Assembly (NCBI RefSeq): GCF_902143375.2
Contig: NZ_CABFVA020000065.1
Span: 1-64,000 of the forward strand
Length of the DNA stretch: 64,000 nt
Origin: Methylacidimicrobium tartarophylax
GTDB lineage: Bacteria > Verrucomicrobiota > Verrucomicrobiia > Methylacidiphilales > Methylacidiphilaceae
Direction of reading: 5' to 3'
Positions within the stretch are counted from its first letter, which is position 1, and every line of letters begins with the position of its first letter. Shown here one piece after another: positions 1 to 64,000 of the stretch. A program made the translations under genes and the position numbers. Below the pieces are notes generated by a model, which saw only the letters and a list, made by a program, of their open reading frames with translations, searched no databases and was not told the origin of the DNA.

Positions 1-179
1 ACGGAATTCCGTGCCGCTTCTTTTTTCCTCCTATGCCCTTGCAGGCGAGCTCTCCTTCGCATTGCCTATCGGCCGGATTCCGCGTATCCTCCCTTGACGC
101 AAGGGAAGAGTCGCGATCGGTGACCTATAAATATTCTCCTTCGGCTTGCCGGACCCGGCGAGCGCACTGACGCGTCAAT

Positions 180-1424
180 ATGGCACTCGTGGTCCAGAAG
201 TATGGCGGGACGTCGGTCGGGGACGTCCCATGCATCGATCGGGTAGCCAGGCGCATTGCTCGTCGCCATGAGCGAGGAGACCAACTCGTCGTCGTCGTCT
301 CGGCGATGTCCGGAGTAACGGATTCCCTTTTACGATTGGCGCGTCAAGTCCATCCCGACCCGATGGGACGCGAGCTCGATCTCCTCCTGGCTACGGGGGA
401 ACAGACGACGACCGCTCTTCTTGCAATGGCCCTCCATGCGAAGAAGACCCGCGCCGTGCCCCTGACAGGAGCGCAAGCGGGGATCGTCACGGACGGATCG
501 CACACGCGCGCCCGCATTCTCAATATCGGTCCCAAAAAGATCCACCGCTTTCTCGACGAGGGAGCCGTCGTCGTCGTGGCGGGTTTCCAAGGGCAGGATC
601 TTCAGGGGAGCATTACGACTCTGGGACGGGGAGGATCCGACTTGACGGCGATCGCTTTGGCAGCCGTGCTCAAAGCCGATCTCTGCGAGATCTACACCGA
701 TGTCGACGGGGTCTACACGGCGGATCCCCGTATGGTTCCGAATGCCGCGAAGCTGGACGAGATCAGCTATGACGAGATGCTCGAAATGGCGGCATCGGGA
801 TCCAAGGTCATGCAGAGCCGCTCGGTCGAATTCGCGAAGAAGTTCCGGGTCGTCTTCGAAGTGCGATCGAGTTTTTCCGACGCCCAGGGAACGATTGTGA
901 AAGCAGAAACAAAATCGATGGAAGATGTCGTCGTTCGAGGGATCAGCCTCGAACGGAATCAAGCAAAACTGACCATTCCGGCGGTACCGGACCACCCCGG
1001 GGTGGCCGCCAAGATCTTTTCGTCGATCGCCGATCATGGCGTTTCGGTCGACATGATTGTGCAGAACGTTTCGGACCGGGGTCTGACGGATATTACCTTC
1101 ACGGTGAACCGGGACAGCCTCTCTCGAGCCCTGCGCATCATCGAGCCGGCCGCGCAGGAACTGCGGGCGGCTCCTCCTCGAGCGCAAGAGGGAGTCGCCA
1201 AGCTTTCCGTCGTCGGAATCGGGATGCGATCCCACAGCGGAGTCGCGGCACGCCTCTTTCAGGCTCTCGCCGATGCCGGGGTGAACGTCCAGATGATCTC
1301 CACGAGCGAGATCAAGATTTCCGTCGTAATCGACGAACAATCGGCGGAAAAAGCGGTTCGCACGGTGCACGAAGCCTTCGGCCTGGCGGGAGCGGCGCTG
1401 CCGGAGGCGAAAAAGGCCGGTTGA
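180..1424 (+). CDS. lysC: Aspartate kinase
   Basis: Phosphorylates L-aspartate, the first step to lysine, threonine, methionine and diaminopimelate. The 414-residue protein opens with the amino-acid-kinase signature KYGGTSVGD (residues 7-15), followed by a glycine-rich nucleotide-binding stretch (TTLGRGGSDLTA) and a DVDGVYTADPR segment near residues 178-188. The C-terminal ~150 residues hold two ACT-type regulatory domains (around 265-330 and 340-400; DHPGVAAKIFSSIADHGV and HSGVAARLFQALADAGV), so lysine/threonine feedback is likely. Length is normal for a monofunctional bacterial enzyme. The ATG start lies directly before the kinase motif. The 179 bases upstream hold no other gene and presumably the promoter. 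Confidence 0.96.
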   Translation: MALVVQKYGGTSVGDVPCIDRVARRIARRHERGDQLVVVVSAMSGVTDSLLRLARQVHPDPMGRELDLLLATGEQTTTALLAMALHAKKTRAVPLTGAQAGIVTDGSHTRARILNIGPKKIHRFLDEGAVVVVAGFQGQDLQGSITTLGRGGSDLTAIALAAVLKADLCEIYTDVDGVYTADPRMVPNAAKLDEISYDEMLEMAASGSKVMQSRSVEFAKKFRVVFEVRSSFSDAQGTIVKAETKSMEDVVVRGISLERNQAKLTIPAVPDHPGVAAKIFSSIADHGVSVDMIVQNVSDRGLTDITFTVNRDSLSRALRIIEPAAQELRAAPPRAQEGVAKLSVVGIGMRSHSGVAARLFQALADAGVNVQMISTSEIKISVVIDEQSAEKAVRTVHEAFGLAGAALPEAKKAG

Positions 1425-1469
1425 GCGTTTGGGACTAGGGGGTCGCAAAGCTCGAAGAACGTCGTTCGA

Positions 1470-2078
1470 TTACGGCGGCAATCGGTCGCGAAGCTCTTGA
1501 ACCTCTCCCTCAAAGCGGTTGACGGGTCTCCGCCGATGGATCTCTTCCAAAAGCGTTTTTGCGGGAGCGTACTGCTTCTGCCCGATCTCCAACCGGGCGA
1601 GGTTGATTTCCGCCACGAGTCGATACGGATCGGCCGACTGCTCGGCAATAACCGCGCGGTAGGAGCGGACGGCATCTTCCTGTTTCCCCTGCGCTTCCGC
1701 CGCTACTGCCGCTCCCAAAAGAGCAGCAGGCCGAAGGGGATGTTTCGGGAAGTAGTCAACGAAAAGCAGAAAACTCTTCGTCGCTTCGCCGTAGGCTCCT
1801 TCTTGAAACTGTCCGGAAGCGGTTTGAAGAAGCCAAAGGGCGCTCTGCGGCACGTCGCGGTGACGTTCAATCAACGTCAGACGCTCGGAGGCGTTCGACG
1901 TTCTGGCGTAGCTTGAGGCCACTTCCTCCCACCGCACCCGCCGCGCATGTTTCTGCCAAGCGAACGTCCCGATTGCGGCGGCGATGAGCCCTATCAACAG
2001 GAGAAGGGCGGCCAAGGGCAGGACACTCCCCCGATTGCCCGGATCCATCGGGGAAAAGGCAAGTCGCTCATTTGGCAT
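1470..2078 (-). CDS. Membrane-anchored tetratricopeptide (TPR_21/YfgM-like) protein
   Basis: About 202 residues from the preferred start (MPNERLAF). An upstream in-frame ATG at 2156 would add 26 residues without hydrophobic or TPR character. There is one N-terminal transmembrane helix (roughly residues 17-39, rich in L/I/A), then an extracytoplasmic helical repeat region with TPR-like units such as GQFQEGAYGEATKSFLLFVD and AEAQGKQEDAVRSYRAVI. The architecture (single anchor, then TPR) resembles YfgM-type proteins associated with the secretion translocon, but no partner gene is adjacent, so the role is only a family-level guess. It lies convergent to the aspartokinase gene and ends 45 bp from it. 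Confidence 0.75.
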   Translation of the reverse strand: MPNERLAFSPMDPGNRGSVLPLAALLLLIGLIAAAIGTFAWQKHARRVRWEEVASSYARTSNASERLTLIERHRDVPQSALWLLQTASGQFQEGAYGEATKSFLLFVDYFPKHPLRPAALLGAAVAAEAQGKQEDAVRSYRAVIAEQSADPYRLVAEINLARLEIGQKQYAPAKTLLEEIHRRRPVNRFEGEVQELRDRLPP

Positions 2079-2217
2079 GGCGATGCCTATGAAGCCCGGC
2101 CGGACTCCGCCTGACAAGCGCGAAGTTTCCGGCCGGCCGCTGACCCGAGAAGACATTCGAGTTGCGAAACACGGCTTCTCTGCCGCATAGTCGTATTTTC
2201 TGCCTCCATCGGGCGTT

Positions 2218-2289
2218 GCCGCTTTAGCTCAGAGGTAGAGCAACGCTTTCGTAAAGCGTGGGTCAAGGGTTCGAATCCCTTAAGCGGCT
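2218..2289 (+). tRNA. tRNA-Thr (anticodon CGT)
   Basis: Cloverleaf read by eye. Acceptor GCCGCTT pairs with AAGCGGC, the D-arm is GCTC/GAGC, the anticodon stem is ACGCT/AGCGT around loop TTCGTAA (anticodon CGT), and the T-arm is AAGGG-TTCGAAT-CCCTT. The discriminator is T. CCA is not encoded. A compositionally different accessory region begins right after its 3' end, a common integration position. Confidence 0.96.
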
Positions 2290-2444
2290 CCCAGATTCAA
2301 AGCGACTTACGGAAATAAATTCCTCTGGGTAGCGCAGCGTAACTCGCCTTATCACGCCATGCCTGCACCTTTCTTACGCTCTCCCGTAATCTCTATTCGT
2401 ACCGCTTAAGTCCATACGCAAACCGTATGCACGGCCAGGGGTAA

Positions 2445-2612
2445 GAACGGCACGGAACGCGAGAGAGAGAGCTTGGTGGATGCAAGCCTGACCTCTCGAC
2501 TTGGACCGTCACCGGCGACTGGCCAGAGCACGTGCCCGTCACCGACGCGGAGGTTGAGGTATTCGAGCAATGCTCCGATGACCTGTTCGATGAGCTGTTT
2601 GGGCAGTGCTGA
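2445..2612 (+). pseudogene. Gene fragment, C-terminal end of an unrecognised acidic protein
   Basis: An open stretch with no usable start codon ends at a TGA at 2610-2612. It reads as convincing protein near its end (TGDWPEHVPVTDAEVEVFEQ then CSDDLFDELFGQC), with acidic and aromatic spacing unlike a random reading. The preceding in-frame stop at 2442 leaves no room for a full gene. I do not recognise the family. It sits between tRNA-Thr and the Mrr-like gene and is best read as debris of a gene cut during integration or deletion. The remaining bases between 2290 and 2666 show no intact gene. Confidence 0.4.
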
Positions 2613-2666
2613 TAATTTGAGAGCGCGCCTGGCGCGCGATGGGAGTATCTTTGATGCAGGGGTGGC

Positions 2667-3584
2667 ATGAGCGGAATACCTGATTACCAATCCCTGATGC
2701 TTCCGCTACTTGAAGTCGTCGCCAAGGGCGAGACCTCTGTTCCACTCGCTGAAGCCGACATCTCGGCCCGATTTGGGCTGAGCCAAGCTGAACGCGAGGA
2801 GCTTTTGCCGAGTGGCAAGCAGCGCGTCCTGCACAACCGTTTGCACTGGGCGCAATTCTATCTAACTAAGGCCGGTTTCCTTGAGAGCCCACGCCGAGGC
2901 CGGTTTGTTTTAACCGTAACCGGACGAAAACTTCTTTCGAACCCGCCAGCGCGGCTTGATAAGCAGTTCCTGCTTACCGTCCCGGCTTTCCGTGAATTCT
3001 ACCACAACAATCAAGCAAAAGAAGCCACGGAAATAACGCTGCCGACTGCTCAGCCCACCTCAACACCAGATGAGGTCGTTGAAGCGGCTTACAGGGCGAC
3101 TCAAGCCGCACTTCGAGCTGAGCTTCTTGATCGTATTCTTCAAAACAGCCCTACATTTTTCGAGAGCCTTATTGTCGATCTATTGGTTGCGATGGGCTAC
3201 GGCGGATCACGTCGCAATGTGACGACACAGCTTGGCAGGAGCGGCGACGGTGGGGTCGACGGTGTTGTCAACGAGGACCTGCTCGGTCTTGATCGCGTCT
3301 ATGTCCAGGCCAAACGCTACGGACAAGGTTCGTCCGTCGGGCGGCCAGAGGTGCAGGCGTTCGTAGGAAGCTTGGTAGGTCTTGGCGCCAGCAAGGGGGT
3401 GTTCGTGACAACATCGACGTTCTCGGCCCAAGCGGTAGAGTTTGCTTCCCACATACCTCAACGTGTGATCCTGATCGACGGGAGACGGTTGACCGAGCTA
3501 ATGATCGAGCACTCTGTGGGCGTTCGATCGAATCGTGTGATCGAATTTAAGCGACTCGATGAAGACTTCTTCAGCGAGGAATGA
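2667..3584 (+). CDS. mrr: Mrr-type restriction endonuclease
   Basis: Predicted type IV-like restriction enzyme that would cleave modified DNA. Of 305 residues, about 1-100 form an Mrr_N winged-helix region (ISARFGLSQAEREELLPSGK; RLHWAQFYLTKAGFLESPRRG). Residues ~150-275 form the Mrr_cat PD-(D/E)xK nuclease: FFESLIVDLLVAMGYGG, the acidic GRSGDGGVDGVV motif, then the VYVQAKRY catalytic QxK motif and a GVFVTTSTFSAQA strand-helix. Length matches Escherichia coli Mrr (~304). The key Asp and Lys are present, so the gene looks intact. It has no accompanying methylase and its codon use is less GC-rich than its neighbours. Together with the adjacent recombinase fragment and tRNA-Thr, this suggests horizontal acquisition. 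Confidence 0.93.
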   Translation: MSGIPDYQSLMLPLLEVVAKGETSVPLAEADISARFGLSQAEREELLPSGKQRVLHNRLHWAQFYLTKAGFLESPRRGRFVLTVTGRKLLSNPPARLDKQFLLTVPAFREFYHNNQAKEATEITLPTAQPTSTPDEVVEAAYRATQAALRAELLDRILQNSPTFFESLIVDLLVAMGYGGSRRNVTTQLGRSGDGGVDGVVNEDLLGLDRVYVQAKRYGQGSSVGRPEVQAFVGSLVGLGASKGVFVTTSTFSAQAVEFASHIPQRVILIDGRRLTELMIEHSVGVRSNRVIEFKRLDEDFFSEE

Positions 3585-3591
3585 GCAAGCG

Positions 3592-3939
3592 ATGACCACG
3601 CCCTTGCGCGCCGCCCTTTACTTGCCCGTCTCGCTAGCGCGGCAGGCCGAGCACGATGTCTCTATCCGAGACCAGAAGCGCCAGGGCAAAACCTATTGCG
3701 CCTCGTGCGGCTACGAGCTGGTTGAAACTTATGTGGAGCCGGGGGCGGCGGCGACCAACGACCGTCGCCCCGAGTTTCAGCGCATGATCGATGCGGGCAC
3801 GTCGAAGCCCGCTTCCTTCGACGTGGTGATCGTCCACTCATTCAGCCGGTTCTTGCGCGAGCAAGCCAAGGCCAACGCCGAGCGCGCCCAGGGCATGCTT
3901 CAGCAGTCAAGCCGCCAAGCAGTCTGCTGCAGATGTTGA
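3592..3939 (+). pseudogene. Truncated serine recombinase (resolvase N-terminal domain)
   Basis: 115 residues matching only the resolvase catalytic domain: ALYLPVSLARQ with the expected active-site Ser, SIRDQKRQGKTYCASCGYEL, PEFQRMIDAG and FDVVIVHSFSRFLRE. A large serine recombinase should continue with a Recombinase domain and zinc ribbon for another 300-400 residues. Here the frame breaks off in an unrelated Cys-rich tail (QAVCCRC) and stops. The usual Y-x-R-V-S motif reads YLPVS, so the conserved Arg is replaced by Pro, a further sign of decay. An in-frame start at 3559 overlaps the end of mrr, but ATG 3592 fits the domain start. It is probably the relic of the enzyme that inserted the island. 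Confidence 0.85.
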
Positions 3940-4010
3940 CGCAAGTCCGCCAGGCCCGCGCGCCAGCCGATCTTCCCCTCCACCCACTCCGCACAGCGAA
4001 GAGCCGTTTT

Positions 4011-4808
4011 TTATTGGTGGAAGAACTCTCCGGGAGTGGGAGCGGCCAGGGCCTCTCCCGGCGCTCCGGTTAGAATCTCCAAGGAGGCGTCCTCGTCGCT
4101 GATGGCGTAGGTGGCCCAGGGAGGTTGAGCTTCGAAAGTCCAGGCTACGTCATAGACGCCAGGTTCGAGCTCGACGGTCGCCCCGAAAGTCTCCTCTCCG
4201 CTGCTCGGCAAGCCCACCTGACCGACGCTCCGGTCGAGAATCCGGTTGCCGTTTACGCGCAACGAGAATGACACCACGAATGTCCGGTTCCAGCGGCAGC
4301 GGGCACCGATGCTTGACCGACCAGCCTGCCGGACCGCCCATTTCGCCGACCCTGCAACGGCGGGCATGGCTCCGGCTCCTCTTACGGAGCGCCCGATGGC
4401 TCTGAGATCGAATCGAGGACCCGGCATCGGCCGGAGAGCGAGCGCGGCGGGATCCACCACCCAGGGCGCGTAAGGAGCGGGAGTAAGGGGGTCCTGCTGC
4501 TGTTGGTGGTATGCGCGGACTTCGATCATCCAGCCCGCCTGCCGTGCCGGTTGTCTCGCTTGCATCGGAGTAGAGGCTTGCGGCGTCGCGGAGGATTGGG
4601 ACGCCTGGAGTGGCACGAGCGCGCTCCGGGCCGCGGTGGCGTGTGCGCCGCCCGGATACTGCCGGAGGTAAATCTGGAGTTGGGAGACGGCTCCCTGGGA
4701 GGCCGATTGCCACAAGGCCGCCTCCTGGGGATCCTCCGCCTGGGCGGCCGACGGACACACGGTGATTATGGCGGCGGCGCATAAGAGCATTGTTTTAACG
4801 GCGTGCAT
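4011..4808 (-). CDS. Secreted protein with YLxxYPxG helical-repeat segment, last gene of the AAA+ operon
   Basis: 265 residues. The signal peptide occupies 1-24 (hydrophobic LLCAAAIITVC then a AQA/ED cleavage-like site). Residues ~27-65 (EAALWQSASQGAVSQLQIYL then RQYPGGAHATAAR) match the W-x-x-a...YLxxYPxGxxA pattern found in periplasmic TPR-like modules. A Pro/Gln-rich linker follows, then a C-terminal half of probable beta-strands (WNRTFVVSFSLRVNGNRIL; GATVELEPGVYDVAWTFEA) reminiscent of a ligand-binding or PA14-like sandwich, although I cannot assign a family. It begins 9 bp after the preceding membrane-protein gene and is probably co-transcribed with the AAA+ ATPase. Periplasmic or surface location is inferred. 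Confidence 0.7.
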   Translation of the reverse strand: MHAVKTMLLCAAAIITVCPSAAQAEDPQEAALWQSASQGAVSQLQIYLRQYPGGAHATAARSALVPLQASQSSATPQASTPMQARQPARQAGWMIEVRAYHQQQQDPLTPAPYAPWVVDPAALALRPMPGPRFDLRAIGRSVRGAGAMPAVAGSAKWAVRQAGRSSIGARCRWNRTFVVSFSLRVNGNRILDRSVGQVGLPSSGEETFGATVELEPGVYDVAWTFEAQPPWATYAISDEDASLEILTGAPGEALAAPTPGEFFHQ

Positions 4809-4817
4809 TTCGGTGAT

Positions 4818-5108
4818 TTAGTCGAAAGGCGAATGGTAGCCCCGATCCTCCTTTGGCACGCTCGGCGGCAGTGGCTGCTCCGGGCGGATCTTGATCGACT
4901 TGGCAGGAGGCGCGGGTGCGGGTGGCGTGGAGGCCTGCGAGCCGACCGTCGGCGAGGTGGAAGTCCCTACGTGGACCGGGTGGTGCGTCGATGCGAGGGC
5001 GACTCCGACGAGGACCGGAAACGCCAGGATCGCCAAACGGTACAGTCCGTCGGCGGCCCAGGCGGCGCGATGAAGGCCGAGCAGCCATTGCATGATACCT
5101 TGGTTCAT
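4818..5108 (-). CDS. Small single-pass membrane protein with Pro-rich extracytoplasmic tail
   Basis: 96 residues from MNQGIMQWLL. One transmembrane helix lies at about residues 21-41 (LYRLAILAFPVLVGVALAS). It is followed by a Thr/Pro-rich tail (STPPAPAPPAKSIKIRPEQP) that would project into the periplasm. The chosen ATG overlaps the TGA of the upstream 88-residue gene (ATGA at 5105-5108), a translational-coupling junction repeated at the other junctions of this operon. An ORF extending to 5207 adds only residues that overlap the neighbour. No family is recognised. The TonB/TolA-like anchor plus Pro-rich tail suggests a scaffold or linker role, which is inference. Confidence 0.65.
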   Translation of the reverse strand: MNQGIMQWLLGLHRAAWAADGLYRLAILAFPVLVGVALASTHHPVHVGTSTSPTVGSQASTPPAPAPPAKSIKIRPEQPLPPSVPKEDRGYHSPFD

Positions 5109-5371
5109 GTGGCGATCTCCTCGAGGTCCTGGATCCGTTCGACATAGGTCCTCCTTGGCGACAAGTCTCCTGGCGAAGGCGTCGCTGGTCGAATGTCGCT
5201 CATCCACGGCGGAAGATGTACCGCAGGATTGAAGGGCGAATCCGATAACGGGAAAAGCAGGTTGCCCAGGCCATATCCAGAGGGAGAACAGAGAGCGACA
5301 AACAGCATGAGCCAGGATTGTTGCGCAATGTTGCGGCGACGGTCGTCCAAATGTTTCCGTGCTTTCGTCAT
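5105..5371 (-). CDS. Small membrane protein of the AAA+ operon
   Basis: 88 residues. A basic N-terminus (TKARKHLDDRRRN) precedes a hydrophobic segment at about 18-42 (SWLMLFVALCSPSGYGLGNL), then a Pro-rich part and an acidic C-terminus (YVERIQDLEEIAT). Positive-inside logic puts the N-terminus in the cytoplasm, next to the ATPase. Its ATG overlaps the stop codon of the AAA+ gene (ATGA at 5368-5371) and its own stop overlaps the next start, so the genes are almost certainly translated together. No homologous family is recognised. Confidence 0.65.
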   Translation of the reverse strand: MTKARKHLDDRRRNIAQQSWLMLFVALCSPSGYGLGNLLFPLSDSPFNPAVHLPPWMSDIRPATPSPGDLSPRRTYVERIQDLEEIAT

Positions 5372-6483
5372 ATTTCGAGCGCTTCCTGGATATCGCTGTC
5401 GGTGACGGCTTGCAGGTCGCCTGAGGGATCGTTGGCGAGGCGGACGGCCTGCGCCTCGCGGATTCTCTCGACGAGGGTGCGGACTTCTCTGGCGTTCCCG
5501 AAGCCGGGATCGCGCGACCTTGACGTTAGCCAGTTTAGGATCATGGAGTCCATCCGAGCCTGGTCGCCGACGAAGCGTAGCTGCTCCTTCTTAAGCATCC
5601 TCTTGAGAATCTCCAGGAGCTCGTCGGCCGTGTAGGCCGGAAAGGGGATCGTCTTCGGGAACCGGGACGCTAAGCCCGGATTGGACGAAAGGAACTGACC
5701 TATCTGGGCGGGATAGCCAGCCACGATCACGACCAGCCGTTCCCGATAGTCCTCCATCGCCTTGAGAAGGGTGTCGATCGCCTCCTGGCCGAAGTCTCCC
5801 TGAACGGCCCTTCCCGCTGCCAGCGTGTAGGCCTCGTCGATGAAGAGGATCCCGCCCATCGCTTCGTTGATCCGGTCCTTGGTCTTCTGGGCGGTCTGGC
5901 CGATATACTCGGCGACCAGACCGCTCCGGTCGGTCTCGATCACGTGGCCGCGAGGCAAGACCCCGAGATCCCGGTAGATCGCTCCGAGGGTCCGGGCGAC
6001 GACCGTCTTGCCGACGCCGGGCGGTCCGGTGAAGACCATGTGCCTACTCACGGGCGAGACCGAGAGGCCGCTGGCCCGCCGGCGCTGCTCGACCTGGGCG
6101 CTCGCCATGATCTTGTTGAGCTCCCGTTTCACCGCCGCCAGGCCGACCATTCTGTCGAGCTCATCCAGCGCGCCTTGGGCGCTCAAACTGGATCCGACCG
6201 GATCCACGCGTAGTGGCCGGAATGTCGATCGCGGCCTGGGCGAGGGCGGAGGCTGGTAGGCGGGAGGCGTTCCCGGGTCCTGCGGATCCACGGAGGCCTC
6301 CGGGATCGGGTTGATCCTGGACTGGATGGTCGCCAGCCGCCAAGCGATCACCCCGACATCGCCGAGGAGCAAATACCAGACGAGATTCTGATCGACCGCG
6401 GAGATAACCGACCCGACCGCCGTAAGAACGAGCAGCCACAGGAAGACGGAGACCTTGCGCCGCTTTACGAGGTTTTGGATCAT
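5368..6483 (-). CDS. Membrane-anchored CbbX/SpoVK-type AAA+ ATPase
   Basis: 371 residues from MIQNLVKRRK. Two transmembrane helices lie at about 12-30 and 33-50, then a Pro-rich linker (60-90) and one AAA+ module. Visible motifs are Walker A GPPGVGKT (153-160), a pore-loop-like AEYIGQTAQKT (191-201), Walker B GGILFIDEAYT (210-220), the candidate arginine finger in LASRFP (271-276) and sensor 2 GNAREVRTL (329-337). This is the CbbX/SpoVK/EccA class of hexameric remodelling ATPase, so all catalytic parts are present. CbbX itself is soluble and linked to Rubisco; the membrane anchor and gene neighbours here differ. A longer ORF begins upstream at 6732, but ATG 6483 overlaps the stop of a small upstream ORF, as at the other junctions. 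Target and function are unknown. Confidence 0.85.
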   Translation of the reverse strand: MIQNLVKRRKVSVFLWLLVLTAVGSVISAVDQNLVWYLLLGDVGVIAWRLATIQSRINPIPEASVDPQDPGTPPAYQPPPSPRPRSTFRPLRVDPVGSSLSAQGALDELDRMVGLAAVKRELNKIMASAQVEQRRRASGLSVSPVSRHMVFTGPPGVGKTVVARTLGAIYRDLGVLPRGHVIETDRSGLVAEYIGQTAQKTKDRINEAMGGILFIDEAYTLAAGRAVQGDFGQEAIDTLLKAMEDYRERLVVIVAGYPAQIGQFLSSNPGLASRFPKTIPFPAYTADELLEILKRMLKKEQLRFVGDQARMDSMILNWLTSRSRDPGFGNAREVRTLVERIREAQAVRLANDPSGDLQAVTDSDIQEALEI

Positions 6484-6572
6484 CCGGTCTCTTTGGGCAC
6501 GAATGGTTCGTTCGCCTGTTCCATCTCCATGTCGTGCAGTCGGAACGAATGATGCGCCGATTCGGGCCGCAT
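6480..6572 (-). CDS. Possible 30-residue leader ORF of the AAA+ operon
   Basis: ATG at 6572 opens a 30-codon ORF (MRPESAHHSFRLHDMEMEQA then NEPFVPKETG). Its TGA at 6480-6482 overlaps the ATG of the AAA+ gene in the same ATGA arrangement seen at 5368 and 5105. A GGGGAG element lies upstream with a slightly long spacing. The frame stays open further upstream to a TTG at 6749. The repeated junction style is the only argument that it is translated; no homology is recognised. Confidence 0.35.
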   Translation of the reverse strand: MRPESAHHSFRLHDMEMEQANEPFVPKETG

Positions 6573-6781
6573 CAAGATGAGGCGCTCCCCACGCGTCCGA
6601 CCAATGGAAGCGGTTTTTAGACTGATATTTTGGGTGTCTTTTTTCCCTACTTTGAGGCGAGAAGAGCTGGAAGTACCAGCCGTTGCCAGTCTCCTCCCGG
6701 CTCGTTCTTGGGGTGTCTTTGCATAACTCCAAGGGTGTCCGAGAATCAAGCCCCTGATACAGTCGGCTCCCTAATGGAGAA

Positions 6782-6850
6782 TCAGAAGTAGTCGTCTACG
6801 CCCTCCTGGGCCTCGGGCAGGTTGCCGTAGTCCCGTAGGTAAATCGCCAT
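6782..6850 (-). pseudogene. Remnant of an IS3-family transposase (OrfB C-terminal region)
   Basis: A 22-codon piece reads MAIYLRDYGNLPEAQEGVDD then YF and a stop. It resembles the segment of IS3-family integrase-core proteins just before the RFYNxxRPHQ motif (typically YLRDY...EA..G...Y). The RPHQ part is missing and there is no intact upstream reading frame. It is debris, not a functional element. No terminal inverted repeats could be identified nearby. Confidence 0.45.
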
Positions 6851-7455
6851 TCCCCCCAAAGGATGCAGAACTCTTGTGCTGACTTATTGCTCGTAATACG
6901 AGACCACGCAGCGGGCAGGTGATTACGGGGCTCAACGAGAAGGGCGGAAAAGACAAAGCCGCGACTTCGATTGGAGCGCCGAGCAGAGCACCAAGCTCAG
7001 GGTCAATGCCGCCACGCTGAGGAAAGACCGTCAAGGAGTTGCTGCCGGATTTCGTCGAGCAAGCAACCGCGCAATACGGAGCGCAAATGGTGCATGGGGA
7101 GGAAGAGTGGCTTGCTTTCCCTGGTGCATGAGCCATGCTCAGGCGTTCGGAAAGCAGGGCGAGGTTGCAAGCGCGTTGGGGTTTCCTTTACGGTTGCGTT
7201 GAATCCCGTAACTGCCGCGAAAACCCATGTCGCCGCAGAAGTCGTGGAGGATGAGACGAGTCGGAAGGACTTCGTTTCCGCTGGTCGATCTCGGTTGCGA
7301 CGGGGTCGTCGGGAAGGAAAAGAAGACGCTGACGATGGTTCTCCTGCAGTCAAGAGCTGGCAGAGAGCGAGGGGGAAAGAAGGCCTTTTTGGGCCGCTCA
7401 GCGCAAAAGAGAACCTGTGCATCGAAATCCCGGAGTCGAGTCGGGTAGGAAGCAG
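6851..7455. other. Gene-poor region with degraded coding remnants
   Basis: About 600 bases without an intact gene between the IS remnant and nadK. On the + strand, 7021-7131 reads as a coding-like fragment without a start (KTVKELLPDFVEQATAQYGA, then QMVHGEEEWLAFPGA and a stop) that I cannot assign. Other long frames here lack protein-like composition. Presumably the nadK promoter lies toward the 3' end. The stretch closes the accessory region that starts at tRNA-Thr. Confidence 0.4.
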
Positions 7456-8355
7456 ATGCTGCGGATCGGTGTAATCGCCAATACGAGGAAGCCGGGTGCT
7501 CGGACCCTGGTCCGGGAGATGCAGCTCTTTTCCGCAAAGCATGGGTTCTCCTTTGTTTGGGAAGAGCAGACCGCGAGACTGGCGGGGACAGAGGGTAGGG
7601 ATCTGGCCGGCTTGGTGGGCGAAGTCGATCTCCTGATCGTGGCGGGAGGGGACGGTTCCCTGCTGCGCGTCGTGCATGAGGTGTATCCGAATCCGGTGCC
7701 GATCCTCGGTGTCAACATTGGCGGCTTGGGATTTCTGACGGCAGTGACTCGGGAGGAAATTCTCCAAGCGTTGCCGGATTTGGCTTCCGGCCGATTGCGC
7801 CACAGTCCACGACTGGCGCTGGAAGTGCGAGGATCGCTCCGGGGCAAGGAGATCCGAATTCCCTCCGTGCTCAACGATGTGGTCTTGTTTCGGGGGAGTT
7901 CTTCCCGGATGGCTCGGATCGATGTTCATGCGGGGGATTTCCTCGTCACGGAGTTTCAAGCCGACGGCGTCGTGGTGGCAACCCCTACAGGGTCGACCGC
8001 CTATGCGCTTTCGGCGGGCGGGCCGATCGTTGTTCCCGAGGCTCAAGTCTTTACGCTGACCCCTCTTTGCCCTCATACTCTGACGAATCGCAGCCTCGTC
8101 TTTTCCGCGGACTCCCATGTCCGGATGACGGTGCCGGAACGAGCGGCTCCGGTCCGATTGGAGTTCGACGGCGAGTCGAGCGGGATTTTGCACTGCGGCG
8201 ACTGGATCGAGATCCGTGCCGCCGCGCACCAGGTGACGCTGGCGTTTCTTGCCGGTCGAGACTTCTTTCAAATTCTGCGGCAGAAGCTTCGTTGGAGCGG
8301 AGCAAGCATGCCGACATCGGAAAAGCGAAGCGAGGCGGACGGAGGACGAACGTGA
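7456..8355 (+). CDS. nadK: NAD kinase
   Basis: ATP-dependent phosphorylation of NAD to NADP. Of 299 residues from MLRIGVIANT, the diagnostic GGDG motif is at 64-67 (LLIVAGGDGSLLR), followed by LGVNIGGLGFLT, the LNDVVLFRG segment and the NAD-binding TPTGSTAYALSAGGP. Start ATG 7456 is preceded by GTAGGAAG at suitable spacing; an in-frame upstream start at 7417 adds 13 residues unlike the family. The stop overlaps the GTG start of the next gene (GTGA), so the two are coupled. Confidence 0.95.
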   Translation: MLRIGVIANTRKPGARTLVREMQLFSAKHGFSFVWEEQTARLAGTEGRDLAGLVGEVDLLIVAGGDGSLLRVVHEVYPNPVPILGVNIGGLGFLTAVTREEILQALPDLASGRLRHSPRLALEVRGSLRGKEIRIPSVLNDVVLFRGSSSRMARIDVHAGDFLVTEFQADGVVVATPTGSTAYALSAGGPIVVPEAQVFTLTPLCPHTLTNRSLVFSADSHVRMTVPERAAPVRLEFDGESSGILHCGDWIEIRAAAHQVTLAFLAGRDFFQILRQKLRWSGASMPTSEKRSEADGGRT

Positions 8356-8810
8356 AGCTAGGCGAATTGATCAAGCCCGAAAGAGTCTCTCTGAATCTGC
8401 GCGCTCGAACCTGGGCCGAGGCCAACCGGGAGGTTGCCGAGCTTTTGCGCGAAGCACCGGAAATCGCTGACTTTCCCGCCTTTCTCGAAGAGCTGCTCCT
8501 CGTCCAGGGCAGCGGACAGTTCTGGTTCGATGGCGAAGTGGGGTTTCCTCACGTGAGGAGCGCTCATGTGAACAGTCTCGTCCTTGCGGCGGGAAGAAGC
8601 AGGGAGGGAATCGTCGCCCAGGAGGGTCAGCCTCCGGTGAAGCTCGTTTTCCTCATCGGCGTGCCCAAACAGTTTCATACCGAATATCTGATTGCCGTGG
8701 GAGCTCTTGCTCGTATCGTCCAAGAGGCGCCTTCCCGAGGGAAGCTTCTCCACGTAAAGGACGCAGCCGAATTTGTCTCCCTGATTGCGGCCGCAGAGCA
8801 GAAAGTGTAA
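8352..8810 (+). CDS. PTS IIA-like (PtsN/fructose type) domain protein
   Basis: 152 residues beginning with GTG 8352, which overlaps the nadK stop. It fits a phosphotransferase EIIA type-2 domain: an N-terminal LxExIxPERVSLNL strand-helix, then VGFPHVRSAHVNSL around residues 63-76, where H67 aligns with the phosphorylatable histidine of the PHxR motif. Further along are GIVAQEGQPPVKLVFLIGVP and QFHTEYLIAVGALARIVQEA, which match the core beta strand and helix of the family. As a single domain it is more likely regulatory (PtsN-like) than a sugar transporter subunit; no transporter genes are adjacent. Pairing with NAD kinase is unusual. Confidence 0.8.
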   Translation: MKLGELIKPERVSLNLRARTWAEANREVAELLREAPEIADFPAFLEELLLVQGSGQFWFDGEVGFPHVRSAHVNSLVLAAGRSREGIVAQEGQPPVKLVFLIGVPKQFHTEYLIAVGALARIVQEAPSRGKLLHVKDAAEFVSLIAAAEQKV

Positions 8811-8826
8811 ATAAACGGAGACCTTC

Positions 8827-8913
8827 GGACAGGTGGCTGAGCGGTTGAAGGCACTCGACTCGAAATCGAGCGTGGGGGAAACTCCACCGTGGGTTCAAAT
8901 CCCACCCTGTCCG
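8827..8913 (+). tRNA. tRNA-Ser (anticodon CGA)
   Basis: Acceptor GGACAGG/CCTGTCC, anticodon stem CTCGA/TCGAG around loop CTCGAAA (anticodon CGA), a long class II variable arm (GTGGGGGAAACTCCACC) and T-arm GTGGG-TTCAAAT-CCCAC, discriminator G. CCA is not encoded. The long variable arm confirms a serine-type tRNA. It begins 17 bp after the PTS-like gene. Confidence 0.96.
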
Positions 8914-8958
8914 CACTCCCGACGCTCCGTCTCTGCCTCCCACCGAGGCACCGGAAGA

Positions 8959-10365
8959 TCACGTTCCCGGACGGACTGCTTTCCGAAGCGGGTCCGGCTG
9001 ACTTGTGCGTTCGGCGGCATTCGGCTTGCGGGCGTTTTTCGTGCGAGGCGTTCCTGAGTCGGAAAGCTCCTGGGAGAGTTCAAAATCGCCGATGCGGAAG
9101 GCGAAGGAGCGAGGGCTGATGCAATGCAGGATGATCTGCTTTCCTGCGCGCGTGAGATCGAAGGGAACAAGCCTGGATTGCCTTTCGAAATGGAAGAGAG
9201 GGAGCTGTCGCAGACCCTCCAGAGTTCGCTGCAGCTCTGCCGCCGCTTCCGGTCGGGTCTGAACGTAAAGGCAGACGACCGTGTTCGTCCGGTGGGGCGG
9301 CCAGGCAGTCCATTCCACGACGATCCCCGGGACGGGGAAGCGCACGGCAACGGCTGCGCGCGGAATGAAGTCGCCCGAGACCAAATAGACCGTGTCTCCC
9401 GTCCAAGAGCGGATCATTGCGGGAAGAAGGGCCGAGTCGTTTTGCCGGCTTAAGCGGCGAAGAGTCTCCTCGGACCAGGCGAGCTCTTTCTCTTCTCCGA
9501 GGAGAGGAAGACGCCAGCCGCTGGGGATGAGGGTTGCCAAGCGTACCTGCTCGGTACGGACGCAGGAGGAAAAGAGCTCGCTCGACGGGCCGTCCGGAGA
9601 GCCCATCCGATATTTTAGGATGAGGACACCGGAGAGGAGGCCTGTCCCCGCGGCGGCAAGAAGGAGCAGGACGTCGATTGGCCCGAAACGCGAGCGCGAG
9701 GCCGTCTGGGATCGGCTACCCCCTTCGAGGGGGGGTGCCGCGGGCCCTAGGCTAGACGATGGCTGCGGGAGCTTTTGCTCTTCTCTCGGCCAAAGAGGAA
9801 ACGGGGAGAAGAGCTTTGCCCTTTTCTCGGAATCCGGTGGCGAAGCATCCGTGGCGACGGATCGGAACGGCTGCGCCTCGAGCGGGAGAAGGGGGCCAGA
9901 GAGCCTCCGGAAGATCCAGAGCAGCGGGGCAGCAAGGACGAAGTAGAGGCAGAGGGTCCGGGAGATCCGCAAGCTGGCTAGGCCCAACGTCAGAGCCAAG
10001 GAGGGTTGGACCACGAGCCAGAACATCCGCGGAGAATTTCGGAAGGGCCAGGGTGGAATGCCCAGACTCCATGGGTTTTGGGGAATCTCTTGGGGCCCGC
10101 GGCTTCCGGCCTGGATCCGGTGAAGTGCGTAGGCGACTCCGGCCAAACCGGCAAAGAGAAAGACGGGAAAGGCCTCCCGCCAAGATTGGCGGAGGGCCGT
10201 TCCCAGGGTCAGGGCAAGGAGCAGGATGAGGGAGAAGAGTGCCCGCCGACTGCCGGCGTATCGCTCGCCGAGTTTCCGGCAAGTCAAAAGCTCGATCGGG
10301 AAGATCCACGAAACCATGATCCAGAAAAGCCCTCGGCCGATCCAGGCCATGATCGTATGGATCAT
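8959..10365 (-). CDS. Large membrane protein of unknown function
   Basis: 468 residues with an ATG start. The N-terminal third is hydrophobic: helices near 5-28, 42-58, 66-82 and a long apolar stretch at ~115-155. A hydrophilic Pro/Ser-rich linker (~165-225) follows, then another helix (~230-252, VLLLLAAAGTGLLSGVLILK) and a C-terminal soluble domain of about 200 residues with alternating strands (DTVYLVSGDFIPRAAVAVRF; TNTVVCLYVQTRPEAAAELQ). I do not recognise the family. It is convergent with tRNA-Ser and lies downstream of two MFS genes on the same strand, 97 bp after the nearer one. Confidence 0.7.
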   Translation of the reverse strand: MIHTIMAWIGRGLFWIMVSWIFPIELLTCRKLGERYAGSRRALFSLILLLALTLGTALRQSWREAFPVFLFAGLAGVAYALHRIQAGSRGPQEIPQNPWSLGIPPWPFRNSPRMFWLVVQPSLALTLGLASLRISRTLCLYFVLAAPLLWIFRRLSGPLLPLEAQPFRSVATDASPPDSEKRAKLFSPFPLWPREEQKLPQPSSSLGPAAPPLEGGSRSQTASRSRFGPIDVLLLLAAAGTGLLSGVLILKYRMGSPDGPSSELFSSCVRTEQVRLATLIPSGWRLPLLGEEKELAWSEETLRRLSRQNDSALLPAMIRSWTGDTVYLVSGDFIPRAAVAVRFPVPGIVVEWTAWPPHRTNTVVCLYVQTRPEAAAELQRTLEGLRQLPLFHFERQSRLVPFDLTRAGKQIILHCISPRSFAFRIGDFELSQELSDSGTPRTKNARKPNAAERTSQPDPLRKAVRPGT

Positions 10366-10462
10366 CGGAATCTTTCCCGCTGCATCCCTTGTGCGACTTC
10401 CGACCGACGGCGAACGGGACGAGGAGTCCTCGGCGCCAGGGAATGGAGTCGACGGACGTTTC

Positions 10463-11752
10463 CTACTCTATCCGTTGCGGGAGCAATTTCGGCAAGGCGG
10501 AAAGCAGACCGAGGCTTACGGCAAAAAAGACGAACGCAGCGAGCATGGGCGTATGGAAAGAATGGAGGCTCTGCGAAAGAAGGCCGAAGAGAAGGGGGCC
10601 CGATCCGGCGGCGACGCGGCCGAAAAGTCCCCACAATCCAAAGTATTCGGCATGCTCATTCTTGGGAGCCAGAATCCCCACCACGGCGCGGCTCACCGCG
10701 TGGAGGGAGCCGGCCCCCATTCCCAGGACAGCGCAGACCGCGTAAAACGCCAGCTTCTCCTGCACGAAGTAAAAGCCGCCCATCCCCAAGAACCAGATCG
10801 AGACAATCAGCTGCAAGGTCTTCTTGGATCCGAGCCAATCTTCGATGAAGCCGAAGAGGATGGCACCGAGGCAGCCCCCGGTCTGAATGGCCAGAAGGAG
10901 GAAGACCGGCTCCCGGCCGGCCAATCCGATCTGCATTTGTCCATACAGAGCGCCCATGGCCAGCACCATCGATGCTCCGGTGCTGTACAGGAGGAACGCA
11001 CTGAAGAAGAGGCGGAGGCGAGGCTCGTCGCGCAGCTTGGAAAAGGTGTGGGAAAGACGACCGAGAGAGCTTTCCATGGCGCCTTTCCAATCCTGCTGGG
11101 TGGGATGGCCCCGTTCTCGCACGAAAAGAAGCGTCGGAAGGCCGCCCGCGCCGTAAATGGCGGCTGTCAGGAGAAAAATCAGCCGAATGGCGCCGGAGTT
11201 GGCAAGCGTGAATCCGGGGCTCATGAGCGGATAGATCGCAGCCACGCTCAAGAAGCCTCCGACATTGCCGAGCGCCCTCGCCAGTCCCGAAAGCCTCCCG
11301 ATCTCCTGCGACGAAGCGAGTTCGGGAAGAAAGCTCGCGGTGAGATTTTCGGCAAACGCGTAGCCGATCGATGCTGCCATGAACGCCGCCAGGCTCATCC
11401 AGACATCCCCTTCGCCCATGGCGGCAAGGCTGGCGGTGGCGACGATGCAGACGATGTACGAGATCGAGAGGATCCGTTTCTTTTTTCCGGTAACATCGAC
11501 GAGAGCGCCGAGAAGGGGAGAGAGGACCCCGACCAGGGTCTGGCAAAAGAACAGGGCGCAACCAAAGAGCCATGTTGCGTCGGTTCGGTGCGCACAAATG
11601 ATGCGAAGGAAGTAGGTGCCGAACACCAGATCAACGATCAGCGTGTTGAAGGCGGTATTCGCGAAATCGAAGAACGACCAAGCGATCTTTTCACTTTTTC
11701 TAGGAGACGTCGGGTGCGGTTGGGGAGAGAGGACCTTCTCGGAAAGAGGCAT
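10463..11752 (-). CDS. MFS transporter, UMF1/Atg22-like family (copy A)
   Basis: 429 residues with about 12 transmembrane segments. The N-terminal WSFFDFANTAFNTLIVD is the hallmark of UMF1-type MFS proteins. The cytoplasmic loop LVDVTGKKKR after helix 2-3 fits the MFS motif (D-x-x-G-R/K-R/K) and its counterpart lies in the second half (IEDWLGSKKT). Substrate unknown; members of this family have been linked to amino-acid or peptide export. It shares motif order with the next MFS gene (12013-13386), indicating a tandem duplication. Confidence 0.85.
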   Translation of the reverse strand: MPLSEKVLSPQPHPTSPRKSEKIAWSFFDFANTAFNTLIVDLVFGTYFLRIICAHRTDATWLFGCALFFCQTLVGVLSPLLGALVDVTGKKKRILSISYIVCIVATASLAAMGEGDVWMSLAAFMAASIGYAFAENLTASFLPELASSQEIGRLSGLARALGNVGGFLSVAAIYPLMSPGFTLANSGAIRLIFLLTAAIYGAGGLPTLLFVRERGHPTQQDWKGAMESSLGRLSHTFSKLRDEPRLRLFFSAFLLYSTGASMVLAMGALYGQMQIGLAGREPVFLLLAIQTGGCLGAILFGFIEDWLGSKKTLQLIVSIWFLGMGGFYFVQEKLAFYAVCAVLGMGAGSLHAVSRAVVGILAPKNEHAEYFGLWGLFGRVAAGSGPLLFGLLSQSLHSFHTPMLAAFVFFAVSLGLLSALPKLLPQRIE

Positions 11753-12012
11753 GGAGGATTATTTCAGGCAGAGACGCGATGGATCCGAGAGCCGTCTGCA
11801 GCCGTTTTTCGAAGAGAGGAGACCGCCCTTTGAGGGGATGACCCGAAGGCGGTGGAAAGGGGCGCTTCGATCAGCGATCCGTGGTTGGAAGGCCGAGATT
11901 TCAGGAAAGAGAGACGATCCGGAAAAAGCGGGTTCGTCATGGATGGATATGCCTCGGTGCTTCCCAGACAGTAGAAGCCATCCCCAGAGCTAACCGCGAT
12001 CCGCGCACCCTG

Positions 12013-13386
12013 TCAAGGCAGCGCGGGTGGGCGGGAAGCGGCTCTCGGTCTGCCATCCGGCGGCAGCGCCAGCAGGAACAAAAAGCCGAGCGCGAAGCAG
12101 ACCAAGGGGATGACCATGGGAATTTGATAGGAGTGGGTTACTTGGAAGAGCTCGCCGAAGAGCAGCGGCCCGATCGCGGCCGCGACCCTTCCTGTGACGA
12201 ACCAGAGTCCGTAGTATTGCGCCCGCGATTCGGAAGGAGAGAGGAGCCCCATGACGGCACGGCTGACCGAGAAAAGGGAACCGTTGCCAAATCCAACGAG
12301 GAAGGCCGTTGCCCAGAAGAGCGGTTTCGAGTGAACGCACACCAGAGCGATCGAGGCGATCGTCCAGACGAGCACGACCAGTTGCAGGGCGCGGGCGGAC
12401 CCAAGCCAATCCTTGATTTTGCCGAGAAAAAGAGCTCCGAAGCACGCTCCGCCCTGGACAGCGAGCAGGACCAAGACCTGTTCGGTATCCGCCATCCCGA
12501 TCGCCATCTGGGCGTAGATCGCGACCACAACCATCACGACGGTTGCCCCGGCCCCGCAGAGAAGTGAAGAGAGAAAAAAGGTCCGCAATGCGCCGGGGCG
12601 TACTACGTCCGGCACCGAGTCTCCCAAGCGTCGAGCAGCATGTCGACAAGCCTGCCAAAGATTGCCCGTGAGGGCTTCGGTTCGTTCCCGCAAGAGAAAA
12701 AGAGCGGGAAGTCCCGCCAGGGCGTAGATGGCGATCGTCAGGGCCAAGGCGAGCTGGATGCGGTTTGCGTTGGAGACGGTGAATCCCGAGGCAAGCAGAG
12801 GAGAAACCAACAGCAGGTTGGCCAAGCTCCCCAAGTTTCCCAAAGAACGGGCCCAGCCGGAGAGGCGGCCGAGGGAATCGAAGCTGGTGATCTCCGGCAA
12901 AAAGCCGGCCATAAGATTGTCCGCAAACGAGAACGAAATATTGGTGATGGCAAAGGCGATCAGGCTTGGCCAGACATCTCCTTCCCCCATGCGCGCCAAG
13001 CTCAAGGCGGAGAGGATGCAGACGGCATAGGCGAAGAAGAGCATTCGCTTTTTTCTGCCCAGGACATCCGCCATCGCACCGATCATCGGGGAAGAGAAGG
13101 CGACAACCAGCTGGGAGACGAAGAGAACCAGGGTCCACAGCCAGGTGCCATCGACTCGATGGGCGCAAATGACGCGAACGAAATAGAGGGCGAACACCAG
13201 ATCGACGATGACGGTCGTGAAGGACGAGCTGCCAATGTCAAAGCAGCTCCAGGCGAGTCGCTCCCAGTTCCCTGCCGGCGGTGAACCGGCGGAACTGCTC
13301 GGTGGAGAAGAAGGATCTCCTTCCGAAGGGGATGAAGTCTTGCCGGGGATCGGTTGTGGACGGCGGACTTTGAGCCAGCTCACCAT
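12013..13386 (-). CDS. MFS transporter, UMF1/Atg22-like family (copy B)
   Basis: 457 residues, about 12 transmembrane helices, paralogous to the gene at 10463-11752. Matching segments include AWSCFDIGSSSFTTVIVD versus AWSFFDFANTAFNTLIVD, MADVLGRKKRMLFFAYAVCI versus the VDVTGKKKR loop, and IKDWLGSARALQL versus IEDWLGSKKTLQL. Copy B has a longer Pro/Ser-rich N-terminus (~40 residues) and has lost the D-F-A-N motif (now DIGSS), which suggests changed specificity. The 260-bp spacer between the copies contains no recognisable gene, so each may be transcribed separately. Confidence 0.85.
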   Translation of the reverse strand: MVSWLKVRRPQPIPGKTSSPSEGDPSSPPSSSAGSPPAGNWERLAWSCFDIGSSSFTTVIVDLVFALYFVRVICAHRVDGTWLWTLVLFVSQLVVAFSSPMIGAMADVLGRKKRMLFFAYAVCILSALSLARMGEGDVWPSLIAFAITNISFSFADNLMAGFLPEITSFDSLGRLSGWARSLGNLGSLANLLLVSPLLASGFTVSNANRIQLALALTIAIYALAGLPALFLLRERTEALTGNLWQACRHAARRLGDSVPDVVRPGALRTFFLSSLLCGAGATVVMVVVAIYAQMAIGMADTEQVLVLLAVQGGACFGALFLGKIKDWLGSARALQLVVLVWTIASIALVCVHSKPLFWATAFLVGFGNGSLFSVSRAVMGLLSPSESRAQYYGLWFVTGRVAAAIGPLLFGELFQVTHSYQIPMVIPLVCFALGFLFLLALPPDGRPRAASRPPALP

Positions 13387-13467
13387 GAGGCGAAGGATAC
13401 CATAGCACGCTGGCGACCCGGGAGATGCCGAGAAAAGCAGGGCCAGGACGAGATCAGGCGATCACCG

Positions 13468-15879
13468 TTACTGCCAACTTTGGAGAACGACCTTGCGCGA
13501 TGCCGGATAGGGATACTTCCGAAGAAGCTCTTTCACCGGCAATTTCTCGTCTCCTTCCCGCATGTAATGCAGGAGAACGACCGAGGCCCAGTAGTCATTG
13601 GCATAGTCCGTCCCGGCTAACAAGGTGGGAACCCCCTTCTGGTTGACCGTATGACAGGCGACGCAGCTGACGGGCCCCGCATAGCGGCCGTCCGGAGAAT
13701 ACTGCAAGGCGGCCTGATGGGTGGTCAAATCGACCGTTTTGGCTTCTCCTTCGTAGCGGACCGGATAGAGACCGTGAATCGATTCATGGCAGGACTGGCA
13801 GGAGAGCGCGCCATGGGCTTTCGAGTAGCGGTAGAGCGCGTATTTGTTGGGCTGGTCGATAGGAAAGTATTTGCCACCTTTGCTTTCCACGAATGGCGCG
13901 GCGTGGCAGGTCGCACATTTGGGCTCGGAAGCGGAAAGCCACCAATCGCTTCCCCCGGAAGCGCTGTCGTAGGAAACCGGGCTCCCTTCGCTCGCATTCC
14001 ACGGCAATAATTTCAGGTTGCCTTCCTTATCCTTCGATGCGTGGACGAGCGTCGCGCCCTTGTGATCGGCGTAATAGGTGTAGACCGGGTTGTTCCCGTT
14101 CTGGATCCTCGGGTCGGCCATTTCCAGAAAACGCTGGATCTCCCCGCCGGCGACCGCTTTCCGGATCTCCTCCACGCCCTTGTCTCTCAAGGTCTTGCCC
14201 TTTTGAGAGACCACGTCGTCGAGATCATCCCACTTGTAGAGTTCGTTCGAAAGCTGATTGTGGCAGTTGGTGCAGGTCAGGCCCCTCATCTGCGGGATGG
14301 GCTTGCCGTTTTCATCCCGCTTGCTGACATTTTCCAGGTACCAGTTGCCCAGAGAATTGAGGAAAAAGGGAGGCTGAACATCCGGGTTGGTATGGGCATC
14401 TCTTCTGAGATAGCAACCGCCTCCGGCGATTCGTTGATCGGAGTCCGCAAATTTGTTGTTTCCGTAGGAGTCGGTGATTTGAAACGGGTTGGTCTCGAAA
14501 TCGTTCATCTTGGGATTCTGCCAGTGAGTGGGATGGCATGCCTGGCAGGAGACCGTTCTGCCCGCCTTGTCGTTCATGTCGGCCAGAAAGCTCGCGTGTG
14601 CCGCGTGGATCGACGACGCAAGCGGCTTTGCCTTCGTGGTGGGATAGCCCGTTGCTCCCGGCCTCGGTTCTTGCAGATTGCCGGAGACATTGTCGCCGTG
14701 GCAGTCGGCACAGTTGACCGACCCGACGCTGCCTAGTCGGTTGGACGAGGCGTTCGGGTTGTATTCTTTGAGAAATTGCGTCTGGAACATCTTGTCGTGG
14801 ATCTCGAGAAGGTTGATGGAAGAGGACGAGAGCCTCGCCATGTAGTCGGATTCATCCGGATAGTTCTTTTTCCAGTAGTCGTATTCCTTCTCGAAGAGGG
14901 TCATGCCGGCTTCCTTGGCGAGCTTGGCCCCCTTGCCGTTCGCGGAATGGCAGATCACGCAGTTCGGAATATCGACAGGATTCGTGCCGATGAACTGGAC
15001 GGGCTTCCCGTTTGCGAGGATCGGCTTACCTTCTTTGTCGTGCAACTGCACGGTCGAGTACTGGTAGGGCTGGAAGTCCTTGTTGGTTACCGTCCGGATC
15101 GTTCCCTTCCTCCGGGAATCATAGAATGCGGTCAAGGGAAGGCCCAACGCGTCCCACACATTCGCCGCCGTTAACGTCAACCGGACATTCTTTACGTCCG
15201 GGATCAGCGAATCGGTGAAGACGATGTCTCCGCCTTGGTCTCCGGCATAATCGAGATATCCTCCCGCGAGCGGCTTCCCCGAGGGGCCGGCATCCACGGG
15301 GATCTCGAGGTCTTTGCCGATGTGGATCCTCTTCTCGATCGACCAGTCCTTGGGAATCGTGCCTTCGAGATCCTTGTAGATGAAAACATGCTCCCAGACG
15401 TAGTTCGCCATGTTGTCCCCGGGGTCGGACATGGTTCCGTTGCCGTTCACGTCCTTGAGGACCGACCAGTACTTCATCTTATTCCCTTCGGAATAGGTGT
15501 TATCCCGCAAGAAATAGTAGAGCTTGACCTGATCCGCCGGAGACAAGAGCCTCGGCCGGTTGCCATTCCTGCCGGACTGGACGGCCTGCGCCTGGAAGGA
15601 ATTGTAGGGCGGAATGACACAGCAGTAGGAGATGTCGAATCCCACGCAGTGCATCCCGAGTTCGTAGTTGATGAGGATATTGTAGGGATTTTTCGGCTGA
15701 TATGCCTTGAGAGTGAGGTGCGTGACCTCGTCCTTGATCGCGACGGGCTCTAGCCGATCGAGACGGAAAGGCGGATTGGGGTCGTAGCTCGCGATCTCGG
15801 CTCTCGCCGGAAGAGGGAGGCCGGAGGCAAGCAGAGCCAGCGCTACGCAGAGAAGCATTCGTCCGTTCGGTGAGGTCAT
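13468..15879 (-). CDS. Secreted heptaheme c-type cytochrome
   Basis: 803 residues. The signal peptide is about 1-28 (LLCVALALLASGLPLPARA). Seven CxxCH heme-binding motifs are visible in order: CVICH, CADCH, CQACH, CTNCH, CATCH, CQSCH and CVACH. Early in the protein is an ELGMHCVGFD...PPYNSFQAQ signature that I know from large uncharacterised multiheme proteins of environmental bacteria (often as GMHCMN...PPYN). The protein should fold in the periplasm or at the surface and carry electrons; the partner is unknown. An EF-hand-like DVNGNGTMSDPGD loop suggests a calcium site. The adjacent upstream gene on the same strand encodes a secreted TPR protein. Confidence 0.9.
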   Translation of the reverse strand: MTSPNGRMLLCVALALLASGLPLPARAEIASYDPNPPFRLDRLEPVAIKDEVTHLTLKAYQPKNPYNILINYELGMHCVGFDISYCCVIPPYNSFQAQAVQSGRNGNRPRLLSPADQVKLYYFLRDNTYSEGNKMKYWSVLKDVNGNGTMSDPGDNMANYVWEHVFIYKDLEGTIPKDWSIEKRIHIGKDLEIPVDAGPSGKPLAGGYLDYAGDQGGDIVFTDSLIPDVKNVRLTLTAANVWDALGLPLTAFYDSRRKGTIRTVTNKDFQPYQYSTVQLHDKEGKPILANGKPVQFIGTNPVDIPNCVICHSANGKGAKLAKEAGMTLFEKEYDYWKKNYPDESDYMARLSSSSINLLEIHDKMFQTQFLKEYNPNASSNRLGSVGSVNCADCHGDNVSGNLQEPRPGATGYPTTKAKPLASSIHAAHASFLADMNDKAGRTVSCQACHPTHWQNPKMNDFETNPFQITDSYGNNKFADSDQRIAGGGCYLRRDAHTNPDVQPPFFLNSLGNWYLENVSKRDENGKPIPQMRGLTCTNCHNQLSNELYKWDDLDDVVSQKGKTLRDKGVEEIRKAVAGGEIQRFLEMADPRIQNGNNPVYTYYADHKGATLVHASKDKEGNLKLLPWNASEGSPVSYDSASGGSDWWLSASEPKCATCHAAPFVESKGGKYFPIDQPNKYALYRYSKAHGALSCQSCHESIHGLYPVRYEGEAKTVDLTTHQAALQYSPDGRYAGPVSCVACHTVNQKGVPTLLAGTDYANDYWASVVLLHYMREGDEKLPVKELLRKYPYPASRKVVLQSWQ

Positions 15880-15904
15880 AGCGAACGGCCCCTAACACGG
15901 GGAC

Positions 15905-15931
15905 GCAATTCCTGCTTTAAGCAGGAATTGC
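15905..15931. terminator. Perfect 11-bp inverted repeat between TPR and cytochrome genes
   Basis: GCAATTCCTGC, a 5-base loop (TTTAA), then GCAGGAATTGC: an 11-bp perfect stem. It sits in the 68-bp gap between the stop of the secreted TPR gene and the start of the heptaheme cytochrome gene, both minus strand. There is no clear U-run on the minus strand, so it could be an attenuating terminator, an mRNA-stabilising hairpin or an operator. Confidence 0.5.
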
Positions 15932-15947
15932 ATTGTTATGTCAAGCG

Positions 15948-17945
15948 CTATTCCAAGAACTTCTCGAGGCCGACGTCCTTGGGGAGTCCCAGGTTGAGAG
16001 CGTCCTGGTAGTGGCGCTTGGCCAGCTCCTTGGCCGGAGGCTTTTGCGTGGCGTAAATGACGGCGAGATTGAAATGGGCATCGGCGTAGTTGGGATTGAG
16101 CTCGAGCGCACGGCGGAGTTCCTTTTCCGCAGCCTCCTGCCATCCCTTTTTCGAACAGGCGATTCCAAGATAGTTGCGGGTGCGAGGATCGTTCGGATCG
16201 AGCACGATGGAGCGGGTGAGCATCGAGATGGAATTATCGTAGCGACCCTGCTGGTAGTAGACGATCCCGAGAACGGAGTGGGAGAAAGCATCATTGGGAT
16301 TCAGCTTGATGGCCTGTTGCAGAGCTTTCTCCGCCTCGTCATAGCGGCTCTGCTGGAAGCGAACCACTCCTAGGTTCGCCCATGCAAAGACGTTCCCCGG
16401 ATCCTTTTGAAGAATTTGATCGTAGACCTTGGCCGCCTCGTCATGCCGCTGTTCATTGAAGTAGCCGGCCGCTTGTTCCGCGAGTCGGCGGATCTCGGGC
16501 GAGAGGGAGGCGGCGTTGTTGCCCTGGGCGCCACTGTCGGAGGCGGGAGGAGGGGCGTTCTGTTGGGGGGCCGAAGCGGGCTCCGAGCTGGTCTCGCCGG
16601 AGGATGCGGGCATCTGCGAGGCGAACTGCACAGCGGGATGATTCTCCGAAGCGACTGTGTCGCTGGAGGCCGCCGTCGTCTCCGGAGCCGAAGGGGTGGG
16701 ATCCGCCTTCGCCGGGTTGGCAGGACCAGACTCGGAAGCGCTTGTCCGGTCCGGAGCGGAGCTTTGCGAGAATAAGCCCATCTGTTGGGCTTTTTGCTTC
16801 AAGGCAGCCACGAAAGCCTGTTTGTCCCCACCGTCCTGCGGAGCGACGGCCGGGCCCTTCAAAAGAGCAAGCTCTTCGGGAGAAAGCGATACGAGGGGCG
16901 AGGAGAGGATTTCGAGCTGCCTCTGCACGAACTGGGAATCGACCTTGAGGGATTGAAGCTCTTCGGTGACAAGCTTCTTGGCCATCTCGCGGCGGGCCTG
17001 CTCCTGGAGCTGCCGGTTGACGATTCCTCGCAGGATCTCGTTTTCCTTTTTGAGTTGCTCGTTCCCCGAGGAGGCGAAGAAGTGACGTGCCGACTCGGCC
17101 AAGCGTTGCTGCGCCGTTTCCAACTGGGACTGCAAGGAGCTCGCCGTCGATCGGAAAATTTGATTTTCCCGCTCGAGGACGGCCAGTTGCTCCTGGACTC
17201 CTTTGAGCTGATCCCGGATGCCCACCACGGCCGCTTCGTTATTTCCGGTCTGAAGAGCGCGGATCTTCCCTTCGGTCTGCGCAAGCTGCGCCTTGAGCGC
17301 ATTGTTTTCCTGGAGCACAGTCGCGATCCTCTCTTCGACATTGGACGACTGCGCGATTGCCAACTCCTTGCGGACACTCTGGAGCCGCTCGCGGAGCGAG
17401 CCCGCCTCCGAGACGGCTGCCTGCAGTTGGGATTTCGTGGAGGTCAACTCGCTTTCGAGCTGGGAGATGCGGCTACGCAAGAGAAAAAGTTGGCGGTTGC
17501 CGTTGCTTTCGGTCGATTCGGCGTCGCCGCGAGTCGCAGGAACCGAATGGCTCCGCGGATTGTCCTTGGTTCCCTCCCCGGCCGATGGCGAGGAAGCCAA
17601 CTCGTTCTTGTCCGGCTGTGGAGCTTCGGGTGAGGATGAGCCCTTCTTCCGGGCATCCTCGGACAGGGCGATCTTGCCGCGGACATAACGGAGGCGGAAC
17701 GCGACGATCGATGGCTCCCAATCCGGATGGTTTCTCTTGAGGAGTTCGAGCTTTCTCTCCACATCCAAGTACTTTTGATGGGCGGCCGCTCCCTCCCCCT
17801 TTTTTTCCATCTGTTCGGCCTCTTGCAGGCTTAGATAGGCCTGCAGGAACTGGTCCTGTGGCGGATACGCCGCATGGGCGGGTTGGGCGGGTTGAGCGAT
17901 CGCCAAGAGCAGGCAAGCGAGGCTACCTCGAAGAGAGAGGCGCAT
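15948..17945 (-). CDS. Secreted coiled-coil and TPR protein
   Basis: 665 residues. The signal peptide is about 1-25 (ACLLLAIAQPAQPAHA). Residues ~150-345 form a long coiled coil with heptad-like Leu/Glu/Gln runs (RLQSVRKELAIAQSSNVEER; QLKGVQEQLAVLERENQIF). A Ser/Ala/Pro-rich linker follows (~385-475), then at least four C-terminal TPR units (~480-660) such as GNVFAWANLGVVRFQQSRYD, FSHSVLGIVYYQQGRYD and NYADAHFNLAVIYATQ. Probably a periplasmic scaffold. The heptaheme cytochrome gene follows 68 bp downstream, so the TPR domain may assemble or dock that cytochrome; this is inference. Confidence 0.8.
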   Translation of the reverse strand: MRLSLRGSLACLLLAIAQPAQPAHAAYPPQDQFLQAYLSLQEAEQMEKKGEGAAAHQKYLDVERKLELLKRNHPDWEPSIVAFRLRYVRGKIALSEDARKKGSSSPEAPQPDKNELASSPSAGEGTKDNPRSHSVPATRGDAESTESNGNRQLFLLRSRISQLESELTSTKSQLQAAVSEAGSLRERLQSVRKELAIAQSSNVEERIATVLQENNALKAQLAQTEGKIRALQTGNNEAAVVGIRDQLKGVQEQLAVLERENQIFRSTASSLQSQLETAQQRLAESARHFFASSGNEQLKKENEILRGIVNRQLQEQARREMAKKLVTEELQSLKVDSQFVQRQLEILSSPLVSLSPEELALLKGPAVAPQDGGDKQAFVAALKQKAQQMGLFSQSSAPDRTSASESGPANPAKADPTPSAPETTAASSDTVASENHPAVQFASQMPASSGETSSEPASAPQQNAPPPASDSGAQGNNAASLSPEIRRLAEQAAGYFNEQRHDEAAKVYDQILQKDPGNVFAWANLGVVRFQQSRYDEAEKALQQAIKLNPNDAFSHSVLGIVYYQQGRYDNSISMLTRSIVLDPNDPRTRNYLGIACSKKGWQEAAEKELRRALELNPNYADAHFNLAVIYATQKPPAKELAKRHYQDALNLGLPKDVGLEKFLE

Positions 17946-18167
17946 TTGGGACCGGATATTGTCTTTGGGACGCGTAAAAAGTCAATAAGCTTTCTTAAGA
18001 GCTTGTTTGCAGGTGACTAATGTGGAGCGGCCTAGCGTCGCGCTCTCGGCAGCCCTTTCTCTCTCACGAACGTCTTGCCCGGCATGGAGCCAGTGGGCAT
18101 ACTGCGCAAGCGGAAGTAGAGGGTAGTGAGCAGGATGGCAGATCTGGGAGCCGGACGGACGAAAAAC

Positions 18168-18983
18168 ATGCAGGATCGATTGGAGCAGATTCTCCATCGA
18201 AAAAGAGCCGAGGTCCGGGAACTCGACGGCGAGCTTGTTCGGTTGCGGCAGGAAGCGCGCGGCCTGGGCCGTCGCTCACGCTCCTTGGTCGTCGCGCTAA
18301 AAAAGCGGGAACGGATTGCCCTCATCGCGGAGGTCAAGCGGGCTTCCCCTTCGGCGGGGGCCATCGCGCCCGGCTGCGATCCCGTAAAACAGGCGCTCCT
18401 CTATGTCGATGCTGGGGCGGACGGGATCAGCGTGCTCACCGACGGACCTTTTTTTTCCGGATCGGGCGAAGATCTACGCCAAATTCGGGAAGCGGTCGAT
18501 CTCCCGATCCTGCGCAAGGACTTCATCCTCTCGGAAGCGCAGCTGTACCAGAGCGTCATTTTGGGTGCGGATGCCGTGCTGTTGATCGTGGCGGCTTTGG
18601 CGAAGGAGAGGCTTTACGAGTTGCATTCCCTCGCGATCGACCTCGATCTGGCGCCTCTGGTCGAAGTGCATAACCGAGCCGAACTCGAGCGAGCCTTGGC
18701 GATCGACGCGAAGCTGATCGGGATCAACAATCGCGATCTTCGCACCTTTTCGATTGATCTGGCGACCACCGAGCAGCTGATCGGCTCGATCCCGGAAGGG
18801 TGTGTGGTCGTGAGCGAAAGCGGGATCGTCTCCGGGAGGCAAGCGGCTGATCTCCGGTCCGTGGGCGTCGACGCGATTCTTGTCGGCCAAGCTTTGATGC
18901 AGTCGCCCAATCCGAAGGAAAAGGTGGCCGAGTTCTACAGAGAAGGCGGGACGAAGGGGGGATGGCGGCCGCTGGGCGGGTAG
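18168..18983 (+). CDS. trpC: Indole-3-glycerol phosphate synthase
   Basis: Fourth step of tryptophan synthesis, a TIM barrel closing the indole ring of CdRP. From MQDRLEQILHRKRAEV the protein has 271 residues. Family motifs are IAEVKRASPSAG (catalytic Lys, phosphate-gripping SPS), LTDGPFFSGS, LPILRKDFILSEAQLYQS (catalytic Lys), LVEVHNRAELERAL, IGINNRDLRTF and VVSESGI. Earlier in-frame starts (GTG 18126, ATG 18135) would add up to 14 non-conserved residues. It is divergent from the secreted TPR gene; the ~220-bp spacer should hold both promoters. trpF follows 16 bp downstream. Confidence 0.95.
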   Translation: MQDRLEQILHRKRAEVRELDGELVRLRQEARGLGRRSRSLVVALKKRERIALIAEVKRASPSAGAIAPGCDPVKQALLYVDAGADGISVLTDGPFFSGSGEDLRQIREAVDLPILRKDFILSEAQLYQSVILGADAVLLIVAALAKERLYELHSLAIDLDLAPLVEVHNRAELERALAIDAKLIGINNRDLRTFSIDLATTEQLIGSIPEGCVVVSESGIVSGRQAADLRSVGVDAILVGQALMQSPNPKEKVAEFYREGGTKGGWRPLGG

Positions 18984-18999
18984 CCCAAGCTTTCTTCGC

Positions 19000-19614
19000 A
19001 TGTCGGTTCGAGTCAAGATTTGCGGGATCACCTCGCTCTGCGACGCGAGGATGGCGATCGAGGCGGGAGCGGACGCTCTGGGATTCATTCTCTATCCCGG
19101 GAGTCCCCGCTACGTGTCACCTTCCTCCGCCGCGGAGATTCTTGAGGCGCTTCCTCCTCTGGTGGAGCGGGTGGCCGTTCTCGTCAATCCGACCGCCGAG
19201 GAAGTCAAACGGATCGAATCTCTGGCGGGCTTCAGCGCTTGGCAACTGCACGGAACCGAAAGCGCTGCATTCTGCGCCTCGCTTCGGCCTCGCAGGGTCA
19301 TCAAGGCGATTCGCCCTCCCTGGCCGGACAGGGAGGAATTCTCTTTTCCTTCGGCGGCGCTGCTCTTGGATAGTCCGTCCTCGTCTTGGGGCGGGAGCGG
19401 CAAGACGCTCGACTGGTCGCTTGTGCGTCCCTTTGTGGAAAGGCTGCGCCAACCCTTTATCCTCTCCGGAGGATTGACTCCCGAGAACGCCTCGGAGGCA
19501 ATCGAGCAGACCCATCCTTTCGGAGTCGACGTAGCTAGCGGGGTAGAGCTTGCTCCTGGCAAAAAGGATCCAAAGCGTGTATGGGAATTTGTACGAAGAT
19601 GCAAGGGCACTTAG
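19000..19614 (+). CDS. trpF: Phosphoribosylanthranilate isomerase
   Basis: Third step of tryptophan synthesis (PRA to CdRP). 204 residues beginning [11 protein letters not shown], the family's invariant KICGIT with catalytic Cys. Further motifs are [43 protein letters not shown] (catalytic Asp) and [16 protein letters not shown] with the GVDVASGVE phosphate site. It lies in the order trpC-trpF-trpB and overlaps the proposed trpB start by 34 bp. Confidence 0.95.
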
Positions 19615-20849
19615 CGAGCCTGCCGGATGCCGGCGGCCATTTCGGGCTTTACGGAGGGAAGTTTGCGCCCGAGTCGCTCGTGGCGGCCCTGACGGAACTC
19701 GAGGAAACCTACCGGGTCGCGAAAGAAGACCCCGATTTCCGAAAAGAGCTGGAGCAGCTGCTCCGGACCTATGCCGGCAGACCGACTCCCCTGACCTATG
19801 CCGCTCGCCTGACCGAAGCCTTGGGCGGCGCGCGCATCTATCTCAAGCGGGAGGATCTCCTCCATACCGGGGCTCATAAGATCAACAACACGTTGGGCCA
19901 AGCCCTCCTTGCCGTGCGAATGAAGAAGAAACGCGTCATCGCGGAGACTGGCGCCGGCCAGCATGGGGTAGCCACGGCGACCGTTTGCGCCCGATTCGGG
20001 CTCGCGTGCACGATTTACATGGGCGAAGTGGACATGGAGCGTCAGGCCCTCAACGTCGCCCGCATGGAGATTCTCGGCGCGCAGGTTGTGGCTGTGCGGA
20101 GCGGGCAGCGCACCCTCAAGGAAGCCGTCAACGCCGCGATGCGCGACTGGGCCGCTAGCGTGCGCTCCACCCATTACATCCTTGGCTCGGCGCTTGGCCC
20201 CCATCCCTATCCGATGCTGGTTCGGGACTTCCAGATGGTGATCGGTCGGGAGGCACGAGAACAAATCCTGGAGAGTGCAGGAACATTGCCCCATGCCGTC
20301 GTGGCTTGTGTCGGAGGGGGAAGCAATGCGATCGGCATCTTCCATGGATTCCTCGATGATCCGGAAGTACGCCTGGTCGGGGTCGAGGCCGGCGGACGAG
20401 GCAGCCGACTGGGAGACCATGCCGCCCGGTTTGCGGCCGGAGGAGTGGGAGTCCTGCAGGGAACTCGGACATACTTGTTACAGGATGCCGATGGCCAGAT
20501 TGCTTTGACCCACTCGATCTCGGCGGGGTTGGACTATGCCGCCGTCGGCCCCGAGCATGCCTACCTCCGGGAGGTCGGAAGGGCCGAATACACGGCCGTA
20601 AGCGATCGGGAAGCTCTGGATGCTTTCTATCTTCTGGCGGGTAGGGAAGGCATCATTCCGGCCCTCGAGAGTGCCCATGCCATCGCCCACGCCATCCGGC
20701 TGGCGAAGGAGCTTCCTCCCGAGGCGGTGCTGCTGGTCAATCTTTCCGGCCGCGGCGACAAAGATGTCGAGCAAGTGGTCCGGATGCAGCCCCAGAGGAG
20801 TGTCGGCGGAGGCAGCGGGCTTCCTTCAAGGGAAGCGGCTCCTCTCTGA
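19581..20849 (+). CDS. trpB: Tryptophan synthase beta chain
   Basis: PLP enzyme joining indole and serine. Up to 422 residues; start ATG 19581 or ATG 19599 ([10 protein letters not shown]), both within the end of trpF. Signature [19 protein letters not shown] carries the PLP-binding Lys; also [34 protein letters not shown] and the C-terminal [15 protein letters not shown]. This is the TrpB1 type that normally pairs with TrpA, yet no trpA follows; the next gene is gmk. The alpha chain must be encoded elsewhere. Confidence 0.95.
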
Positions 20850-20905
20850 CTTCCCGTCCTGGAAGGGACGCGGACGCCGCGTGCGTGGAATCGAGGATGC
20901 AATCG

Positions 20906-21535
20906 ATGAAGAGAGAGGAAGCGGCCATATTTCGTCGGGAAGGGATTCTCTTCGTCATTTCCGCCCCTTCGGGGACTGGGAAGAGCACCCTTTGCGAAAA
21001 CTTGCGGCAGACGCCGGATTTCGTGTTTTCGATCTCCTGCACGACCCGGCAGCCCCGGCGTGGGGAAGTGGACGGGGAAGATTACCTTTTCCTGGACGAG
21101 CAGCAGTTTTCTGCCAAGGTCGCTGCAGGGGAGTTTCTGGAATATGCGAGGGTTCATGGCTGCTGGTACGGGACCTTGCGAGAGACGGTGCTCGAAGCGC
21201 TCTCCGAAGGAACGGATGTCCTGCTGGACATCGACGTTCAGGGAGCGAAAAACATTCGACTCCAGGAGGACTCCCGTCTGAAATCGGCTCTCGTCGACGT
21301 GTTTATCATGCCTCCCACCTTTGCCGAATTGGAGCGCCGGCTAAGGAAGCGCGGAACCGAAGAGGAGAGGGAGATCGAGCAAAGACTGGAACGCGGCCGG
21401 GAAGAGATGAAGGCATGGAAGGAGTTCAAATATACGATTCTCTCGGGCTCCATGGAGGAGGACCTGACGAAGTTCCGCGCCATCATGCGGGCGGAGCGAT
21501 ATTTGAGCCGGAGACTGACTCTCCATGAAGAATAG
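20906..21535 (+). CDS. gmk: Guanylate kinase
   Basis: ATP-dependent GMP to GDP. 209 residues from MKREEAAIFRREG. P-loop SAPSGTGKSTL, the GMP-binding SISCTTRQPRRGEVDGEDYLF, FLEYARVHGCWYGT and LLDIDVQGAKNIR are all canonical. ATG 20906 is preceded by CGAGG; in-frame GTG 20885 is an alternative. The 3' end overlaps the start of the next gene by 11 bp. In many bacteria gmk is followed by rpoZ or coaBC; here it leads directly to a CoaC-type gene. Confidence 0.95.
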   Translation: MKREEAAIFRREGILFVISAPSGTGKSTLCENLRQTPDFVFSISCTTRQPRRGEVDGEDYLFLDEQQFSAKVAAGEFLEYARVHGCWYGTLRETVLEALSEGTDVLLDIDVQGAKNIRLQEDSRLKSALVDVFIMPPTFAELERRLRKRGTEEEREIEQRLERGREEMKAWKEFKYTILSGSMEEDLTKFRAIMRAERYLSRRLTLHEE

Positions 21536-22271
21536 CCGGCCCACCGTTCTTCTCGGCGTGACCGGCTCGGTCGCCGTCTTCCGCGCGATCGACCTGGCGA
21601 GCCAACTGACCAAAGAAGGATATCTCGTCGATGTCGTATTGACGTGCGGCGCTCTCCAGTTCGTTCGCCCTCTTTCGTTCGAAGCCGTTACGCATCGATG
21701 CGCTTACACGGACCAGAGCCCGGGGATCTTAGCGGGTCGAGCCATTCATATCGAATTGGCGGAGCGGGCCGGGATCGTGGTCGTTGCTCCTGCCACCGCA
21801 GATCTGATCGGCGGGCATGCGTGCGGTCTCGCGCAGGATCTACTGAGCTCTCTCCTCCTTGCGACCGCAGCGCCGGTTCTGCTGGCTCCCGCGATGAATA
21901 CCCGGATGTGGGGGCATCCTGCGGTTCGTGACAATGTTGCCCTGCTGGAAAGGCGGGGGGTGCGGTTTGTGGGTCCGGAGAGCGGCCTCCTCTCTTGCGG
22001 AACCGAGGGTCCCGGACGACTCTGGCCTGTGGATCAGCTGTATGCCAAAATCCAGGAGCTTGTCCCTATGGCAGCGCATCCCCCCGACTCGCCAAAACGG
22101 GAAGGGAAAGAGCTTGCCGCGCTCGGGCAAAGATCGTCTTCTTTACCCCAAGAGGGGGACAAGAGCAAGGAGATGAACGAAATGGCGGATAAAAAGAAGC
22201 CTGGAAAGAAGCCGGCGGTCAGGAAAACGGAAAAGAACAGCAAGAAGGGGCCGGCCGCGAAGAAGAAATAG
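21525..22271 (+). CDS. coaC: Phosphopantothenoylcysteine decarboxylase (CoaC domain) with Lys-rich tail
   Basis: Flavoprotein step of coenzyme A synthesis. Residues 1-~185 match the HFCD flavoprotein domain: LLGVTGSVAVFRAIDLASQL, HIELAERAGIVVVAPATADL, the PAMNTRMWGHPAV signature and ESGLLSCGTEGPGRL with the catalytic Cys. The CoaB ligase half found in bifunctional CoaBC is absent. Instead the protein ends in about 60 polar residues closing with a strongly basic tail (DKKKPGKKPAVRKTEKNSKK). An internal ATG at 22182 preceded by AAGGAG could separately start that 29-residue tail. Overlaps gmk by 11 bp. Confidence 0.85.
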   Translation: MKNSRPTVLLGVTGSVAVFRAIDLASQLTKEGYLVDVVLTCGALQFVRPLSFEAVTHRCAYTDQSPGILAGRAIHIELAERAGIVVVAPATADLIGGHACGLAQDLLSSLLLATAAPVLLAPAMNTRMWGHPAVRDNVALLERRGVRFVGPESGLLSCGTEGPGRLWPVDQLYAKIQELVPMAAHPPDSPKREGKELAALGQRSSSLPQEGDKSKEMNEMADKKKPGKKPAVRKTEKNSKKGPAAKKK

Positions 22272-22391
22272 GAAGACTCTCCGATCGAGGGAAGAGAGGA
22301 GACGGCCGTTCCGCGTGAAGCTCCGCGCAACGGGCCGGAGAGGGACTTTGTCCCCAAGCGAAGGAGCGAAAGCGTGAAGGAGGGGACTCGG

Positions 22392-22877
22392 ATGGGGGAG
22401 ACTCCGGTCGTGGCGATCCTGATGGGGAGCCAGTCCGATTGGCCGGTTCTGCAGGGTGCGGCGGAGGTCTTGCAGCACTTTTCCGTGCCCCATGAGAAGG
22501 CGATCGTCTCCGCCCACCGCACCCCGGAAAAGCTGCGCCACTATGCTTTATCGGCAGCCGAGCGCGGGATCAAAGTCCTGATCGCAGGCGCCGGCGGAGC
22601 CGCGCATCTGCCGGGAATGCTTGCCGCCTACACGCCGCTTCCGGTGCTCGGAGTCCCGGTCGAAACACGGACCTTGCGAGGCGTGGATTCTCTCTTGTCC
22701 ATTGTGCAGATGCCCTATGGCGTTCCGGTGGGTTGCCTGGCAATTGGCGAGGCCGGCGCGCGAAATGCCGCCTTACTCGCAGTTTCGATCCTTAGCTTAG
22801 AGAATCCGGAACTCGCCGAGCTCTTGCGCGAGTTTCGCAGTACGCAGACGCAGCGGGTTCTTGATCAGACGATATGA
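22392..22877 (+). CDS. purE: N5-carboxyaminoimidazole ribonucleotide mutase
   Basis: Purine synthesis; converts N5-CAIR to CAIR. 161 residues. The class I PurE signature [15 protein letters not shown] is followed by [15 protein letters not shown] (catalytic His), [36 protein letters not shown] and [10 protein letters not shown]. The start ATG 22392 has an excellent AAGGAGG eight bases upstream, better than in-frame GTG 22374. Its stop overlaps the ATG of purK (ATGA). Confidence 0.95.
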
Positions 22878-24019
22878 GTCCAATGCTTCCCGGCGCGTCC
22901 GTCGGAATTATCGGAGGAGGCCAGCTTGGACGCATGCTCGCGGGAGAAGCGAGAAGGATGGGCTACCGGGTCGTTGTTTTCGATCCCGATCGGGAGAGCC
23001 CGGCGGCCGCGCTGGCGGACCGCCATTGGTGCGCCGACTTTTCCGATCCAAAGGCGTTGGCGGAATTTGCGGACGCTGCCGACGTCATCACCTACGAATT
23101 CGAGAACATCCCGGCGGAGAGCTTGGCCTTTCTCGATTCGAAGATCTCCGTTTCCCCTTCTCCTGAAATTCTTCGAATCTGCCAGGATCGCATTCGTGAG
23201 AAGGCTTTTTTAGTTCAGCAGCACTGTCCGGTCGCCGCCTTTTATCCCATTGAGCGCGCAGGCGATCTCAAGAAAGCCCTCCAGATCGTGGGGACTCCCG
23301 CTTTGTTGAAGACCGCGCAGCTTGGCTACGATGGGAAGGGTCAGGCGGAAGTCGCTGCCCCATCCGACTTGGAAATCGCCTGGCGGCAACTGGGAGAGGT
23401 GCCGGCCATTTTGGAGGAGAAGGTATCGCTGGAGGCGGAGCTTTCCGCAATCGTGGGGCGGTCCGCCACCGGAGCCGTTACGGTCTTCCCGATCCCCAGG
23501 AACTTTCATCGCAAGGGCATTTTTGATTACTCGCTGGTTCCCTCCGGTTTGGACGGGAAGTTGGAAAGGGCCGCAGGGGAGATCGCGGGGAAGATTGCTT
23601 CGGCGCTGGGACTGGTCGGCGTTCTTGCCGTGGAGTTTTTCCTTGCCGTCGGGGAGCGACTGCTGGTGAACGAACTCGCCCCGCGGCCACACAACTCCGG
23701 CCACTTTACTCTGGACGCCTGCATCACGAGCCAGTTCGAACAGCAACTGCGCGCCATTGCCGGACTGCCCCTGGGCGATGTCTCCTCACGGGGTCCTCTC
23801 CTTCTCCGCAACATCCTGGGGGAGTCGTGGGTGCGTGGCGAGCCGGATTGGGCGTCTCTTCTCTCCTTGCCGGGCTTGCGTCTCCACCTCTACGGAAAAA
23901 AGCGTCCGCTGGCGAAGCGGAAAATGGGTCACTACTCCGTGATCGCCTCTTCGATGGCGGAAGCCCGGGAGATTGACGCACGGGCTCAAGCGATTCTCCG
24001 GCTCGACCAGGATATGTAA
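22874..24019 (+). CDS. purK: N5-carboxyaminoimidazole ribonucleotide synthase
   Basis: ATP-grasp enzyme converting AIR and bicarbonate to N5-CAIR, the substrate of PurE. 381 residues. [20 protein letters not shown] marks the N-terminal Rossmann-like domain. Then [24 protein letters not shown] (ATP-binding loop), [18 protein letters not shown] and the metal/phosphate segment [20 protein letters not shown]. Translationally coupled to purE by a 4-bp overlap. Convergent with the secreted-protein gene that ends 19 bp away. Confidence 0.95.
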
Positions 24020-24037
24020 AATTGTATTGTCCGGCCT

Positions 24038-24790
24038 CTATCGGTACCAAGCGTACCAGTCGACGCGGATCCTCTCGCAACGCTCCGGCTCTCCTGTCTG
24101 CCGGAAAGGCCACCAGACCGTAAAGCCGCTGGAGCGGTATCCCGCAGGCTCAATGGTAAACCAAGAGGAAAGGAGCCAGGGAAGCAGTGCAGGAGTCGGC
24201 GGGCGGCCAAGGCAGGGAATCGCGGAGATCATCGGCCCGAGGTCGAAGCGAAAAAGAAGCTCCGGGTCCGACGGTTGCCAGCCCCAGCGGGAAAAATAGA
24301 TTTCGAAACGATCGGTCTTCCTTCGGCCGGAGACGGAAAGAACCGGATACTCGGCCTGGATCCGGATGCGCTTGATTTCCCGCGGTTCAAAAACCATGGG
24401 AACGGCCCAGGCATGGCGCACCGGGTGCCCACTCTTTTCCCCCAGGCGAGCAAGCTCCTCGGACGCCTCCTCCCGAACAGCCTGGACCCTCCTTTCCTTC
24501 TCCCAGACGTGAAACCAGAGGGGTGGATTCTCCGGATCCTCGTCGGAGTAAAAGCGAAGTTTGGTGACCTGGTCGCCATTCTGCAGAACGACCTCTTCTC
24601 GGTAGAGCACACGCGGGAGGAACGGGGCGGCAGGAGGGGAAAGTGGGGCTGGTTTCCCGGGAACGAGCTGAGCATAGGCGCTGTCGGAAAGAAGCCGGAC
24701 CGAAAGAGGACGCGCCTGGACTGAGAAAAGGCAGCTTGCGAAGCAGAAGAAGACGATGATCTTCTTTCCCAGCGAGAGCACGGTAGGCAT
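24038..24790 (-). CDS. Secreted protein of unknown function
   Basis: 250 residues with an apparent signal peptide (IIVFFCFASCLFSVQA, ~10-26). The mature part is rich in aromatic and charged residues (LWFHVWEKERRVQAVREEAS; VFEPREIKRIRIQAEYPVL) with probable beta strands; no family is recognised. ATG 24790 has AAGGAG seven bases upstream. It lies 16 bp downstream of the next gene (24807-25586) on the same strand, so the two probably form an operon. Confidence 0.65.
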   Translation of the reverse strand: MPTVLSLGKKIIVFFCFASCLFSVQARPLSVRLLSDSAYAQLVPGKPAPLSPPAAPFLPRVLYREEVVLQNGDQVTKLRFYSDEDPENPPLWFHVWEKERRVQAVREEASEELARLGEKSGHPVRHAWAVPMVFEPREIKRIRIQAEYPVLSVSGRRKTDRFEIYFSRWGWQPSDPELLFRFDLGPMISAIPCLGRPPTPALLPWLLSSWFTIEPAGYRSSGFTVWWPFRQTGEPERCERIRVDWYAWYR

Positions 24791-24806
24791 GGAGAGCTCC
24801 TTCCTC

Positions 24807-25586
24807 TTATCGGTTCGTCTCGTCCCAGCCCGTGCGAATTTCGCGATAGCCCGCCCATCCGAGGATCCCGAACACGGTCAGATGGAGGAGCAGGAGAAGA
24901 AGCAGGAGGAAGATTTGCATCCGTCTCACGGTATCTTCCCAGCGCTGGTCGGCTGCTTGGCGCAAGGAGTCGGCAAGGACCGTTTCGATTCGCTCCGCCG
25001 GGTAGAATCCCGTCGAGGAGTCAAAGAAGGCCTTCATGTCCGCCGAGAGAGCATGTGCCGGCTCCGCGGGGCAAATACCGAGGAGAGCAGCCACCTGCGG
25101 ACAGCTGGTGGAGAAGCTTGCGAGCGCGGCGGCGGCATAGGAAGTCGCCGCGGCCTCCCGAGCCGCTGCCGTCGTCAGCGGTAAAAAGTGCGCTTCCGAT
25201 GAGGGCAGAAGAGGCTCCAGCCGCCTGAGGCGAATCCTTTCCCTGGCCCGATCGAATGCAGCCTCTTGCCACGAGGAGCCTTCCAAGGCCTTCCGGGCCC
25301 AGTTCGCGATCGCACGATGGACGAGGGGACGGGTGTGGGCCGCTCCCACGAACAACGGTACGGCGAAGAGGGTCGCGAGGGCGGTGAGAGCGCAAAGCGG
25401 GTGGCGGCCGGCCCTGGGCGCAAAGCCCCGATTCCAGAGGAGAGCCGAATGACTGAGCAGTATCCAGGAAAGTGCGGCACAACCGAGAGCAAGCCCCAGA
25501 GTACCGGCCATCGCCGCCGGCTCTTTTCCTGCCAGCTCGGCCAGAGCTCGACTGGAGAAGGAGAGCAAATCGATGGTCCAGCCCAC
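24807..25586 (-). CDS. Membrane protein of unknown function
   Basis: 259 residues with a GTG start. Predicted transmembrane segments lie at about 26-48 (GTLGLALGCAALSWILLSHS), 62-82 (ALTALATLFAVPLFVGAA) and near the C-terminus (~222-245, a run of eight Leu then HLTVFGILGW). A ~130-residue loop between them carries Arg/Glu-rich helices and a small Cys/Pro region (FSTSCPQVAALLGICPAEPA) that would be extracytoplasmic. Upstream partner of the secreted protein at 24038-24790. Function unknown. Confidence 0.6.
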   Translation of the reverse strand: MGWTIDLLSFSSRALAELAGKEPAAMAGTLGLALGCAALSWILLSHSALLWNRGFAPRAGRHPLCALTALATLFAVPLFVGAAHTRPLVHRAIANWARKALEGSSWQEAAFDRARERIRLRRLEPLLPSSEAHFLPLTTAAAREAAATSYAAAALASFSTSCPQVAALLGICPAEPAHALSADMKAFFDSSTGFYPAERIETVLADSLRQAADQRWEDTVRRMQIFLLLLLLLLHLTVFGILGWAGYREIRTGWDETNR

Positions 25587-25694
25587 GGGATCGGCCTCCT
25601 GTCGAACGAAAGAATCGATCTCTGTCTTTTCGCAGAATCAGCGAAGAAAAACAGAGTTGACGTCCACCTGAGAATGCCCTATGCGGAAATCCCC

Positions 25695-26126
25695 ATGCAA
25701 GGATCAAGCAGATTGCGTGGGTTCAGACTCTTTTTTGCCATTCTCCTCGCGGGCGCAATCAGCTCATCCGCTTGGGCAAAAACAAATTATTATCCGCTAA
25801 AGAAGGTCCTCTCTTCTCCCAGTCGGAAAGCCGGACAACTCTCGCCCGATGACTATATTACCGTCACCGTGGATGGAACGAAGAAGAAGGTCGCAGTCTG
25901 GAGTTCCGCTCCAAGCCAACCCTTTCGGCGGATCGGCGTTCTGGAGACGAACCGGTGGCGGAAGCATGCCGCGCGGATCGCGGCGAAGAACGGGGGCGAC
26001 GGCATCCTCTTGGTGGGGCACGAGGAGGAGCCCTATGTGCCCGCGTGGGTGGGTCGTCAATTAGGTACCCCCCGTTTCAGCGAATTTCGCTACTGGTGGG
26101 TTATCGTCGGTCCCGGGGTACCGTGA
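25695..26126 (+). CDS. Small secreted protein
   Basis: 143 residues from MQGSSRLRGF. The signal peptide is about 1-28 (LFFAILLAGAISSSAWA). The mature ~115 residues are basic and aromatic (DDYITVTVDGTKKKVAVWSS; PRFSEFRYWWVIVG) with several likely beta strands. The longer frame extending upstream to 25266 is antisense to the divergent membrane-protein gene and is not credible. Function unknown. It is followed after 146 bp by tRNA-Leu. Confidence 0.55.
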   Translation: MQGSSRLRGFRLFFAILLAGAISSSAWAKTNYYPLKKVLSSPSRKAGQLSPDDYITVTVDGTKKKVAVWSSAPSQPFRRIGVLETNRWRKHAARIAAKNGGDGILLVGHEEEPYVPAWVGRQLGTPRFSEFRYWWVIVGPGVP

Positions 26127-26272
26127 CCATTTGCCTTTCCCCCAGCACTCCCGAGGACGAGTCCCTTCTCCGTTGCTGCGGCTTTTCGTGGGGGTCGGCG
26201 ATCTTTTGCCGCAATTGGCTCGCCCAGAGTTCCCTGCGGCGGATAAAATGATTTAAGGAACTGTTTGCAAAG

Positions 26273-26357
26273 GCCCACGTGGTGGAACGGCAGACACACG
26301 GGACTTAAAATCCCGTGGGGGGAAACTCCCGTGTGGGTTCGAATCCCACCGTGGGCA
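26273..26357 (+). tRNA. tRNA-Leu (anticodon TAA)
   Basis: Acceptor GCCCACG/CGTGGGC, anticodon stem CGGGA/TCCCG around loop CTTAAAA (anticodon TAA), a long variable arm (GGGGGGAAACTCCC region) and T-arm GTGGG-TTCGAAT-CCCAC, discriminator A. CCA is not encoded. Class II structure agrees with leucine. Confidence 0.96.
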
Positions 26358-26403
26358 GTCGCTTGCGATCTCTGGAAAGTCCGGGAGGGATGGTTGGCAA
26401 CCG

Positions 26404-27264
26404 ATGCGATTCGTGAAAAAAGAGAGTTTAGCGGAGGGTTGGCTCATTCTCCTGGTCAGCAGCCTCTTCCTTGGACAGGCGGCAGCGATGCAAGCGGAAA
26501 ACACGCTCGATTCGCAAGTACAAGCCGGTTCGGCGCTTCTTTGGGATGAGAGCTCCCAGAGAGCCCTATTTCGGCGCCAAATTTATGCACCCCATCCGCC
26601 GGCGAGCACGACCAAGCTGATGACGGCCCTCCTCGTCTATGAAAAGACCGGGCTTGCGGGAGAGATTGTCGTATCCCGCGAGGATCTCTCGAGCGCCGGC
26701 GAGGTGCAGACCGTTCGCCTGCTGCCGGGAGATCGATTCCTGGTGGCGGATCTCGTCCGAGCCCTGCTCATCAGCTCGAGCAATGAGGCTGCGCTTGCGC
26801 TTGCCCGGCATGCTTCCGGATCGGTGAGCGCGTTCGTTGCCGAGATGAACGCCCGGGCAAAAGGGCTGGGTTGCGCGAAGACTCATTTCGTCAATCCGAA
26901 CGGGGAGACGGAGCCTGGGCATGTGAGTTGCGCCAGCGACCTCTTGCGCATTTTCGAGGCCGTGCTTGCTGTGGCCCCCTTACGCAGGATCTGCGCCAGC
27001 GAGAGTTATTCCCTCCGCTCCGCCGAAGGAAAGCCCGTGCAGTATTTGATGAATACGAATCGGCTCCTGGGTCCCTACCCGGGAATGGGTCCTGCCAAGA
27101 CCGGATGGACGCCGGAGGCCCGGCATACTTATGCCGCCCTATGCCAGCGAGGAGAACGCAAGGTAGCCCTGATCCTTTTCGATAGCCCCAACAAATGGGC
27201 CGATGCGGTGGCTCTTTTCGACTTCGCCTTCGGCGAAAAAGGGAGCCGAGTCGGCGGACTTTAA
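26404..27264 (+). CDS. dacA: D-alanyl-D-alanine carboxypeptidase (penicillin-binding protein 5/6 type)
   Basis: Trims the terminal D-Ala of peptidoglycan stem peptides in the periplasm. 286 residues with an N-terminal hydrophobic leader (LILLVSSLFLGQAAA). The three peptidase S11 motifs are intact: S-x-x-K in PASTTKLMTALLVYE, S-x-N in LLISSSNEAALALARHA and K-T-G in GMGPAKTGWTPEA. The protein ends just after the catalytic domain, so the C-terminal beta domain and amphipathic anchor of E. coli PBP5 are missing. It is convergent with the GT4 gene and overlaps its 3' end by 4 bp. Confidence 0.92.
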   Translation: MRFVKKESLAEGWLILLVSSLFLGQAAAMQAENTLDSQVQAGSALLWDESSQRALFRRQIYAPHPPASTTKLMTALLVYEKTGLAGEIVVSREDLSSAGEVQTVRLLPGDRFLVADLVRALLISSSNEAALALARHASGSVSAFVAEMNARAKGLGCAKTHFVNPNGETEPGHVSCASDLLRIFEAVLAVAPLRRICASESYSLRSAEGKPVQYLMNTNRLLGPYPGMGPAKTGWTPEARHTYAALCQRGERKVALILFDSPNKWADAVALFDFAFGEKGSRVGGL

Positions 27265-28298
27265 CCGACCACGCCTTGTCCTACAAGGTTGTCGTAGATG
27301 GCTAAATAGTCCCGGGCCATTCGTTGCGCGGTAAACCGGTTTTTGAAGGCGAGGCGAATCTGTTTCCGGGAGAGCTGCGCCGCGAGCGGCACGGCTTTGG
27401 CGGCTTCCTCCACGTTTGGAACGATAAAGCCGGTTGTTCCGGATTCGAGAATTTCCGGAATTGCCCCGTAGGGAAAAGCAATCACAGGAGTCCCGCAGGC
27501 CAGCGCCTCGATTGCGGAGAGTCCGAAAGGTTCCGGCCATTGAATCGGGAAGAGCATCGCTACGGCGTTTCCCAGTAAGGACTGCTTTTGGCCTTCGGTC
27601 GCTTCCCCGAGGTAATGGACATGCGGGAGAGAAAGGAGCGGACGAATCGCATCGATATACTCGGCGTCATGACGGGGGTCGATCTTGGCAGCGATGAGAA
27701 GATCCAGCCCTGCTCGCCGGGCGATCTCGATTGCCAAGTCAGGACGCTTCTCGACAGAAATGCGGCCCAGGAAAACGAGGTATCCTCCGCTTCCGCTGCC
27801 CAGAGAATAGAGATTCTCGGGCAGGCCGTGAGGAACGGTTCCGGCCCAATTCGCATGAGGAATACACTTACGCTGCGCTTCCGAAATGGCCACCACCGGC
27901 ATTTCCGGGAAGCCTTGGAAAAGGCGCATGAGATCCGGCGTATCGAGCCGGAGGTGGAGGGTTGTGACCGAGCGGTTGGCCCGTCTGCGGAAAAAGGGGA
28001 AGTGAAAAAACTCGGTGTGAAAATGGAGAAGGTCGAACTCGGCTTCAGACTGGAGAGCGGCATCGACCTCAAGGAGAAAGTAGGGGAGGTAATCTCGGCA
28101 ACCGGGAATCTTGCGAAGACTTTGGGGGCAGATGGATCGAAGCGGTGCGCGGGTGACCGAATCCCCGCTCGCGAAAAGAGTCACTTCATGGCCGAGGTCG
28201 ATTAACGCCTCTGTCAAAAAGGAGACCACCCGTTCCGTCCCGCCGTAGCCTTCGGGAGGAACCCGCTCTACCGGCGGAGCAATTTGGGCAATTCGCAC
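27261..28298 (-). CDS. Glycosyltransferase family 4
   Basis: 345 residues with a GTG start. The N-terminal RIAQIAPPVERVPPEGYGGT and RVVSFLTEALIDLGHEVTLF form the GT4 acceptor-side Rossmann fold with a GGTER glycine loop. The C-terminal half has YLVFLGRISVEKRPDLAIEI (donor strand), AMLFPIQWPEPFGLSAIEAL with the E-x7-E-type motif, and CGTPVIAFPYGAIPEILESG. Retaining GT-B enzyme; donor and acceptor are unknown. It is isolated from the larger glycan operon at 31-36 kb and divergent from the protease gene. Confidence 0.88.
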   Translation of the reverse strand: MRIAQIAPPVERVPPEGYGGTERVVSFLTEALIDLGHEVTLFASGDSVTRAPLRSICPQSLRKIPGCRDYLPYFLLEVDAALQSEAEFDLLHFHTEFFHFPFFRRRANRSVTTLHLRLDTPDLMRLFQGFPEMPVVAISEAQRKCIPHANWAGTVPHGLPENLYSLGSGSGGYLVFLGRISVEKRPDLAIEIARRAGLDLLIAAKIDPRHDAEYIDAIRPLLSLPHVHYLGEATEGQKQSLLGNAVAMLFPIQWPEPFGLSAIEALACGTPVIAFPYGAIPEILESGTTGFIVPNVEEAAKAVPLAAQLSRKQIRLAFKNRFTAQRMARDYLAIYDNLVGQGVVG

Positions 28299-28466
28299 GG
28301 GTTGTCAGGTTGGAAATGTGTCCGAGCGTTGTCAAGCTGTAGCGTGATTTTCGCTCAAGAGAGGCCTTGCCGGTGGGAGACAGCTTGGGACCAACACGGG
28401 TGAGTCGGGATCTCTCCGATGGAGTGCTGCATTGTCATCTCCTTTGGCATCCATCAGAGTGACTTT

Positions 28467-29687
28467 ATGGTTGCCATCTTACGTGGCCCTCGGCGAGAAG
28501 CTCGACGGAGGAGAGATCCAGCATTCTCCTTCCTTCCCGTTTTGTTGGGTGCCCTCGCCGCGTTCGGTCGGCTGGAACCCGCCGCAGCCCTAGCCGCGTG
28601 CGACCGGGCGACGGTCGAGGTGATTCGTAGCGTGCTACCCGCCGTGGTCTCCATATCCGTCGAAAAAAGGAGCAGCGGGTTTTTTGGACCAAAGCGGAAA
28701 ATCGAAGGTATGGGAACCGGCCTGGTGGTTTCGAAGCAGGGTGACGTGATCACCTGCGCGCATGTGCTTGGCAAGAGATTCGCCCGAAGGGATCTGCTCG
28801 TTACTTTCTTTGACGGGAGGGTGCGGCTTGCGCACTGGGTCTATTCGGATCCAGGTGCGGATCTCGCGCTGCTTCGCGTGGAGTGCGGGGCGCTACCGGG
28901 CGTCTTTCGCTATAGGAATCTGTCCGAAGGGCAGCTAGGAACGACCGTGCTCGTGCTAGGGTCCGGGATGGGCTATCGGAACACGGTGTCGCGAGGCATC
29001 CTGAGTTCGTGTCCGAGGAGGGTGGACATGAAAGAAGGGGAAGACCTCTCTCTCCTGCAAGTAGATGCCGCAGTAAATCAAGGGGACAGCGGGGCTCCCG
29101 TGCTGGATCTAGACGGAAAGCTGGTTGGACTCTGCTTCGCGAAGGTGGCCGGGCTTTCGGTGGAGGGGGTTGGTCTCGTGATCCCGGGTCGGACCGTAGC
29201 GCGGTGGCTCGATCGCCAATTGACCGGAGGCGACCATCGGGCCGGTCCTTCAAAAGGAGTAGACGGTTTCCACCGCCCAGAGGAACGCCGGGCCGCTCGA
29301 GATCGGGAAAAGAAGGGTTCCCAACGGGGAAAAGGGAGTCCCATAGACGGCGGCACCCCAGTCCATGCGAAACTCGGTTCGCAGCATCAGATTCTCCCAA
29401 ATGTCGAAGCTGACGGTCCCCGTGACACTCCAGATGTCCTCGGGCCCTACGTGGTCGGAAAGGATCTCGTTGGCGCTTCCGTGAATCCAGTCGGTGCGCA
29501 GCGCAAGGCTCGTGAGGCTGTTCGCCTGATATTTCGCCCAGAGGCTTGCCCCGAGCCAGCTCGACGATTGCAACGCTCCGCTGCCGAGGGTGCCGACGCC
29601 TTCGTAGAATCCGCCCGTCGTCTCCCAGGCAAGCAGCAGCCGGTCCCGTGCGGCCTTGGGAATCCACTCGCCCCAAACATCTCCTAG
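28467..29687 (+). CDS. Trypsin-like (S1C/HtrA-type) serine protease with anomalous 3' extension
   Basis: 406 residues as read. An N-terminal basic/hydrophobic leader (SFLPVLLGALAAFG) suggests export. The chymotrypsin-fold triad is visible: His in VITCAHVLGK, Asp in DPGADLALLRV and Ser in NQGDSGAPVLDL. No PDZ domain follows. After WLDRQLTGGDHRAG (about 29240) the frame continues for ~145 codons directly antisense to the porin gene, with a composition (RPEERRAARDREKKGSQRGK) typical of an antisense reading. A TAG in the +1 frame at 29260-29262 would give a natural end, so a one-base indel, assembly error or lost stop is likely. Confidence 0.8.
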   Translation: MVAILRGPRREARRRRDPAFSFLPVLLGALAAFGRLEPAAALAACDRATVEVIRSVLPAVVSISVEKRSSGFFGPKRKIEGMGTGLVVSKQGDVITCAHVLGKRFARRDLLVTFFDGRVRLAHWVYSDPGADLALLRVECGALPGVFRYRNLSEGQLGTTVLVLGSGMGYRNTVSRGILSSCPRRVDMKEGEDLSLLQVDAAVNQGDSGAPVLDLDGKLVGLCFAKVAGLSVEGVGLVIPGRTVARWLDRQLTGGDHRAGPSKGVDGFHRPEERRAARDREKKGSQRGKGSPIDGGTPVHAKLGSQHQILPNVEADGPRDTPDVLGPYVVGKDLVGASVNPVGAQRKAREAVRLIFRPEACPEPARRLQRSAAEGADAFVESARRLPGKQQPVPCGLGNPLAPNIS

Positions 29688-30718
29688 AAAAAAGGGGGCA
29701 GCCCGGTTGAGCGGGCTCTCGACAAAGACTCCGGTGCCGGGAGTGGACGGGGAGAGCCCAAAGCCGGGAGGGTTTACCCCGTCGGGTCCGTAGAGGGCGC
29801 TGGCCACCAGGCGCGCGTTTCGCGCCGGTGCGTCGATTCCCGCAGAGGCGAGGAAGAGATAGGCGGCCGCATTCCCGAGGGTATTGTTGCTCTGTCCGAA
29901 AAAGGGGAAGCCCGCCCGGGCCGCGTTGAAGGAGCCGTCGAGAATCCCGAGGGTGGTTTCCACCCAATCGAGCGGTCGATAGACCGCCTCCATGCCCGTG
30001 ACCATCTCCGGGATCATGTTGGTGTACAGGTTTCCATAGGTGAAGTTGAGGTTGGCCGGGCGCTCCATCACCTCGAATCCCAACGGAGGAACGAACTTGC
30101 CTACCTTTACGTCGATGGCGTTGCCGACGGGGATCCGAAAGGTGACATAGGCTTCGGCCAGCAGGAAGCTTGAACTGTTCCGCGCGTAACCGGCCTCGGT
30201 TGGGACTCCCAGTCCGGCCAGGTTGTCGGGTCCCCCCATGGAGGCAGCATCCTCTCCGACGAAAACATCCGCCCGAAAGCCGGTTTCCCAGCGATTCTGG
30301 TCATCGAGCGGTTTTTCCAAAAGCAAGCGGACGGCGTTGAGGTTGAATCCTCCTCCGGCGATCCCGTCGTCGGCCATGCGTGTGGGGATTCGGGCGTTGG
30401 GGGGAAGAAAATTATCGAGGTAGGAGCTGTCCAGGTAGCCGCTCAACCGGAGACCGGGAGGTGTGGACTGCACGGCGATCCCCCCTTCCTCCAGGGCTTT
30501 TTCCAACTCAGCCGCCGGGGATGCGCTGGCAGAAGCGGAGACGAGCGGGTCGGAGGAATCCGCCTCCACCGGGAAGGAAGGGAACAGCTCCAGCAGAGCC
30601 AAGGTTGCGAGCAGGCGGGTGCTGAGCGGGAGAAGAGGAAGGCGGAATCGTCTGGTCGTGACGCCATGAGGGAGCTTCCGGAGGATGACTGCAAGAGAAT
30701 GGGGTTGCTTGTCCACCT
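29250..30718 (-). CDS. Outer-membrane beta-barrel porin (OmpL-like/BBP2 type)
   Basis: About 488 residues from a tentative GTG start at 30718, followed by a leader (RLLATLALLELFPSFPVEA) and then residues typical of a putative beta-barrel porin: GLRLSGYLDSSYLDNFLPPN, NAVRLLLEKPLDDQNRWETG, VTFRIPVGNAIDVKVGKFV, LNFTYGNLYTNMIPEMVTG and a terminal VETVYSF ending in Phe, the outer-membrane sorting signal. The frame is open back to a TTG at 31100, but that part overlaps the divergent glycosyltransferase gene and lacks porin character. Solute specificity is unknown. Its 3' end lies inside the protease reading frame on the opposite strand. Confidence 0.85.
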
Positions 30719-30916
30719 CTTTGTCCCTAGGAGAGAAACTCCGCCCACCGCCCTGGCCCTCGCGGCAATTGCAAGGCCGTTCTTTCCGAGCGATAGCAAC
30801 CAGGAAGAAAAACCTTCTCCATCCTTTCCTTGTTTCGGCCGGAAAAAAGTATTCAATGAGCGGCAATCCAGGAGATGGAGTGGTCTCGTTCTGCAAAGAG
30901 GAGGAAGGGCACGCCT

Positions 30917-32128
30917 TTGAAGATTTGTGACGTGACCCAATTTTATTCGCCGCGGAGTGGGGGCGTGAGGCGCTACCTCGGCGAAAAGCAGGAGTACGTC
31001 CGCGATCGGACGGAGGACGAACATTATCTGATCGTACCCGGAGAGCAGACGTCGTACCGGAGTGAAGGGAGGACGCACGTCCTTGCGATCGCTTCCCCAA
31101 AAGTCGACCGAACCTCCCGCTATCGCATTCTTTGCAATGTTTCCCTGGTTCGCTCCATGCTCCGCGACATCCGGCCCGACGTCATCGAATCCGGGGATCC
31201 CTACCATTTGGCGTGGACGGCCTTGCGAGGGGCCAGCGAGCTCGGGATTCCCGCCGTCAGTTTCTATCATTCTCACTTTCCCGACGCCTATTTGCGGACC
31301 GCCTGCCGCTTCGGCGGGCCCTTCATCGAGGAGCTTGTCCTTGCCTCGGCCCGACGATACATCGTCCGCCTCTATTCTCGTTTCCGATATACCTTCGTGC
31401 CTTCGATTACCTTGCGGAAGCTTTTGAATGGTTGGGGACTGACCAACACCATCCCGATTCGGCTCGGAGTGGATGCGGAAACCTTCTGCCCCGGTCCCGT
31501 CGATCGGGCATGGCGGGAAGAACTGGCGATCCCCGAGCAGGCATTCTTGCTTCTCTACGTAGGGCGACTCGCTCGCGAAAAAAATATTTCGGTCTTGCTG
31601 CATGCTTTCCGAGTTCTTCGCGCCTCGCGCCGCCTAGATTACCGGCTCCTGGTGGTCGGCGATGGACCGCTGAGAAAACAGGTGCAGCGGTTACAAGCGG
31701 AGACGGATGCGGTGATCTGGCGGCCGTATATCGAGAAGAAGGTCGAGCTGCGAAGATGCTACCGAGCGGCGGATCTTTTCGTTCACCCCGGAGTGGTCGA
31801 AACGTTCGGCTTGGTCGCTGTCGAAAGCCAAGCCTGCGGTTGTCCGGTCATCGGCATACGGGGGACGAACATGGATGATCATATCCACGCAGGTCTCGAC
31901 TTGTGGGCGAGGAGCAACTCTGCCGAGGAATTGGCGAGAGCGATCGATGAGTCTACCGACAAGGACCTACCGCAGATCGGCCTTTGCGCTTCGAAGCGGA
32001 CGAGGGAGATTTACCATTGGCCCAATGTCTTCGCCGAGCTTTGGCGCTATTATCGTTCCGCCATCGGCGGGACGAACCCGCCGGATCTATCGGCGGCTCT
32101 TCCCCTGGAAGGCGCTCGGGAGGGATAG
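30917..32128 (+). CDS. Glycosyltransferase family 4, first gene of a glycan operon
   Basis: About 403 residues from TTG 30917 (preceded by GAGGAAGGG), or 417 from ATG 30875. N-terminal KICDVTQFYSPRSGGVRRYL gives the GT4 substrate-side loop. C-terminal motifs are FLLLYVGRLAREKNISVLLH, RLLVVGDGPLRKQVQRL, and FVHPGVVETFGLVAVESQAC followed by GCPVIGIRGTNMDDHI. The donor-site E-x7-E is present (ETFGLVAVE). Starts a same-strand run of four tightly packed genes (GT4, GNAT, DUF2334, PHP-GT4), so it probably builds a surface glycan or glycolipid with them. Confidence 0.88.
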   Translation: MKICDVTQFYSPRSGGVRRYLGEKQEYVRDRTEDEHYLIVPGEQTSYRSEGRTHVLAIASPKVDRTSRYRILCNVSLVRSMLRDIRPDVIESGDPYHLAWTALRGASELGIPAVSFYHSHFPDAYLRTACRFGGPFIEELVLASARRYIVRLYSRFRYTFVPSITLRKLLNGWGLTNTIPIRLGVDAETFCPGPVDRAWREELAIPEQAFLLLYVGRLAREKNISVLLHAFRVLRASRRLDYRLLVVGDGPLRKQVQRLQAETDAVIWRPYIEKKVELRRCYRAADLFVHPGVVETFGLVAVESQACGCPVIGIRGTNMDDHIHAGLDLWARSNSAEELARAIDESTDKDLPQIGLCASKRTREIYHWPNVFAELWRYYRSAIGGTNPPDLSAALPLEGAREG

Positions 32129-32147
32129 CCGGAGCGAAGGAGGAGAG

Positions 32148-32864
32148 ATGGGAGCGGCTGCAGAGGGAAAAGTGACCGGAACGAAAGACGTTACCATTCG
32201 TTTTTTTCGTGCGAGCGATCGGGAGGGGGTTCGCAAGGTCTGCGCGGATACCGGCTTTTTGGGCTCTCCCATCGATCAGATCTTCGAAGATCGCGAGCTA
32301 TTCGCCGACTACCTGACTTCCTACTACACCGACAAAGAGCCTGAATCGACCTTGGTTTGCGAGGCGGGAGGGACCATCGTCGGATATCTTATGGGCTGCC
32401 GGAACTCGCGGGCGAAGTTCTGGTACCACGCATTTTATAACGTGCGCCTGTTCCTGAGGACGCTGGTGCGCTATCCTTTCTATCGTGCCGCCAGCCGCCG
32501 GTATCTCCACTGGTTGCTTTGGAAGGGGCGGCGGGAAGAGCCCCGGAGTCTTCCGGGGATCCCTCACTTTCACTTTAATATGTTGGCCCCGTGGCGCAGC
32601 GTTTCGCGAACCCGCCATCTGGTCGACTCTTTCTTGGACTATCTCGTCCAAAACGGAGAAAAGGCCGTTTACGGGCAAGTGGTCGTCTTCGATCGTCGCC
32701 GGGGGGAAAAGATGTTCGAGCACTACGGGTTTCAGGTCGTGGATCGAGTGGAAGTGACCAAGTATGCCGGGCGCTTCCCGGGATCCGTCTATCTCTGCAC
32801 AGTGGTCAAGGATCTTCGGGAAAATCCCCGGCTCTACGCTTCCCGCAGGCCTTCGCACGAATGA
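32148..32864 (+). CDS. GNAT-family acetyltransferase
   Basis: 238 residues with a strong GGAGGAGAG before the ATG. The N-terminal VTIRFFRASDREGVRKVCAD is a typical GNAT beta1-alpha1 start. STLVCEAGGTIVGYLMGC matches the central strands. The insertion between them and the C-terminal part is long (RLFLRTLVRYPFYRAASRRY). HLVDSFLDYLVQNGEKAVYG and KMFEHYGFQVVDRVEVTKYA resemble the last GNAT motifs. Acceptor unknown, probably an amino-sugar or other group on the glycan made by the operon. The stop overlaps the next ATG (ATGA). Confidence 0.78.
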   Translation: MGAAAEGKVTGTKDVTIRFFRASDREGVRKVCADTGFLGSPIDQIFEDRELFADYLTSYYTDKEPESTLVCEAGGTIVGYLMGCRNSRAKFWYHAFYNVRLFLRTLVRYPFYRAASRRYLHWLLWKGRREEPRSLPGIPHFHFNMLAPWRSVSRTRHLVDSFLDYLVQNGEKAVYGQVVVFDRRRGEKMFEHYGFQVVDRVEVTKYAGRFPGSVYLCTVVKDLRENPRLYASRRPSHE

Positions 32865-33607
32865 AAGAGAGAGGGGAGCAAGCCCTGATCGTCTCGCTCC
32901 ACGATCTTCACCCGGGGTCTCTTTCGCTTGCAGCCCGCCAGCGGGAGCAACTGCGCCGGTGGGGAGTGAAGGAGGCGAGCCTGCTCGTCATCCCCGCTTA
33001 TCACCACGGACCGTCCTTTTGCGAGGATTCGGAGTTCTGTCGCTGGATTGATCTCCAAAGGAAAGAGGGAGACGAAACGGTCATTCACGGCTACTTCCAT
33101 TCACGCGAGGAGAGGGCAAAGGGGTTGCGGAACCGATTCTGGACCGAGATCTACACCCGGCGAGAAGCTGAGTTTTTCGATCTCCCGCAGGATGTTGCCG
33201 AGGGGAGACTCCGATTGGCCCGCGAGCTTTTTGCGGGACAGGGATGGGCGACCGAAGGATTTGTGGCTCCGGGCTGGCTGATGGATCCTTGCCTGCCGCA
33301 GCTTCTGGCGAGAGAAGGGTTCCGGTACACGACGCGCATCGACGGGATCTTAAGCCTGCGCCCGGAGCAGCGCTGGACCGGCGCGCGGACCTACTGCTGG
33401 AGCACCCGGGCGGGCTGGCGCAGGGCCACCTCACTCGCTTGGAATCACCTGCTTTCCCTGCGTGCCTCCGGGAGGGTGATCCGGGTGAGCCTGCATCCGT
33501 CGGATTTTTCCTATCGCCCGATTCGCACCCAGATTGAACGGATCGTCAAACAGGCGCTCGATCGGCAGAGCCGGCCGCTGAGCTATCTTCGTTATGTCTC
33601 GAGTTGA
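32861..33607 (+). CDS. DUF2334-type polysaccharide deacetylase
   Basis: 248 residues. It fits the DUF2334 branch of the carbohydrate esterase 4-like (NodB) fold: IVSLHDLHPGS with the catalytic/metal Asp, DETVIHGYFHSREERAKG with the H-x3-H metal pair, WATEGFVAPGWLMDPCLPQL and VIRVSLHPSDFSY at the C-terminal metal/catalytic His. No signal peptide, so it acts in the cytoplasm on a glycan precursor such as an N-acetyl sugar lipid. It overlaps both neighbours (4 bp with the GNAT gene, 14 bp with the PHP-GT gene), so all are translated together. Confidence 0.85.
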   Translation: MKERGEQALIVSLHDLHPGSLSLAARQREQLRRWGVKEASLLVIPAYHHGPSFCEDSEFCRWIDLQRKEGDETVIHGYFHSREERAKGLRNRFWTEIYTRREAEFFDLPQDVAEGRLRLARELFAGQGWATEGFVAPGWLMDPCLPQLLAREGFRYTTRIDGILSLRPEQRWTGARTYCWSTRAGWRRATSLAWNHLLSLRASGRVIRVSLHPSDFSYRPIRTQIERIVKQALDRQSRPLSYLRYVSS

Positions 33608-35999
33608 TCTCCACCTTCACTCTCGCTATTCCGACCGACCTTCGGAATGGATCTTGCGGCGGATCGGCTGCCGACAGAGCTACACCGATCCGGAGACGCT
33701 CTATCAGAAGCTTGCCGACGCGGGCATGAGGTGGAAGACGATCACCGATCACGATCGGATCGACGGTTGCCTGGAGATGCGGGAGCGACATCCCGATGTC
33801 TTCCTGAGCGAGGAGGTGACCACATTCTTTCCCGATGGATGCGAGATTCACCTGCTGGTTTGGAACATTCGGGAGTCGGACCATGCACGCATCCAGCAGC
33901 TCGCGCCCAATATCGAGGATCTGGCGGCCTTTCTTCGAGCAAACAAGATCCCCCATGCGGTGGCTCATCCTTTGGAAAAGCTCAACGGGAAACTTTCGCC
34001 GGATCACTTCGAGAAGCTGATTTTGCTTTTTCGTGCTTTCGAGACGGCGGATGGCAACCGGCCTGGATTGCCGCAGGAGATCGCCCGTCTCTGTCTGCTC
34101 TCCCTCACGCCCGAGCGAATCGTCGAGATGTCGAAACGACAGGGGATTGCCCCTCTCGACGGCGAATGCCATCGAAAAATCTTTGTGGGAGGATCCAACG
34201 ATCATGGCGGGCTTGCCCTCGGCAGCTTGTGGACGGAAGCCGACGACGAGGGAACCCCCGAGGGGTTTTTCCGCGCCCTTTTTGCCGGGAAGGGAAGAAC
34301 GGGGGGAGGAGAGCCGGGGGACCCGGCGCGCGTCTCCATCGCGGTTTACAATCTGGGGTTCCAATACGCTCAAGAGCGGCTTCGGCAATCGGCGCCCCTG
34401 GCTGCCGCCCTGATGCAGAAGATCGCCGAGCGCTTTGTCTCTGGGAAGAATCCGACGGCTTTTTCTCTTGGGGAGCGAATCGGCCACTTGGCGGAAGCCG
34501 TCCGCAGCGGGCAAGTCTTCGAACTACTCAAGCCCGGCGAAGGCACGCTGGTGCGGGCCTTCGCCGACTTCTTCACCAACGCCGGGGTTCGCGGGGAGAT
34601 CGATCGCATTATCGGGCGGGCTTCGAGTCCGGTGGATGCATCGTTTCGGGTTGCCTCGTACCTGGTGAATCAGTTGGCTTATCGTCTCGTGAGCAGCGCC
34701 GCCGCTCAGCTCGGACGAGGAAGCATTCTCGAGGCATTCCAATCCCTCGCCGGGCTCCTACCCGTGACGGCGGCGGCGGTTCCCCATCTTCTTGCCTTTC
34801 AGCGTCAAGGGTTTGATCGCCGTTTTGTGCGGGATCTCTGTCGTCGGTATCTCCCCGCCCCTCCGGCGGAAATCCTCTCGTGCAAACGGGCATGGTTCAC
34901 CGACACGCTCGACGAGGTCAACGGGGTGACGCGAACGATTCAGGCGATGGCTCGCGCCTCTGCGCAAGCCGGGGCCGACTTGACCGTCGTAACCTCACGC
35001 GCCCATCCGAAAGTCGACGGACTCCGGTTCCGGAACTTTCCTCCGATCGGAGAGTTTTCGATTCCCGAATACGAGCTTCAGAAGCTCGCGTTTCCTCCCT
35101 TTTTTGATCTTCTGGAATTTGTCCATAAGGAGCGATTCACGGAACTGATCGTCAGTACGCCGGGCCCGATGGGACTGTGCGCGCTCGCGATCGGAAAGAT
35201 CCTCGGCCTACGGACGGTGGGCATCTACCACACCGATTTCCCGCAGTACACGCGCTTTCTTAGCCAAGATCCGTGGATGGAAGGTCTGGCGTGGAGTTAC
35301 ATGGACTGGTTTTACGGCCAAATGGCGAAGACCTACGTGAATTCAGCCGCCTATCTCCGCTCCTGGATCGATCGGGGACTTCCCGCGGAAAAGTTGGCGA
35401 TCCTCCCGCGAGGCATCGAGGTGCAGGCCTTTCACCCTTCGTTCCGGCAAGCCGATTTCTGGAAGCGGAGGGGAGCGACGGGACCGGTGCTCCTCTACGT
35501 TGGTCGGATCTCCAAGGAGAAGGAGTTGGGGTTTTTGCCCGCGGTTGCCGAAACCTTGCACCGTCGAGGATTGAAATTCACTCTCGCCTTCGTGGGGGAG
35601 GGTCCCTATCGGCGGGAGTTGACCCGGCTCCTGCCCGACGCTCTCTTTGCCGGCATTCTGACCGGCAGGGAGTTGAGCGAGGCCTATGCTTCGGCCGATC
35701 TTTTCGTCTTTCCGAGCACGACCGATACGTTCGGCAACGCAGTGCTGGAAGCCATGGCCTCCGGCTTGCCTGTGGTGGTGTCCGACGAAGGCGGCCCGCC
35801 GGAACTCTTGGGCCAATTCGGGATAGGGCATGTGTGCCGTGCCCGCTCTCGGGAAGAATGGGCCGCCGCGATTTCTCTTCTGTTGACGAGTCCGCCGTCC
35901 TTCGCGGAACGGGAGAAAATGGCGGAAGCAGTTCGGCGAGCTTGGAATTGGGAGCAGGCCTTCGCCCAATTTTGGGAGTCGGTCGGCTCTCTGGCCTAA
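33594..35999 (+). CDS. PHP-domain / glycosyltransferase family 4 fusion protein
   Basis: 801 residues. Residues 1-~270 form a PHP phosphoesterase-like domain with metal motifs SRVDLHLHSRYS, KTITDHDRIDGCLEM, HAVAHPLEKLNGKL and GGSNDHGG. Residues ~280-420 form a helical linker. Residues ~430-800 are a GT4: DEVNGVTRTIQAMARASAQA, GIYHTDFPQYTRFLSQDP, AILPRGIEVQAFHPSFRQAD, VLLYVGRISKEKELGFLPAV and FVFPSTTDTFGNAVLEAMAS then GLPVVVSDEGGPPELL. The GT half resembles monoglucosyl-diacylglycerol synthases. Fusion of a PHP hydrolase with a transferase suggests processing of a phosphorylated intermediate of the same glycan. Last gene of the operon. Confidence 0.9.
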   Translation: MSRVDLHLHSRYSDRPSEWILRRIGCRQSYTDPETLYQKLADAGMRWKTITDHDRIDGCLEMRERHPDVFLSEEVTTFFPDGCEIHLLVWNIRESDHARIQQLAPNIEDLAAFLRANKIPHAVAHPLEKLNGKLSPDHFEKLILLFRAFETADGNRPGLPQEIARLCLLSLTPERIVEMSKRQGIAPLDGECHRKIFVGGSNDHGGLALGSLWTEADDEGTPEGFFRALFAGKGRTGGGEPGDPARVSIAVYNLGFQYAQERLRQSAPLAAALMQKIAERFVSGKNPTAFSLGERIGHLAEAVRSGQVFELLKPGEGTLVRAFADFFTNAGVRGEIDRIIGRASSPVDASFRVASYLVNQLAYRLVSSAAAQLGRGSILEAFQSLAGLLPVTAAAVPHLLAFQRQGFDRRFVRDLCRRYLPAPPAEILSCKRAWFTDTLDEVNGVTRTIQAMARASAQAGADLTVVTSRAHPKVDGLRFRNFPPIGEFSIPEYELQKLAFPPFFDLLEFVHKERFTELIVSTPGPMGLCALAIGKILGLRTVGIYHTDFPQYTRFLSQDPWMEGLAWSYMDWFYGQMAKTYVNSAAYLRSWIDRGLPAEKLAILPRGIEVQAFHPSFRQADFWKRRGATGPVLLYVGRISKEKELGFLPAVAETLHRRGLKFTLAFVGEGPYRRELTRLLPDALFAGILTGRELSEAYASADLFVFPSTTDTFGNAVLEAMASGLPVVVSDEGGPPELLGQFGIGHVCRARSREEWAAAISLLLTSPPSFAEREKMAEAVRRAWNWEQAFAQFWESVGSLA

Positions 36000-36116
36000 G
36001 CGTGCCTGTCTTCCAAGCCTTCTCCTGCGGCTTGCGCAATGGACCTGTCTGCTTCGTTGCTCGCCTCATTGGGGCTTGCCCTCCTCCGCTTCCGATGGCA
36101 AGGCTTAGAACTGGAA

Positions 36117-37838
36117 ATGAACACGCTTGCCCCCCTCAGAGCCTTTGCCGCTCGCACCTTTCTTCCTGCCGCAGTGGATCTCTGCTCCCTTCCGGAACTC
36201 GAGGAGCAGTTCGGACGGCTCGAGCGAGAGCTTCGGGATGCCGGATCGGCAAGTGCTCTGGTGACTTGGCTTGGTCATTACGATGAGGTCCAGGCAGCGG
36301 TGGACGAGGTGCGGGCCAGGCGCTACATCGCGATGACCTGCCAGACGGACGATCCGGAGCGCGAAAAAGCCTATTTGGAAATCCTGACCGTTGTCGATCC
36401 GTGGAGGAAAGCTCGGCAGATGGAAATCCTGCGCGCGTTTTCCCAGCATCCATGCCTCGACTCGCTGCCTGAGTCTTATGGGGTTCTGCGACGGAGCGTG
36501 GAAATGCAAGTCCGCCTTTTCCGCGAGGAGAATATCGCCCGGGAGACCGAGGAGGCGCGGCTTTCCCAGCAGTATCAGAAGATCGTCGGGGCGATGACCG
36601 TCTCCTTCGATGGGAAGGAGCAGACGCTCGCCCAGGTGGGAAGGGTGCTGGAAGAGCCGGATCGGGAGAGAAGGCAGAGGGCGTGGGAGCAGATTGCCGA
36701 GCGCAGGGGCCAAGACGTAGAAACGTTGGAGGAACTCTTCGATCGCCTTCTGGTTCTTCGGAGCGAGATTGCCACCGGCGCAGGCTTTTCGGACTATCGC
36801 GGCTACGCCTTTGCCCGCGCGGAGCGATTTGATTACACCCCGGCAGACTGCCTTGAGTTTGGTCGGGCGATCGAAGAACTGGTGGTGCCCGTTTGCCGGG
36901 AGATGGACGCGCGGCGGGAGAAGCAGCTCGGAATCGACCGGCTTCGCCCTTGGGATCTGGTCGTAGACCCCGAGGGGAAGCCTCCTTTGCATCCTTTTCG
37001 CACCTGCGCCGAACTCTTGGAGAAGACCGAAAAGGTGATCTGCTCCCTGGACCAGCCGTTGGGAGATCTCTTCAGGCAGTTGCGCCGAAGCGAGTTGGTC
37101 GATCTCGAGAACCGAAAGGGCAAAGCACCCGGAGGCTACCAGAGTACTTTATCCGAAGCGCGACTGCCTTTTGTCTTCATGAACGCGGTCGGCACGCACC
37201 GAGACCTGGAAACTCTTCTGCATGAAAGCGGTCATGCTTTCCACACCCTTCTTGCCCGCACCCAACCCCTTTATGCCTATCGCTCCGCTCCTTTGGAATT
37301 TTGCGAGGTGGCGTCGATGGCCATGGAGCTTTTAGCTGCACCCTACTTGGGAACCTTTTACGGAGAAGAAGACGCGCGGCGGGCTCGACGCAACCACCTC
37401 GAGGGAATCCTCCGTTTCCTTCCCTGGATGGCCGTCGTCGATGGCTTCCAGCATTGGCTCTATACCCATCCCGGCCATAGCCGGGACGAACGAGCCGTTG
37501 CCTGGAAAGGGCTGGTGCAGCGTTTCGGCGGGAGAGAGGATTGGAGCGGTTATGAAGGAGTTCTGCGCTCCCTTTGGCACCGGCAGCTCCATATTTTCGA
37601 ATACCCTTTTTACTACATCGAGTATGGGATCGCCCAACTGGGTGCCTTAGGCCTCTGGAGGCGATCCCTCACGGACCCTGCCGGGGCCTTGGATGCCTAT
37701 CGGCGCGCGCTCGCCCTGGGAGGATCGAAGCCGCTTCCTGAGCTCTTTGCGGCAGCCGGACTCCCTTTTTCCTTCGGACAGGACAATCTGCAGACCCTGG
37801 TGAGAGCGGTCCGCGAGGAGATTCAGCGCCTCAGATAG
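36117..37838 (+). CDS. pepF: M3-family oligoendopeptidase (PepF type)
   Basis: 573 residues from MNTLAPLRAF (a longer frame starts at 36039). Zinc metallopeptidase: HESGHAFH at about residues 369-376 is the HExxH motif, with the third ligand Glu in LEFCEVASMAMELL about 26 residues later. The preceding FVFMNAVGTHRDLETLL and the region LYAYRSAPLEFCEVAS are typical of M3B. No signal peptide, so cytoplasmic degradation of short peptides is expected. Transcribed in the same direction as the glycan operon but 117 bp downstream and unrelated in function. Confidence 0.92.
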   Translation: MNTLAPLRAFAARTFLPAAVDLCSLPELEEQFGRLERELRDAGSASALVTWLGHYDEVQAAVDEVRARRYIAMTCQTDDPEREKAYLEILTVVDPWRKARQMEILRAFSQHPCLDSLPESYGVLRRSVEMQVRLFREENIARETEEARLSQQYQKIVGAMTVSFDGKEQTLAQVGRVLEEPDRERRQRAWEQIAERRGQDVETLEELFDRLLVLRSEIATGAGFSDYRGYAFARAERFDYTPADCLEFGRAIEELVVPVCREMDARREKQLGIDRLRPWDLVVDPEGKPPLHPFRTCAELLEKTEKVICSLDQPLGDLFRQLRRSELVDLENRKGKAPGGYQSTLSEARLPFVFMNAVGTHRDLETLLHESGHAFHTLLARTQPLYAYRSAPLEFCEVASMAMELLAAPYLGTFYGEEDARRARRNHLEGILRFLPWMAVVDGFQHWLYTHPGHSRDERAVAWKGLVQRFGGREDWSGYEGVLRSLWHRQLHIFEYPFYYIEYGIAQLGALGLWRRSLTDPAGALDAYRRALALGGSKPLPELFAAAGLPFSFGQDNLQTLVRAVREEIQRLR

Positions 37839-37960
37839 CCTGCCGACACGGTTCTGTTCCCTTGGGATGACGCAGTCGGACGGGAGCCTCTCGCGTTTTC
37901 CTTAAATGCGACGGAATCAGCCCGCGCTGTAGCGCACCGATTCCGAGCGGATCCGCACAT

Positions 37961-38329
37961 CTATTCCGGCGAGGGACCCGAGTGGAGTTCGTCCTTCGCT
38001 TCGCGCGATTCGTGCCGGCGCTTTTCGGTCAATTCGGTTTTCCGGCGCCGGAGTTGGCCTTCGAGGCGGTCGGAGATCAGATCGATGGCCTGGTAGAGAT
38101 CGTGTCCGTGATCTTCGGCATGAAGATCCGGTCCGGGAAGGGAAAGATGGACTTTGACGATGAAGGCCTGCTTGTTGGCCGAAGCTTTCGGCGGGTCGTG
38201 CTGGACGGTGACGTGAGCTCCGACAATTCTATCCTCGTAACGCTCGAGCTTTTGTAATTTTTTTTCGATATAGGAGTGCAGCGGTGCGGTCAGCTTAATT
38301 CCTTGCGGATTCCATTGGATCTGCATCAT
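37961..38329 (-). CDS. hpf: Ribosome hibernation promoting factor (short HPF / sigma-54 modulation protein)
   Basis: 122 residues from ATG 38329 (a second ATG follows directly). MQIQWNPQGIKLTAPLHSYI then EKKLQKLERYEDRI is the characteristic beta-alpha start of the S30AE family, followed by HVTVQHDPPKASANKQAFIV and AEDHGHDLYQAIDLISDRLE. It binds the 30S subunit to stall ribosomes in stationary phase. There is no C-terminal dimerisation domain, so this is the short type, ending in a basic/acidic tail (RRRKTELTEKRRHESREAKD). Divergent from cimA; convergent with pepF. Confidence 0.93.
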   Translation of the reverse strand: MMQIQWNPQGIKLTAPLHSYIEKKLQKLERYEDRIVGAHVTVQHDPPKASANKQAFIVKVHLSLPGPDLHAEDHGHDLYQAIDLISDRLEGQLRRRKTELTEKRRHESREAKDELHSGPSPE

Positions 38330-38391
38330 TCTGAAGTCTCTTCCCCGGCTTTCGCTTTGTCCAGGCGTTTTCTTCGAGTAAGGTGAGAGCG

Positions 38392-40023
38392 ATGTCGAGC
38401 CGGCAAAAGGCGGATCACGGTTCCGAAGCAGCCGTGACGATCTACGACACGACGCTGCGCGACGGCGCTCAAGGGGAGAATGTCCACTTTTCCCTTCCGG
38501 AGAAATTGCGGATCGTGCAGAAGCTGGACGAGGTGGGAGTTCCCTATATCGAGGGAGGATGGCCGGGGAGCAATCCGAAGGATCTGATGTTCTTCCAGGA
38601 GGTTTCACGCCTCTCGGGCCGAATGAGCCGGATCGTGGCGTTTGGCTCCACCCGGCGGGCGAGCCTTTCCGTGGAGCAGGATCCTCAAATCCGGATGCTT
38701 TTGGATGCGGGGACGGAGACTGTGGCGGTCTTCGGCAAGACGTGGCTTCTTCACGTCCGAAAAGTCCTTCGTGTGACTCCAGAAGAAAATCTGGCGATGA
38801 TTCGCGACACCGTCGCCTTTCTGAAGGCCTGCGGAAAAGAGGTGATCTATGACGCCGAGCATGCCTTCGACGGATATCAAGACGACCCGCAGTATGCTTT
38901 GGATTGCCTTGCCGTGGCTTCCGAGGCGGGCGCGGATTGGGTGGTGCTTTGCGATACGAATGGCGGATCGCTGCCCGAGAGGGTCGCGGAACTGACGAGG
39001 CTGACTCGGCAGAAAGTCCGGTCCCGCGTCGGCATTCATACGCACAACGATGGCGATCTTGCGGTAGCGAACGCGTTGGCCGCAGTCCAAGCGGGGGCAA
39101 CCCAGGTCCAGGGTACGATCAATGGCTATGGAGAGCGAACGGGAAACTGCAACTTGATCTCGACGATCGCCAATTTGGAAATCAAGCTCAACCGGCGCGC
39201 TCTTCCTCCCGGGGCTCTTGCTCGTCTCCAAGAGCTTTCCTATTTCGTGGATGAGATCGCCAACCTCGCTCCGAATCCCCGGGCGCCCTTCGTCGGTCGG
39301 TGCGCGTTTGCGCACAAGGGAGGCACTCACGTCAATGCCATCGGAAAGGTCTTCCGCAGCTACGAGCATATCGAGCCGGAAATCGTGGGCAACCGCCGCC
39401 GGGTTCTTGTCGGTGAACTTTCCGGACGAAGCAATATCGTGCTCAAGGCGCGGGAGTTAGGCTTGGTGCTCCGCGAGGACGACCCGCGCACCCGGGAGGC
39501 GCTCCAGCAGATCAAAGCGATGGAAGGAAAGGGATATGAATTCGAGGCAGCGGATGCCTCGTTCGAACTGCTCCTGCGCAGGCTCTTGCTGCCGTACCCT
39601 TCCTTCTTCCAACTGGTGGAGTATCACGTCTCCATCCGGAGCTTTCCTGGCAAGGAGTACGAGGTTTCCGAGGCGACCGTGAAGCTATCAGTAAAGGGAC
39701 GGACTGTCTACACCGTAGCGGAGGGTGATGGCCCGATCCACGCCTTGGATCAGGCGCTGCGCGGCGGCCTCGAACGGTTTTATCCGGAGCTTGCTCGGGT
39801 CGGCTTGCGCGATTACAAGGTTCGCATCTTGGGCCAGATGGGGGGCAGCGGAGCCGCGACGCGAGTGTTGGTGGAGTCCTCCGATGGCTTGACGAGCTGG
39901 ACCACCGTCGGCGTGTCGACCAATATCGTGGAAGCATCTTGGGAGGCGCTCGTCGACAGCATCGAATATTGGCTGCTGCGCTTGGAGAGATCCTCCGGTG
40001 CCCCTCGATCCCCCACAAGCTAA
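38392..40023 (+). CDS. cimA: (R)-citramalate synthase
   Basis: Condenses pyruvate and acetyl-CoA to citramalate for threonine-independent isoleucine synthesis. 543 residues. The alpha-IPM/citramalate synthase catalytic domain has VTIYDTTLRDGAQGENVHFS, YIEGGWPGSNPKD, GIHTHNDGDLAVANALAAVQ and TINGYGERTGNCNLISTIAN. The insert HKGGTHVNAIGKVFRSYEHI and the C-terminal LeuA allosteric domain (~430-540; HVSIRSFPGKEYEVSEATVK) match CimA rather than LeuA. Start ATG 38392; an alternative lies at 38383. Divergent from hpf with only 62 bp between. Overlaps the convergent lgt gene by 4 bp. Confidence 0.92.
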   Translation: MSSRQKADHGSEAAVTIYDTTLRDGAQGENVHFSLPEKLRIVQKLDEVGVPYIEGGWPGSNPKDLMFFQEVSRLSGRMSRIVAFGSTRRASLSVEQDPQIRMLLDAGTETVAVFGKTWLLHVRKVLRVTPEENLAMIRDTVAFLKACGKEVIYDAEHAFDGYQDDPQYALDCLAVASEAGADWVVLCDTNGGSLPERVAELTRLTRQKVRSRVGIHTHNDGDLAVANALAAVQAGATQVQGTINGYGERTGNCNLISTIANLEIKLNRRALPPGALARLQELSYFVDEIANLAPNPRAPFVGRCAFAHKGGTHVNAIGKVFRSYEHIEPEIVGNRRRVLVGELSGRSNIVLKARELGLVLREDDPRTREALQQIKAMEGKGYEFEAADASFELLLRRLLLPYPSFFQLVEYHVSIRSFPGKEYEVSEATVKLSVKGRTVYTVAEGDGPIHALDQALRGGLERFYPELARVGLRDYKVRILGQMGGSGAATRVLVESSDGLTSWTTVGVSTNIVEASWEALVDSIEYWLLRLERSSGAPRSPTS

Positions 40024-40826
40024 AGATATCGTCGTCTTCTCAGCCACCAGAGCATGCCGGCAAGGACGAGGGTGATTCCCGAAAGGATCTGCCCTTGCGT
40101 GAGAAAACCAAAGTAAAAGCCGATCTGGGCATCGGGTTCGCGGAAACATTCCGCGAGGATTCGAACGACGCTATAGCCGGCGAGGAAGGAGAGCGCGACC
40201 GTGCCTTCCCGGGAGCCGCGCGCCCGGAGCCAGGCGACCAGTGCGAAAAGAAACAGCCCCTCGAGCGCCGCCTCGTAGAGTTGCGAGGGGTGACGCGGCA
40301 TGGGCACTCCGAGAAGGGGCGGGGCTTCGGGGAAGACCACGGCCCAGGGCACGGTGGATGGTCGGCCCCAGAGTTCTCCATTGATGAAGTTGGCGATTCT
40401 GCCCAGCCCAAGCCCGACCGGCGTGCACCAGACGACGGCATCGGCCAGGTGGAAAAAAGGAAGCTTCCACCGCCGGGCGCTCAGGAAGAGGACGATCAGG
40501 ACGCCGGCAATCCCTCCGTGGCTCGACATCCCCCCCCGCCAGAGGGCGAAGAGTTCAAGAGGATGGGTGAGAATATGGGGAAGGTCGTAGAAGAGGCAGT
40601 AGCCCAATCTTCCTCCCGCAATGACCCCTCCGAGAGCGAGCCAGAAGACCAGATCGTCGATCTGTCGGTGGGACAAGCGAAGCCAGCCCTTCTTCTGCTG
40701 GTAGTGAAGTCCCCACCAGAGAAAGAGGAAGCCGAGGAGATAAGCCAGCCCATAGTAGCGGATTCCCCAGCCGCCTGGGAAGCGGACGAGATAAGGGCTG
40801 AGATTGTCGACGTAGTAGGCGAGCAT
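40020..40826 (-). CDS. lgt: Prolipoprotein diacylglyceryl transferase
   Basis: Attaches diacylglycerol to the lipobox Cys of prolipoproteins in the inner membrane. 268 residues from MLAYYVDNLSPYLV, with about seven transmembrane helices. Signature GGMSSHGGIAGVLIV holds the conserved H-G-G, followed by VGLGLGRIANFINGELWGRP with the essential Arg/Asn and RHPSQLYEAALEGLFLFA. The longer frame back to 40940 has no membrane character and is discarded. Convergent with cimA. Confidence 0.95.
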   Translation of the reverse strand: MLAYYVDNLSPYLVRFPGGWGIRYYGLAYLLGFLFLWWGLHYQQKKGWLRLSHRQIDDLVFWLALGGVIAGGRLGYCLFYDLPHILTHPLELFALWRGGMSSHGGIAGVLIVLFLSARRWKLPFFHLADAVVWCTPVGLGLGRIANFINGELWGRPSTVPWAVVFPEAPPLLGVPMPRHPSQLYEAALEGLFLFALVAWLRARGSREGTVALSFLAGYSVVRILAECFREPDAQIGFYFGFLTQGQILSGITLVLAGMLWWLRRRRYL

Positions 40827-41154
40827 CAGCAACGGTGGCCCGAGGCTATGCCGGAGCGGATTCCGGGGCAAGGCGCCCTTTGGGGAAAGAGCGTTTCTCT
40901 GTTGTCGTCCCGCCCGTCCTCCTGCGGGTTTGGCTGGCACTCGACAGAACGGCGGACCCGCTCCGTCGGAAACTTTCTCTTGCGGCTTGCAAATTTAAGG
41001 CCGTTTGCTTTGTTGATTCCGGATCTTGGGTTCTCGCAAGGCTGCGGCAAACCGGGTAGGAAGTCCCCTCCTTTTCTTGTCGACCGTCGGCACGGGACAT
41101 ACCCATGCGAGGATTGGTAGAGAGGAAAAGGGAAGAAAGAAGGAAAGAAGCATT
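40827..41154. other. Divergent spacer between lgt and thrS
   Basis: About 330 bases that must hold promoters for lgt (minus) and the thrS-infC-rpmI-rplT unit (plus). A purine-rich ribosome-binding stretch (AGGAAAGAAGCATT) precedes the thrS GTG. No credible gene and no leader matching a known riboswitch or T-box could be recognised by eye. Confidence 0.5.
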
Positions 41155-42990
41155 GTGACCGAGTTGGAAACCCTACGTCATTCCGCCGCGCACATCCTGG
41201 CGACTGCGCTTCTGGAGATCTGGCCGGAAGCGCAATTGGCCGCAGGACCGCCGGTGGAGAATGGATTCTATTACGATGTCTCCCTTCCCCATCGGATTTC
41301 GCCGGAAGATTTCCCGCGGATCGAAGAACAAATGCGCGAGATCGTTCGCGCCGGGCAGCCGTTCGTCTGCGTTCCGACGAGCCGGCAGGAAGCGGAGAAG
41401 CTGGCCCTGCGCGGACGGCTGGGTGCCTTGAGCGAACGCCCTGTGCCCAGCGAGTTCAAGCTAGACATCTTGCGCGGCATTCCCGAAGAGGAAGCGATCA
41501 CGCTCTACCAGAATGGAGAGTTTCTCGACCTTTGTGCGGGCCCCCACGTGAAGAGCACGGCCCAGGTCGGAGCGCTCCGGCTCACCCACGTCGCCAGCGC
41601 TTATTACCGCGGGGACGAAAACAATCCCCAGCTTCAGCGGGTTTATGGCACGGCTTTCTCCACCGAACGCGAGCTCGAGGAGCATATGGCGCGACTGGAG
41701 GAGGCCAAGAAACGGGATCATCGGAAGCTTGGTCGGGAACTGGAACTCTTCTGTTTCGACGACGCGGTAGGAGCTGGGCTTCCTCTCTGGCTTCCGCGGG
41801 GCGCCGCGATCCGGCAAGAGCTTCAGGCGTTCTTAGGGGAGCTTTTGACCCGACAGGGCTACGAGACGGTCTTCACGCCGCATATCGGAGAATTAGGCCT
41901 CTATCGGACTTCCGGCCATTTCCCGTTCTACCGGGAGTCCCAGTACCCTCCGCTTCCCGAGCCTGCGGAATGGGCGAGCCTCGTGCAGGAGGGATGCGGT
42001 TGCGGGGATTATGCCGATCGGGTCGAGAAGGGCCTGGTGGGAGGCTATCTCCTCAAGCCGATGAACTGCCCCATGCACGCGCGGATTTTCGCGAGCCGCC
42101 CGCATTCGTATCGCGAGCTTCCGGTCCGGCTCGCCGAGTTCGGCACGGTCTATCGCTGGGAAAAATCGGGAGAGCTGGGGGGCATGACTCGTTTGCGGGG
42201 CTTTACCCAGGACGATGCGCACATCTTCTGTTCCGAAAGCCAGATCGAGGCCGAGGTAAGTGGCTGCCTGGAGCTGGTCCAGACGGTACTTGCCGCACTG
42301 AATTTGCAGGACTGTCGGATTCGGTTGGGCTTGCGGGGGCCGGATTCGGCAAAATACATTGGGGAGCCCAGTCTCTGGGAGAAGGCGGAGGCAGCGCTGG
42401 CTTCCGCGATCCGGCAAGCCGGCTTAGCGTTTTCCGAAGAGGCGGGGGAAGCCGCTTTCTACGGACCGAAAATCGATTTCCTGGTGCGGGATTGCCTGGG
42501 ACGAGAATGGCAACTGGGTACGGTGCAACTCGACTACAACTTGCCCGTGCGGTTCGGGCTCACCTTCATCGGCGCGGACAATCGGGAGCATCGCCCGGTG
42601 ATGATCCACCGCGCTCCTTTCGGCTCCCTGGAGCGGTTCCTAGCGATCTTGATCGAGCATTTCGGCGGAGACTTCCCCACCTGGCTCGCTCCCGAGCAGG
42701 TGCGGATCTTGCCGATCAGCGACCAGCAACTCGATTATGCGCGAGAAGCGGCCGCCGCGTTGCGGCAGCGGCGGTTGCGGGTCAGCGTCGAAGAAAAAAA
42801 CGAGACGCTCAATGCGAAGATTCGGATTGCCGAAAAGCAAAAGATTCCGTATATGGCTATTGTTGGAAAGAACGAGCAATCTACAAGAAACCTCTCGGTG
42901 CGGAGCCGCAGGCGAGGGAACCTCGGTGCGATGATCCTGACAGCATTTGCAGATCAGGTGGTTGACGAGGTGGCAAGGCGGTCTCTGTAA
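41155..42990 (+). CDS. thrS: Threonyl-tRNA synthetase lacking the TGS domain
   Basis: Charges tRNA-Thr. 611 residues from GTG 41155. It begins directly with the N2 editing domain (ETLRHSAAHILATALLEIWP; zinc/editing HSAAH and later GPHVKSTAQVGALRL). It continues with the class II catalytic core (AEFGTVYRWEKSGELGGMTR, motif 2; RGFTQDDAHIFC), the zinc-binding LKPMNCPMHARIF, motif 3 and a C-terminal anticodon-binding domain (RILPISDQQLDYAREAAAAL). The ~60-residue N-terminal TGS domain of most bacterial ThrRS is missing, and the frame extended back to 41026 does not supply it. First gene of the conserved thrS-infC-rpmI-rplT order. Confidence 0.95.
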   Translation: MTELETLRHSAAHILATALLEIWPEAQLAAGPPVENGFYYDVSLPHRISPEDFPRIEEQMREIVRAGQPFVCVPTSRQEAEKLALRGRLGALSERPVPSEFKLDILRGIPEEEAITLYQNGEFLDLCAGPHVKSTAQVGALRLTHVASAYYRGDENNPQLQRVYGTAFSTERELEEHMARLEEAKKRDHRKLGRELELFCFDDAVGAGLPLWLPRGAAIRQELQAFLGELLTRQGYETVFTPHIGELGLYRTSGHFPFYRESQYPPLPEPAEWASLVQEGCGCGDYADRVEKGLVGGYLLKPMNCPMHARIFASRPHSYRELPVRLAEFGTVYRWEKSGELGGMTRLRGFTQDDAHIFCSESQIEAEVSGCLELVQTVLAALNLQDCRIRLGLRGPDSAKYIGEPSLWEKAEAALASAIRQAGLAFSEEAGEAAFYGPKIDFLVRDCLGREWQLGTVQLDYNLPVRFGLTFIGADNREHRPVMIHRAPFGSLERFLAILIEHFGGDFPTWLAPEQVRILPISDQQLDYAREAAAALRQRRLRVSVEEKNETLNAKIRIAEKQKIPYMAIVGKNEQSTRNLSVRSRRRGNLGAMILTAFADQVVDEVARRSL

Positions 42991-42992
42991 GC

Positions 42993-43583
42993 GTGCGTCC
43001 TCATTTTCGTACCTTTCAGCGGCAGCCCCGTATACGGATCAATCAGTTGATCCGAGTGCCGGAGGTTTTTCTGATCGATTCCGATGGCAAGCCCCTTGGA
43101 GTGATGTCGGCGGGCGAGGCCCAGGCGGTTGCTCGCGGTCGAATGCTCGATCTCGTGGAGGTAGCCCCTAACGCCAGGCCGCCGGTCTGCAAGATCTTGG
43201 ATTATGGCAAGTACAAGTACGAACTGGCCAAAAAGGAGAAGGATTCCAAAAAGGGGAGTTCGGGAACCTCGAAGCTGAAGGAGTTACAGCTTCATCTGAG
43301 CATTGATGCGCACGATTACCAGATCAAGCTGAAGCGTGCGGAAGACTTTCTGTGGAAGGGGATGAAGGTGCGCTTCAATCTGCTTCTTCGAGGCCGCGAG
43401 AATATTCACAAGGAATTGGCGGTCGACTTGATGCGGCGCGTACGCGACGATCTGGGCCATGTTGGGACGGCAGACCAGGAGATCAAACCGATCGGTCGCA
43501 GTATTGTCTTGATCCTTCTCCCGCTCCCCGCGCAAAAGAGAACCCGCAAGTACACAGAGGAGGGGGAAGGGGAGACCGTCTGA
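42993..43583 (+). CDS. infC: Translation initiation factor IF-3
   Basis: 196 residues as read from GTG 42993, 2 bp after the thrS stop. IF-3 N-domain RIRINQLIRVPEVFLIDSDG then KPLGVMSAGEAQAVAR and linker VAPNARPPVCKILDYGKYKY; C-domain KELQLHLSIDAHDYQIKLKR, AEDFLWKGMKVRFNLLLRGR and MRRVRDDLGHVG. The C-terminal ~20 residues (AQKRTRKYTEEGEGETV) form an extension. infC often uses a non-ATG start for autoregulation; the exact start here is uncertain. Confidence 0.95.
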   Translation: MRPHFRTFQRQPRIRINQLIRVPEVFLIDSDGKPLGVMSAGEAQAVARGRMLDLVEVAPNARPPVCKILDYGKYKYELAKKEKDSKKGSSGTSKLKELQLHLSIDAHDYQIKLKRAEDFLWKGMKVRFNLLLRGRENIHKELAVDLMRRVRDDLGHVGTADQEIKPIGRSIVLILLPLPAQKRTRKYTEEGEGETV

Positions 43584-43630
43584 CCTCTGCTCACAGGAGA
43601 AGCGAAGACGGGAGAAGCGAAGGAGAGTGC

Positions 43631-43840
43631 ATGCCGAAAGCAATAGCTCGCAGAAAGACGAAGAAGTCGGTGGTCAAGCGGTTCAAGGTCACCGCTCGCG
43701 GAAAGGTGGTCGCCCACCGCGCAGGAAGGCGTCATCTTGCCTCGAGTAAAAACCGAAAACGGATGCGGCGACTGGGCAAGGCGAAGGTGGTGCGCGGCGA
43801 AGACGTCGGCCACGTGCGCGACAGCCTCCCGTTTGCCTAG
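43631..43840 (+). CDS. rpmI: 50S ribosomal protein L35
   Basis: 69 residues. PKAIARRKTKKSVVKRFKVT, then ARGKVVAHRAGRRHLASSKN and RKRMRRLGKAKVVRGEDVGH match L35 in length and basic composition. Preceded by GAAGGAGAGTGC, an excellent ribosome-binding site. Lies 47 bp after infC. Confidence 0.95.
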   Translation: MPKAIARRKTKKSVVKRFKVTARGKVVAHRAGRRHLASSKNRKRMRRLGKAKVVRGEDVGHVRDSLPFA

Positions 43841-43980
43841 AGCGGCTGTTTCGGCAGGCTTGACTGATGTTTCCATTTAGCGCTATCCTTCCTTTCCTTT
43901 TTGACTTTCGAGCGAAGAGCCGGCAACATCCCTAAGCCTTTCGAGGAGAGCTCTCCGTGGGTCTGCAGAGGAGAATTGAC

Positions 43981-43998
43981 ATGAGGAACGGGCGCTAG
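43981..43998 (+). other. Possible five-codon leader ORF upstream of rplT
   Basis: ATG AGG AAC GGG CGC TAG encodes MRNGR. A very good AGAGGAG lies eight bases before the ATG, better than the site used by rplT itself 31 bp further on. It sits in the 188-bp gap between rpmI and rplT, where no other gene fits. Whether it is translated is not shown by sequence alone. Confidence 0.25.
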
Positions 43999-44028
43999 GG
44001 CGAGCAAGGCGGAAGAAAGGAAGACATT

Positions 44029-44406
44029 ATGGCGAGAGCAACGAACGCACCGGCTTCGCGCGAGCGGCGCAGGCGTGTTGTCGATCAGGCAAGCGGTTTC
44101 CGCGGAAGACGGAGCAAGCTCTACCGGTACGCGAAAGACGCGATCTTCAAGGCCAAGTATTGGTCTTATCGCGATCGCAAGACACGAAAGAGGGAATTTC
44201 GCAGTCTTTGGATCGCTAGGATCAATGCAGCGGCACGGGCCGAAGGAATGACCTATAGTCGTCTCTGGGAGGGTTTGATGAAAGCGGGAATCGCCATCGA
44301 TCGGAAGGTGATGGCCGATCTTGCGGTCCGTTCGCCGGCGCAGTTTTCTCGAATCGTTTCGCTCGCCAAGGAGAAGGTTCGTCCGCCCGCCGTCCCGGCG
44401 GCATGA
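44029..44406 (+). CDS. rplT: 50S ribosomal protein L20
   Basis: 125 residues. ARATNAPASRERRRRVVDQA, SGFRGRRSKLYRYAKDAIFK, AKYWSYRDRKTRKREFRSLW and INAAARAEGMTYSRLWEGLM match L20, with a C-terminal extension of a few residues (EKVRPPAVPAA). Preceded by GGAAGAAAGGAAG. Its stop overlaps the dxr ATG (ATGA), joining the ribosomal and isoprenoid genes into one transcription unit. Confidence 0.96.
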   Translation: MARATNAPASRERRRRVVDQASGFRGRRSKLYRYAKDAIFKAKYWSYRDRKTRKREFRSLWIARINAAARAEGMTYSRLWEGLMKAGIAIDRKVMADLAVRSPAQFSRIVSLAKEKVRPPAVPAA

Positions 44407-45566
44407 AAAAGCGCGTCCTCATTCTCGGGTCGACCGGCTCGATCGGTCGAAGTGCGCTTGCCGTCGTCCGGAAACTTTCCGAGCGCCTTGAGGTGGTCGG
44501 TTTGGCCGCCGGCAGACAGATCGACGAGTTGCGCGCACAGGCCGAGGAGTTTCGACCAAGGGCGATCGGTCTCTTTAGCCCACCCGCAGGCGTTTCCTGG
44601 CGGCAAGGGTTTCCGGGGAAGACGAAGCTTTACCAGGGCGCCCTCGGCCTATCCGAGATGGTCGCCGAGACAGAGGCGGATCTGGTTCTCGTGGCGATCG
44701 TCGGGACCGCGGGACTTGGCCCCTCTCTGGCTGCAATCCGAACCGGGAAGAGCCTGGCGCTGGCCAGCAAGGAAGTCCTCGTCATGGCGGGAGAGATCGT
44801 CATGGCCGAAGCACGGGCGCGGAAGATCCCGATTTTGCCTGTGGACAGCGAGCACAACGCGGTCTTCCAGTGCTTAGGGGGCTCTGCGTTTCATCAAGTG
44901 CGCAGGATCGTCCTGACCGCCTCAGGAGGGCCGTTCCGCACCTGGGATGCTCAGCGGATCGCATCGGCGACGGTGGAGGATGCCTTGGATCATCCGACCT
45001 GGAAAATGGGAAGGAAGATCACGATTGATTCCGCAACCTTGTTTAATAAGGCGCTGGAGATGATCGAGGCGCATTGGCTCTTCTCCGCGCCGTTTTCCGC
45101 GATCGATGTCGTCGTCCATCCCCAGAGCATCGTCCACTCCCTCGTCGAGTTCGTAGACGGTTCTCAGCTCGCCCAGTTGAGCCACTCCGACATGTGTCTG
45201 CCGATTCAATATGCCTTTACCTATCCCGAGCGGCTCCCAAGCCCGGTGCGATTTCTCGACCTTGCGAGCGTGAGTCGACTCTGCTTCGAGGAGCCGGATC
45301 ACGAACGCTTCCCCGCGCTTCGATTGGCTCGGCGGGCGGGGGAGGCGGGGGGCACGGCTCCCTGCGTCCTCAATGCTGCAAACGAGGTGGCGGTTGCCGC
45401 GTTTCTTGAGAAGAAGATTCCTTTTCCCGCCATCTCGCGGTGCGTAGAGGCTGCGATCGACGGGCATAAGCCGAGTGCGGCGAGGGATCTCGAGGTCTTG
45501 CAGCGGGTGGACGAAGAGGCTCGCGTCGCCGCAGTTGAGTGGATCCACAAAAAAGGCTATTCTTAA
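44403..45566 (+). CDS. dxr: 1-deoxy-D-xylulose 5-phosphate reductoisomerase
   Basis: First committed step of the MEP isoprenoid pathway (DXP to MEP, NADPH-dependent). 387 residues. NADPH fold VLILGSTGSIGRSALAVVRK, LALASKEVLVMAGE, PVDSEHNAVFQCL with the metal-binding Asp/Glu, LTASGGPFRTW, WKMGRKITIDSATLFNKALE and AHWLFSAPFSAIDVVVHPQS are all canonical. Coupled to rplT by a 4-bp overlap; rseP follows 2 bp downstream. Confidence 0.96.
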   Translation: MKKRVLILGSTGSIGRSALAVVRKLSERLEVVGLAAGRQIDELRAQAEEFRPRAIGLFSPPAGVSWRQGFPGKTKLYQGALGLSEMVAETEADLVLVAIVGTAGLGPSLAAIRTGKSLALASKEVLVMAGEIVMAEARARKIPILPVDSEHNAVFQCLGGSAFHQVRRIVLTASGGPFRTWDAQRIASATVEDALDHPTWKMGRKITIDSATLFNKALEMIEAHWLFSAPFSAIDVVVHPQSIVHSLVEFVDGSQLAQLSHSDMCLPIQYAFTYPERLPSPVRFLDLASVSRLCFEEPDHERFPALRLARRAGEAGGTAPCVLNAANEVAVAAFLEKKIPFPAISRCVEAAIDGHKPSAARDLEVLQRVDEEARVAAVEWIHKKGYS

Positions 45567-45568
45567 AC

Positions 45569-47011
45569 ATGTTGCCCTTCGGCGAGATCGCGCGTTTTGT
45601 GGGGACCTTCGCTGAGGTTCTCTTTCTCTTCAACGTCTTGATTGTCGTCCACGAGTTGGGGCACTTCCTGGCAGCTCGCCGCCGCGGCCTGCGCGTGGAG
45701 CGCTTTCAGATCTGGTTCGGTGCGCCTATTTGGGAAAAAGAGATTGGCGGCGTGGTCTATGCGTTGGGCTGGATCCCTGCGGGCGGGTTCGTGGCGCTTC
45801 CCCAGATGGCGGGAGCCGAAATGCTCGAAGGAAAGCGCGAATCGGACGCCGAAGTTCTTCCTCCCGTCAAGCCGTGGGATAAGATTCTGGTGGCGGTGGC
45901 CGGTCCCGCGGCCAATCTCGTGTTGGCGGTCGTCTTTTCCCTGATTGTCTGGGTGGTCGGCCGGCCGGTAAGCCAGGGCGAGGCAACCACGACGATCGGC
46001 TACGTCTTTCCCGACTCTCCGGCGGAGAAGGCAGGCTTAAAGCCGGGAGATCGGCTTCTTCTAGTGGACGGCCACCCGGTACATCGCTTCCAGGGAATGG
46101 ACGACACCGCCATCACATGGAATATCGTCCGAAGCGAGGGATCCGAGATCCCGATCACGCTGGAACGGGAAGGGAAGGTTCTCTCGGTATCTGTGACCCC
46201 CGTTCGGGAGGAACGCGGATTCCTGCAGAGAAAGGGATTGCGACAAATCTTGATCCTACCCGAAGAGACGCCGACGATCGCACGGGTTTTCCCAAAGAGT
46301 CCTGCCGCGGGAGCGGGTTTGCGTCCAGGAGATCAGGTTCTTTCCGTCGACGGACAGCGCTTGCTTTCTCCGATCGCGCTCAACGACTACATGATCAAGC
46401 ATCCGGGCAAGTCTCTCTCGCTCGAGGTAGCCCGGGAAGGGCGAAGCCGGTCGGTGGAGATCGTCCCTGAGGTGCCGGTGTCGGAGACCGTACCTCGAAT
46501 CGGACTTCAGTGGGACCTGGCCGGAACGATGAGCATCGTTCATCCGAACCCGCTGGAACAGATTCTCGCCAGCGTACGGGCCATGACCAGCACCGTGGCG
46601 GCCATGCTCTCTCCCCGGTCAGACATCAAGCCGCAGCATCTTTCCGGACCGGTGGGCATCATGCGCTTGTACTATCTCCTGTTTCAGAGTCCATACGGAT
46701 GGCGCTTGGCACTCTGGTTCAGCGTGCTTTTCAATGTCAATGTGGCCCTCCTCAACCTCATGCCCATCCCTGTTTTGGATGGAGGACATATTCTCCTCTC
46801 TCTGGCGGAATGGGTGCGCGGCCGACCGCTCAACCTCCGCGTGCTGGAGGCGCTGCAGGTTATTTTTGCGACTCTCATCGTAGGCTTCATCCTCTACGTC
46901 ACCTTTTTCGACGTTCAAGATCTGCCGTGGAGAGGTGGCGGGAAAGGTCCGGAGATGCAGTTTCCGGCAAGCACTCATCCAGCAGCCCCTGCGGAGCCTC
47001 AATCGCCATGA
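45569..47011 (+). CDS. rseP: RseP-type site-2 zinc metalloprotease
   Basis: Intramembrane protease that releases membrane-bound anti-sigma factors. 480 residues from MLPFGEIARF. The first transmembrane helix carries the zinc motif VVHELGHFLAARRRGL. Then GWIPAGGFVALPQM, a first PDZ domain (~155-230; VFPDSPAEKAGLKPGDRLLL), a second PDZ (~235-310; VFPKSPAAGAGLRPGDQVLS) and the C-terminal NLMPIPVLDGGHILLSLAEW with the third zinc ligand Asp. Its position between dxr and ispG mirrors the dxr-rseP linkage of many bacteria. Stop overlaps ispG by ATGA. Confidence 0.93.
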   Translation: MLPFGEIARFVGTFAEVLFLFNVLIVVHELGHFLAARRRGLRVERFQIWFGAPIWEKEIGGVVYALGWIPAGGFVALPQMAGAEMLEGKRESDAEVLPPVKPWDKILVAVAGPAANLVLAVVFSLIVWVVGRPVSQGEATTTIGYVFPDSPAEKAGLKPGDRLLLVDGHPVHRFQGMDDTAITWNIVRSEGSEIPITLEREGKVLSVSVTPVREERGFLQRKGLRQILILPEETPTIARVFPKSPAAGAGLRPGDQVLSVDGQRLLSPIALNDYMIKHPGKSLSLEVAREGRSRSVEIVPEVPVSETVPRIGLQWDLAGTMSIVHPNPLEQILASVRAMTSTVAAMLSPRSDIKPQHLSGPVGIMRLYYLLFQSPYGWRLALWFSVLFNVNVALLNLMPIPVLDGGHILLSLAEWVRGRPLNLRVLEALQVIFATLIVGFILYVTFFDVQDLPWRGGGKGPEMQFPASTHPAAPAEPQSP

Positions 47012-48768
47012 CGCACCTGCCTCCTTCCTATGTTCCCGATGTCACTCGGTATGTGAAACGCAGCTCGCGGGAAGTGCCCGTCGGCCCGATCGTGATCGGA
47101 GGGGGGATGCCCGTCGTCATCCAGTCGATGCTGACCTCGGACACGATGGATGCCGAAGCGTGCGTGCGGGAAGCTCTTAAGTTGGCCGATGCCGGCTGCC
47201 ATCTCGTGCGGATCACGGCTCCTACGGTGAAGGATGCTGCTAACCTTCGGGCGGTTCGAGAGGCGCTTCAGCGCCGCGGCAGTCCCGTGCCGCTCGTGGC
47301 AGACATCCATTTCAAGCCCGAGGCGGCATTGGAGGCTGCCCGGTGGGTAGATAAGATTCGGATCAATCCGGGCAACTATGCGGATCGAAAAAAGTTTCTG
47401 GTTCGGAGTTATACGGATCCCGAGTATGCATCCGCCGTCGAACGGCTGGAAGCAGCCTTCCTGCCGCTCGTAAAACTCTGTATGCAGCGGGGAATCGCCA
47501 TGCGGATCGGAACCAATCACGGAAGCTTGTCCGACCGCATTCTCAACCGGTACGGAGATACGCCTTTGGGAATGGTCGAGAGTGCCCTGGAGTATGCGCG
47601 GATTTGCCGGAAGGCGGGTTTCCACCGGCTCGTCTTTTCGATGAAGGCCTCCAATCCTCGGATCATGATCTCGGCCTATCGGCGACTGGTCGCAACCCTC
47701 CAGGAATTGGGGCCGGATTGGAATTATCCGGTTCATCTCGGCGTGACGGAGGCGGGGGACGGGGAAGACGGAAGAGTAAAGAGTGCCATCGGCATCGGGG
47801 CTCTTTTGGCCGACGGAATCGGCGATACGATCCGTGTCTCCTTGACCGAGGACAGCATTCGGGAAATCCCCGTGGCCTACGCGTTGCGCTCCCTCATTGC
47901 ACCATTTGCGGAGGCTCCGCACCCTAAGGGGAAGATCCAAGCGCCTTTTGACCCGTTTGCGTTCGAGCGCCGTGCGTCCTTGCCGTGGGAACGGAATCCG
48001 AAGGTGGGTGGAGCGGAGCCGGTGCGTGTCGCCGTGCCCGAGGAGCACTTTGCCGCCCTGGTCGAGAGCTCTCGGAACACGGAAATCGCTCCCGAGCTGG
48101 CCTACCGGGCGGATCGCGTCGTAGAGCTGGATCCCGAAGACTCCGAGGCGTTGGCGGCTCTGCGGAGCGGACCGCCCCGGCTGGTTACCGTGCGGGACAG
48201 GTGTCCCTATCCGCCGCTCTTTGCCTTCCGGATGCTTGCGGCCCGCATTCCGGTACACCATCCGATCCTACTCAAGGACACCTTCTTTCCCGGCGAGCAG
48301 ACCGACCCCCTGCGATCCCTGCTCAACAGTGCCCTCCAACTCGGAGGGCTCCTTTGCGACGGCATCGGAGATGCCATCTTGCTTCGGGGCGAGCCCGATC
48401 CGAAGAAGGCGCTGCAGCTTTCCTACAATATCCTTCAAGCCACCGGCAATCGTAGCTTCAAGGCCGACTTTGTCGCCTGCCCCTCCTGCGGCAGAACTCT
48501 CTTCAATCTTCAAGAGACTACGGCGCGCATCCGGGCGGCTACCGGACATCTCAAAGGGGTGAAGATTGCCGTGATGGGGTGCATCGTCAACGGTCCCGGG
48601 GAGATGGCGGATGCGGATTTCGGCTACGTCGGCGGCGCTCCGGGTAAGGTAAATCTCTATGTCGGGAAGAAGGCGGTTCGTTTCAACATCCCGCAAGAGC
48701 AAGCGGTCGATTCGTTGATCGCGTTGATCGGCGATGAGGGAAAATGGGCCCCTCCGCCCGCGACCTGA
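47008..48768 (+). CDS. ispG: 4-hydroxy-3-methylbut-2-enyl diphosphate synthase, large insert-bearing form
   Basis: Penultimate MEP-pathway enzyme (MEcPP to HMBPP) with a [4Fe-4S] cluster. 586 residues, far longer than the ~370 of E. coli IspG, which fits the three-domain form of plants, Chlamydiae and Bacteroidetes. Residues 1-~275 are the TIM barrel (VPVGPIVIGGGMPVVIQSML; ADIHFKPEAALEAARWVDKI; RIGTNHGSLSDRIL; GDGEDGRVKSAIGIGALLAD). About 290-480 are the insert domain. The C-terminus holds the cluster ligands FVACPSCGRTLFNLQ and MGCIVNGPGEMADADFGYVG. All three Cys and the Glu are present. Confidence 0.95.
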   Translation: MTHLPPSYVPDVTRYVKRSSREVPVGPIVIGGGMPVVIQSMLTSDTMDAEACVREALKLADAGCHLVRITAPTVKDAANLRAVREALQRRGSPVPLVADIHFKPEAALEAARWVDKIRINPGNYADRKKFLVRSYTDPEYASAVERLEAAFLPLVKLCMQRGIAMRIGTNHGSLSDRILNRYGDTPLGMVESALEYARICRKAGFHRLVFSMKASNPRIMISAYRRLVATLQELGPDWNYPVHLGVTEAGDGEDGRVKSAIGIGALLADGIGDTIRVSLTEDSIREIPVAYALRSLIAPFAEAPHPKGKIQAPFDPFAFERRASLPWERNPKVGGAEPVRVAVPEEHFAALVESSRNTEIAPELAYRADRVVELDPEDSEALAALRSGPPRLVTVRDRCPYPPLFAFRMLAARIPVHHPILLKDTFFPGEQTDPLRSLLNSALQLGGLLCDGIGDAILLRGEPDPKKALQLSYNILQATGNRSFKADFVACPSCGRTLFNLQETTARIRAATGHLKGVKIAVMGCIVNGPGEMADADFGYVGGAPGKVNLYVGKKAVRFNIPQEQAVDSLIALIGDEGKWAPPPAT

Positions 48769-48830
48769 TCCAGGGTTCGGCGTCTTACTCTTTTTTTTGA
48801 GGACGTCGTGGCCCAAGGTGCGATATGGAA

Positions 48831-48860
48831 TCCCATGCCGGGGGTACCCGGCGCATGGGA
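48831..48860. terminator. Hairpin upstream of tatA
   Basis: TCCCATGC (48831-48838) pairs perfectly with GCATGGGA (48853-48860), and an inner CGGG/CCCG stem (48839-48842/48847-48850) closes a GGTA loop, leaving a 2-base bulge. It lies between ispG and tatA, after a T8 run (48791-48798). No T-run follows the hairpin, so it may be a regulatory or mRNA-stabilising structure as easily as a terminator. Confidence 0.4.
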
Positions 48861-48895
48861 GTTTGCAAAACCTCAAGGAGAGCGTAGAGTCGATC

Positions 48896-49186
48896 ATGCT
48901 CTGGTTGGCATTCGGTCTGCCGTCGGGTTCGGAATGGTTTTGGATCTTCGTGGTCGTCTTCCTTCTCTTTGGCGCCAAGAAGCTCCCGGAGCTTGCTCGC
49001 GGAGTCGGCAAAGCGCTTGGCGAGTTCCATAAGGCTCGCGAAGACTTTGAGCGGGAGATTCACCACTCCTTGCGCGACCCCGGCGCAGGTGTCCCCTCGT
49101 CCATGGACCAGGCTTCTTCTCCTCCCTCGGCGGCGACTCCTCCCCCCAATGGGGTGATTCCTCGAGAGGAAAAGAAGCCTTCCTGA
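48896..49186 (+). CDS. tatA: Twin-arginine translocase subunit TatA-like
   Basis: 96 residues from MLWLAFGLPSGSEW. One N-terminal transmembrane helix with the signature WFWIFVVVFLLFGAKKLPEL (F-G-x-x-K-L-P-E-L), followed by the amphipathic helix ARGVGKALGEFHKAREDFER, then a Ser/Pro-rich tail. It forms the pore part of the Tat export system, which would export the Tat-type subunit ActB encoded at 52.7 kb. TatA and TatB cannot be separated confidently by eye. tatC is not in the window. Confidence 0.9.
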   Translation: MLWLAFGLPSGSEWFWIFVVVFLLFGAKKLPELARGVGKALGEFHKAREDFEREIHHSLRDPGAGVPSSMDQASSPPSAATPPPNGVIPREEKKPS

Positions 49187-49263
49187 ACGAGGCGGGGAAA
49201 TCGAAGGCCGCCGCGCGCTTTCCTGATTGACAGTGCGACTCCGCGTCGTACCCTCAAAGGTTT

Positions 49264-50349
49264 ATGGTTCCGCTCTCCCAAATTTGGACGGTTTCATCCT
49301 ACATCCTCAAACAACGGTTTACCGGTCGGAAGAGATATCCGCTCGTTTTGATGCTCGAACCGCTCTTTCGGTGCAATCTCGCGTGCGCGGGGTGCGGCAA
49401 AGTGCAGTATCCCGATCATGTCCTGAACCGTCGGCTCAGCCCGGAGCAGTGTTGGGCGGCAGTCGAAGAGTGCGGCGCGCCCATTGTGAGCATTCCCGGC
49501 GGCGAGCCGCTGATTCACAAGGAGATCGACCGCATTGTGGAAGGGCTGATTGCGCGCAAGAAATATATCTATCTCTGCACGAATGCTCTTCTTTTGAAAA
49601 AGAAGCTCGATCTCTTTCGTCCGTCGAAATTTCTTACCTTCAGCGTTCATTTGGATGGGCTCCGGGAAGATCATGACGAGTCGGTTTGTCGGGATGGGGT
49701 TTACGAGACAGCGGTCGCCGGAATTCAGGAAGCCGTTCGTCGCGGATTTCGCGTGACGGTCAACTCGACCTTCTTTGACGGTGCGGATCCGGAGCGGATT
49801 CGCAAGTTCTTCGATGAGGCGATGAAACTGGGCATCGAGGGAATCATGTTTTCTCCCGGATACAGCTACGAGAAGGCTCCCGACCAAGGACACTTCCTGA
49901 GGAGGGCAAAGACGCAGGCGCTCTTCCGGGAGGTCTTTCGCGATCGGAAGAAGAGCTGGAAGTTCAACCTCTCCCCTCTTTTTCTCGAGTTCCTCCAGGG
50001 AAAGATCGACTACGATTGCACCCCTTGGGGGAATCCGACCTACAACATCTTCGGCTGGCAGCGCCCCTGTTATCTCCTCCAGGAAGGTTATGCAAAGAGC
50101 TTTCAGGAGCTCTTGGAGACGACTCGCTGGGAAGACTACGGCTGGCACAGCGGAAATCCGCACTGTGCCGATTGCATGGTTCATTCCGGATACGAGCCTA
50201 GTGCGGTAAACGATACCTTTGGTTCCTTCGCCGGCTTGCTGCGCACGATTCGAGCCAGCTTGGGCAATGATCGAAGCTCGACTCCTTCGGATGGAGACAA
50301 GCAGCAACCGCTGCATCCGGAGAAAGAGAAGGAAACGGTCATGGTCTGA
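49264..50349 (+). CDS. hpnH: Hopanoid biosynthesis radical SAM protein HpnH
   Basis: Adds the 5'-deoxyadenosyl group of SAM to hopene, the first step in making extended (C35) hopanoids. 361 residues. The radical SAM cluster motif CNLACAGCGKVQYPDHVLNR contains C-x3-C-x2-C. Then SIPGGEPLIHKEIDRIVEGL, FLTFSVHLDGLREDHDESVC, GIMFSPGYSYEKAPDQGHFL and the C-terminal PCYLLQEGYAKSFQELLETT. HpnH proteins carry exactly this N-terminal PLSQIWTVSSYILKQR. It is slightly longer than usual because of a polar tail. It starts 77 bp after tatA. Hopanoids stabilise membranes of acidophiles. Confidence 0.94.
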   Translation: MVPLSQIWTVSSYILKQRFTGRKRYPLVLMLEPLFRCNLACAGCGKVQYPDHVLNRRLSPEQCWAAVEECGAPIVSIPGGEPLIHKEIDRIVEGLIARKKYIYLCTNALLLKKKLDLFRPSKFLTFSVHLDGLREDHDESVCRDGVYETAVAGIQEAVRRGFRVTVNSTFFDGADPERIRKFFDEAMKLGIEGIMFSPGYSYEKAPDQGHFLRRAKTQALFREVFRDRKKSWKFNLSPLFLEFLQGKIDYDCTPWGNPTYNIFGWQRPCYLLQEGYAKSFQELLETTRWEDYGWHSGNPHCADCMVHSGYEPSAVNDTFGSFAGLLRTIRASLGNDRSSTPSDGDKQQPLHPEKEKETVMV

Positions 50350-50389
50350 GGGGGAGGGCGAAGCACGAGCGGAGAGAGAGGCTGTCACG

Positions 50390-50752
50390 ATGGAAGAGAA
50401 TCGGAACCGATCGGAAGGTGCTTTATCCCCCTCCGAAGTGTTGGCCGAACAGATAGAGAAGGCGTTTCATTATCGGGGAGACGTGACCTTGCGCCTTTCC
50501 GGGGAACGCTCCCTAAGCGGGTATCTCTTTAACCGGTCCGGAAACGGAGAAGATGCCTCTGTTCAGGTGATGCTCCCGGATGGCCAGGGTTCGGTGAGTA
50601 TCCCCTATCGGGAGATTCAGGAGATTGTTTTTAGCGGAGCCGATGCGGCGGACGGGAAATCCTTCGAGGCCTGGAAGGCCAAAAAGAATGGGGAGCGGCA
50701 AAAAGAAGCCGAACAGATCGCCACGGACATGCGCCGCCAGGGTCTTCTATAA
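50390..50752 (+). CDS. Conserved-looking small protein of unknown function
   Basis: 120 residues starting 40 bp after hpnH with GGAGAGAGAGG upstream of the ATG. An N-terminal helix (SEVLAEQIEKAFHYRGDVTL) leads into an Sm-like pattern of short strands (LRLSGERSLSGYLFNR; ASVQVMLPDGQGSVSIPYRE; IQEIVFSGAD) and a charged C-terminal helix (SFEAWKAKKNGERQKEAEQI). The strand region may be a small beta-barrel, but no family name can be assigned. No signal peptide. Probably co-transcribed with hpnH. Confidence 0.65.
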   Translation: MEENRNRSEGALSPSEVLAEQIEKAFHYRGDVTLRLSGERSLSGYLFNRSGNGEDASVQVMLPDGQGSVSIPYREIQEIVFSGADAADGKSFEAWKAKKNGERQKEAEQIATDMRRQGLL

Positions 50753-50824
50753 ATTAAGTAGGCCGACCGACACGTCCGGTTCAAATCCCGCTACGATCTC
50801 CCAGTGGGAAGGCCACCGTCGGTC

Positions 50825-51472
50825 TCAAGCGGGAAGCATGGCGACCGCCCACATTCTCCCCGTGACTCCCTTCTCCGCCCGAAAGGAAAAATAGCGATCA
50901 AGATGGCATGCGGTGCAAATGCCGCAGTCAAAGAAATCGCGAACTCCCATTCCTAAGGCCTGTTCCCGAATCTGCTGCACAAAGTCGACTTCATAGTGGG
51001 GAGGACGGATGCACGGGCTGACCTGGACGATCAGGCGCTCGGGCGGCGAGCCCCAACGGCTCCGGAAGCTCTCAATGGCCTTCTTGACAATTTGCGCTTC
51101 ACTTCCGTTGCGTCCGGAATGCACGATTCCGACGGCAGGAATCTCCGGATCGAAGAGGTAGACAGCGGCACAATCCGCCACGCGAATTTTAAGAGCGACG
51201 TCTCGGCATGCCGTGAGCAGACCATCCACGCTCGGGTAGAAGAGAGGCGTGGGTCTTTCGACGAAAGCGATCCCATTGCCGTGGGTCTGCTCGGCTCCGA
51301 CGAGGCGGTCGGGGTCAAGCCCCAGCTCGCGAACAGGGGGAGGGCGGTCGATGCCGCACGTCCGCAGGGAGAAGGCGTGAGGAAGTCCGGCCGCGGTAAG
51401 GGCGGGGAAAAATTGCCACGACTCGGAATCGAGTTCGAACGAGGCGGATGATTGCCTTGCCAAGAGCACCAT
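50825..51472 (-). CDS. pgeF: Laccase-domain peptidoglycan editing factor
   Basis: 215 residues from MVLLARQSSA. YfiH/DUF152 family: GLPHAFSLRTCG, LVGAEQTHGNGIAFVE with the first metal His, DGLLTACRDVALKIRVADCA (ligand Cys), IPAVGIVHSGRNGSEAQIVK (ligand His) and a C-terminal CGICTACHLDRYFSFRAEKG. In E. coli the protein removes misincorporated L-Ser from peptidoglycan precursors; related members act as purine nucleoside phosphorylases. The normal HSGWRG motif reads HSGRNG here. The longer frame to 51529 runs into tRNA-Pro and is excluded. Confidence 0.9.
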   Translation of the reverse strand: MVLLARQSSASFELDSESWQFFPALTAAGLPHAFSLRTCGIDRPPPVRELGLDPDRLVGAEQTHGNGIAFVERPTPLFYPSVDGLLTACRDVALKIRVADCAAVYLFDPEIPAVGIVHSGRNGSEAQIVKKAIESFRSRWGSPPERLIVQVSPCIRPPHYEVDFVQQIREQALGMGVRDFFDCGICTACHLDRYFSFRAEKGVTGRMWAVAMLPA

Positions 51473-51483
51473 GAGTGAACCGC

Positions 51484-51557
51484 TCGGGCTGCAGGGATTT
51501 GAACCCTGGACCTCTTGGTCCCGAACCAAGCGCGCTACCAGACTGCGCCACAGCCCG
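51484..51557 (-). tRNA. tRNA-Pro (anticodon CGG)
   Basis: On the minus strand the acceptor CGGGCTG pairs with CAGCCCG, the D-arm is GCGC/GCGC, the anticodon stem CTTGG/CCAAG surrounds loop TTCGGGA (anticodon CGG) and the T-arm is CAGGG-TTCAAAT-CCCTG. Discriminator A, no encoded CCA. It lies 11 bp upstream of pgeF on the same strand. Confidence 0.96.
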
Positions 51558-51737
51558 CCGAGCTAGGAAAGAGTGTAGAGGGATTCCAGCAAAGGCAAAG
51601 TTCTTTCTCCGCGGAGGATCGTCCCAGAATTTATGTTGACCTTCCCCGTGCTCTAAAAAGAATAGCAGGAGCTTGGCTCTGCCGGCAGAGAGCCGCGGTC
51701 GTTGCGGAAAACCGGCAGCAGGGGAAACATTTGCCAG

Positions 51738-51809
51738 GGCAGGGTAGCTCAGCGGCAGAGCAGGGGTTTCATAAGCCCTTGGTCGAGAGTTCGATTCTCT
51801 CCCCTGCCA
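51738..51809 (+). tRNA. tRNA with CAT anticodon (elongator Met, or Ile after lysidine modification)
   Basis: Acceptor GGCAGGG/CCCTGCC, D-arm GCTC/GAGC, anticodon loop TTCATAA in a stem with two G-U pairs (anticodon CAT) and T-arm GAGAG-TTCGATT-CTCTC, discriminator A, no CCA. A G1-C72 pair excludes the initiator type. CAT tRNAs split into elongator Met and Ile(CAU), which cannot be told apart securely by eye; Met is the default. Divergent from tRNA-Pro, 180 bp away. Confidence 0.9.
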
Positions 51810-51995
51810 GAGGAAGGGCGGAAGGTGACAACGGCTGCATTCGCAGTTTTGTTCGTCCTTCGCGCCAAAAGGCTTGTTGGCTCGGAGGGGCTGTGTTAGC
51901 CGGTCTTTTATTAGGAGAGGAGACCTCTCGCAACGGGTGAGAACCGGATGGGAGGGTTGCTTCCTTGTAGAACCGCGGGGATATAAGGTTAAAGA

Positions 51996-52649
51996 ATGGC
52001 GAATCTCTTCGGGAAAGCGGCCAATGAGCTTCCACCGAAGATCGTCGTCGGAATTCTCATCATCGGCGTTCTGACGGTCGCCGGAATCGCGTATTACTTT
52101 ACTCCGAAGTACACGCGGGTGGGCTACATGCCGAAGCAGCCGATCCCCTTCGATCACTCCCTGCATGTAACCGGTCTTGGACTCGATTGCCGCTTCTGTC
52201 ACAGCTTTGTGGAAAAGAGCGGCTTTTCCAACATCCCGACGACCCAGACCTGCATGGCTTGTCACCGGATGGTCAAAGCCGACAGTCCGAAGCTGGCCGA
52301 GTTGCGGGAGAGCTGGGAGAGTGGGGAGCCCGTGCGATGGGCTCGGATCTATCAACTGCCGGATTACGTCTATTTCGACCACTCCGCCCATGTGAACCGC
52401 AGCGTGAGCTGCTTCAGTTGCCATGGGGAGGTGAACTTGATGAGGACGGTTTATCACAAGACGCCCCTGAGCATGAGCTGGTGTCTGGATTGTCATCGAA
52501 ATCCGGAATACTTCCTTCGCCCTGAGGACAAGGTATTTGATCTGGCTTGGACACCGCCGACCGGGCAGCAGCAGATCGAGATGGGGATACATCTGGTCGA
52601 GCAGGAGAAAATCAAGCCGTCGGAGAACTGCTCGGCTTGTCACCGGTAG
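51996..52649 (+). CDS. actA: Alternative complex III subunit ActA (pentaheme cytochrome c)
   Basis: ACIII oxidises membrane quinol and passes electrons to cytochrome c or directly to an oxidase. 217 residues with one N-terminal transmembrane anchor (~17-34, VVGILIIGVLTVAGIAY) and five CxxCH motifs: CRFCH (65), CMACH (86), CFSCH (139), CLDCH (163) and CSACH (212). Additional His in FDHSLHVTGLGLDC and FDHSAHVNRSVSC can serve as second axial ligands. Preceded by ATAAGGTTAAAG. First gene of the operon; the 186 bp between tRNA-Met and this gene should hold the promoter. Confidence 0.95.
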   Translation: MANLFGKAANELPPKIVVGILIIGVLTVAGIAYYFTPKYTRVGYMPKQPIPFDHSLHVTGLGLDCRFCHSFVEKSGFSNIPTTQTCMACHRMVKADSPKLAELRESWESGEPVRWARIYQLPDYVYFDHSAHVNRSVSCFSCHGEVNLMRTVYHKTPLSMSWCLDCHRNPEYFLRPEDKVFDLAWTPPTGQQQIEMGIHLVEQEKIKPSENCSACHR

Positions 52650-52673
52650 CAGGTCGAAGAAAAAGGGGAACGG

Positions 52674-55600
52674 ATGGATGTGAGGAAAATCAGGCCGAGC
52701 GCGCACAAGGGCGATGCCTTCCCTCCCGGTACGGGAGCATCTCAGCTCGATGCAACCGAGCCGCCGCAGGATTTCGCCTGGGATCCGATCAACCGCCGGA
52801 CCTTTCTCCGGCTCATGGGGGCTTCTTTCGCCCTTGGCGGAGTCGGCTTGGCCGGCTGTCGACGTCCGGAGGGCCATCTGGTCCCGTATACGGCCAGTCC
52901 CGAGTGGGTGGTGCCCGGGAAGCCGCTGCTTTATGCGACGGTCGCCCCCGCTCCCTATGGGGGCGTTCCGCTTTTTGTGACGACCTACGAGGGCCGGCCC
53001 ACGCATCTTCAGGCAAACCGGCTCTTCTCCGACGCGGGACTGACCCCGCAGATGCAAGCTTCGATCCTGGATCTCTACGATCCGGATCGGGCGGCAGGCT
53101 TTCAGCACAACGCCTATCCCACGACCCGCGAGCGGTTTGTAGACGTTTTCAGCAAAGAAAGCGCTGCCTGGCGCGAAAGGAAGGGAGCCGGGCTCGCCGT
53201 CTTGGTTGAACCGACCGTTTCTCCGACCATCTCCTCGCTGCGGGCGGAATTTCAGCGGTGCTTCCCGGAAGCGCTCCTCTGTTCCTATGACCCCGTGGGA
53301 AACGGAGACCGTTTCGCGGCCACCCAGTCGCTTTTCGACAAGCGGTTGACTCTTCTTCCCCGCTGGGCGGAAGCGGACGTGATCCTTTCGGTGGGGTGCG
53401 ACTTCGCCTCGGCAGACGCGGAAGGGCCTTGGGCCGTGAACGGCATCGCGGCACGCCGCAGGCTGCAGAATCCCGGCGACGAGATGAGCCGGATCTATGT
53501 CCTGGAGGATCGGCTGACTTCCACAGGAGCGATCGCGGATCATCGACTCGCTCTGAAGGCAGGGGATCAGCCCGCCGTCCTCGCGCTGATCGCTCGGGAG
53601 TTGGGAGCGACGGGCCTATCCCAACTGGAGCCGTTTGGCCGGGCGGCGGGCGACGCCTGGGGTGAGCCGGTTCGAAAGTGGGCGAGAGAAGCAGCCCGGG
53701 ACTTGGCGGGAGCCAAGCGGCCCCTGGTGGTGGTGGGTCGGGAATATCCGTTACCTGTTCACCTGCTCGTCCTGGCCATCAACACCGCGTTCGAAAAGCG
53801 ATCGGCTCTCGACCTGATTCCCGCCCTGGAGGACGAGGCACGGTCGATCGAGTCGGTCGCAGAAGAGATCCGCAAGGAGAATGTCCGGTCGCTTATCATT
53901 CTCGGAGCCAATCCCGTCTATACGGCACCCGTGGAGCTGGATTGGCTCCGGCTCCAGCGGAGCGTGCCGGAGGTGATTCATTTCGGATTGTTGGCGGATG
54001 AGACGGCACTGGTCAGCCACTGGCATGCTCCCCTGGCTCACTATCTGGAGAGTTGGGGGGATGCGCTCGCTCCCGACGGCACCTATCTGAGCGCACAGCC
54101 GATGATTTTTCCTCTTTTTGGCTCTCTCTCGGAGCTCGATGTCTTCGCGTCTCTGTGCGGGGAAGCCGATGCCCTGGCCCTTCCGGAAGAGGCGAGCCCC
54201 ATGCAGCTTGCGCAGCCGCCGCTGGCGGGAGGACCGCCCTTGTTGCCGCTGCCCGCGGTCGCAAGACGGGTGCAAGAGAACTTTGGCGTGATTTGCCGTG
54301 TTGAGGAGAAGGACCGGGCGGAGGCCTGGCGGCGATGCCTGCACGATGGCTTCTGGCCGGGAAGCAGCCCCAGTCCCCTCTCCTCGGAGCCGAACTGGGA
54401 TCGGGCGCAGCAGGTGGTTCTGAAAGGGCTTGTGTCCAGTCCGGCAACGGACCGGCTCGATCTCTCCTTCTATCCCTGCCCGAAGATCGGGGATGGACGC
54501 TATGCTAACAACGGCTGGCTGCAAGAGCTACCGGACTTCATCACGAAGCTGACTTGGGACAACGCGCTCCTTCTTGGGCCCGGGACGGCTCGCAGGCTCG
54601 GACTGCAGCCCGGCGGGGGAGATTCTCGGCAGGCGGAGCTGGTGATCGTGGAGGTGGACGGACGGCGGTTGGAAGCTGCGGCGATCGTGGTTCCCGGTCA
54701 TGCGGAGAACGCGCTTTCGATCTCCTTGGGATATGGGCGATCCTTCGGTGGACGAGTGGCGCAAGGCCACGGCTTCAACGCCTACTCGGTTCGTTCTCTG
54801 AAAACCCGGCATTTCGCCGCCGGGGTTTCAGTAAGCAGCACCGGAAAGAGTTATCCGATCGCGCAGTCCCAACTTCATGGAGATCCGGGCGACCGTGGCC
54901 TGGTGCGGGAGGGGAACCTCGCGGAGTACCGGGCGGTGCCGGATTTTGCCAAGAGAGAGGACGAAGAAGCGCGGTCGGTGCCGGAAGTCTCGATTTATCC
55001 CAACCCATACGGTGCCAAACAGTCCGGGCCCGCGTACACGGACGGAGTCAGTAAGGGCGCTTACCAATGGGGGATGGTCATCGATCTGGGAAGCTGTGTC
55101 GGCTGCAATGCCTGCGTCATCGCCTGCCAGAGTGAGAACAGCGTTCCGATCGTCGGCAAAGGGCAGGTGCGCCGTGGACGGATCATGCAGTGGATTCGTA
55201 TCGATCGCTATTACTCCGGCTCTGAAGCGGACCTACGGGTGACTCCCGAGCCGATGCTCTGTCAGCAGTGTGAGAATGCTCCTTGCGAAACCGTCTGTCC
55301 TGTGAACGCCACCGTGCACAGCGATGAAGGCTTGAACGTAATGGCCTACAACCGCTGCATCGGGACGCGGGCATGCGCCGCGAACTGCCCCTACAAGGTG
55401 CGTCGCTTCAATTTCTTTGATTACAACAAGCGAGACGTTTTGAAGACCAAGAAGATCGGACCCTGGTCGGTGGGGAATCTCTATCTAGGGCCGTTTGGGG
55501 ATCTTGGGAGTCCGCTGACGATCCAGATGCAGAGAAATCCGAACGTCACCGTTCGGATGCGCGGGGTCATGGAAAAGTGCACCTTTTGCGTGCAACGCGT

Positions 55601-55925
55601 GGAAGAAGCGAAGATCGCCACCCTGGTGCGGGCTCGTGACAGCGTGCCACAGCCCATCCCTCGGGATGGCGTGCGGACCGCTTGCCAGGAGGCTTGTCCC
55701 GCGGGAGCAATCGTTTTTGGGGATCTGGCCGATCCGGAAAGCCGAGTTTCTCGCTGGAAGGCGGACTCGCGCGCCTACCGGGTGTTGGAATATCTCAATG
55801 TTCGTCCACGGGTCTCCTATCTGGCGCGTGTTCGCAACCCGAATCCTGCTCTCGTAACAGGGGAAGCGCGCCACGAGTCGGGAGAGTCGGGCGAAGCGCA
55901 GCGCAAGGGCCCGCATGCGGGCTGA
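52674..55925 (+). CDS. actB: Alternative complex III subunit ActB (molybdopterin-oxidoreductase-like with iron-sulfur domain)
   Basis: 1083 residues. Twin-arginine-type signal NRRTFLRLMGASFALGGVGL near residue 40-60, so Tat export. Residues ~70-700 resemble the molybdopterin oxidoreductase fold that in ACIII carries no Mo cofactor. The C-terminal quarter is an NrfC-like ferredoxin domain with GSCVGCNACVIACQSENS, CQQCENAPCETVCPVNATVH, CIGTRACAANCPYKVRRFNF and CTFCVQRVEEAKIA...ACQEACPAGAIVFGD, giving three [4Fe-4S] and one [3Fe-4S] clusters. CIGTRAC replaces the common CIGTRYC. Starts 24 bp after actA. Confidence 0.95.
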   Translation: MDVRKIRPSAHKGDAFPPGTGASQLDATEPPQDFAWDPINRRTFLRLMGASFALGGVGLAGCRRPEGHLVPYTASPEWVVPGKPLLYATVAPAPYGGVPLFVTTYEGRPTHLQANRLFSDAGLTPQMQASILDLYDPDRAAGFQHNAYPTTRERFVDVFSKESAAWRERKGAGLAVLVEPTVSPTISSLRAEFQRCFPEALLCSYDPVGNGDRFAATQSLFDKRLTLLPRWAEADVILSVGCDFASADAEGPWAVNGIAARRRLQNPGDEMSRIYVLEDRLTSTGAIADHRLALKAGDQPAVLALIARELGATGLSQLEPFGRAAGDAWGEPVRKWAREAARDLAGAKRPLVVVGREYPLPVHLLVLAINTAFEKRSALDLIPALEDEARSIESVAEEIRKENVRSLIILGANPVYTAPVELDWLRLQRSVPEVIHFGLLADETALVSHWHAPLAHYLESWGDALAPDGTYLSAQPMIFPLFGSLSELDVFASLCGEADALALPEEASPMQLAQPPLAGGPPLLPLPAVARRVQENFGVICRVEEKDRAEAWRRCLHDGFWPGSSPSPLSSEPNWDRAQQVVLKGLVSSPATDRLDLSFYPCPKIGDGRYANNGWLQELPDFITKLTWDNALLLGPGTARRLGLQPGGGDSRQAELVIVEVDGRRLEAAAIVVPGHAENALSISLGYGRSFGGRVAQGHGFNAYSVRSLKTRHFAAGVSVSSTGKSYPIAQSQLHGDPGDRGLVREGNLAEYRAVPDFAKREDEEARSVPEVSIYPNPYGAKQSGPAYTDGVSKGAYQWGMVIDLGSCVGCNACVIACQSENSVPIVGKGQVRRGRIMQWIRIDRYYSGSEADLRVTPEPMLCQQCENAPCETVCPVNATVHSDEGLNVMAYNRCIGTRACAANCPYKVRRFNFFDYNKRDVLKTKKIGPWSVGNLYLGPFGDLGSPLTIQMQRNPNVTVRMRGVMEKCTFCVQRVEEAKIATLVRARDSVPQPIPRDGVRTACQEACPAGAIVFGDLADPESRVSRWKADSRAYRVLEYLNVRPRVSYLARVRNPNPALVTGEARHESGESGEAQRKGPHAG

Positions 55926-55951
55926 GTAGAAGGACAAAAGAAGGAATTAGG

Positions 55952-57964
55952 ATGCCGATCGCAGAGAAAACCGTCGAAAAGGCAGAGAGCGGACGGGCGC
56001 TCTTGGCGCGTCCGGAGCTCGTCTTGAACCAGAGAGAAGCCTCGTGGGTGAACGATACGGTCTGCGCGGTCGTGGAAAAGCCGGCGCCGCTCTGGTGGTG
56101 GGTGGCGGCGGGGGCTTTTGGTCTCCTGGCGGCCGCGGTTCCCCTGGTCGTGGTCTACTTCATCAGTACGGGCTTGGGGGTCTGGGGACTGCAGAGCCCC
56201 GTCTTTTGGGGGGTTGCAATTCTCAATTTCGTCTTTTGGATCGAGATCGGTCATGCCGGCACCTTGATCTCGGCGATCTTGCTCTTCACGCGCCAACGGT
56301 GGCGCAACTCCGTGAATCGGGCAGCCGAGGCGATGACGATCTTCGCGGTCCTTTGTGCAGCGGTCTTTCCGCTCTTTCACATCGGTCGGCAATGGATGTT
56401 CTGGTACATGGTGCCCGTACCGGAGTCGTATGCGATCTGGCAGAATTTTCGCGCTCCGCTGCTCTGGGACGAGTTTGCCGTGGGAACCTATTTTACCGTC
56501 TCTTGCCTATTCTGGTATTTCGGTCTGCTGCCGGACATCGCCTCCCTTCGGGATCGGGCAACCAAACTTTGGAAGAAGCGGCTCTATCATGTTCTCTGCT
56601 GGGGATGGACGGGTTCCCTTCGCGCTTGGCGTCATTACGAAGCGGGGTATCTCTGCATCGCCGGCGTGGTCAGCGTGCTCGTGATCTCCGTGGCCTCTGT
56701 GGTCTCGACCGATTTCGCGACGACCGTATTGCCGGGATGGCATACGACCATCTTTCCGCCGGATTTCATTACGGGGGCCATCTTCAGCGGCTTTGCGATG
56801 ATCGTCACGCTCATGGTCCCGTTGCGCGCGGCCTATCCTGGCCTAAAAGATATGATTACGGGGAAGCACCTGGACAACATGGCAAAGGTGCTCTTGGCGA
56901 CCGGATCGCTCGTCGGCTATTCCTATTTGATCGAGCTCTTCATGGCGTGGTACGGGGCCAACCCCTATGAGCGGTACACTTTCTGGAATCGGATCACGGG
57001 CCCGGACCGGTCCACCTACTTCGCCATGTTCGGGTTCAACGTGATCCTGCCCCAAATCTTCTGGTTCCGCTTTTGCCGGTCCCATCCGTGGATTCTCTGG
57101 ACGAGCTCGGTGCTCATCAACGTGGGCATGTGGTTTGAGCGGTACTCGATCATCGTCGTCAGTCTTGAGCGGGATTTCCTGCCCGCCTCTTGGCGCCACT
57201 ATCTGCCAACCTGGGTGGATTGGGGTCTCTTCTTCGGCAGCGTCGGGCTCTTCTTTTTCCTGTTCCTGCTCTTTCTGCGCGTCTTGCCCTCCATCTCGGT
57301 CGCCGAGATCAAGACGCTGCTGGCGAAGCCGAAGAGGCAGCGAACTCTGGAAGTGGCGGCGCAAGAGTACGGGTTTCCGCCGGGCAAGGAGATCTACGGC
57401 TTGGGTGCCGAATTTTCTTCGGAAGAGGAGTTACGGAGGGCGAGCGAAGAGACGAGAAAGAAAGGATACGTCTGGTGGGATGCCTACGCTCCCTATCCCA
57501 TTCACGGCATGGAACGGGCCATGCGGCTTTCCAAGTCTCGCGTCTCCTTCTTCGTGCTGATGGGAGGTCTGCTCGGTCTGTTCATCGGGATCGCTATGGT
57601 GACGGCCACCTCGATCCCAAGGCCCCAGCTTCTCCAGAGCCTCACCACAGGTCAGCTGCAGGGCCTCTTCTACGCGACCGTCGTTCAGGGCAAGCCGTAC
57701 TTCAGCCTTCCCGCTTTTGTCCCTGTGCTGCTGGAGCTCACCATCCTCTTCGCGGCCTTCAGCGGCTTTCTGGCCGTGGTTTTTCTCGCCCGGCTCCCGC
57801 GGCCGCATCATCCGGTCTGGAACTGGGGAGAACTCTCGCGGCGGGCAACCGACGACGGTCTATTCCTCGTCATCGAAGCCAGGGATCCTGCGTTCTCTCC
57901 CGCAGAGAGTCGCAAATTCCTGGAGAGCTTGGGCGGAAGACGGCTCACCTTTATTCCTCGATAG
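55952..57964 (+). CDS. actCD: Fused alternative complex III subunits ActC and ActD
   Basis: 670 residues. Residues 1-~460 are ActC, an NrfD/PsrC-like integral membrane subunit with about ten helices and the quinol-binding region (LVLNQREASWVNDTVCAVVE at the start; WIEIGHAGTLISAILLFTRQ; FHIGRQWMFWYMVPVPESY; FNVILPQIFWFRFC). After a soluble linker (AEIKTLLAKPKRQRTLEVAA), ~515-670 match ActD/DUF3341: KGYVWWDAYAPYPIHGMERA, two helices (SFFVLMGGLLGLFIGIAMV; LPAFVPVLLELTILFAAFSG) and LARLPRPHHPVWNWGELSRR. Elsewhere these are usually separate genes. No stop or restart is seen at the joint. Overlapping frames upstream to 55682 lie inside actB and are discarded. Confidence 0.9.
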   Translation: MPIAEKTVEKAESGRALLARPELVLNQREASWVNDTVCAVVEKPAPLWWWVAAGAFGLLAAAVPLVVVYFISTGLGVWGLQSPVFWGVAILNFVFWIEIGHAGTLISAILLFTRQRWRNSVNRAAEAMTIFAVLCAAVFPLFHIGRQWMFWYMVPVPESYAIWQNFRAPLLWDEFAVGTYFTVSCLFWYFGLLPDIASLRDRATKLWKKRLYHVLCWGWTGSLRAWRHYEAGYLCIAGVVSVLVISVASVVSTDFATTVLPGWHTTIFPPDFITGAIFSGFAMIVTLMVPLRAAYPGLKDMITGKHLDNMAKVLLATGSLVGYSYLIELFMAWYGANPYERYTFWNRITGPDRSTYFAMFGFNVILPQIFWFRFCRSHPWILWTSSVLINVGMWFERYSIIVVSLERDFLPASWRHYLPTWVDWGLFFGSVGLFFFLFLLFLRVLPSISVAEIKTLLAKPKRQRTLEVAAQEYGFPPGKEIYGLGAEFSSEEELRRASEETRKKGYVWWDAYAPYPIHGMERAMRLSKSRVSFFVLMGGLLGLFIGIAMVTATSIPRPQLLQSLTTGQLQGLFYATVVQGKPYFSLPAFVPVLLELTILFAAFSGFLAVVFLARLPRPHHPVWNWGELSRRATDDGLFLVIEARDPAFSPAESRKFLESLGGRRLTFIPR

Positions 57965-57977
57965 GCGTCCGGGAATC

Positions 57978-58589
57978 ATGCGTACCTTCCTTTTGCTGCT
58001 CGCTTGCCTTGTTTTTGCGATCGTCAGCGTGACGGGATTCCGCGGCACCATGACGACGAGAAACCCCATCGAGATCTTTCCCGACATGGTCCGACAGGCA
58101 AAAGTGAAGGAGCAGGCTTCCAGCTTCTTCTTTCCGGATCAACGGGCCAGCCGTTACCCTGTCTCCGGAACGGTGTCGAGGGGCGATGCCGTGGACGATC
58201 CCTATCGGAACACCGGAATGATCGGGGACCACTGGGGCGAGGGCATTCCCATTGCCCTGACCGCGGAAACCCTGAGATCCGGGAAAGAGCGTTTCGGAAT
58301 CTTTTGCACCGCTTGTCACGGAGCGACGGGATCCGGAAACGGCATTGCGACCCAATATGGCCTTGTCGGAGTGCCCAATTATCATGCCGAGCATGCCCGG
58401 CAGATGCCGGATGGCCAGATCTTCTACGTGATCACTCACGGACAAGGACTGATGCTCGGGTATGGCGCCAATCTGAGCGTTGAGGAACGCTGGGCCATCG
58501 TCGCCTACATCCGCGCTTTGCAGCTCAGTCAGAGTGCGACGCTTGCGGACGTGCCGATTGCGGAGCGGCAGCAGCTCGAAGGGAAATAG
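57978..58589 (+). CDS. actE: Alternative complex III subunit ActE (monoheme cytochrome c)
   Basis: 203 residues starting 14 bp after actCD. N-terminal hydrophobic anchor or lipoprotein-like leader (RTFLLLLACLVFAIVSVTGF, containing a Cys). TRNPIEIFPDMVRQAKVKEQ is the ActE recognition segment. One CxxCH, CTACHGATGSGNG, and the distal Met ligand probably in the ITHGQGLMLGYGANLSVEER region. Carries electrons outward from ActA/ActB. Confidence 0.92.
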   Translation: MRTFLLLLACLVFAIVSVTGFRGTMTTRNPIEIFPDMVRQAKVKEQASSFFFPDQRASRYPVSGTVSRGDAVDDPYRNTGMIGDHWGEGIPIALTAETLRSGKERFGIFCTACHGATGSGNGIATQYGLVGVPNYHAEHARQMPDGQIFYVITHGQGLMLGYGANLSVEERWAIVAYIRALQLSQSATLADVPIAERQQLEGK

Positions 58590-58591
58590 CG

Positions 58592-59800
58592 ATGGGTCAC
58601 ACCGAACCTGCGTCAGAGGTGCGCGAGGCCGTTCCGCTTCCGGCAGGAAAGTGGAAAAGGCTCGCCGTTCTCCTTCAAGGAGTGGGCATTCTGTTTCTCG
58701 CCGGCTCCTTTGCCGGGGCCTGGTGGCACCCGAAGGAATTCTTTCATAGCTGGCTCTTTTCCTTCTTTTTCTTCTTTAGCCTCTGCTCCGGCGCCCTCTT
58801 CTGGGTGCTGCTGCACTACGTGACCAATGCGGGATGGGGAGTCGTCGTCCGCCGGCAAGCGGAAAACCTCGCCAGTCTCTTTCCATGGGTCGCCCTCTTC
58901 TTCCTGCCGATCCTTTGGGACGCATTCCGGGGCCACCATCTCTACGAGTGGACGAGCCCGGCCCTTGCCCATGATCCGGCCCTTCTTGCGAAATCCGCGT
59001 ATCTGAATCTCCCGTTTTTCGGTATCCGAGCGATCTTCTATTTTGCCTTTTGGATCCTTGCGGCGCGCTTTTTTTGGAATAGTTCACGACTCCAGGACAG
59101 CGACCGGGACCCGTGGCGCACGGTCCGGATGCAAAAGTTTTCCTACGGGCTGCTTGTGGTCTACGGCGCTTGCATGACCTTTGCCGCGATCGACTGGCTG
59201 ATGGGTCTCGACTTCCGGTGGAGCTCGACGCTCTGGGGCGGCTTCGTCCTCGTGGCGGCGGCGGGAGCAAGCCTTGCTCTCTGGATTCTCATCATCCTCT
59301 GGCTGCGGGAAAGGCATCACCTTCCGCAGGTGAACGAGGAGCATCTCCATCTCATGGGCAAGCTTCTATTCGCCTTCACCGCCCTCTGGGCCTACTTCGC
59401 CTTCAGTCAGTATATGCTCATCTGGTATGCCAACGTCCCTGAGGAGACCTATTTCTTCATTCGGCGCAACTTCGGAAGCTGGAACTGGTTGGCGATCGGA
59501 CTGGTTCTCGGCCGTTTCTTCGTGCCGTTTCTGCTTCTGCTGCCGCAATGGACCAAGCGCAACCCGCGGACCCTCGCTCTGGCCGCCGGTTGGGTTCTCT
59601 GGATGCAGGCAGTCGAGCTCTACTGGCTGATTCTTCCGGGAGTTTTCGAAAAGGCGGTTGCCATCGGATGGCTCGAGATCGCAGTGTGGGCCGGAATGGG
59701 ATGTCTCATGGCGGGTGCATTCCTGCGACGGCTCCTCTCGTGCGAGCTCTATCCTTTACATGACCCGCGCTTGCAGGAATCGGTGGAGGTGATCAGCTAG
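58592..59800 (+). CDS. actF: Alternative complex III subunit ActF (integral membrane, quinone-binding-type)
   Basis: 402 residues and about ten transmembrane helices. RLAVLLQGVGILFLAGSFAG, HSWLFSFFFFFSLCSGALFW, TFAAIDWLMGLDFRWSSTLW, FAFTALWAYFAFSQYMLIWY, ANVPEETYFFIRRNFGSWNW and PLHDPRLQESVEVIS are typical of ActF. It is paralogous in architecture to ActC but shorter. Starts 2 bp after actE, so the two are coupled. Confidence 0.92.
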   Translation: MGHTEPASEVREAVPLPAGKWKRLAVLLQGVGILFLAGSFAGAWWHPKEFFHSWLFSFFFFFSLCSGALFWVLLHYVTNAGWGVVVRRQAENLASLFPWVALFFLPILWDAFRGHHLYEWTSPALAHDPALLAKSAYLNLPFFGIRAIFYFAFWILAARFFWNSSRLQDSDRDPWRTVRMQKFSYGLLVVYGACMTFAAIDWLMGLDFRWSSTLWGGFVLVAAAGASLALWILIILWLRERHHLPQVNEEHLHLMGKLLFAFTALWAYFAFSQYMLIWYANVPEETYFFIRRNFGSWNWLAIGLVLGRFFVPFLLLLPQWTKRNPRTLALAAGWVLWMQAVELYWLILPGVFEKAVAIGWLEIAVWAGMGCLMAGAFLRRLLSCELYPLHDPRLQESVEVIS

Positions 59801-59814
59801 GAGGAGGATTGGGG

Positions 59815-60228
59815 ATGCCGATCGAAAAGGATTACGCCCGAACCGCAGCGAAGGAAGATCGACCCAGCGCGGGAACGGGAGTCGCTCCGAGCGCGACGAC
59901 GTTCGTGTGGGTCCTGCTTCTTCTGGTCTTGCCGTCGATGGGTGTCTCCTTCCTCACCCGGAGTCTGGCGCAGGCGGAGGAAGAGGCTGCCAAACTGGGA
60001 CTGGCCGAGAGGGTCACCCGGCTGGAAGCCTTGCGAAAGGCGGATCGCGAAGCACTCGGCAGTTACCGGTGGATCGACCGCGACAAAGGGGTCATAGCGC
60101 TTCCCATCGAGCGAGCGATGGAGTTGGAAGAGGAGAAACTGAAAAGCAAGCCGGTCGGCCCATCGGCGGTCCTTCTTCCTGGCGCGCTGCTGCGGCAGCC
60201 CCCCCCTCCCTCCGCGCCGAAACCATGA
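59815..60228 (+). CDS. Small single-pass membrane protein between ACIII and the CcoN-like gene
   Basis: 137 residues from MPIEKDYART; AGGAGGATTGGGG is a strong ribosome-binding site for this ATG. One transmembrane helix (~29-50, TFVWVLLLLVLPSMGVSFLT), then a helical stretch (QAEEEAAKLGLAERVTRLEA). The C-terminal SYRWIDRDKGVIALPIERAM then ELEEEKLKSKP matches the W-x-D-x-x-x-G-V-x-x-x-P-I-x-x-A-M pattern of small proteins encoded next to respiratory oxidases. Likely an assembly or accessory subunit; no enzymatic role is visible. Stop overlaps the in-frame ATG at 60225 (ATGA). Confidence 0.7.
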   Translation: MPIEKDYARTAAKEDRPSAGTGVAPSATTFVWVLLLLVLPSMGVSFLTRSLAQAEEEAAKLGLAERVTRLEALRKADREALGSYRWIDRDKGVIALPIERAMELEEEKLKSKPVGPSAVLLPGALLRQPPPPSAPKP

Positions 60229-60248
60229 ACGAGAGGAGAACGGCAACC

Positions 60249-61706
60249 ATGGCAGAAACTTTGGAATCCAAGGAGACCCCGGTGAAGGTGTCCTCCGGCG
60301 AAGTTGACCCGTCGCTGCGGGCTCCTTTCCTATGGCTTCTTGGGCCGGCAGCCGTTTGGCTCTCGGTGGCGACCATCCTGGCTCTGCTCGGCAGTCTCAA
60401 GCTCGTCGATCCTCGCTTCCTGGGTACGTGGGGTTGGCTCACCTTCGGAAGGATCAGCCCGGCCGCTTTCCTGAGCTTTGTCTACGGATTCGGCATTCCG
60501 GTGGGACTGAGCGCGGCTCTCTGGGCCGTCACGAAGGGAGGGCGGCTTCCGCTTCTCGGGCGGCGATGGTGCCTTGCCTCTTCCTTCCTTTGGAACGTGG
60601 GATTGTGGGGCGGAATCACCGGAGTACTCGCTGGGGAGAGCCGATCTCTCTCCTGGCTTGGATTGCCGACCTTCTCCCTCCCGTCCCTGGGGTTAGGCTA
60701 CCTTTTGTCGGCGGGTTGGTTGGTCGCTGCTCTCGTGAGCCGATGGGAGGAAGCGTCGCTCGCGTTGCGTTTTCTCCTTCTGGGGTTGGTCTGGATTCCG
60801 TGGGCGGGAGGCGCTGCGGCGCTCATGCTGCACGATCCGGCGGTGCGCGGGGTGGCCATGGGTTCGCTCGAATGGTGGTTCAACGACGGTCTGCTCTATG
60901 CGGGCTTAGGGGCATTCGCGCTCGGCATCGTCTATCTCCTTGCTCCCTCCTCTCTGGGTCGCCCTCTCGCTTTTTCCGGACTCGGCCGCTTAGCCTTTTG
61001 GACTTGGGCTCTCTTTGCCAATCTTGCCGGGACGGCGCATCTGGTGGGCGGGCCTTTCCCTCTCTGGATGGTTTCTTTGGGCGTCTCCTCTCGCTTTCTG
61101 CTCTGGGTGGCAGCCGTTGCGGTCGGGGTGGGATTTTGGGTCGCGGCCCGCAGGCTGCCGGCGGAGAAGAGAGAATGGGATCCGAGTTGGCATTTCCTCC
61201 GGTTCGGCATGAGCTCTTTTTTGGTCGCTGCGGGACTGGGGGCGCTGCTCGTCCTGCCGGCTTGGAGCCGATATGTGCACTACACCGTTCTGGAAGAGGC
61301 TCAGCTCGTTCTCTTCCTGTACGGCTTTTTGGGTATGACTTTCTTTTCTCTGCTCTACGCCCTCTTGCCGCAGCTGCTGGGTCGTCCCTGGCCGTCGCCG
61401 ACCTTGTCGAAGGTCCACTTCTGGCTCAGCAGCTATGGAATCAGTTTTCTGGTGGGCCTGCTGGCCGTCGGCGGACTCTTTCAGGGCGTGGGGCTCGACG
61501 AGCCCGACCTCCCCGTTCATGACGTCATCGTCTTGCTGCTCCCCTTTCTGCGCAGCGCAGCAGCGCCGGCGACGGCCTTGTTAGCCGGTCACGCGGTTTT
61601 CGGGTTGCATCTCCTTTGGCTGATCCTGGAAAGCGGTTCGAGCCGCCGTGGGGACGAAGAAACGGCACTTGCGCACGCCGATATCGAAGGAGTTCGCACG
61701 CCGTGA
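60249..61706 (+). CDS. CcoN-like oxidase subunit I homologue lacking heme and copper ligands
   Basis: 485 residues from MAETLESKET (GAGGAG ten bases upstream); an ATG at 60225 overlaps the previous stop. About 12 transmembrane helices align with cbb3 oxidase subunit CcoN: LTFGRISPAAFLSFVYGFGI replaces the low-spin-heme R-P-L-H-T site, EWWFNDGLLYAGLGAFALGI replaces W-W-Y-G-H-N-A, AGTAHLVGGPFPLW replaces G-P-H-H-L-H-Y, and YTVLEEAQLVLFLYGFLGMT replaces the helix X W-T-I-x-H-V-H-L-G region. Nearly all histidines expected for hemes and CuB are absent, so it cannot catalyse oxygen reduction as CcoN does. It may be a structural or quinone-related membrane partner. Assignment rests on motif alignment by eye. 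Confidence 0.7.
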   Translation: MAETLESKETPVKVSSGEVDPSLRAPFLWLLGPAAVWLSVATILALLGSLKLVDPRFLGTWGWLTFGRISPAAFLSFVYGFGIPVGLSAALWAVTKGGRLPLLGRRWCLASSFLWNVGLWGGITGVLAGESRSLSWLGLPTFSLPSLGLGYLLSAGWLVAALVSRWEEASLALRFLLLGLVWIPWAGGAAALMLHDPAVRGVAMGSLEWWFNDGLLYAGLGAFALGIVYLLAPSSLGRPLAFSGLGRLAFWTWALFANLAGTAHLVGGPFPLWMVSLGVSSRFLLWVAAVAVGVGFWVAARRLPAEKREWDPSWHFLRFGMSSFLVAAGLGALLVLPAWSRYVHYTVLEEAQLVLFLYGFLGMTFFSLLYALLPQLLGRPWPSPTLSKVHFWLSSYGISFLVGLLAVGGLFQGVGLDEPDLPVHDVIVLLLPFLRSAAAPATALLAGHAVFGLHLLWLILESGSSRRGDEETALAHADIEGVRTP

Positions 61707-62296
61707 CGGAGCAGAAACGAGTTCTTCTGGGCATCCTCCTGGCGACAGGGGTGGGATGGCTGCTGCTCGCCTGGCTGCCTCTGCGAAAGCTCGGGCCTGC
61801 CGGCGCGTCGGCCGATGGAGCACCCTTCGGACGTGCGGCCCTTGGCGGCGAGGTCTACGCGGCCAACGGATGCGCCTCCTGTCACACGCAGGTTGTTCGG
61901 CCGCCGAATCTAGGTTCTGATATTGCCCGGGGTTGGGGGGCGCGTCGGACGCTGCCGTCGGATTATCGAGAGGAGCATGTCATCCCCTTGGGGGTGCTTC
62001 GTCTAGGGCCCGATCTTTCCGACGTGGGAGAGCGCCGCACCGATCCCCGCTGGTACTATCGCTTTTTGTACGATCCTCGGGTCATTTATCCAGGCACGGT
62101 CATGCCGTCCTACCGATACCTTTTCGCGCGCGTCCCGCTGTTGGGAACCCCGCTGCCCGACTCTCTTCCCCTCTCCGGCCGAGATGCGCCCCGGCCAGGG
62201 TTCCAGGTCGTGCCCGGACCGGAGGCTCGGGCCCTGGTGGCCTATCTGCTATCCCTTAAAAGAGTGCCGCCCGGGGAGACGGGCAAGACGCCATGA
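61703..62296 (+). CDS. CcoO-like membrane-bound monoheme cytochrome c
   Basis: 197 residues from GTG 61703 with AAGGAG upstream, overlapping the preceding stop by GTGA. One N-terminal transmembrane helix (VLLGILLATGVGWLLLAWLP). GGEVYAANGCASCHTQVVRP is the hallmark of CcoO (x-x-C-x-x-C-H-T/S-Q-x-V-R-P). Further CcoO features are GWGARRTLPSDYREEHVIPL, GVLRLGPDLSDVGERR, and WYYRFLYDPRVIYPGTVMPS with the Met axial ligand, then YRYLF. Lies directly after the CcoN-like gene, as ccoO follows ccoN. Confidence 0.85.
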   Translation: MTEQKRVLLGILLATGVGWLLLAWLPLRKLGPAGASADGAPFGRAALGGEVYAANGCASCHTQVVRPPNLGSDIARGWGARRTLPSDYREEHVIPLGVLRLGPDLSDVGERRTDPRWYYRFLYDPRVIYPGTVMPSYRYLFARVPLLGTPLPDSLPLSGRDAPRPGFQVVPGPEARALVAYLLSLKRVPPGETGKTP

Positions 62297-62940
62297 ATTG
62301 CGAAGATCAGCCCGAGAGAAGGGGCCAGGAGATCTCTTCGAAAGAACGCCTCCCCTGTTTCTTTCTAGTGTTTTCGACCGTCATCGTGCTCTTTGCGGGG
62401 GGCTTTTTCCTCCGGTATAGCGGGGGCTTGCGCTGGGACGTCTATGACGCAAGCGGGTATCTTGCCGGTCTTCCCCGGCCGACTGCGACCAGCGCTGTGC
62501 TCGCGGGCGGGCCGGCGCAAAAGCCTGCGGCGGTCAATCCGATCCAAGTTGGCCAGGACGTCTACCAAGCGAACTGCGCCGCCTGCCATCAGCCCACCGG
62601 TCAGGGGATGAGCGGCCAGTTTCCTCCGGTCGCCGGCTCGGACTGGGTCAATGGGGATCCGCGGGTGCTGGCGGCAATGGTCCTTGGCGGCTTACAGGGA
62701 CCCGTTCGGGTTGCGGGAGCGGAATACAACGGGATGATGCCGGCTTGGAAGACGGTGCTCAACGATGCCAAGATCGCGGCGGTCCTGACCTTTCTGCGTC
62801 AGTCGTGGGGCAATCACGGTTCCGCCGTCGAAGAAGACCAGGTGAAGTCGGTCCGAGCGGAGACGGCAAACCATGCGGCGCCCTGGAAGGTCGAGGAGGT
62901 AGAGACACTCGGCAAGAGTGCGGGGAAAGAAGCAAAATAG
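62293..62940 (+). CDS. Membrane-anchored monoheme cytochrome c
   Basis: 215 residues; ATG 62293 overlaps the previous stop (ATGA). Transmembrane helix at ~22-41 (CFFLVFSTVIVLFAGGFFLR). One heme site, NCAACHQPTGQGMSGQFPPV, with typical class I cytochrome flanks and a Met ligand candidate in YNGMMPAWKTVLNDAKIAAV. C-terminal tail rich in Glu/Lys. Comparable to a single-heme CcoP-like or SoxX-like subunit. It completes a CcoN/O/P-like gene trio placed between ACIII and coxA. Confidence 0.85.
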   Translation: MNCEDQPERRGQEISSKERLPCFFLVFSTVIVLFAGGFFLRYSGGLRWDVYDASGYLAGLPRPTATSAVLAGGPAQKPAAVNPIQVGQDVYQANCAACHQPTGQGMSGQFPPVAGSDWVNGDPRVLAAMVLGGLQGPVRVAGAEYNGMMPAWKTVLNDAKIAAVLTFLRQSWGNHGSAVEEDQVKSVRAETANHAAPWKVEEVETLGKSAGKEAK

Positions 62941-63179
62941 AACGAAAAAGGCACGTCCGCCTGGCCTGTTTCCTCTGGGGGAAGCACGTACCCTCGGGCG
63001 AACCCCTAGGCAAGAATCCTCCCAAAGCCGTCTGAGCCGATGGAAAGGCGCCAGGCATTGGAGAAGCTTGTGTGCGAACTTGTTAGGACAAGCGGAGTAG
63101 AAAAATCTTGTCAGCGTGCGCGGAAACGATTCAGTTGTAATATAAGGAAGCGACGATAGAATTTAGCGTTCTAAAAGCC

Positions 63180-64000
63180 ATGAAGGAAGAAACGGGAGTG
63201 CCGCAGGAAATGAACGAGCAGGGGGTTGCGACGGGAGGGCCGCACGGCGGCGGGAGCGGAACGGCCGCGCACGGAGCCGGCCATCACGAACACCAGATTG
63301 AGCTATCGTGGTGGAGACATTACGTCTTTTCCACCGACCACAAGGTGATCGGCATCCAGTACATGATCACCTCTCTGCTCGTTGCCCTCTTCGGTTTCGG
63401 GCTGATGGTGGTGATGCGCTGGCAGCTCTCGTTCCCGGGCAAGCCCGTGCCGGTCATCGGTCCGCTCTTGACTGCGGTGTTCGGCGCCAACCTGGCCCCA
63501 GGCGGCGTGATGACCCCGAATCTCTACAACTCCTTCGGAGCCATCCACGGAACGATGATGATCTTCATGGCGATCGTTCCGGCACTCTTCGCCGGCTTCG
63601 GCAACTTCGTCGTCCCCTTGCAGCTCGGTGCCCCAGACATGGCTTTTCCTCGCCTCAACATGGCGAGCTTTTGGAGCTTCTTCGTGGGTGTCGTGATCAT
63701 GCTCGGGAGCTTTCTGGTTCCCGGAGGAGCGGCGAAGTCGGGTTGGACCTCCTATCCGCCCCTGGCCGATATCGCCGACACGGGAATGGGCTTCGAACCG
63801 ATTCTCAACGGGCAGACTCTCTGGCTGATCGGCATGGCCTTCAACATTACTGGATCGCTCCTCGGCTCGATCAATATCATTGCCACGATCATTCAGCTGC
63901 GTGCCCCCGGCCTGCAATGGATGCGGCTGCCCGTCTTCGTCTGGTCCGAGCTGGTCACGGCTTTTCTCTTGCTCCTGGCGTTTCCGCCGCTCGAATCGGC
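63180..64000 (+). CDS. coxA: Cytochrome c oxidase subunit I (aa3 type), partial
   Basis: Start ATG 63180 opens a frame that runs to the end of the window (~273 residues seen). A His/Gly-rich N-terminus (HGGGSGTAAHGAGHHEHQIE) precedes WRHYVFSTDHKVIGIQYMIT, the invariant start of COX1, then NSFGAIHGTMMIFMAIVPAL with the low-spin heme His in helix II and FVVPLQLGAPDMAFPRLNMA then SFWSFF. This is a true catalytic subunit, in contrast to the CcoN-like gene. A TAATAT (63138-63143) with a nearby AAGGAAG may be promoter or leader elements in the 239-bp gap before it. No coxB lies between actF and coxA; it may follow outside the window. Confidence 0.93.
   Translation, partial: MKEETGVPQEMNEQGVATGGPHGGGSGTAAHGAGHHEHQIELSWWRHYVFSTDHKVIGIQYMITSLLVALFGFGLMVVMRWQLSFPGKPVPVIGPLLTAVFGANLAPGGVMTPNLYNSFGAIHGTMMIFMAIVPALFAGFGNFVVPLQLGAPDMAFPRLNMASFWSFFVGVVIMLGSFLVPGGAAKSGWTSYPPLADIADTGMGFEPILNGQTLWLIGMAFNITGSLLGSINIIATIIQLRAPGLQWMRLPVFVWSELVTAFLLLLAFPPLES

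Follow-up and report, generated by a model that had tools for sequence, protein, structure and literature searches.

Introduction

ATPases of the CbbX class act by threading their substrates through a hexameric pore. To our knowledge, the standard operons for type IV coupling proteins (T4CPs), such as those of F, RP4, R388 and Ti, contain no ATPase of this class. In CbbX, the pore-loop tyrosine Y114 is required for activase function (PMC5437159). For passage through the type IV channel in conjugation, relaxases need to be unfolded, and which unfoldase acts on them in the conjugative T4SS has been stated to be unclear (PMC5826034). We found no description of a T4CP-linked membrane AAA+ operon in the open-access literature.

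Here we analyze a stretch of 64,000 nucleotides (the window) from Methylacidimicrobium tartarophylax. Its genome carries pmoA and a CbbX-like gene next to transketolase, a gene content that points to an acidophilic methanotroph, probably a verrucomicrobium of the Methylacidiphilaceae type, and speaks against Leptospirillum as host. The window harbors an operon for a membrane-anchored AAA+ ATPase that resembles CbbX in its core and EccA in the general idea of an AAA+ protein in the service of a secretion machine. A preliminary description had depicted the operon as an island-borne, ATP-driven membrane machine with a possible role in defence, secretion or envelope remodelling.

Results and discussion

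An insertion next to tRNA-Thr

The features of the locus are compiled in Table 1. Four relatives lacked window positions 2292–7156: to the right of tRNA-Thr, blastn comparison of the syntenic loci revealed a near-direct continuation to about window 7157–7434. In the closest relative, 63 bp were present in place of this segment. The operon thus sits in a 4,865-bp insertion. Neither a repeat search nor inspection of the junction sequence yielded an att direct repeat of the tRNA-Thr 3′ end.

Table 1 Features of the tRNA-Thr locus (window coordinates)
Feature	Position	Strand	Evidence or remark
tRNA-Thr (cgt), left boundary of insertion	2218..2291	+	ARAGORN; homologous tRNA in relatives
4,865-bp insertion at 3′ end of tRNA-Thr	2292..7156	.	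blastn against syntenic loci of relatives
Mrr-type (type IV) restriction endonuclease, cargo (putative)	2667..3584	+	Pfam Mrr_cat 1.2e-34, Mrr_N 7.4e-26; PADLOC mREase_IV 2.1e-96
Serine-recombinase N-terminal fragment, relic	3592..3939	+	Pfam Resolvase, residues 8-92 only, 1.4e-11
265-aa secreted protein	4011..4808	-	Acidiphilium homologue and structure model
96-aa single-pass protein, juxtamembrane signature, Pro-rich tail	4818..5108	-	Acidiphilium and Mesorhizobium homologues
88-aa probable single-pass membrane protein, no detected relatives	5105..5371	-	ATGA overlap on both sides
Membrane-anchored AAA+ ATPase, CbbX/SpoVK/EccA superfamily, 371 aa, two N-terminal TM segments	5368..6483	-	
C-terminal stub of TrwB/TraD-type T4CP	6480..about 6578	-	stop overlaps AAA+ start (ATGA)

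The Mrr nuclease and the recombinase relic that had been reported beside the operon were both recovered by Pfam searches, the latter as an N-terminal resolvase fragment. Pieces of the Mrr arm of the insertion resembled a Methylosinus plasmid region at the nucleotide level (about 77%), suggesting a separate origin, and the Mrr gene looks like separate cargo. This bears on the idea that the operon represents an anti-phage or anti-plasmid system in a defence island together with Mrr. The adjacent type IV restriction gene, the combination of an AAA+ ATPase with membrane proteins and a weak IetA-like ATPase similarity in PADLOC (9.5e-9), as expected for any AAA+ protein, would fit such a role. However, the partner genes matched no PADLOC model and the similarity of the ATPase was only generic (IetA, TRIP13), so that PADLOC provided nothing in positive support of the defence role considered earlier. 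Moreover, Mrr is encoded on the opposite strand, its arm probably came from elsewhere, and the conserved neighbor of the operon is a T4CP gene, not Mrr. We thus regard a defence function as very improbable.

Architecture of the operon and its proteins

All four open reading frames are located on the minus strand in the operon order AAA+, 88 aa, 96 aa and 265 aa. Coordinates and couplings proved to be as originally claimed, with ATGA overlaps at the AAA+/88-aa and 88-aa/96-aa junctions and a gap of 9 bp between the 96-aa and 265-aa genes. Comparison with the Acidiphilium homologues revealed that identity was highest at codon position 2, followed by positions 1 and 3, for the AAA+, 96-aa and 265-aa genes. 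These purifying patterns supported the assumption that all three genes are coding. For the 88-aa gene, the only support for a putative coding function was its double ATGA coupling; it was not recovered in the Acidiphilium or Mesorhizobium loci described below.

The proposal of a CbbX/SpoVK-type ATPase carried on two transmembrane helices was well in agreement with the Pfam domains (AAA and AAA_lid_6) and with two N-terminal hydrophobic segments, which start at residues 12 (mean KD 2.25) and 35 (mean 1.46). The catalytic motif set is complete in the window copy and comprises Walker A (GPPGVGKT, residue 153), the pore loop (EYIGQ, 192), Walker B (ILFIDEA, 212), the Arg finger (NPGLASRF, 268) and sensor 2 (GNAREVRT, 329). 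Y193 in the pore loop aligns with Y114 of CbbX.

None of the three smaller proteins had a match in Pfam or NCBIfam. Two of them had been proposed to be single-pass membrane proteins. This assignment held for the 96-aa protein, which exhibits one clear TM segment (mean 1.99), a Pro-rich tail and the C-terminus GYHSPFD, and was less firm for the 88-aa protein with its weaker segment (mean 1.41). The 96-aa protein matched a 108-aa homologue from Acidiphilium (BLASTP 1e-11), and the single-pass proteins of the window and Acidiphilium were homologous to that of Mesorhizobium (hhalign E = 3.4e-6). The TM segment is preceded by the signature HxAxWxxDxxYRLA, which is common to the N-termini from the window, Acidiphilium and Methylobacterium (0/1000 class-preserving shuffles in each direction), while the Mesorhizobium signature was borderline (2–3/1000 shuffles with the window/Acidiphilium model, 22/1000 with the Methylobacterium model).

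For the 265-aa protein, both the signal peptide and the helical hairpin (residues 27–72) of the previously proposed secreted protein with a YLxxYPxG helical module were present. They are followed by a disordered Pro-rich linker and a region from about 150 to 247 that a single-sequence structure model folded into seven β-strands; linker and seven-strand domain had been overlooked before. The model scored a pLDDT of about 80–90 in the hairpin, with a mean pLDDT of only 51.6, and the β-domain is therefore best read as a hint. The protein terminates in GEFFHQ and shares 39% identity with its Acidiphilium homologue (E = 3e-43). The match between the Acidiphilium/window proteins and their Mesorhizobium counterpart was weak (BLASTP 0.004, hhalign 0.12); they have the same overall layout, with GE[FL] as a common C-terminal motif, and their homology is not secure.

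A Foldseek search with this low-confidence model returned generic jelly-roll matches of the lectin, CBM and C1q type, again as a hint only. A β-sandwich of this kind might point to an entry-exclusion or mating-surface module, in which the secreted and single-pass proteins would block or shape cell contact after being installed by the AAA+ ATPase. The operon shared with a T4CP and the membrane and secreted partners would be in line with this notion, and in the F plasmid the exclusion genes adjoin traD. However, we know of no exclusion system that contains an AAA+ ATPase, and the model behind the fold matches was poor (see the mean pLDDT above). We therefore consider this explanation quite improbable.

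The remnant of a T4CP operon

A tblastn search of the whole window with the T4CP of Acidiphilium cryptum plasmid pACRY04 returned exactly one confident match, in which T4CP residues 572–601 aligned to window 6578–6489 (57% identity, E = 8.7e-5). The local score was 82, and 1000 shuffles gave no more than 48. The possible fifth gene of the preliminary description thus exists as a frame, and tblastn and shuffles identified it as the C-terminal remnant of a T4CP.

The same plasmid provided the one clear match to the 265-aa protein among 72,556 plasmids. On pACRY04, a C-terminal AAA+ piece is followed by the 108-aa homologue of the 96-aa protein, with no 88-aa gene in between, and then by the 265-aa homologue. 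The N-terminal AAA+ piece including the TM hairpin is found 12.6 kb upstream, where it overlaps the end of the TrwB/TraD-type T4CP gene. The two halves are split by a Tn3-family element with a 5-bp TATAT duplication and the inverted ends GGCCATAGCATCGGTT. No VirB genes were seen in the annotated 34 kb of pACRY04 examined.

A related arrangement was present on the conjugative Mesorhizobium plasmids MesoLjLa3 and pWSM4875, in the order traD, traG, membrane AAA+, single-pass Pro-rich protein and secreted protein, with a gap of about 10 bp between traG and the AAA+ gene and ATGA overlaps between the later genes. Altogether, the searches, in which Alphaproteobacteria were sampled through plasmids, recovered only three independent T4CP-linked loci in addition to the window stub, and in all four non-Methylobacterium loci the T4CP or its remnant is located directly upstream in the same operon. 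The T4CPs belong to different families (PF10412, TrwB/TraD-type, in Acidiphilium; PF02534, TraG/VirD4-type, in Mesorhizobium), indicating that the linkage of the AAA+ gene is unlikely to reflect simple co-inheritance with one T4CP. As for the co-occurrence of the four genes put forward earlier, the AAA+, 96-aa-type and 265-aa-type genes indeed recur together in Acidiphilium and, with a less secure counterpart of the 265-aa gene, in Mesorhizobium, but the 88-aa gene is absent there.

Two trees of 100 and 123 AAA+ domains placed the ATPases of the window, Acidiphilium, Mesorhizobium and Methylobacterium in one clade (SH-aLRT 98), separate from the CbbX-like protein of the host, from viral AAA+ proteins and from a second clade, whose TM-hairpin AAA+ proteins are encoded on chromosomes. 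A phylum survey showed that this second clade occurs in the window's own phylum without the partner genes described here; the membrane anchor alone is thus not distinctive. One viral row on a long branch fell within the window clade in the first tree. Viral contigs were dismissed as a home of the operon: none of 80 AAA+ relatives examined there had recognised partner genes, and the 265-aa protein had no relative in these contigs. The CbbX-like AAA+ proteins of Shewanella pSA70-3 and Marinibacterium pLA6_010, the latter divergent from traG, lack the TM hairpin and were rejected as the same module.

The Methylobacterium member of the clade is encoded on a megaplasmid of M. bullatum, in a cluster (L142:17949-27118) that comprises a 195-aa TM protein, the membrane AAA+, a TM double-AAA+ protein and three single-pass proteins, one of which bears a PG_binding_1 domain. 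No conjugation genes were recognised nearby, suggesting that the function of the AAA+ ATPase may be more general. The operon could then encode a machine for envelope-protein remodelling by which single-pass periplasmic proteins, possibly peptidoglycan- or surface-related, are extracted, put together or taken apart. Such a machine would travel as useful cargo of mobile elements instead of being a transfer component. It is favored by the three signature-bearing partners in M. bullatum and by the fact that chromosomes in the window's phylum commonly encode TM-hairpin AAA+ proteins, while the 4/4 non-Methylobacterium loci in which the operon has a T4CP gene or its remnant immediately upstream speak against it. 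We judge it to be unlikely.

Taken together, gene order, homology, clade membership and the stub led us to read the locus as the tail of a T4CP operon, and this origin is well supported. The earlier concept of a membrane-spanning machine on acquired DNA was thereby retained, whereas that of an independent island system was abandoned in view of the stub.

Fate of the window copy

The host genome contains no second copy of the 265-aa gene, and a search of 388 genomes from the phylum likewise yielded nothing except weak partial matches. The window copy was therefore acquired by horizontal transfer. Profile searches of the host genome revealed that PF10412 and PF02534 (T4CP) and PF03135 (VirB4) are all absent, which leaves the window copy stranded; judging from gene content, it can serve conjugation in the host cell only together with a helper element. 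The operon might even be a functionless remnant that has been decaying since its integration, as the truncation of the T4CP to a stub, the missing T4CP and VirB4 genes and the confinement of the 265-aa gene to a single genome of the phylum (weak partial matches aside) would suggest. On the other hand, four reading frames are intact and the catalytic motifs complete, although a recent arrival would explain this intactness equally well. Such decay appears somewhat unlikely.

Proposed function in DNA transfer

Our working model is that the operon is what remains, at the 3′ end, of the T4CP operon of a conjugative or mobilisable element, and that its intact form is a membrane AAA+ remodelling module of transfer, a reading to which we give slightly better than even chances. 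The fragment would have come to lie beside tRNA-Thr with no more than the C-terminal stub of its T4CP left. In intact elements, the AAA+ ATPase would be held at the inner membrane beside the T4CP and assemble as a hexamer, and with its CbbX-like tyrosine Y193 it would pull at a substrate, or unfold it, while DNA is being transferred. Candidate substrates are a relaxosome component or else the T4CP or adaptor complex. The single-pass protein (N-in, with the juxtamembrane signature) may act as adaptor between the motor and the secreted β-domain protein, which its Pro-rich tail would reach in the periplasm. In the window genome, the stranded copy would either have a changed role or be inactive. 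A role of the operon in DNA transfer seems to us evenly balanced, its biochemical part being inferred. In the strictest version, the ATPase is dedicated to conjugation as a T4CP-coupled membrane remodeller or unfoldase, drives the unfolding of relaxase or relaxosome or reshapes the T4CP complex, and has a cross-envelope adaptor and a periplasmic β-domain protein of its own; this version is rather unlikely. A purely cytoplasmic unfoldase would need no secreted partner, which counts against the transfer role, as do the small number of T4CP-linked loci, the lack of VirB genes in the annotated 34 kb of pACRY04, the M. bullatum cluster and the weak match of the Mesorhizobium secreted protein. Most conjugative plasmids lack this AAA+ ATPase, which is thus not essential for conjugation.

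If this strictest version is true, certain type IV DNA-transfer systems possess an ATP-driven component that has not been described before. Anchored beside a T4CP, a CbbX-class ATPase is a concrete candidate for an additional motor of certain conjugation systems and would tie the substrate pulling of CbbX/EccA-type proteins to DNA transfer. The locus also illustrates how a fragment of a conjugation operon can be left behind in the genome of an acidophilic methanotroph.

Comparison with known systems

The core of the window ATPase was closely similar to CbbX (phmmer 1e-53 to 3syk/3zuh), with which it shares the pore-loop tyrosine. It differs from CbbX by its membrane anchor, by an NCBIfam score of 230.6 bits against the TIGR02880 equivalog cut-off of 459 and by its position outside a Rubisco/CBB cluster, the island containing no such gene. 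A separate CbbX-like gene of the host (contig C97) adjoins transketolase and belongs to a different clade. Cut-off, clade and gene context thus ruled out a true CbbX. The best-scoring NCBIfam model was SpoVK with 279.5 bits, which is below the TIGR02881 cut-off of 423; the two N-terminal TM segments and the absence of a sporulation context set the window protein apart. Similarity to EccA was likewise restricted to the core (phmmer 6e-53 to 9lur). The EccA model scored 252.4 bits, covering the AAA+ half only, against the TIGR03922 cut-off of 467, and this score ruled out a type VII/EccA identity. The N-terminal TPR-type domain is missing, the operon contains no ESX genes, and the transfer genes to which it is linked are of type IV instead of type VII. 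The preliminary statement that the ATPase lacks the partner genes of CbbX and EccA was thus corroborated, with no Rubisco/CBB gene in the island and no recognised ESX/type VII neighbor.

The M. bullatum cluster shares with the window operon the AAA+ clade, the TM hairpin and single-pass partners with the juxtamembrane signature; it differs by the extra double-AAA+ gene, by larger periplasmic regions, one with PG_binding_1, and by the lack of a recognisable T4CP nearby. The closest resemblance in operon layout is to T4CP operons of the TraG/VirD4 and TrwB/TraD types, since the four non-Methylobacterium loci start with a T4CP or its stub. Within the grouping that we define here as T4CP-linked membrane AAA+ operons, the window locus combines an upstream T4CP, reduced to a stub, with a TM-hairpin AAA+ ATPase of the one clade and a signature-bearing single-pass partner.

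Loci related to the membrane AAA+ operon and other genes of the window

Three pieces of the Mrr/resolvase arm of the insertion resembled DNA of the Methylosinus trichosporium plasmid pOB3b3, at about 77% similarity, which suggests an alphaproteobacterial origin for this arm. Genes elsewhere in the window are listed below.

Positions of the features discussed
Locus	Position	Strand	Feature
Window	2483-3967		Mrr/resolvase arm
Window	10463-13386	-	Pair of neighbouring genes for MFS-type transporters of 429 and 457 aa, paralogous to each other
Window	13468-15879	-	Secreted, multihaem cytochrome-like 803-aa protein; numerous CxxCH-type motifs
L142, Methylobacterium bullatum	17949-27118		Membrane AAA+ and TM double-AAA+ genes clustered with those of three single-pass proteins that carry the juxtamembrane signature HxAxWxxDxxYRLA
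L045, pACRY04 (Acidiphilium cryptum)	6503-19086		Membrane AAA+ gene interrupted by Tn3-family transposon
L132, Marinibacterium plasmid pLA6_010	399-3629		Adjoining, divergent traG and soluble SpoVK-like AAA+ genes

One of the three signature proteins of M. bullatum contained PG_binding_1, and the cluster is a candidate for an undescribed envelope machine. The transposon of pACRY04 was bounded by inverted ends and a 5-bp TATAT duplication; its insertion probably inactivated the AAA+ module. Chromosomal double-AAA+ proteins of the CbbX/SpoVK class with a TM hairpin (L176-L187 and L192 of the phylum survey) were common across the window's phylum and formed a separate clade of their own, their genes apparently standing alone. 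The pLA6_010 protein, a member of a different clade, is a further CbbX-class ATPase encoded beside a type IV coupling protein.
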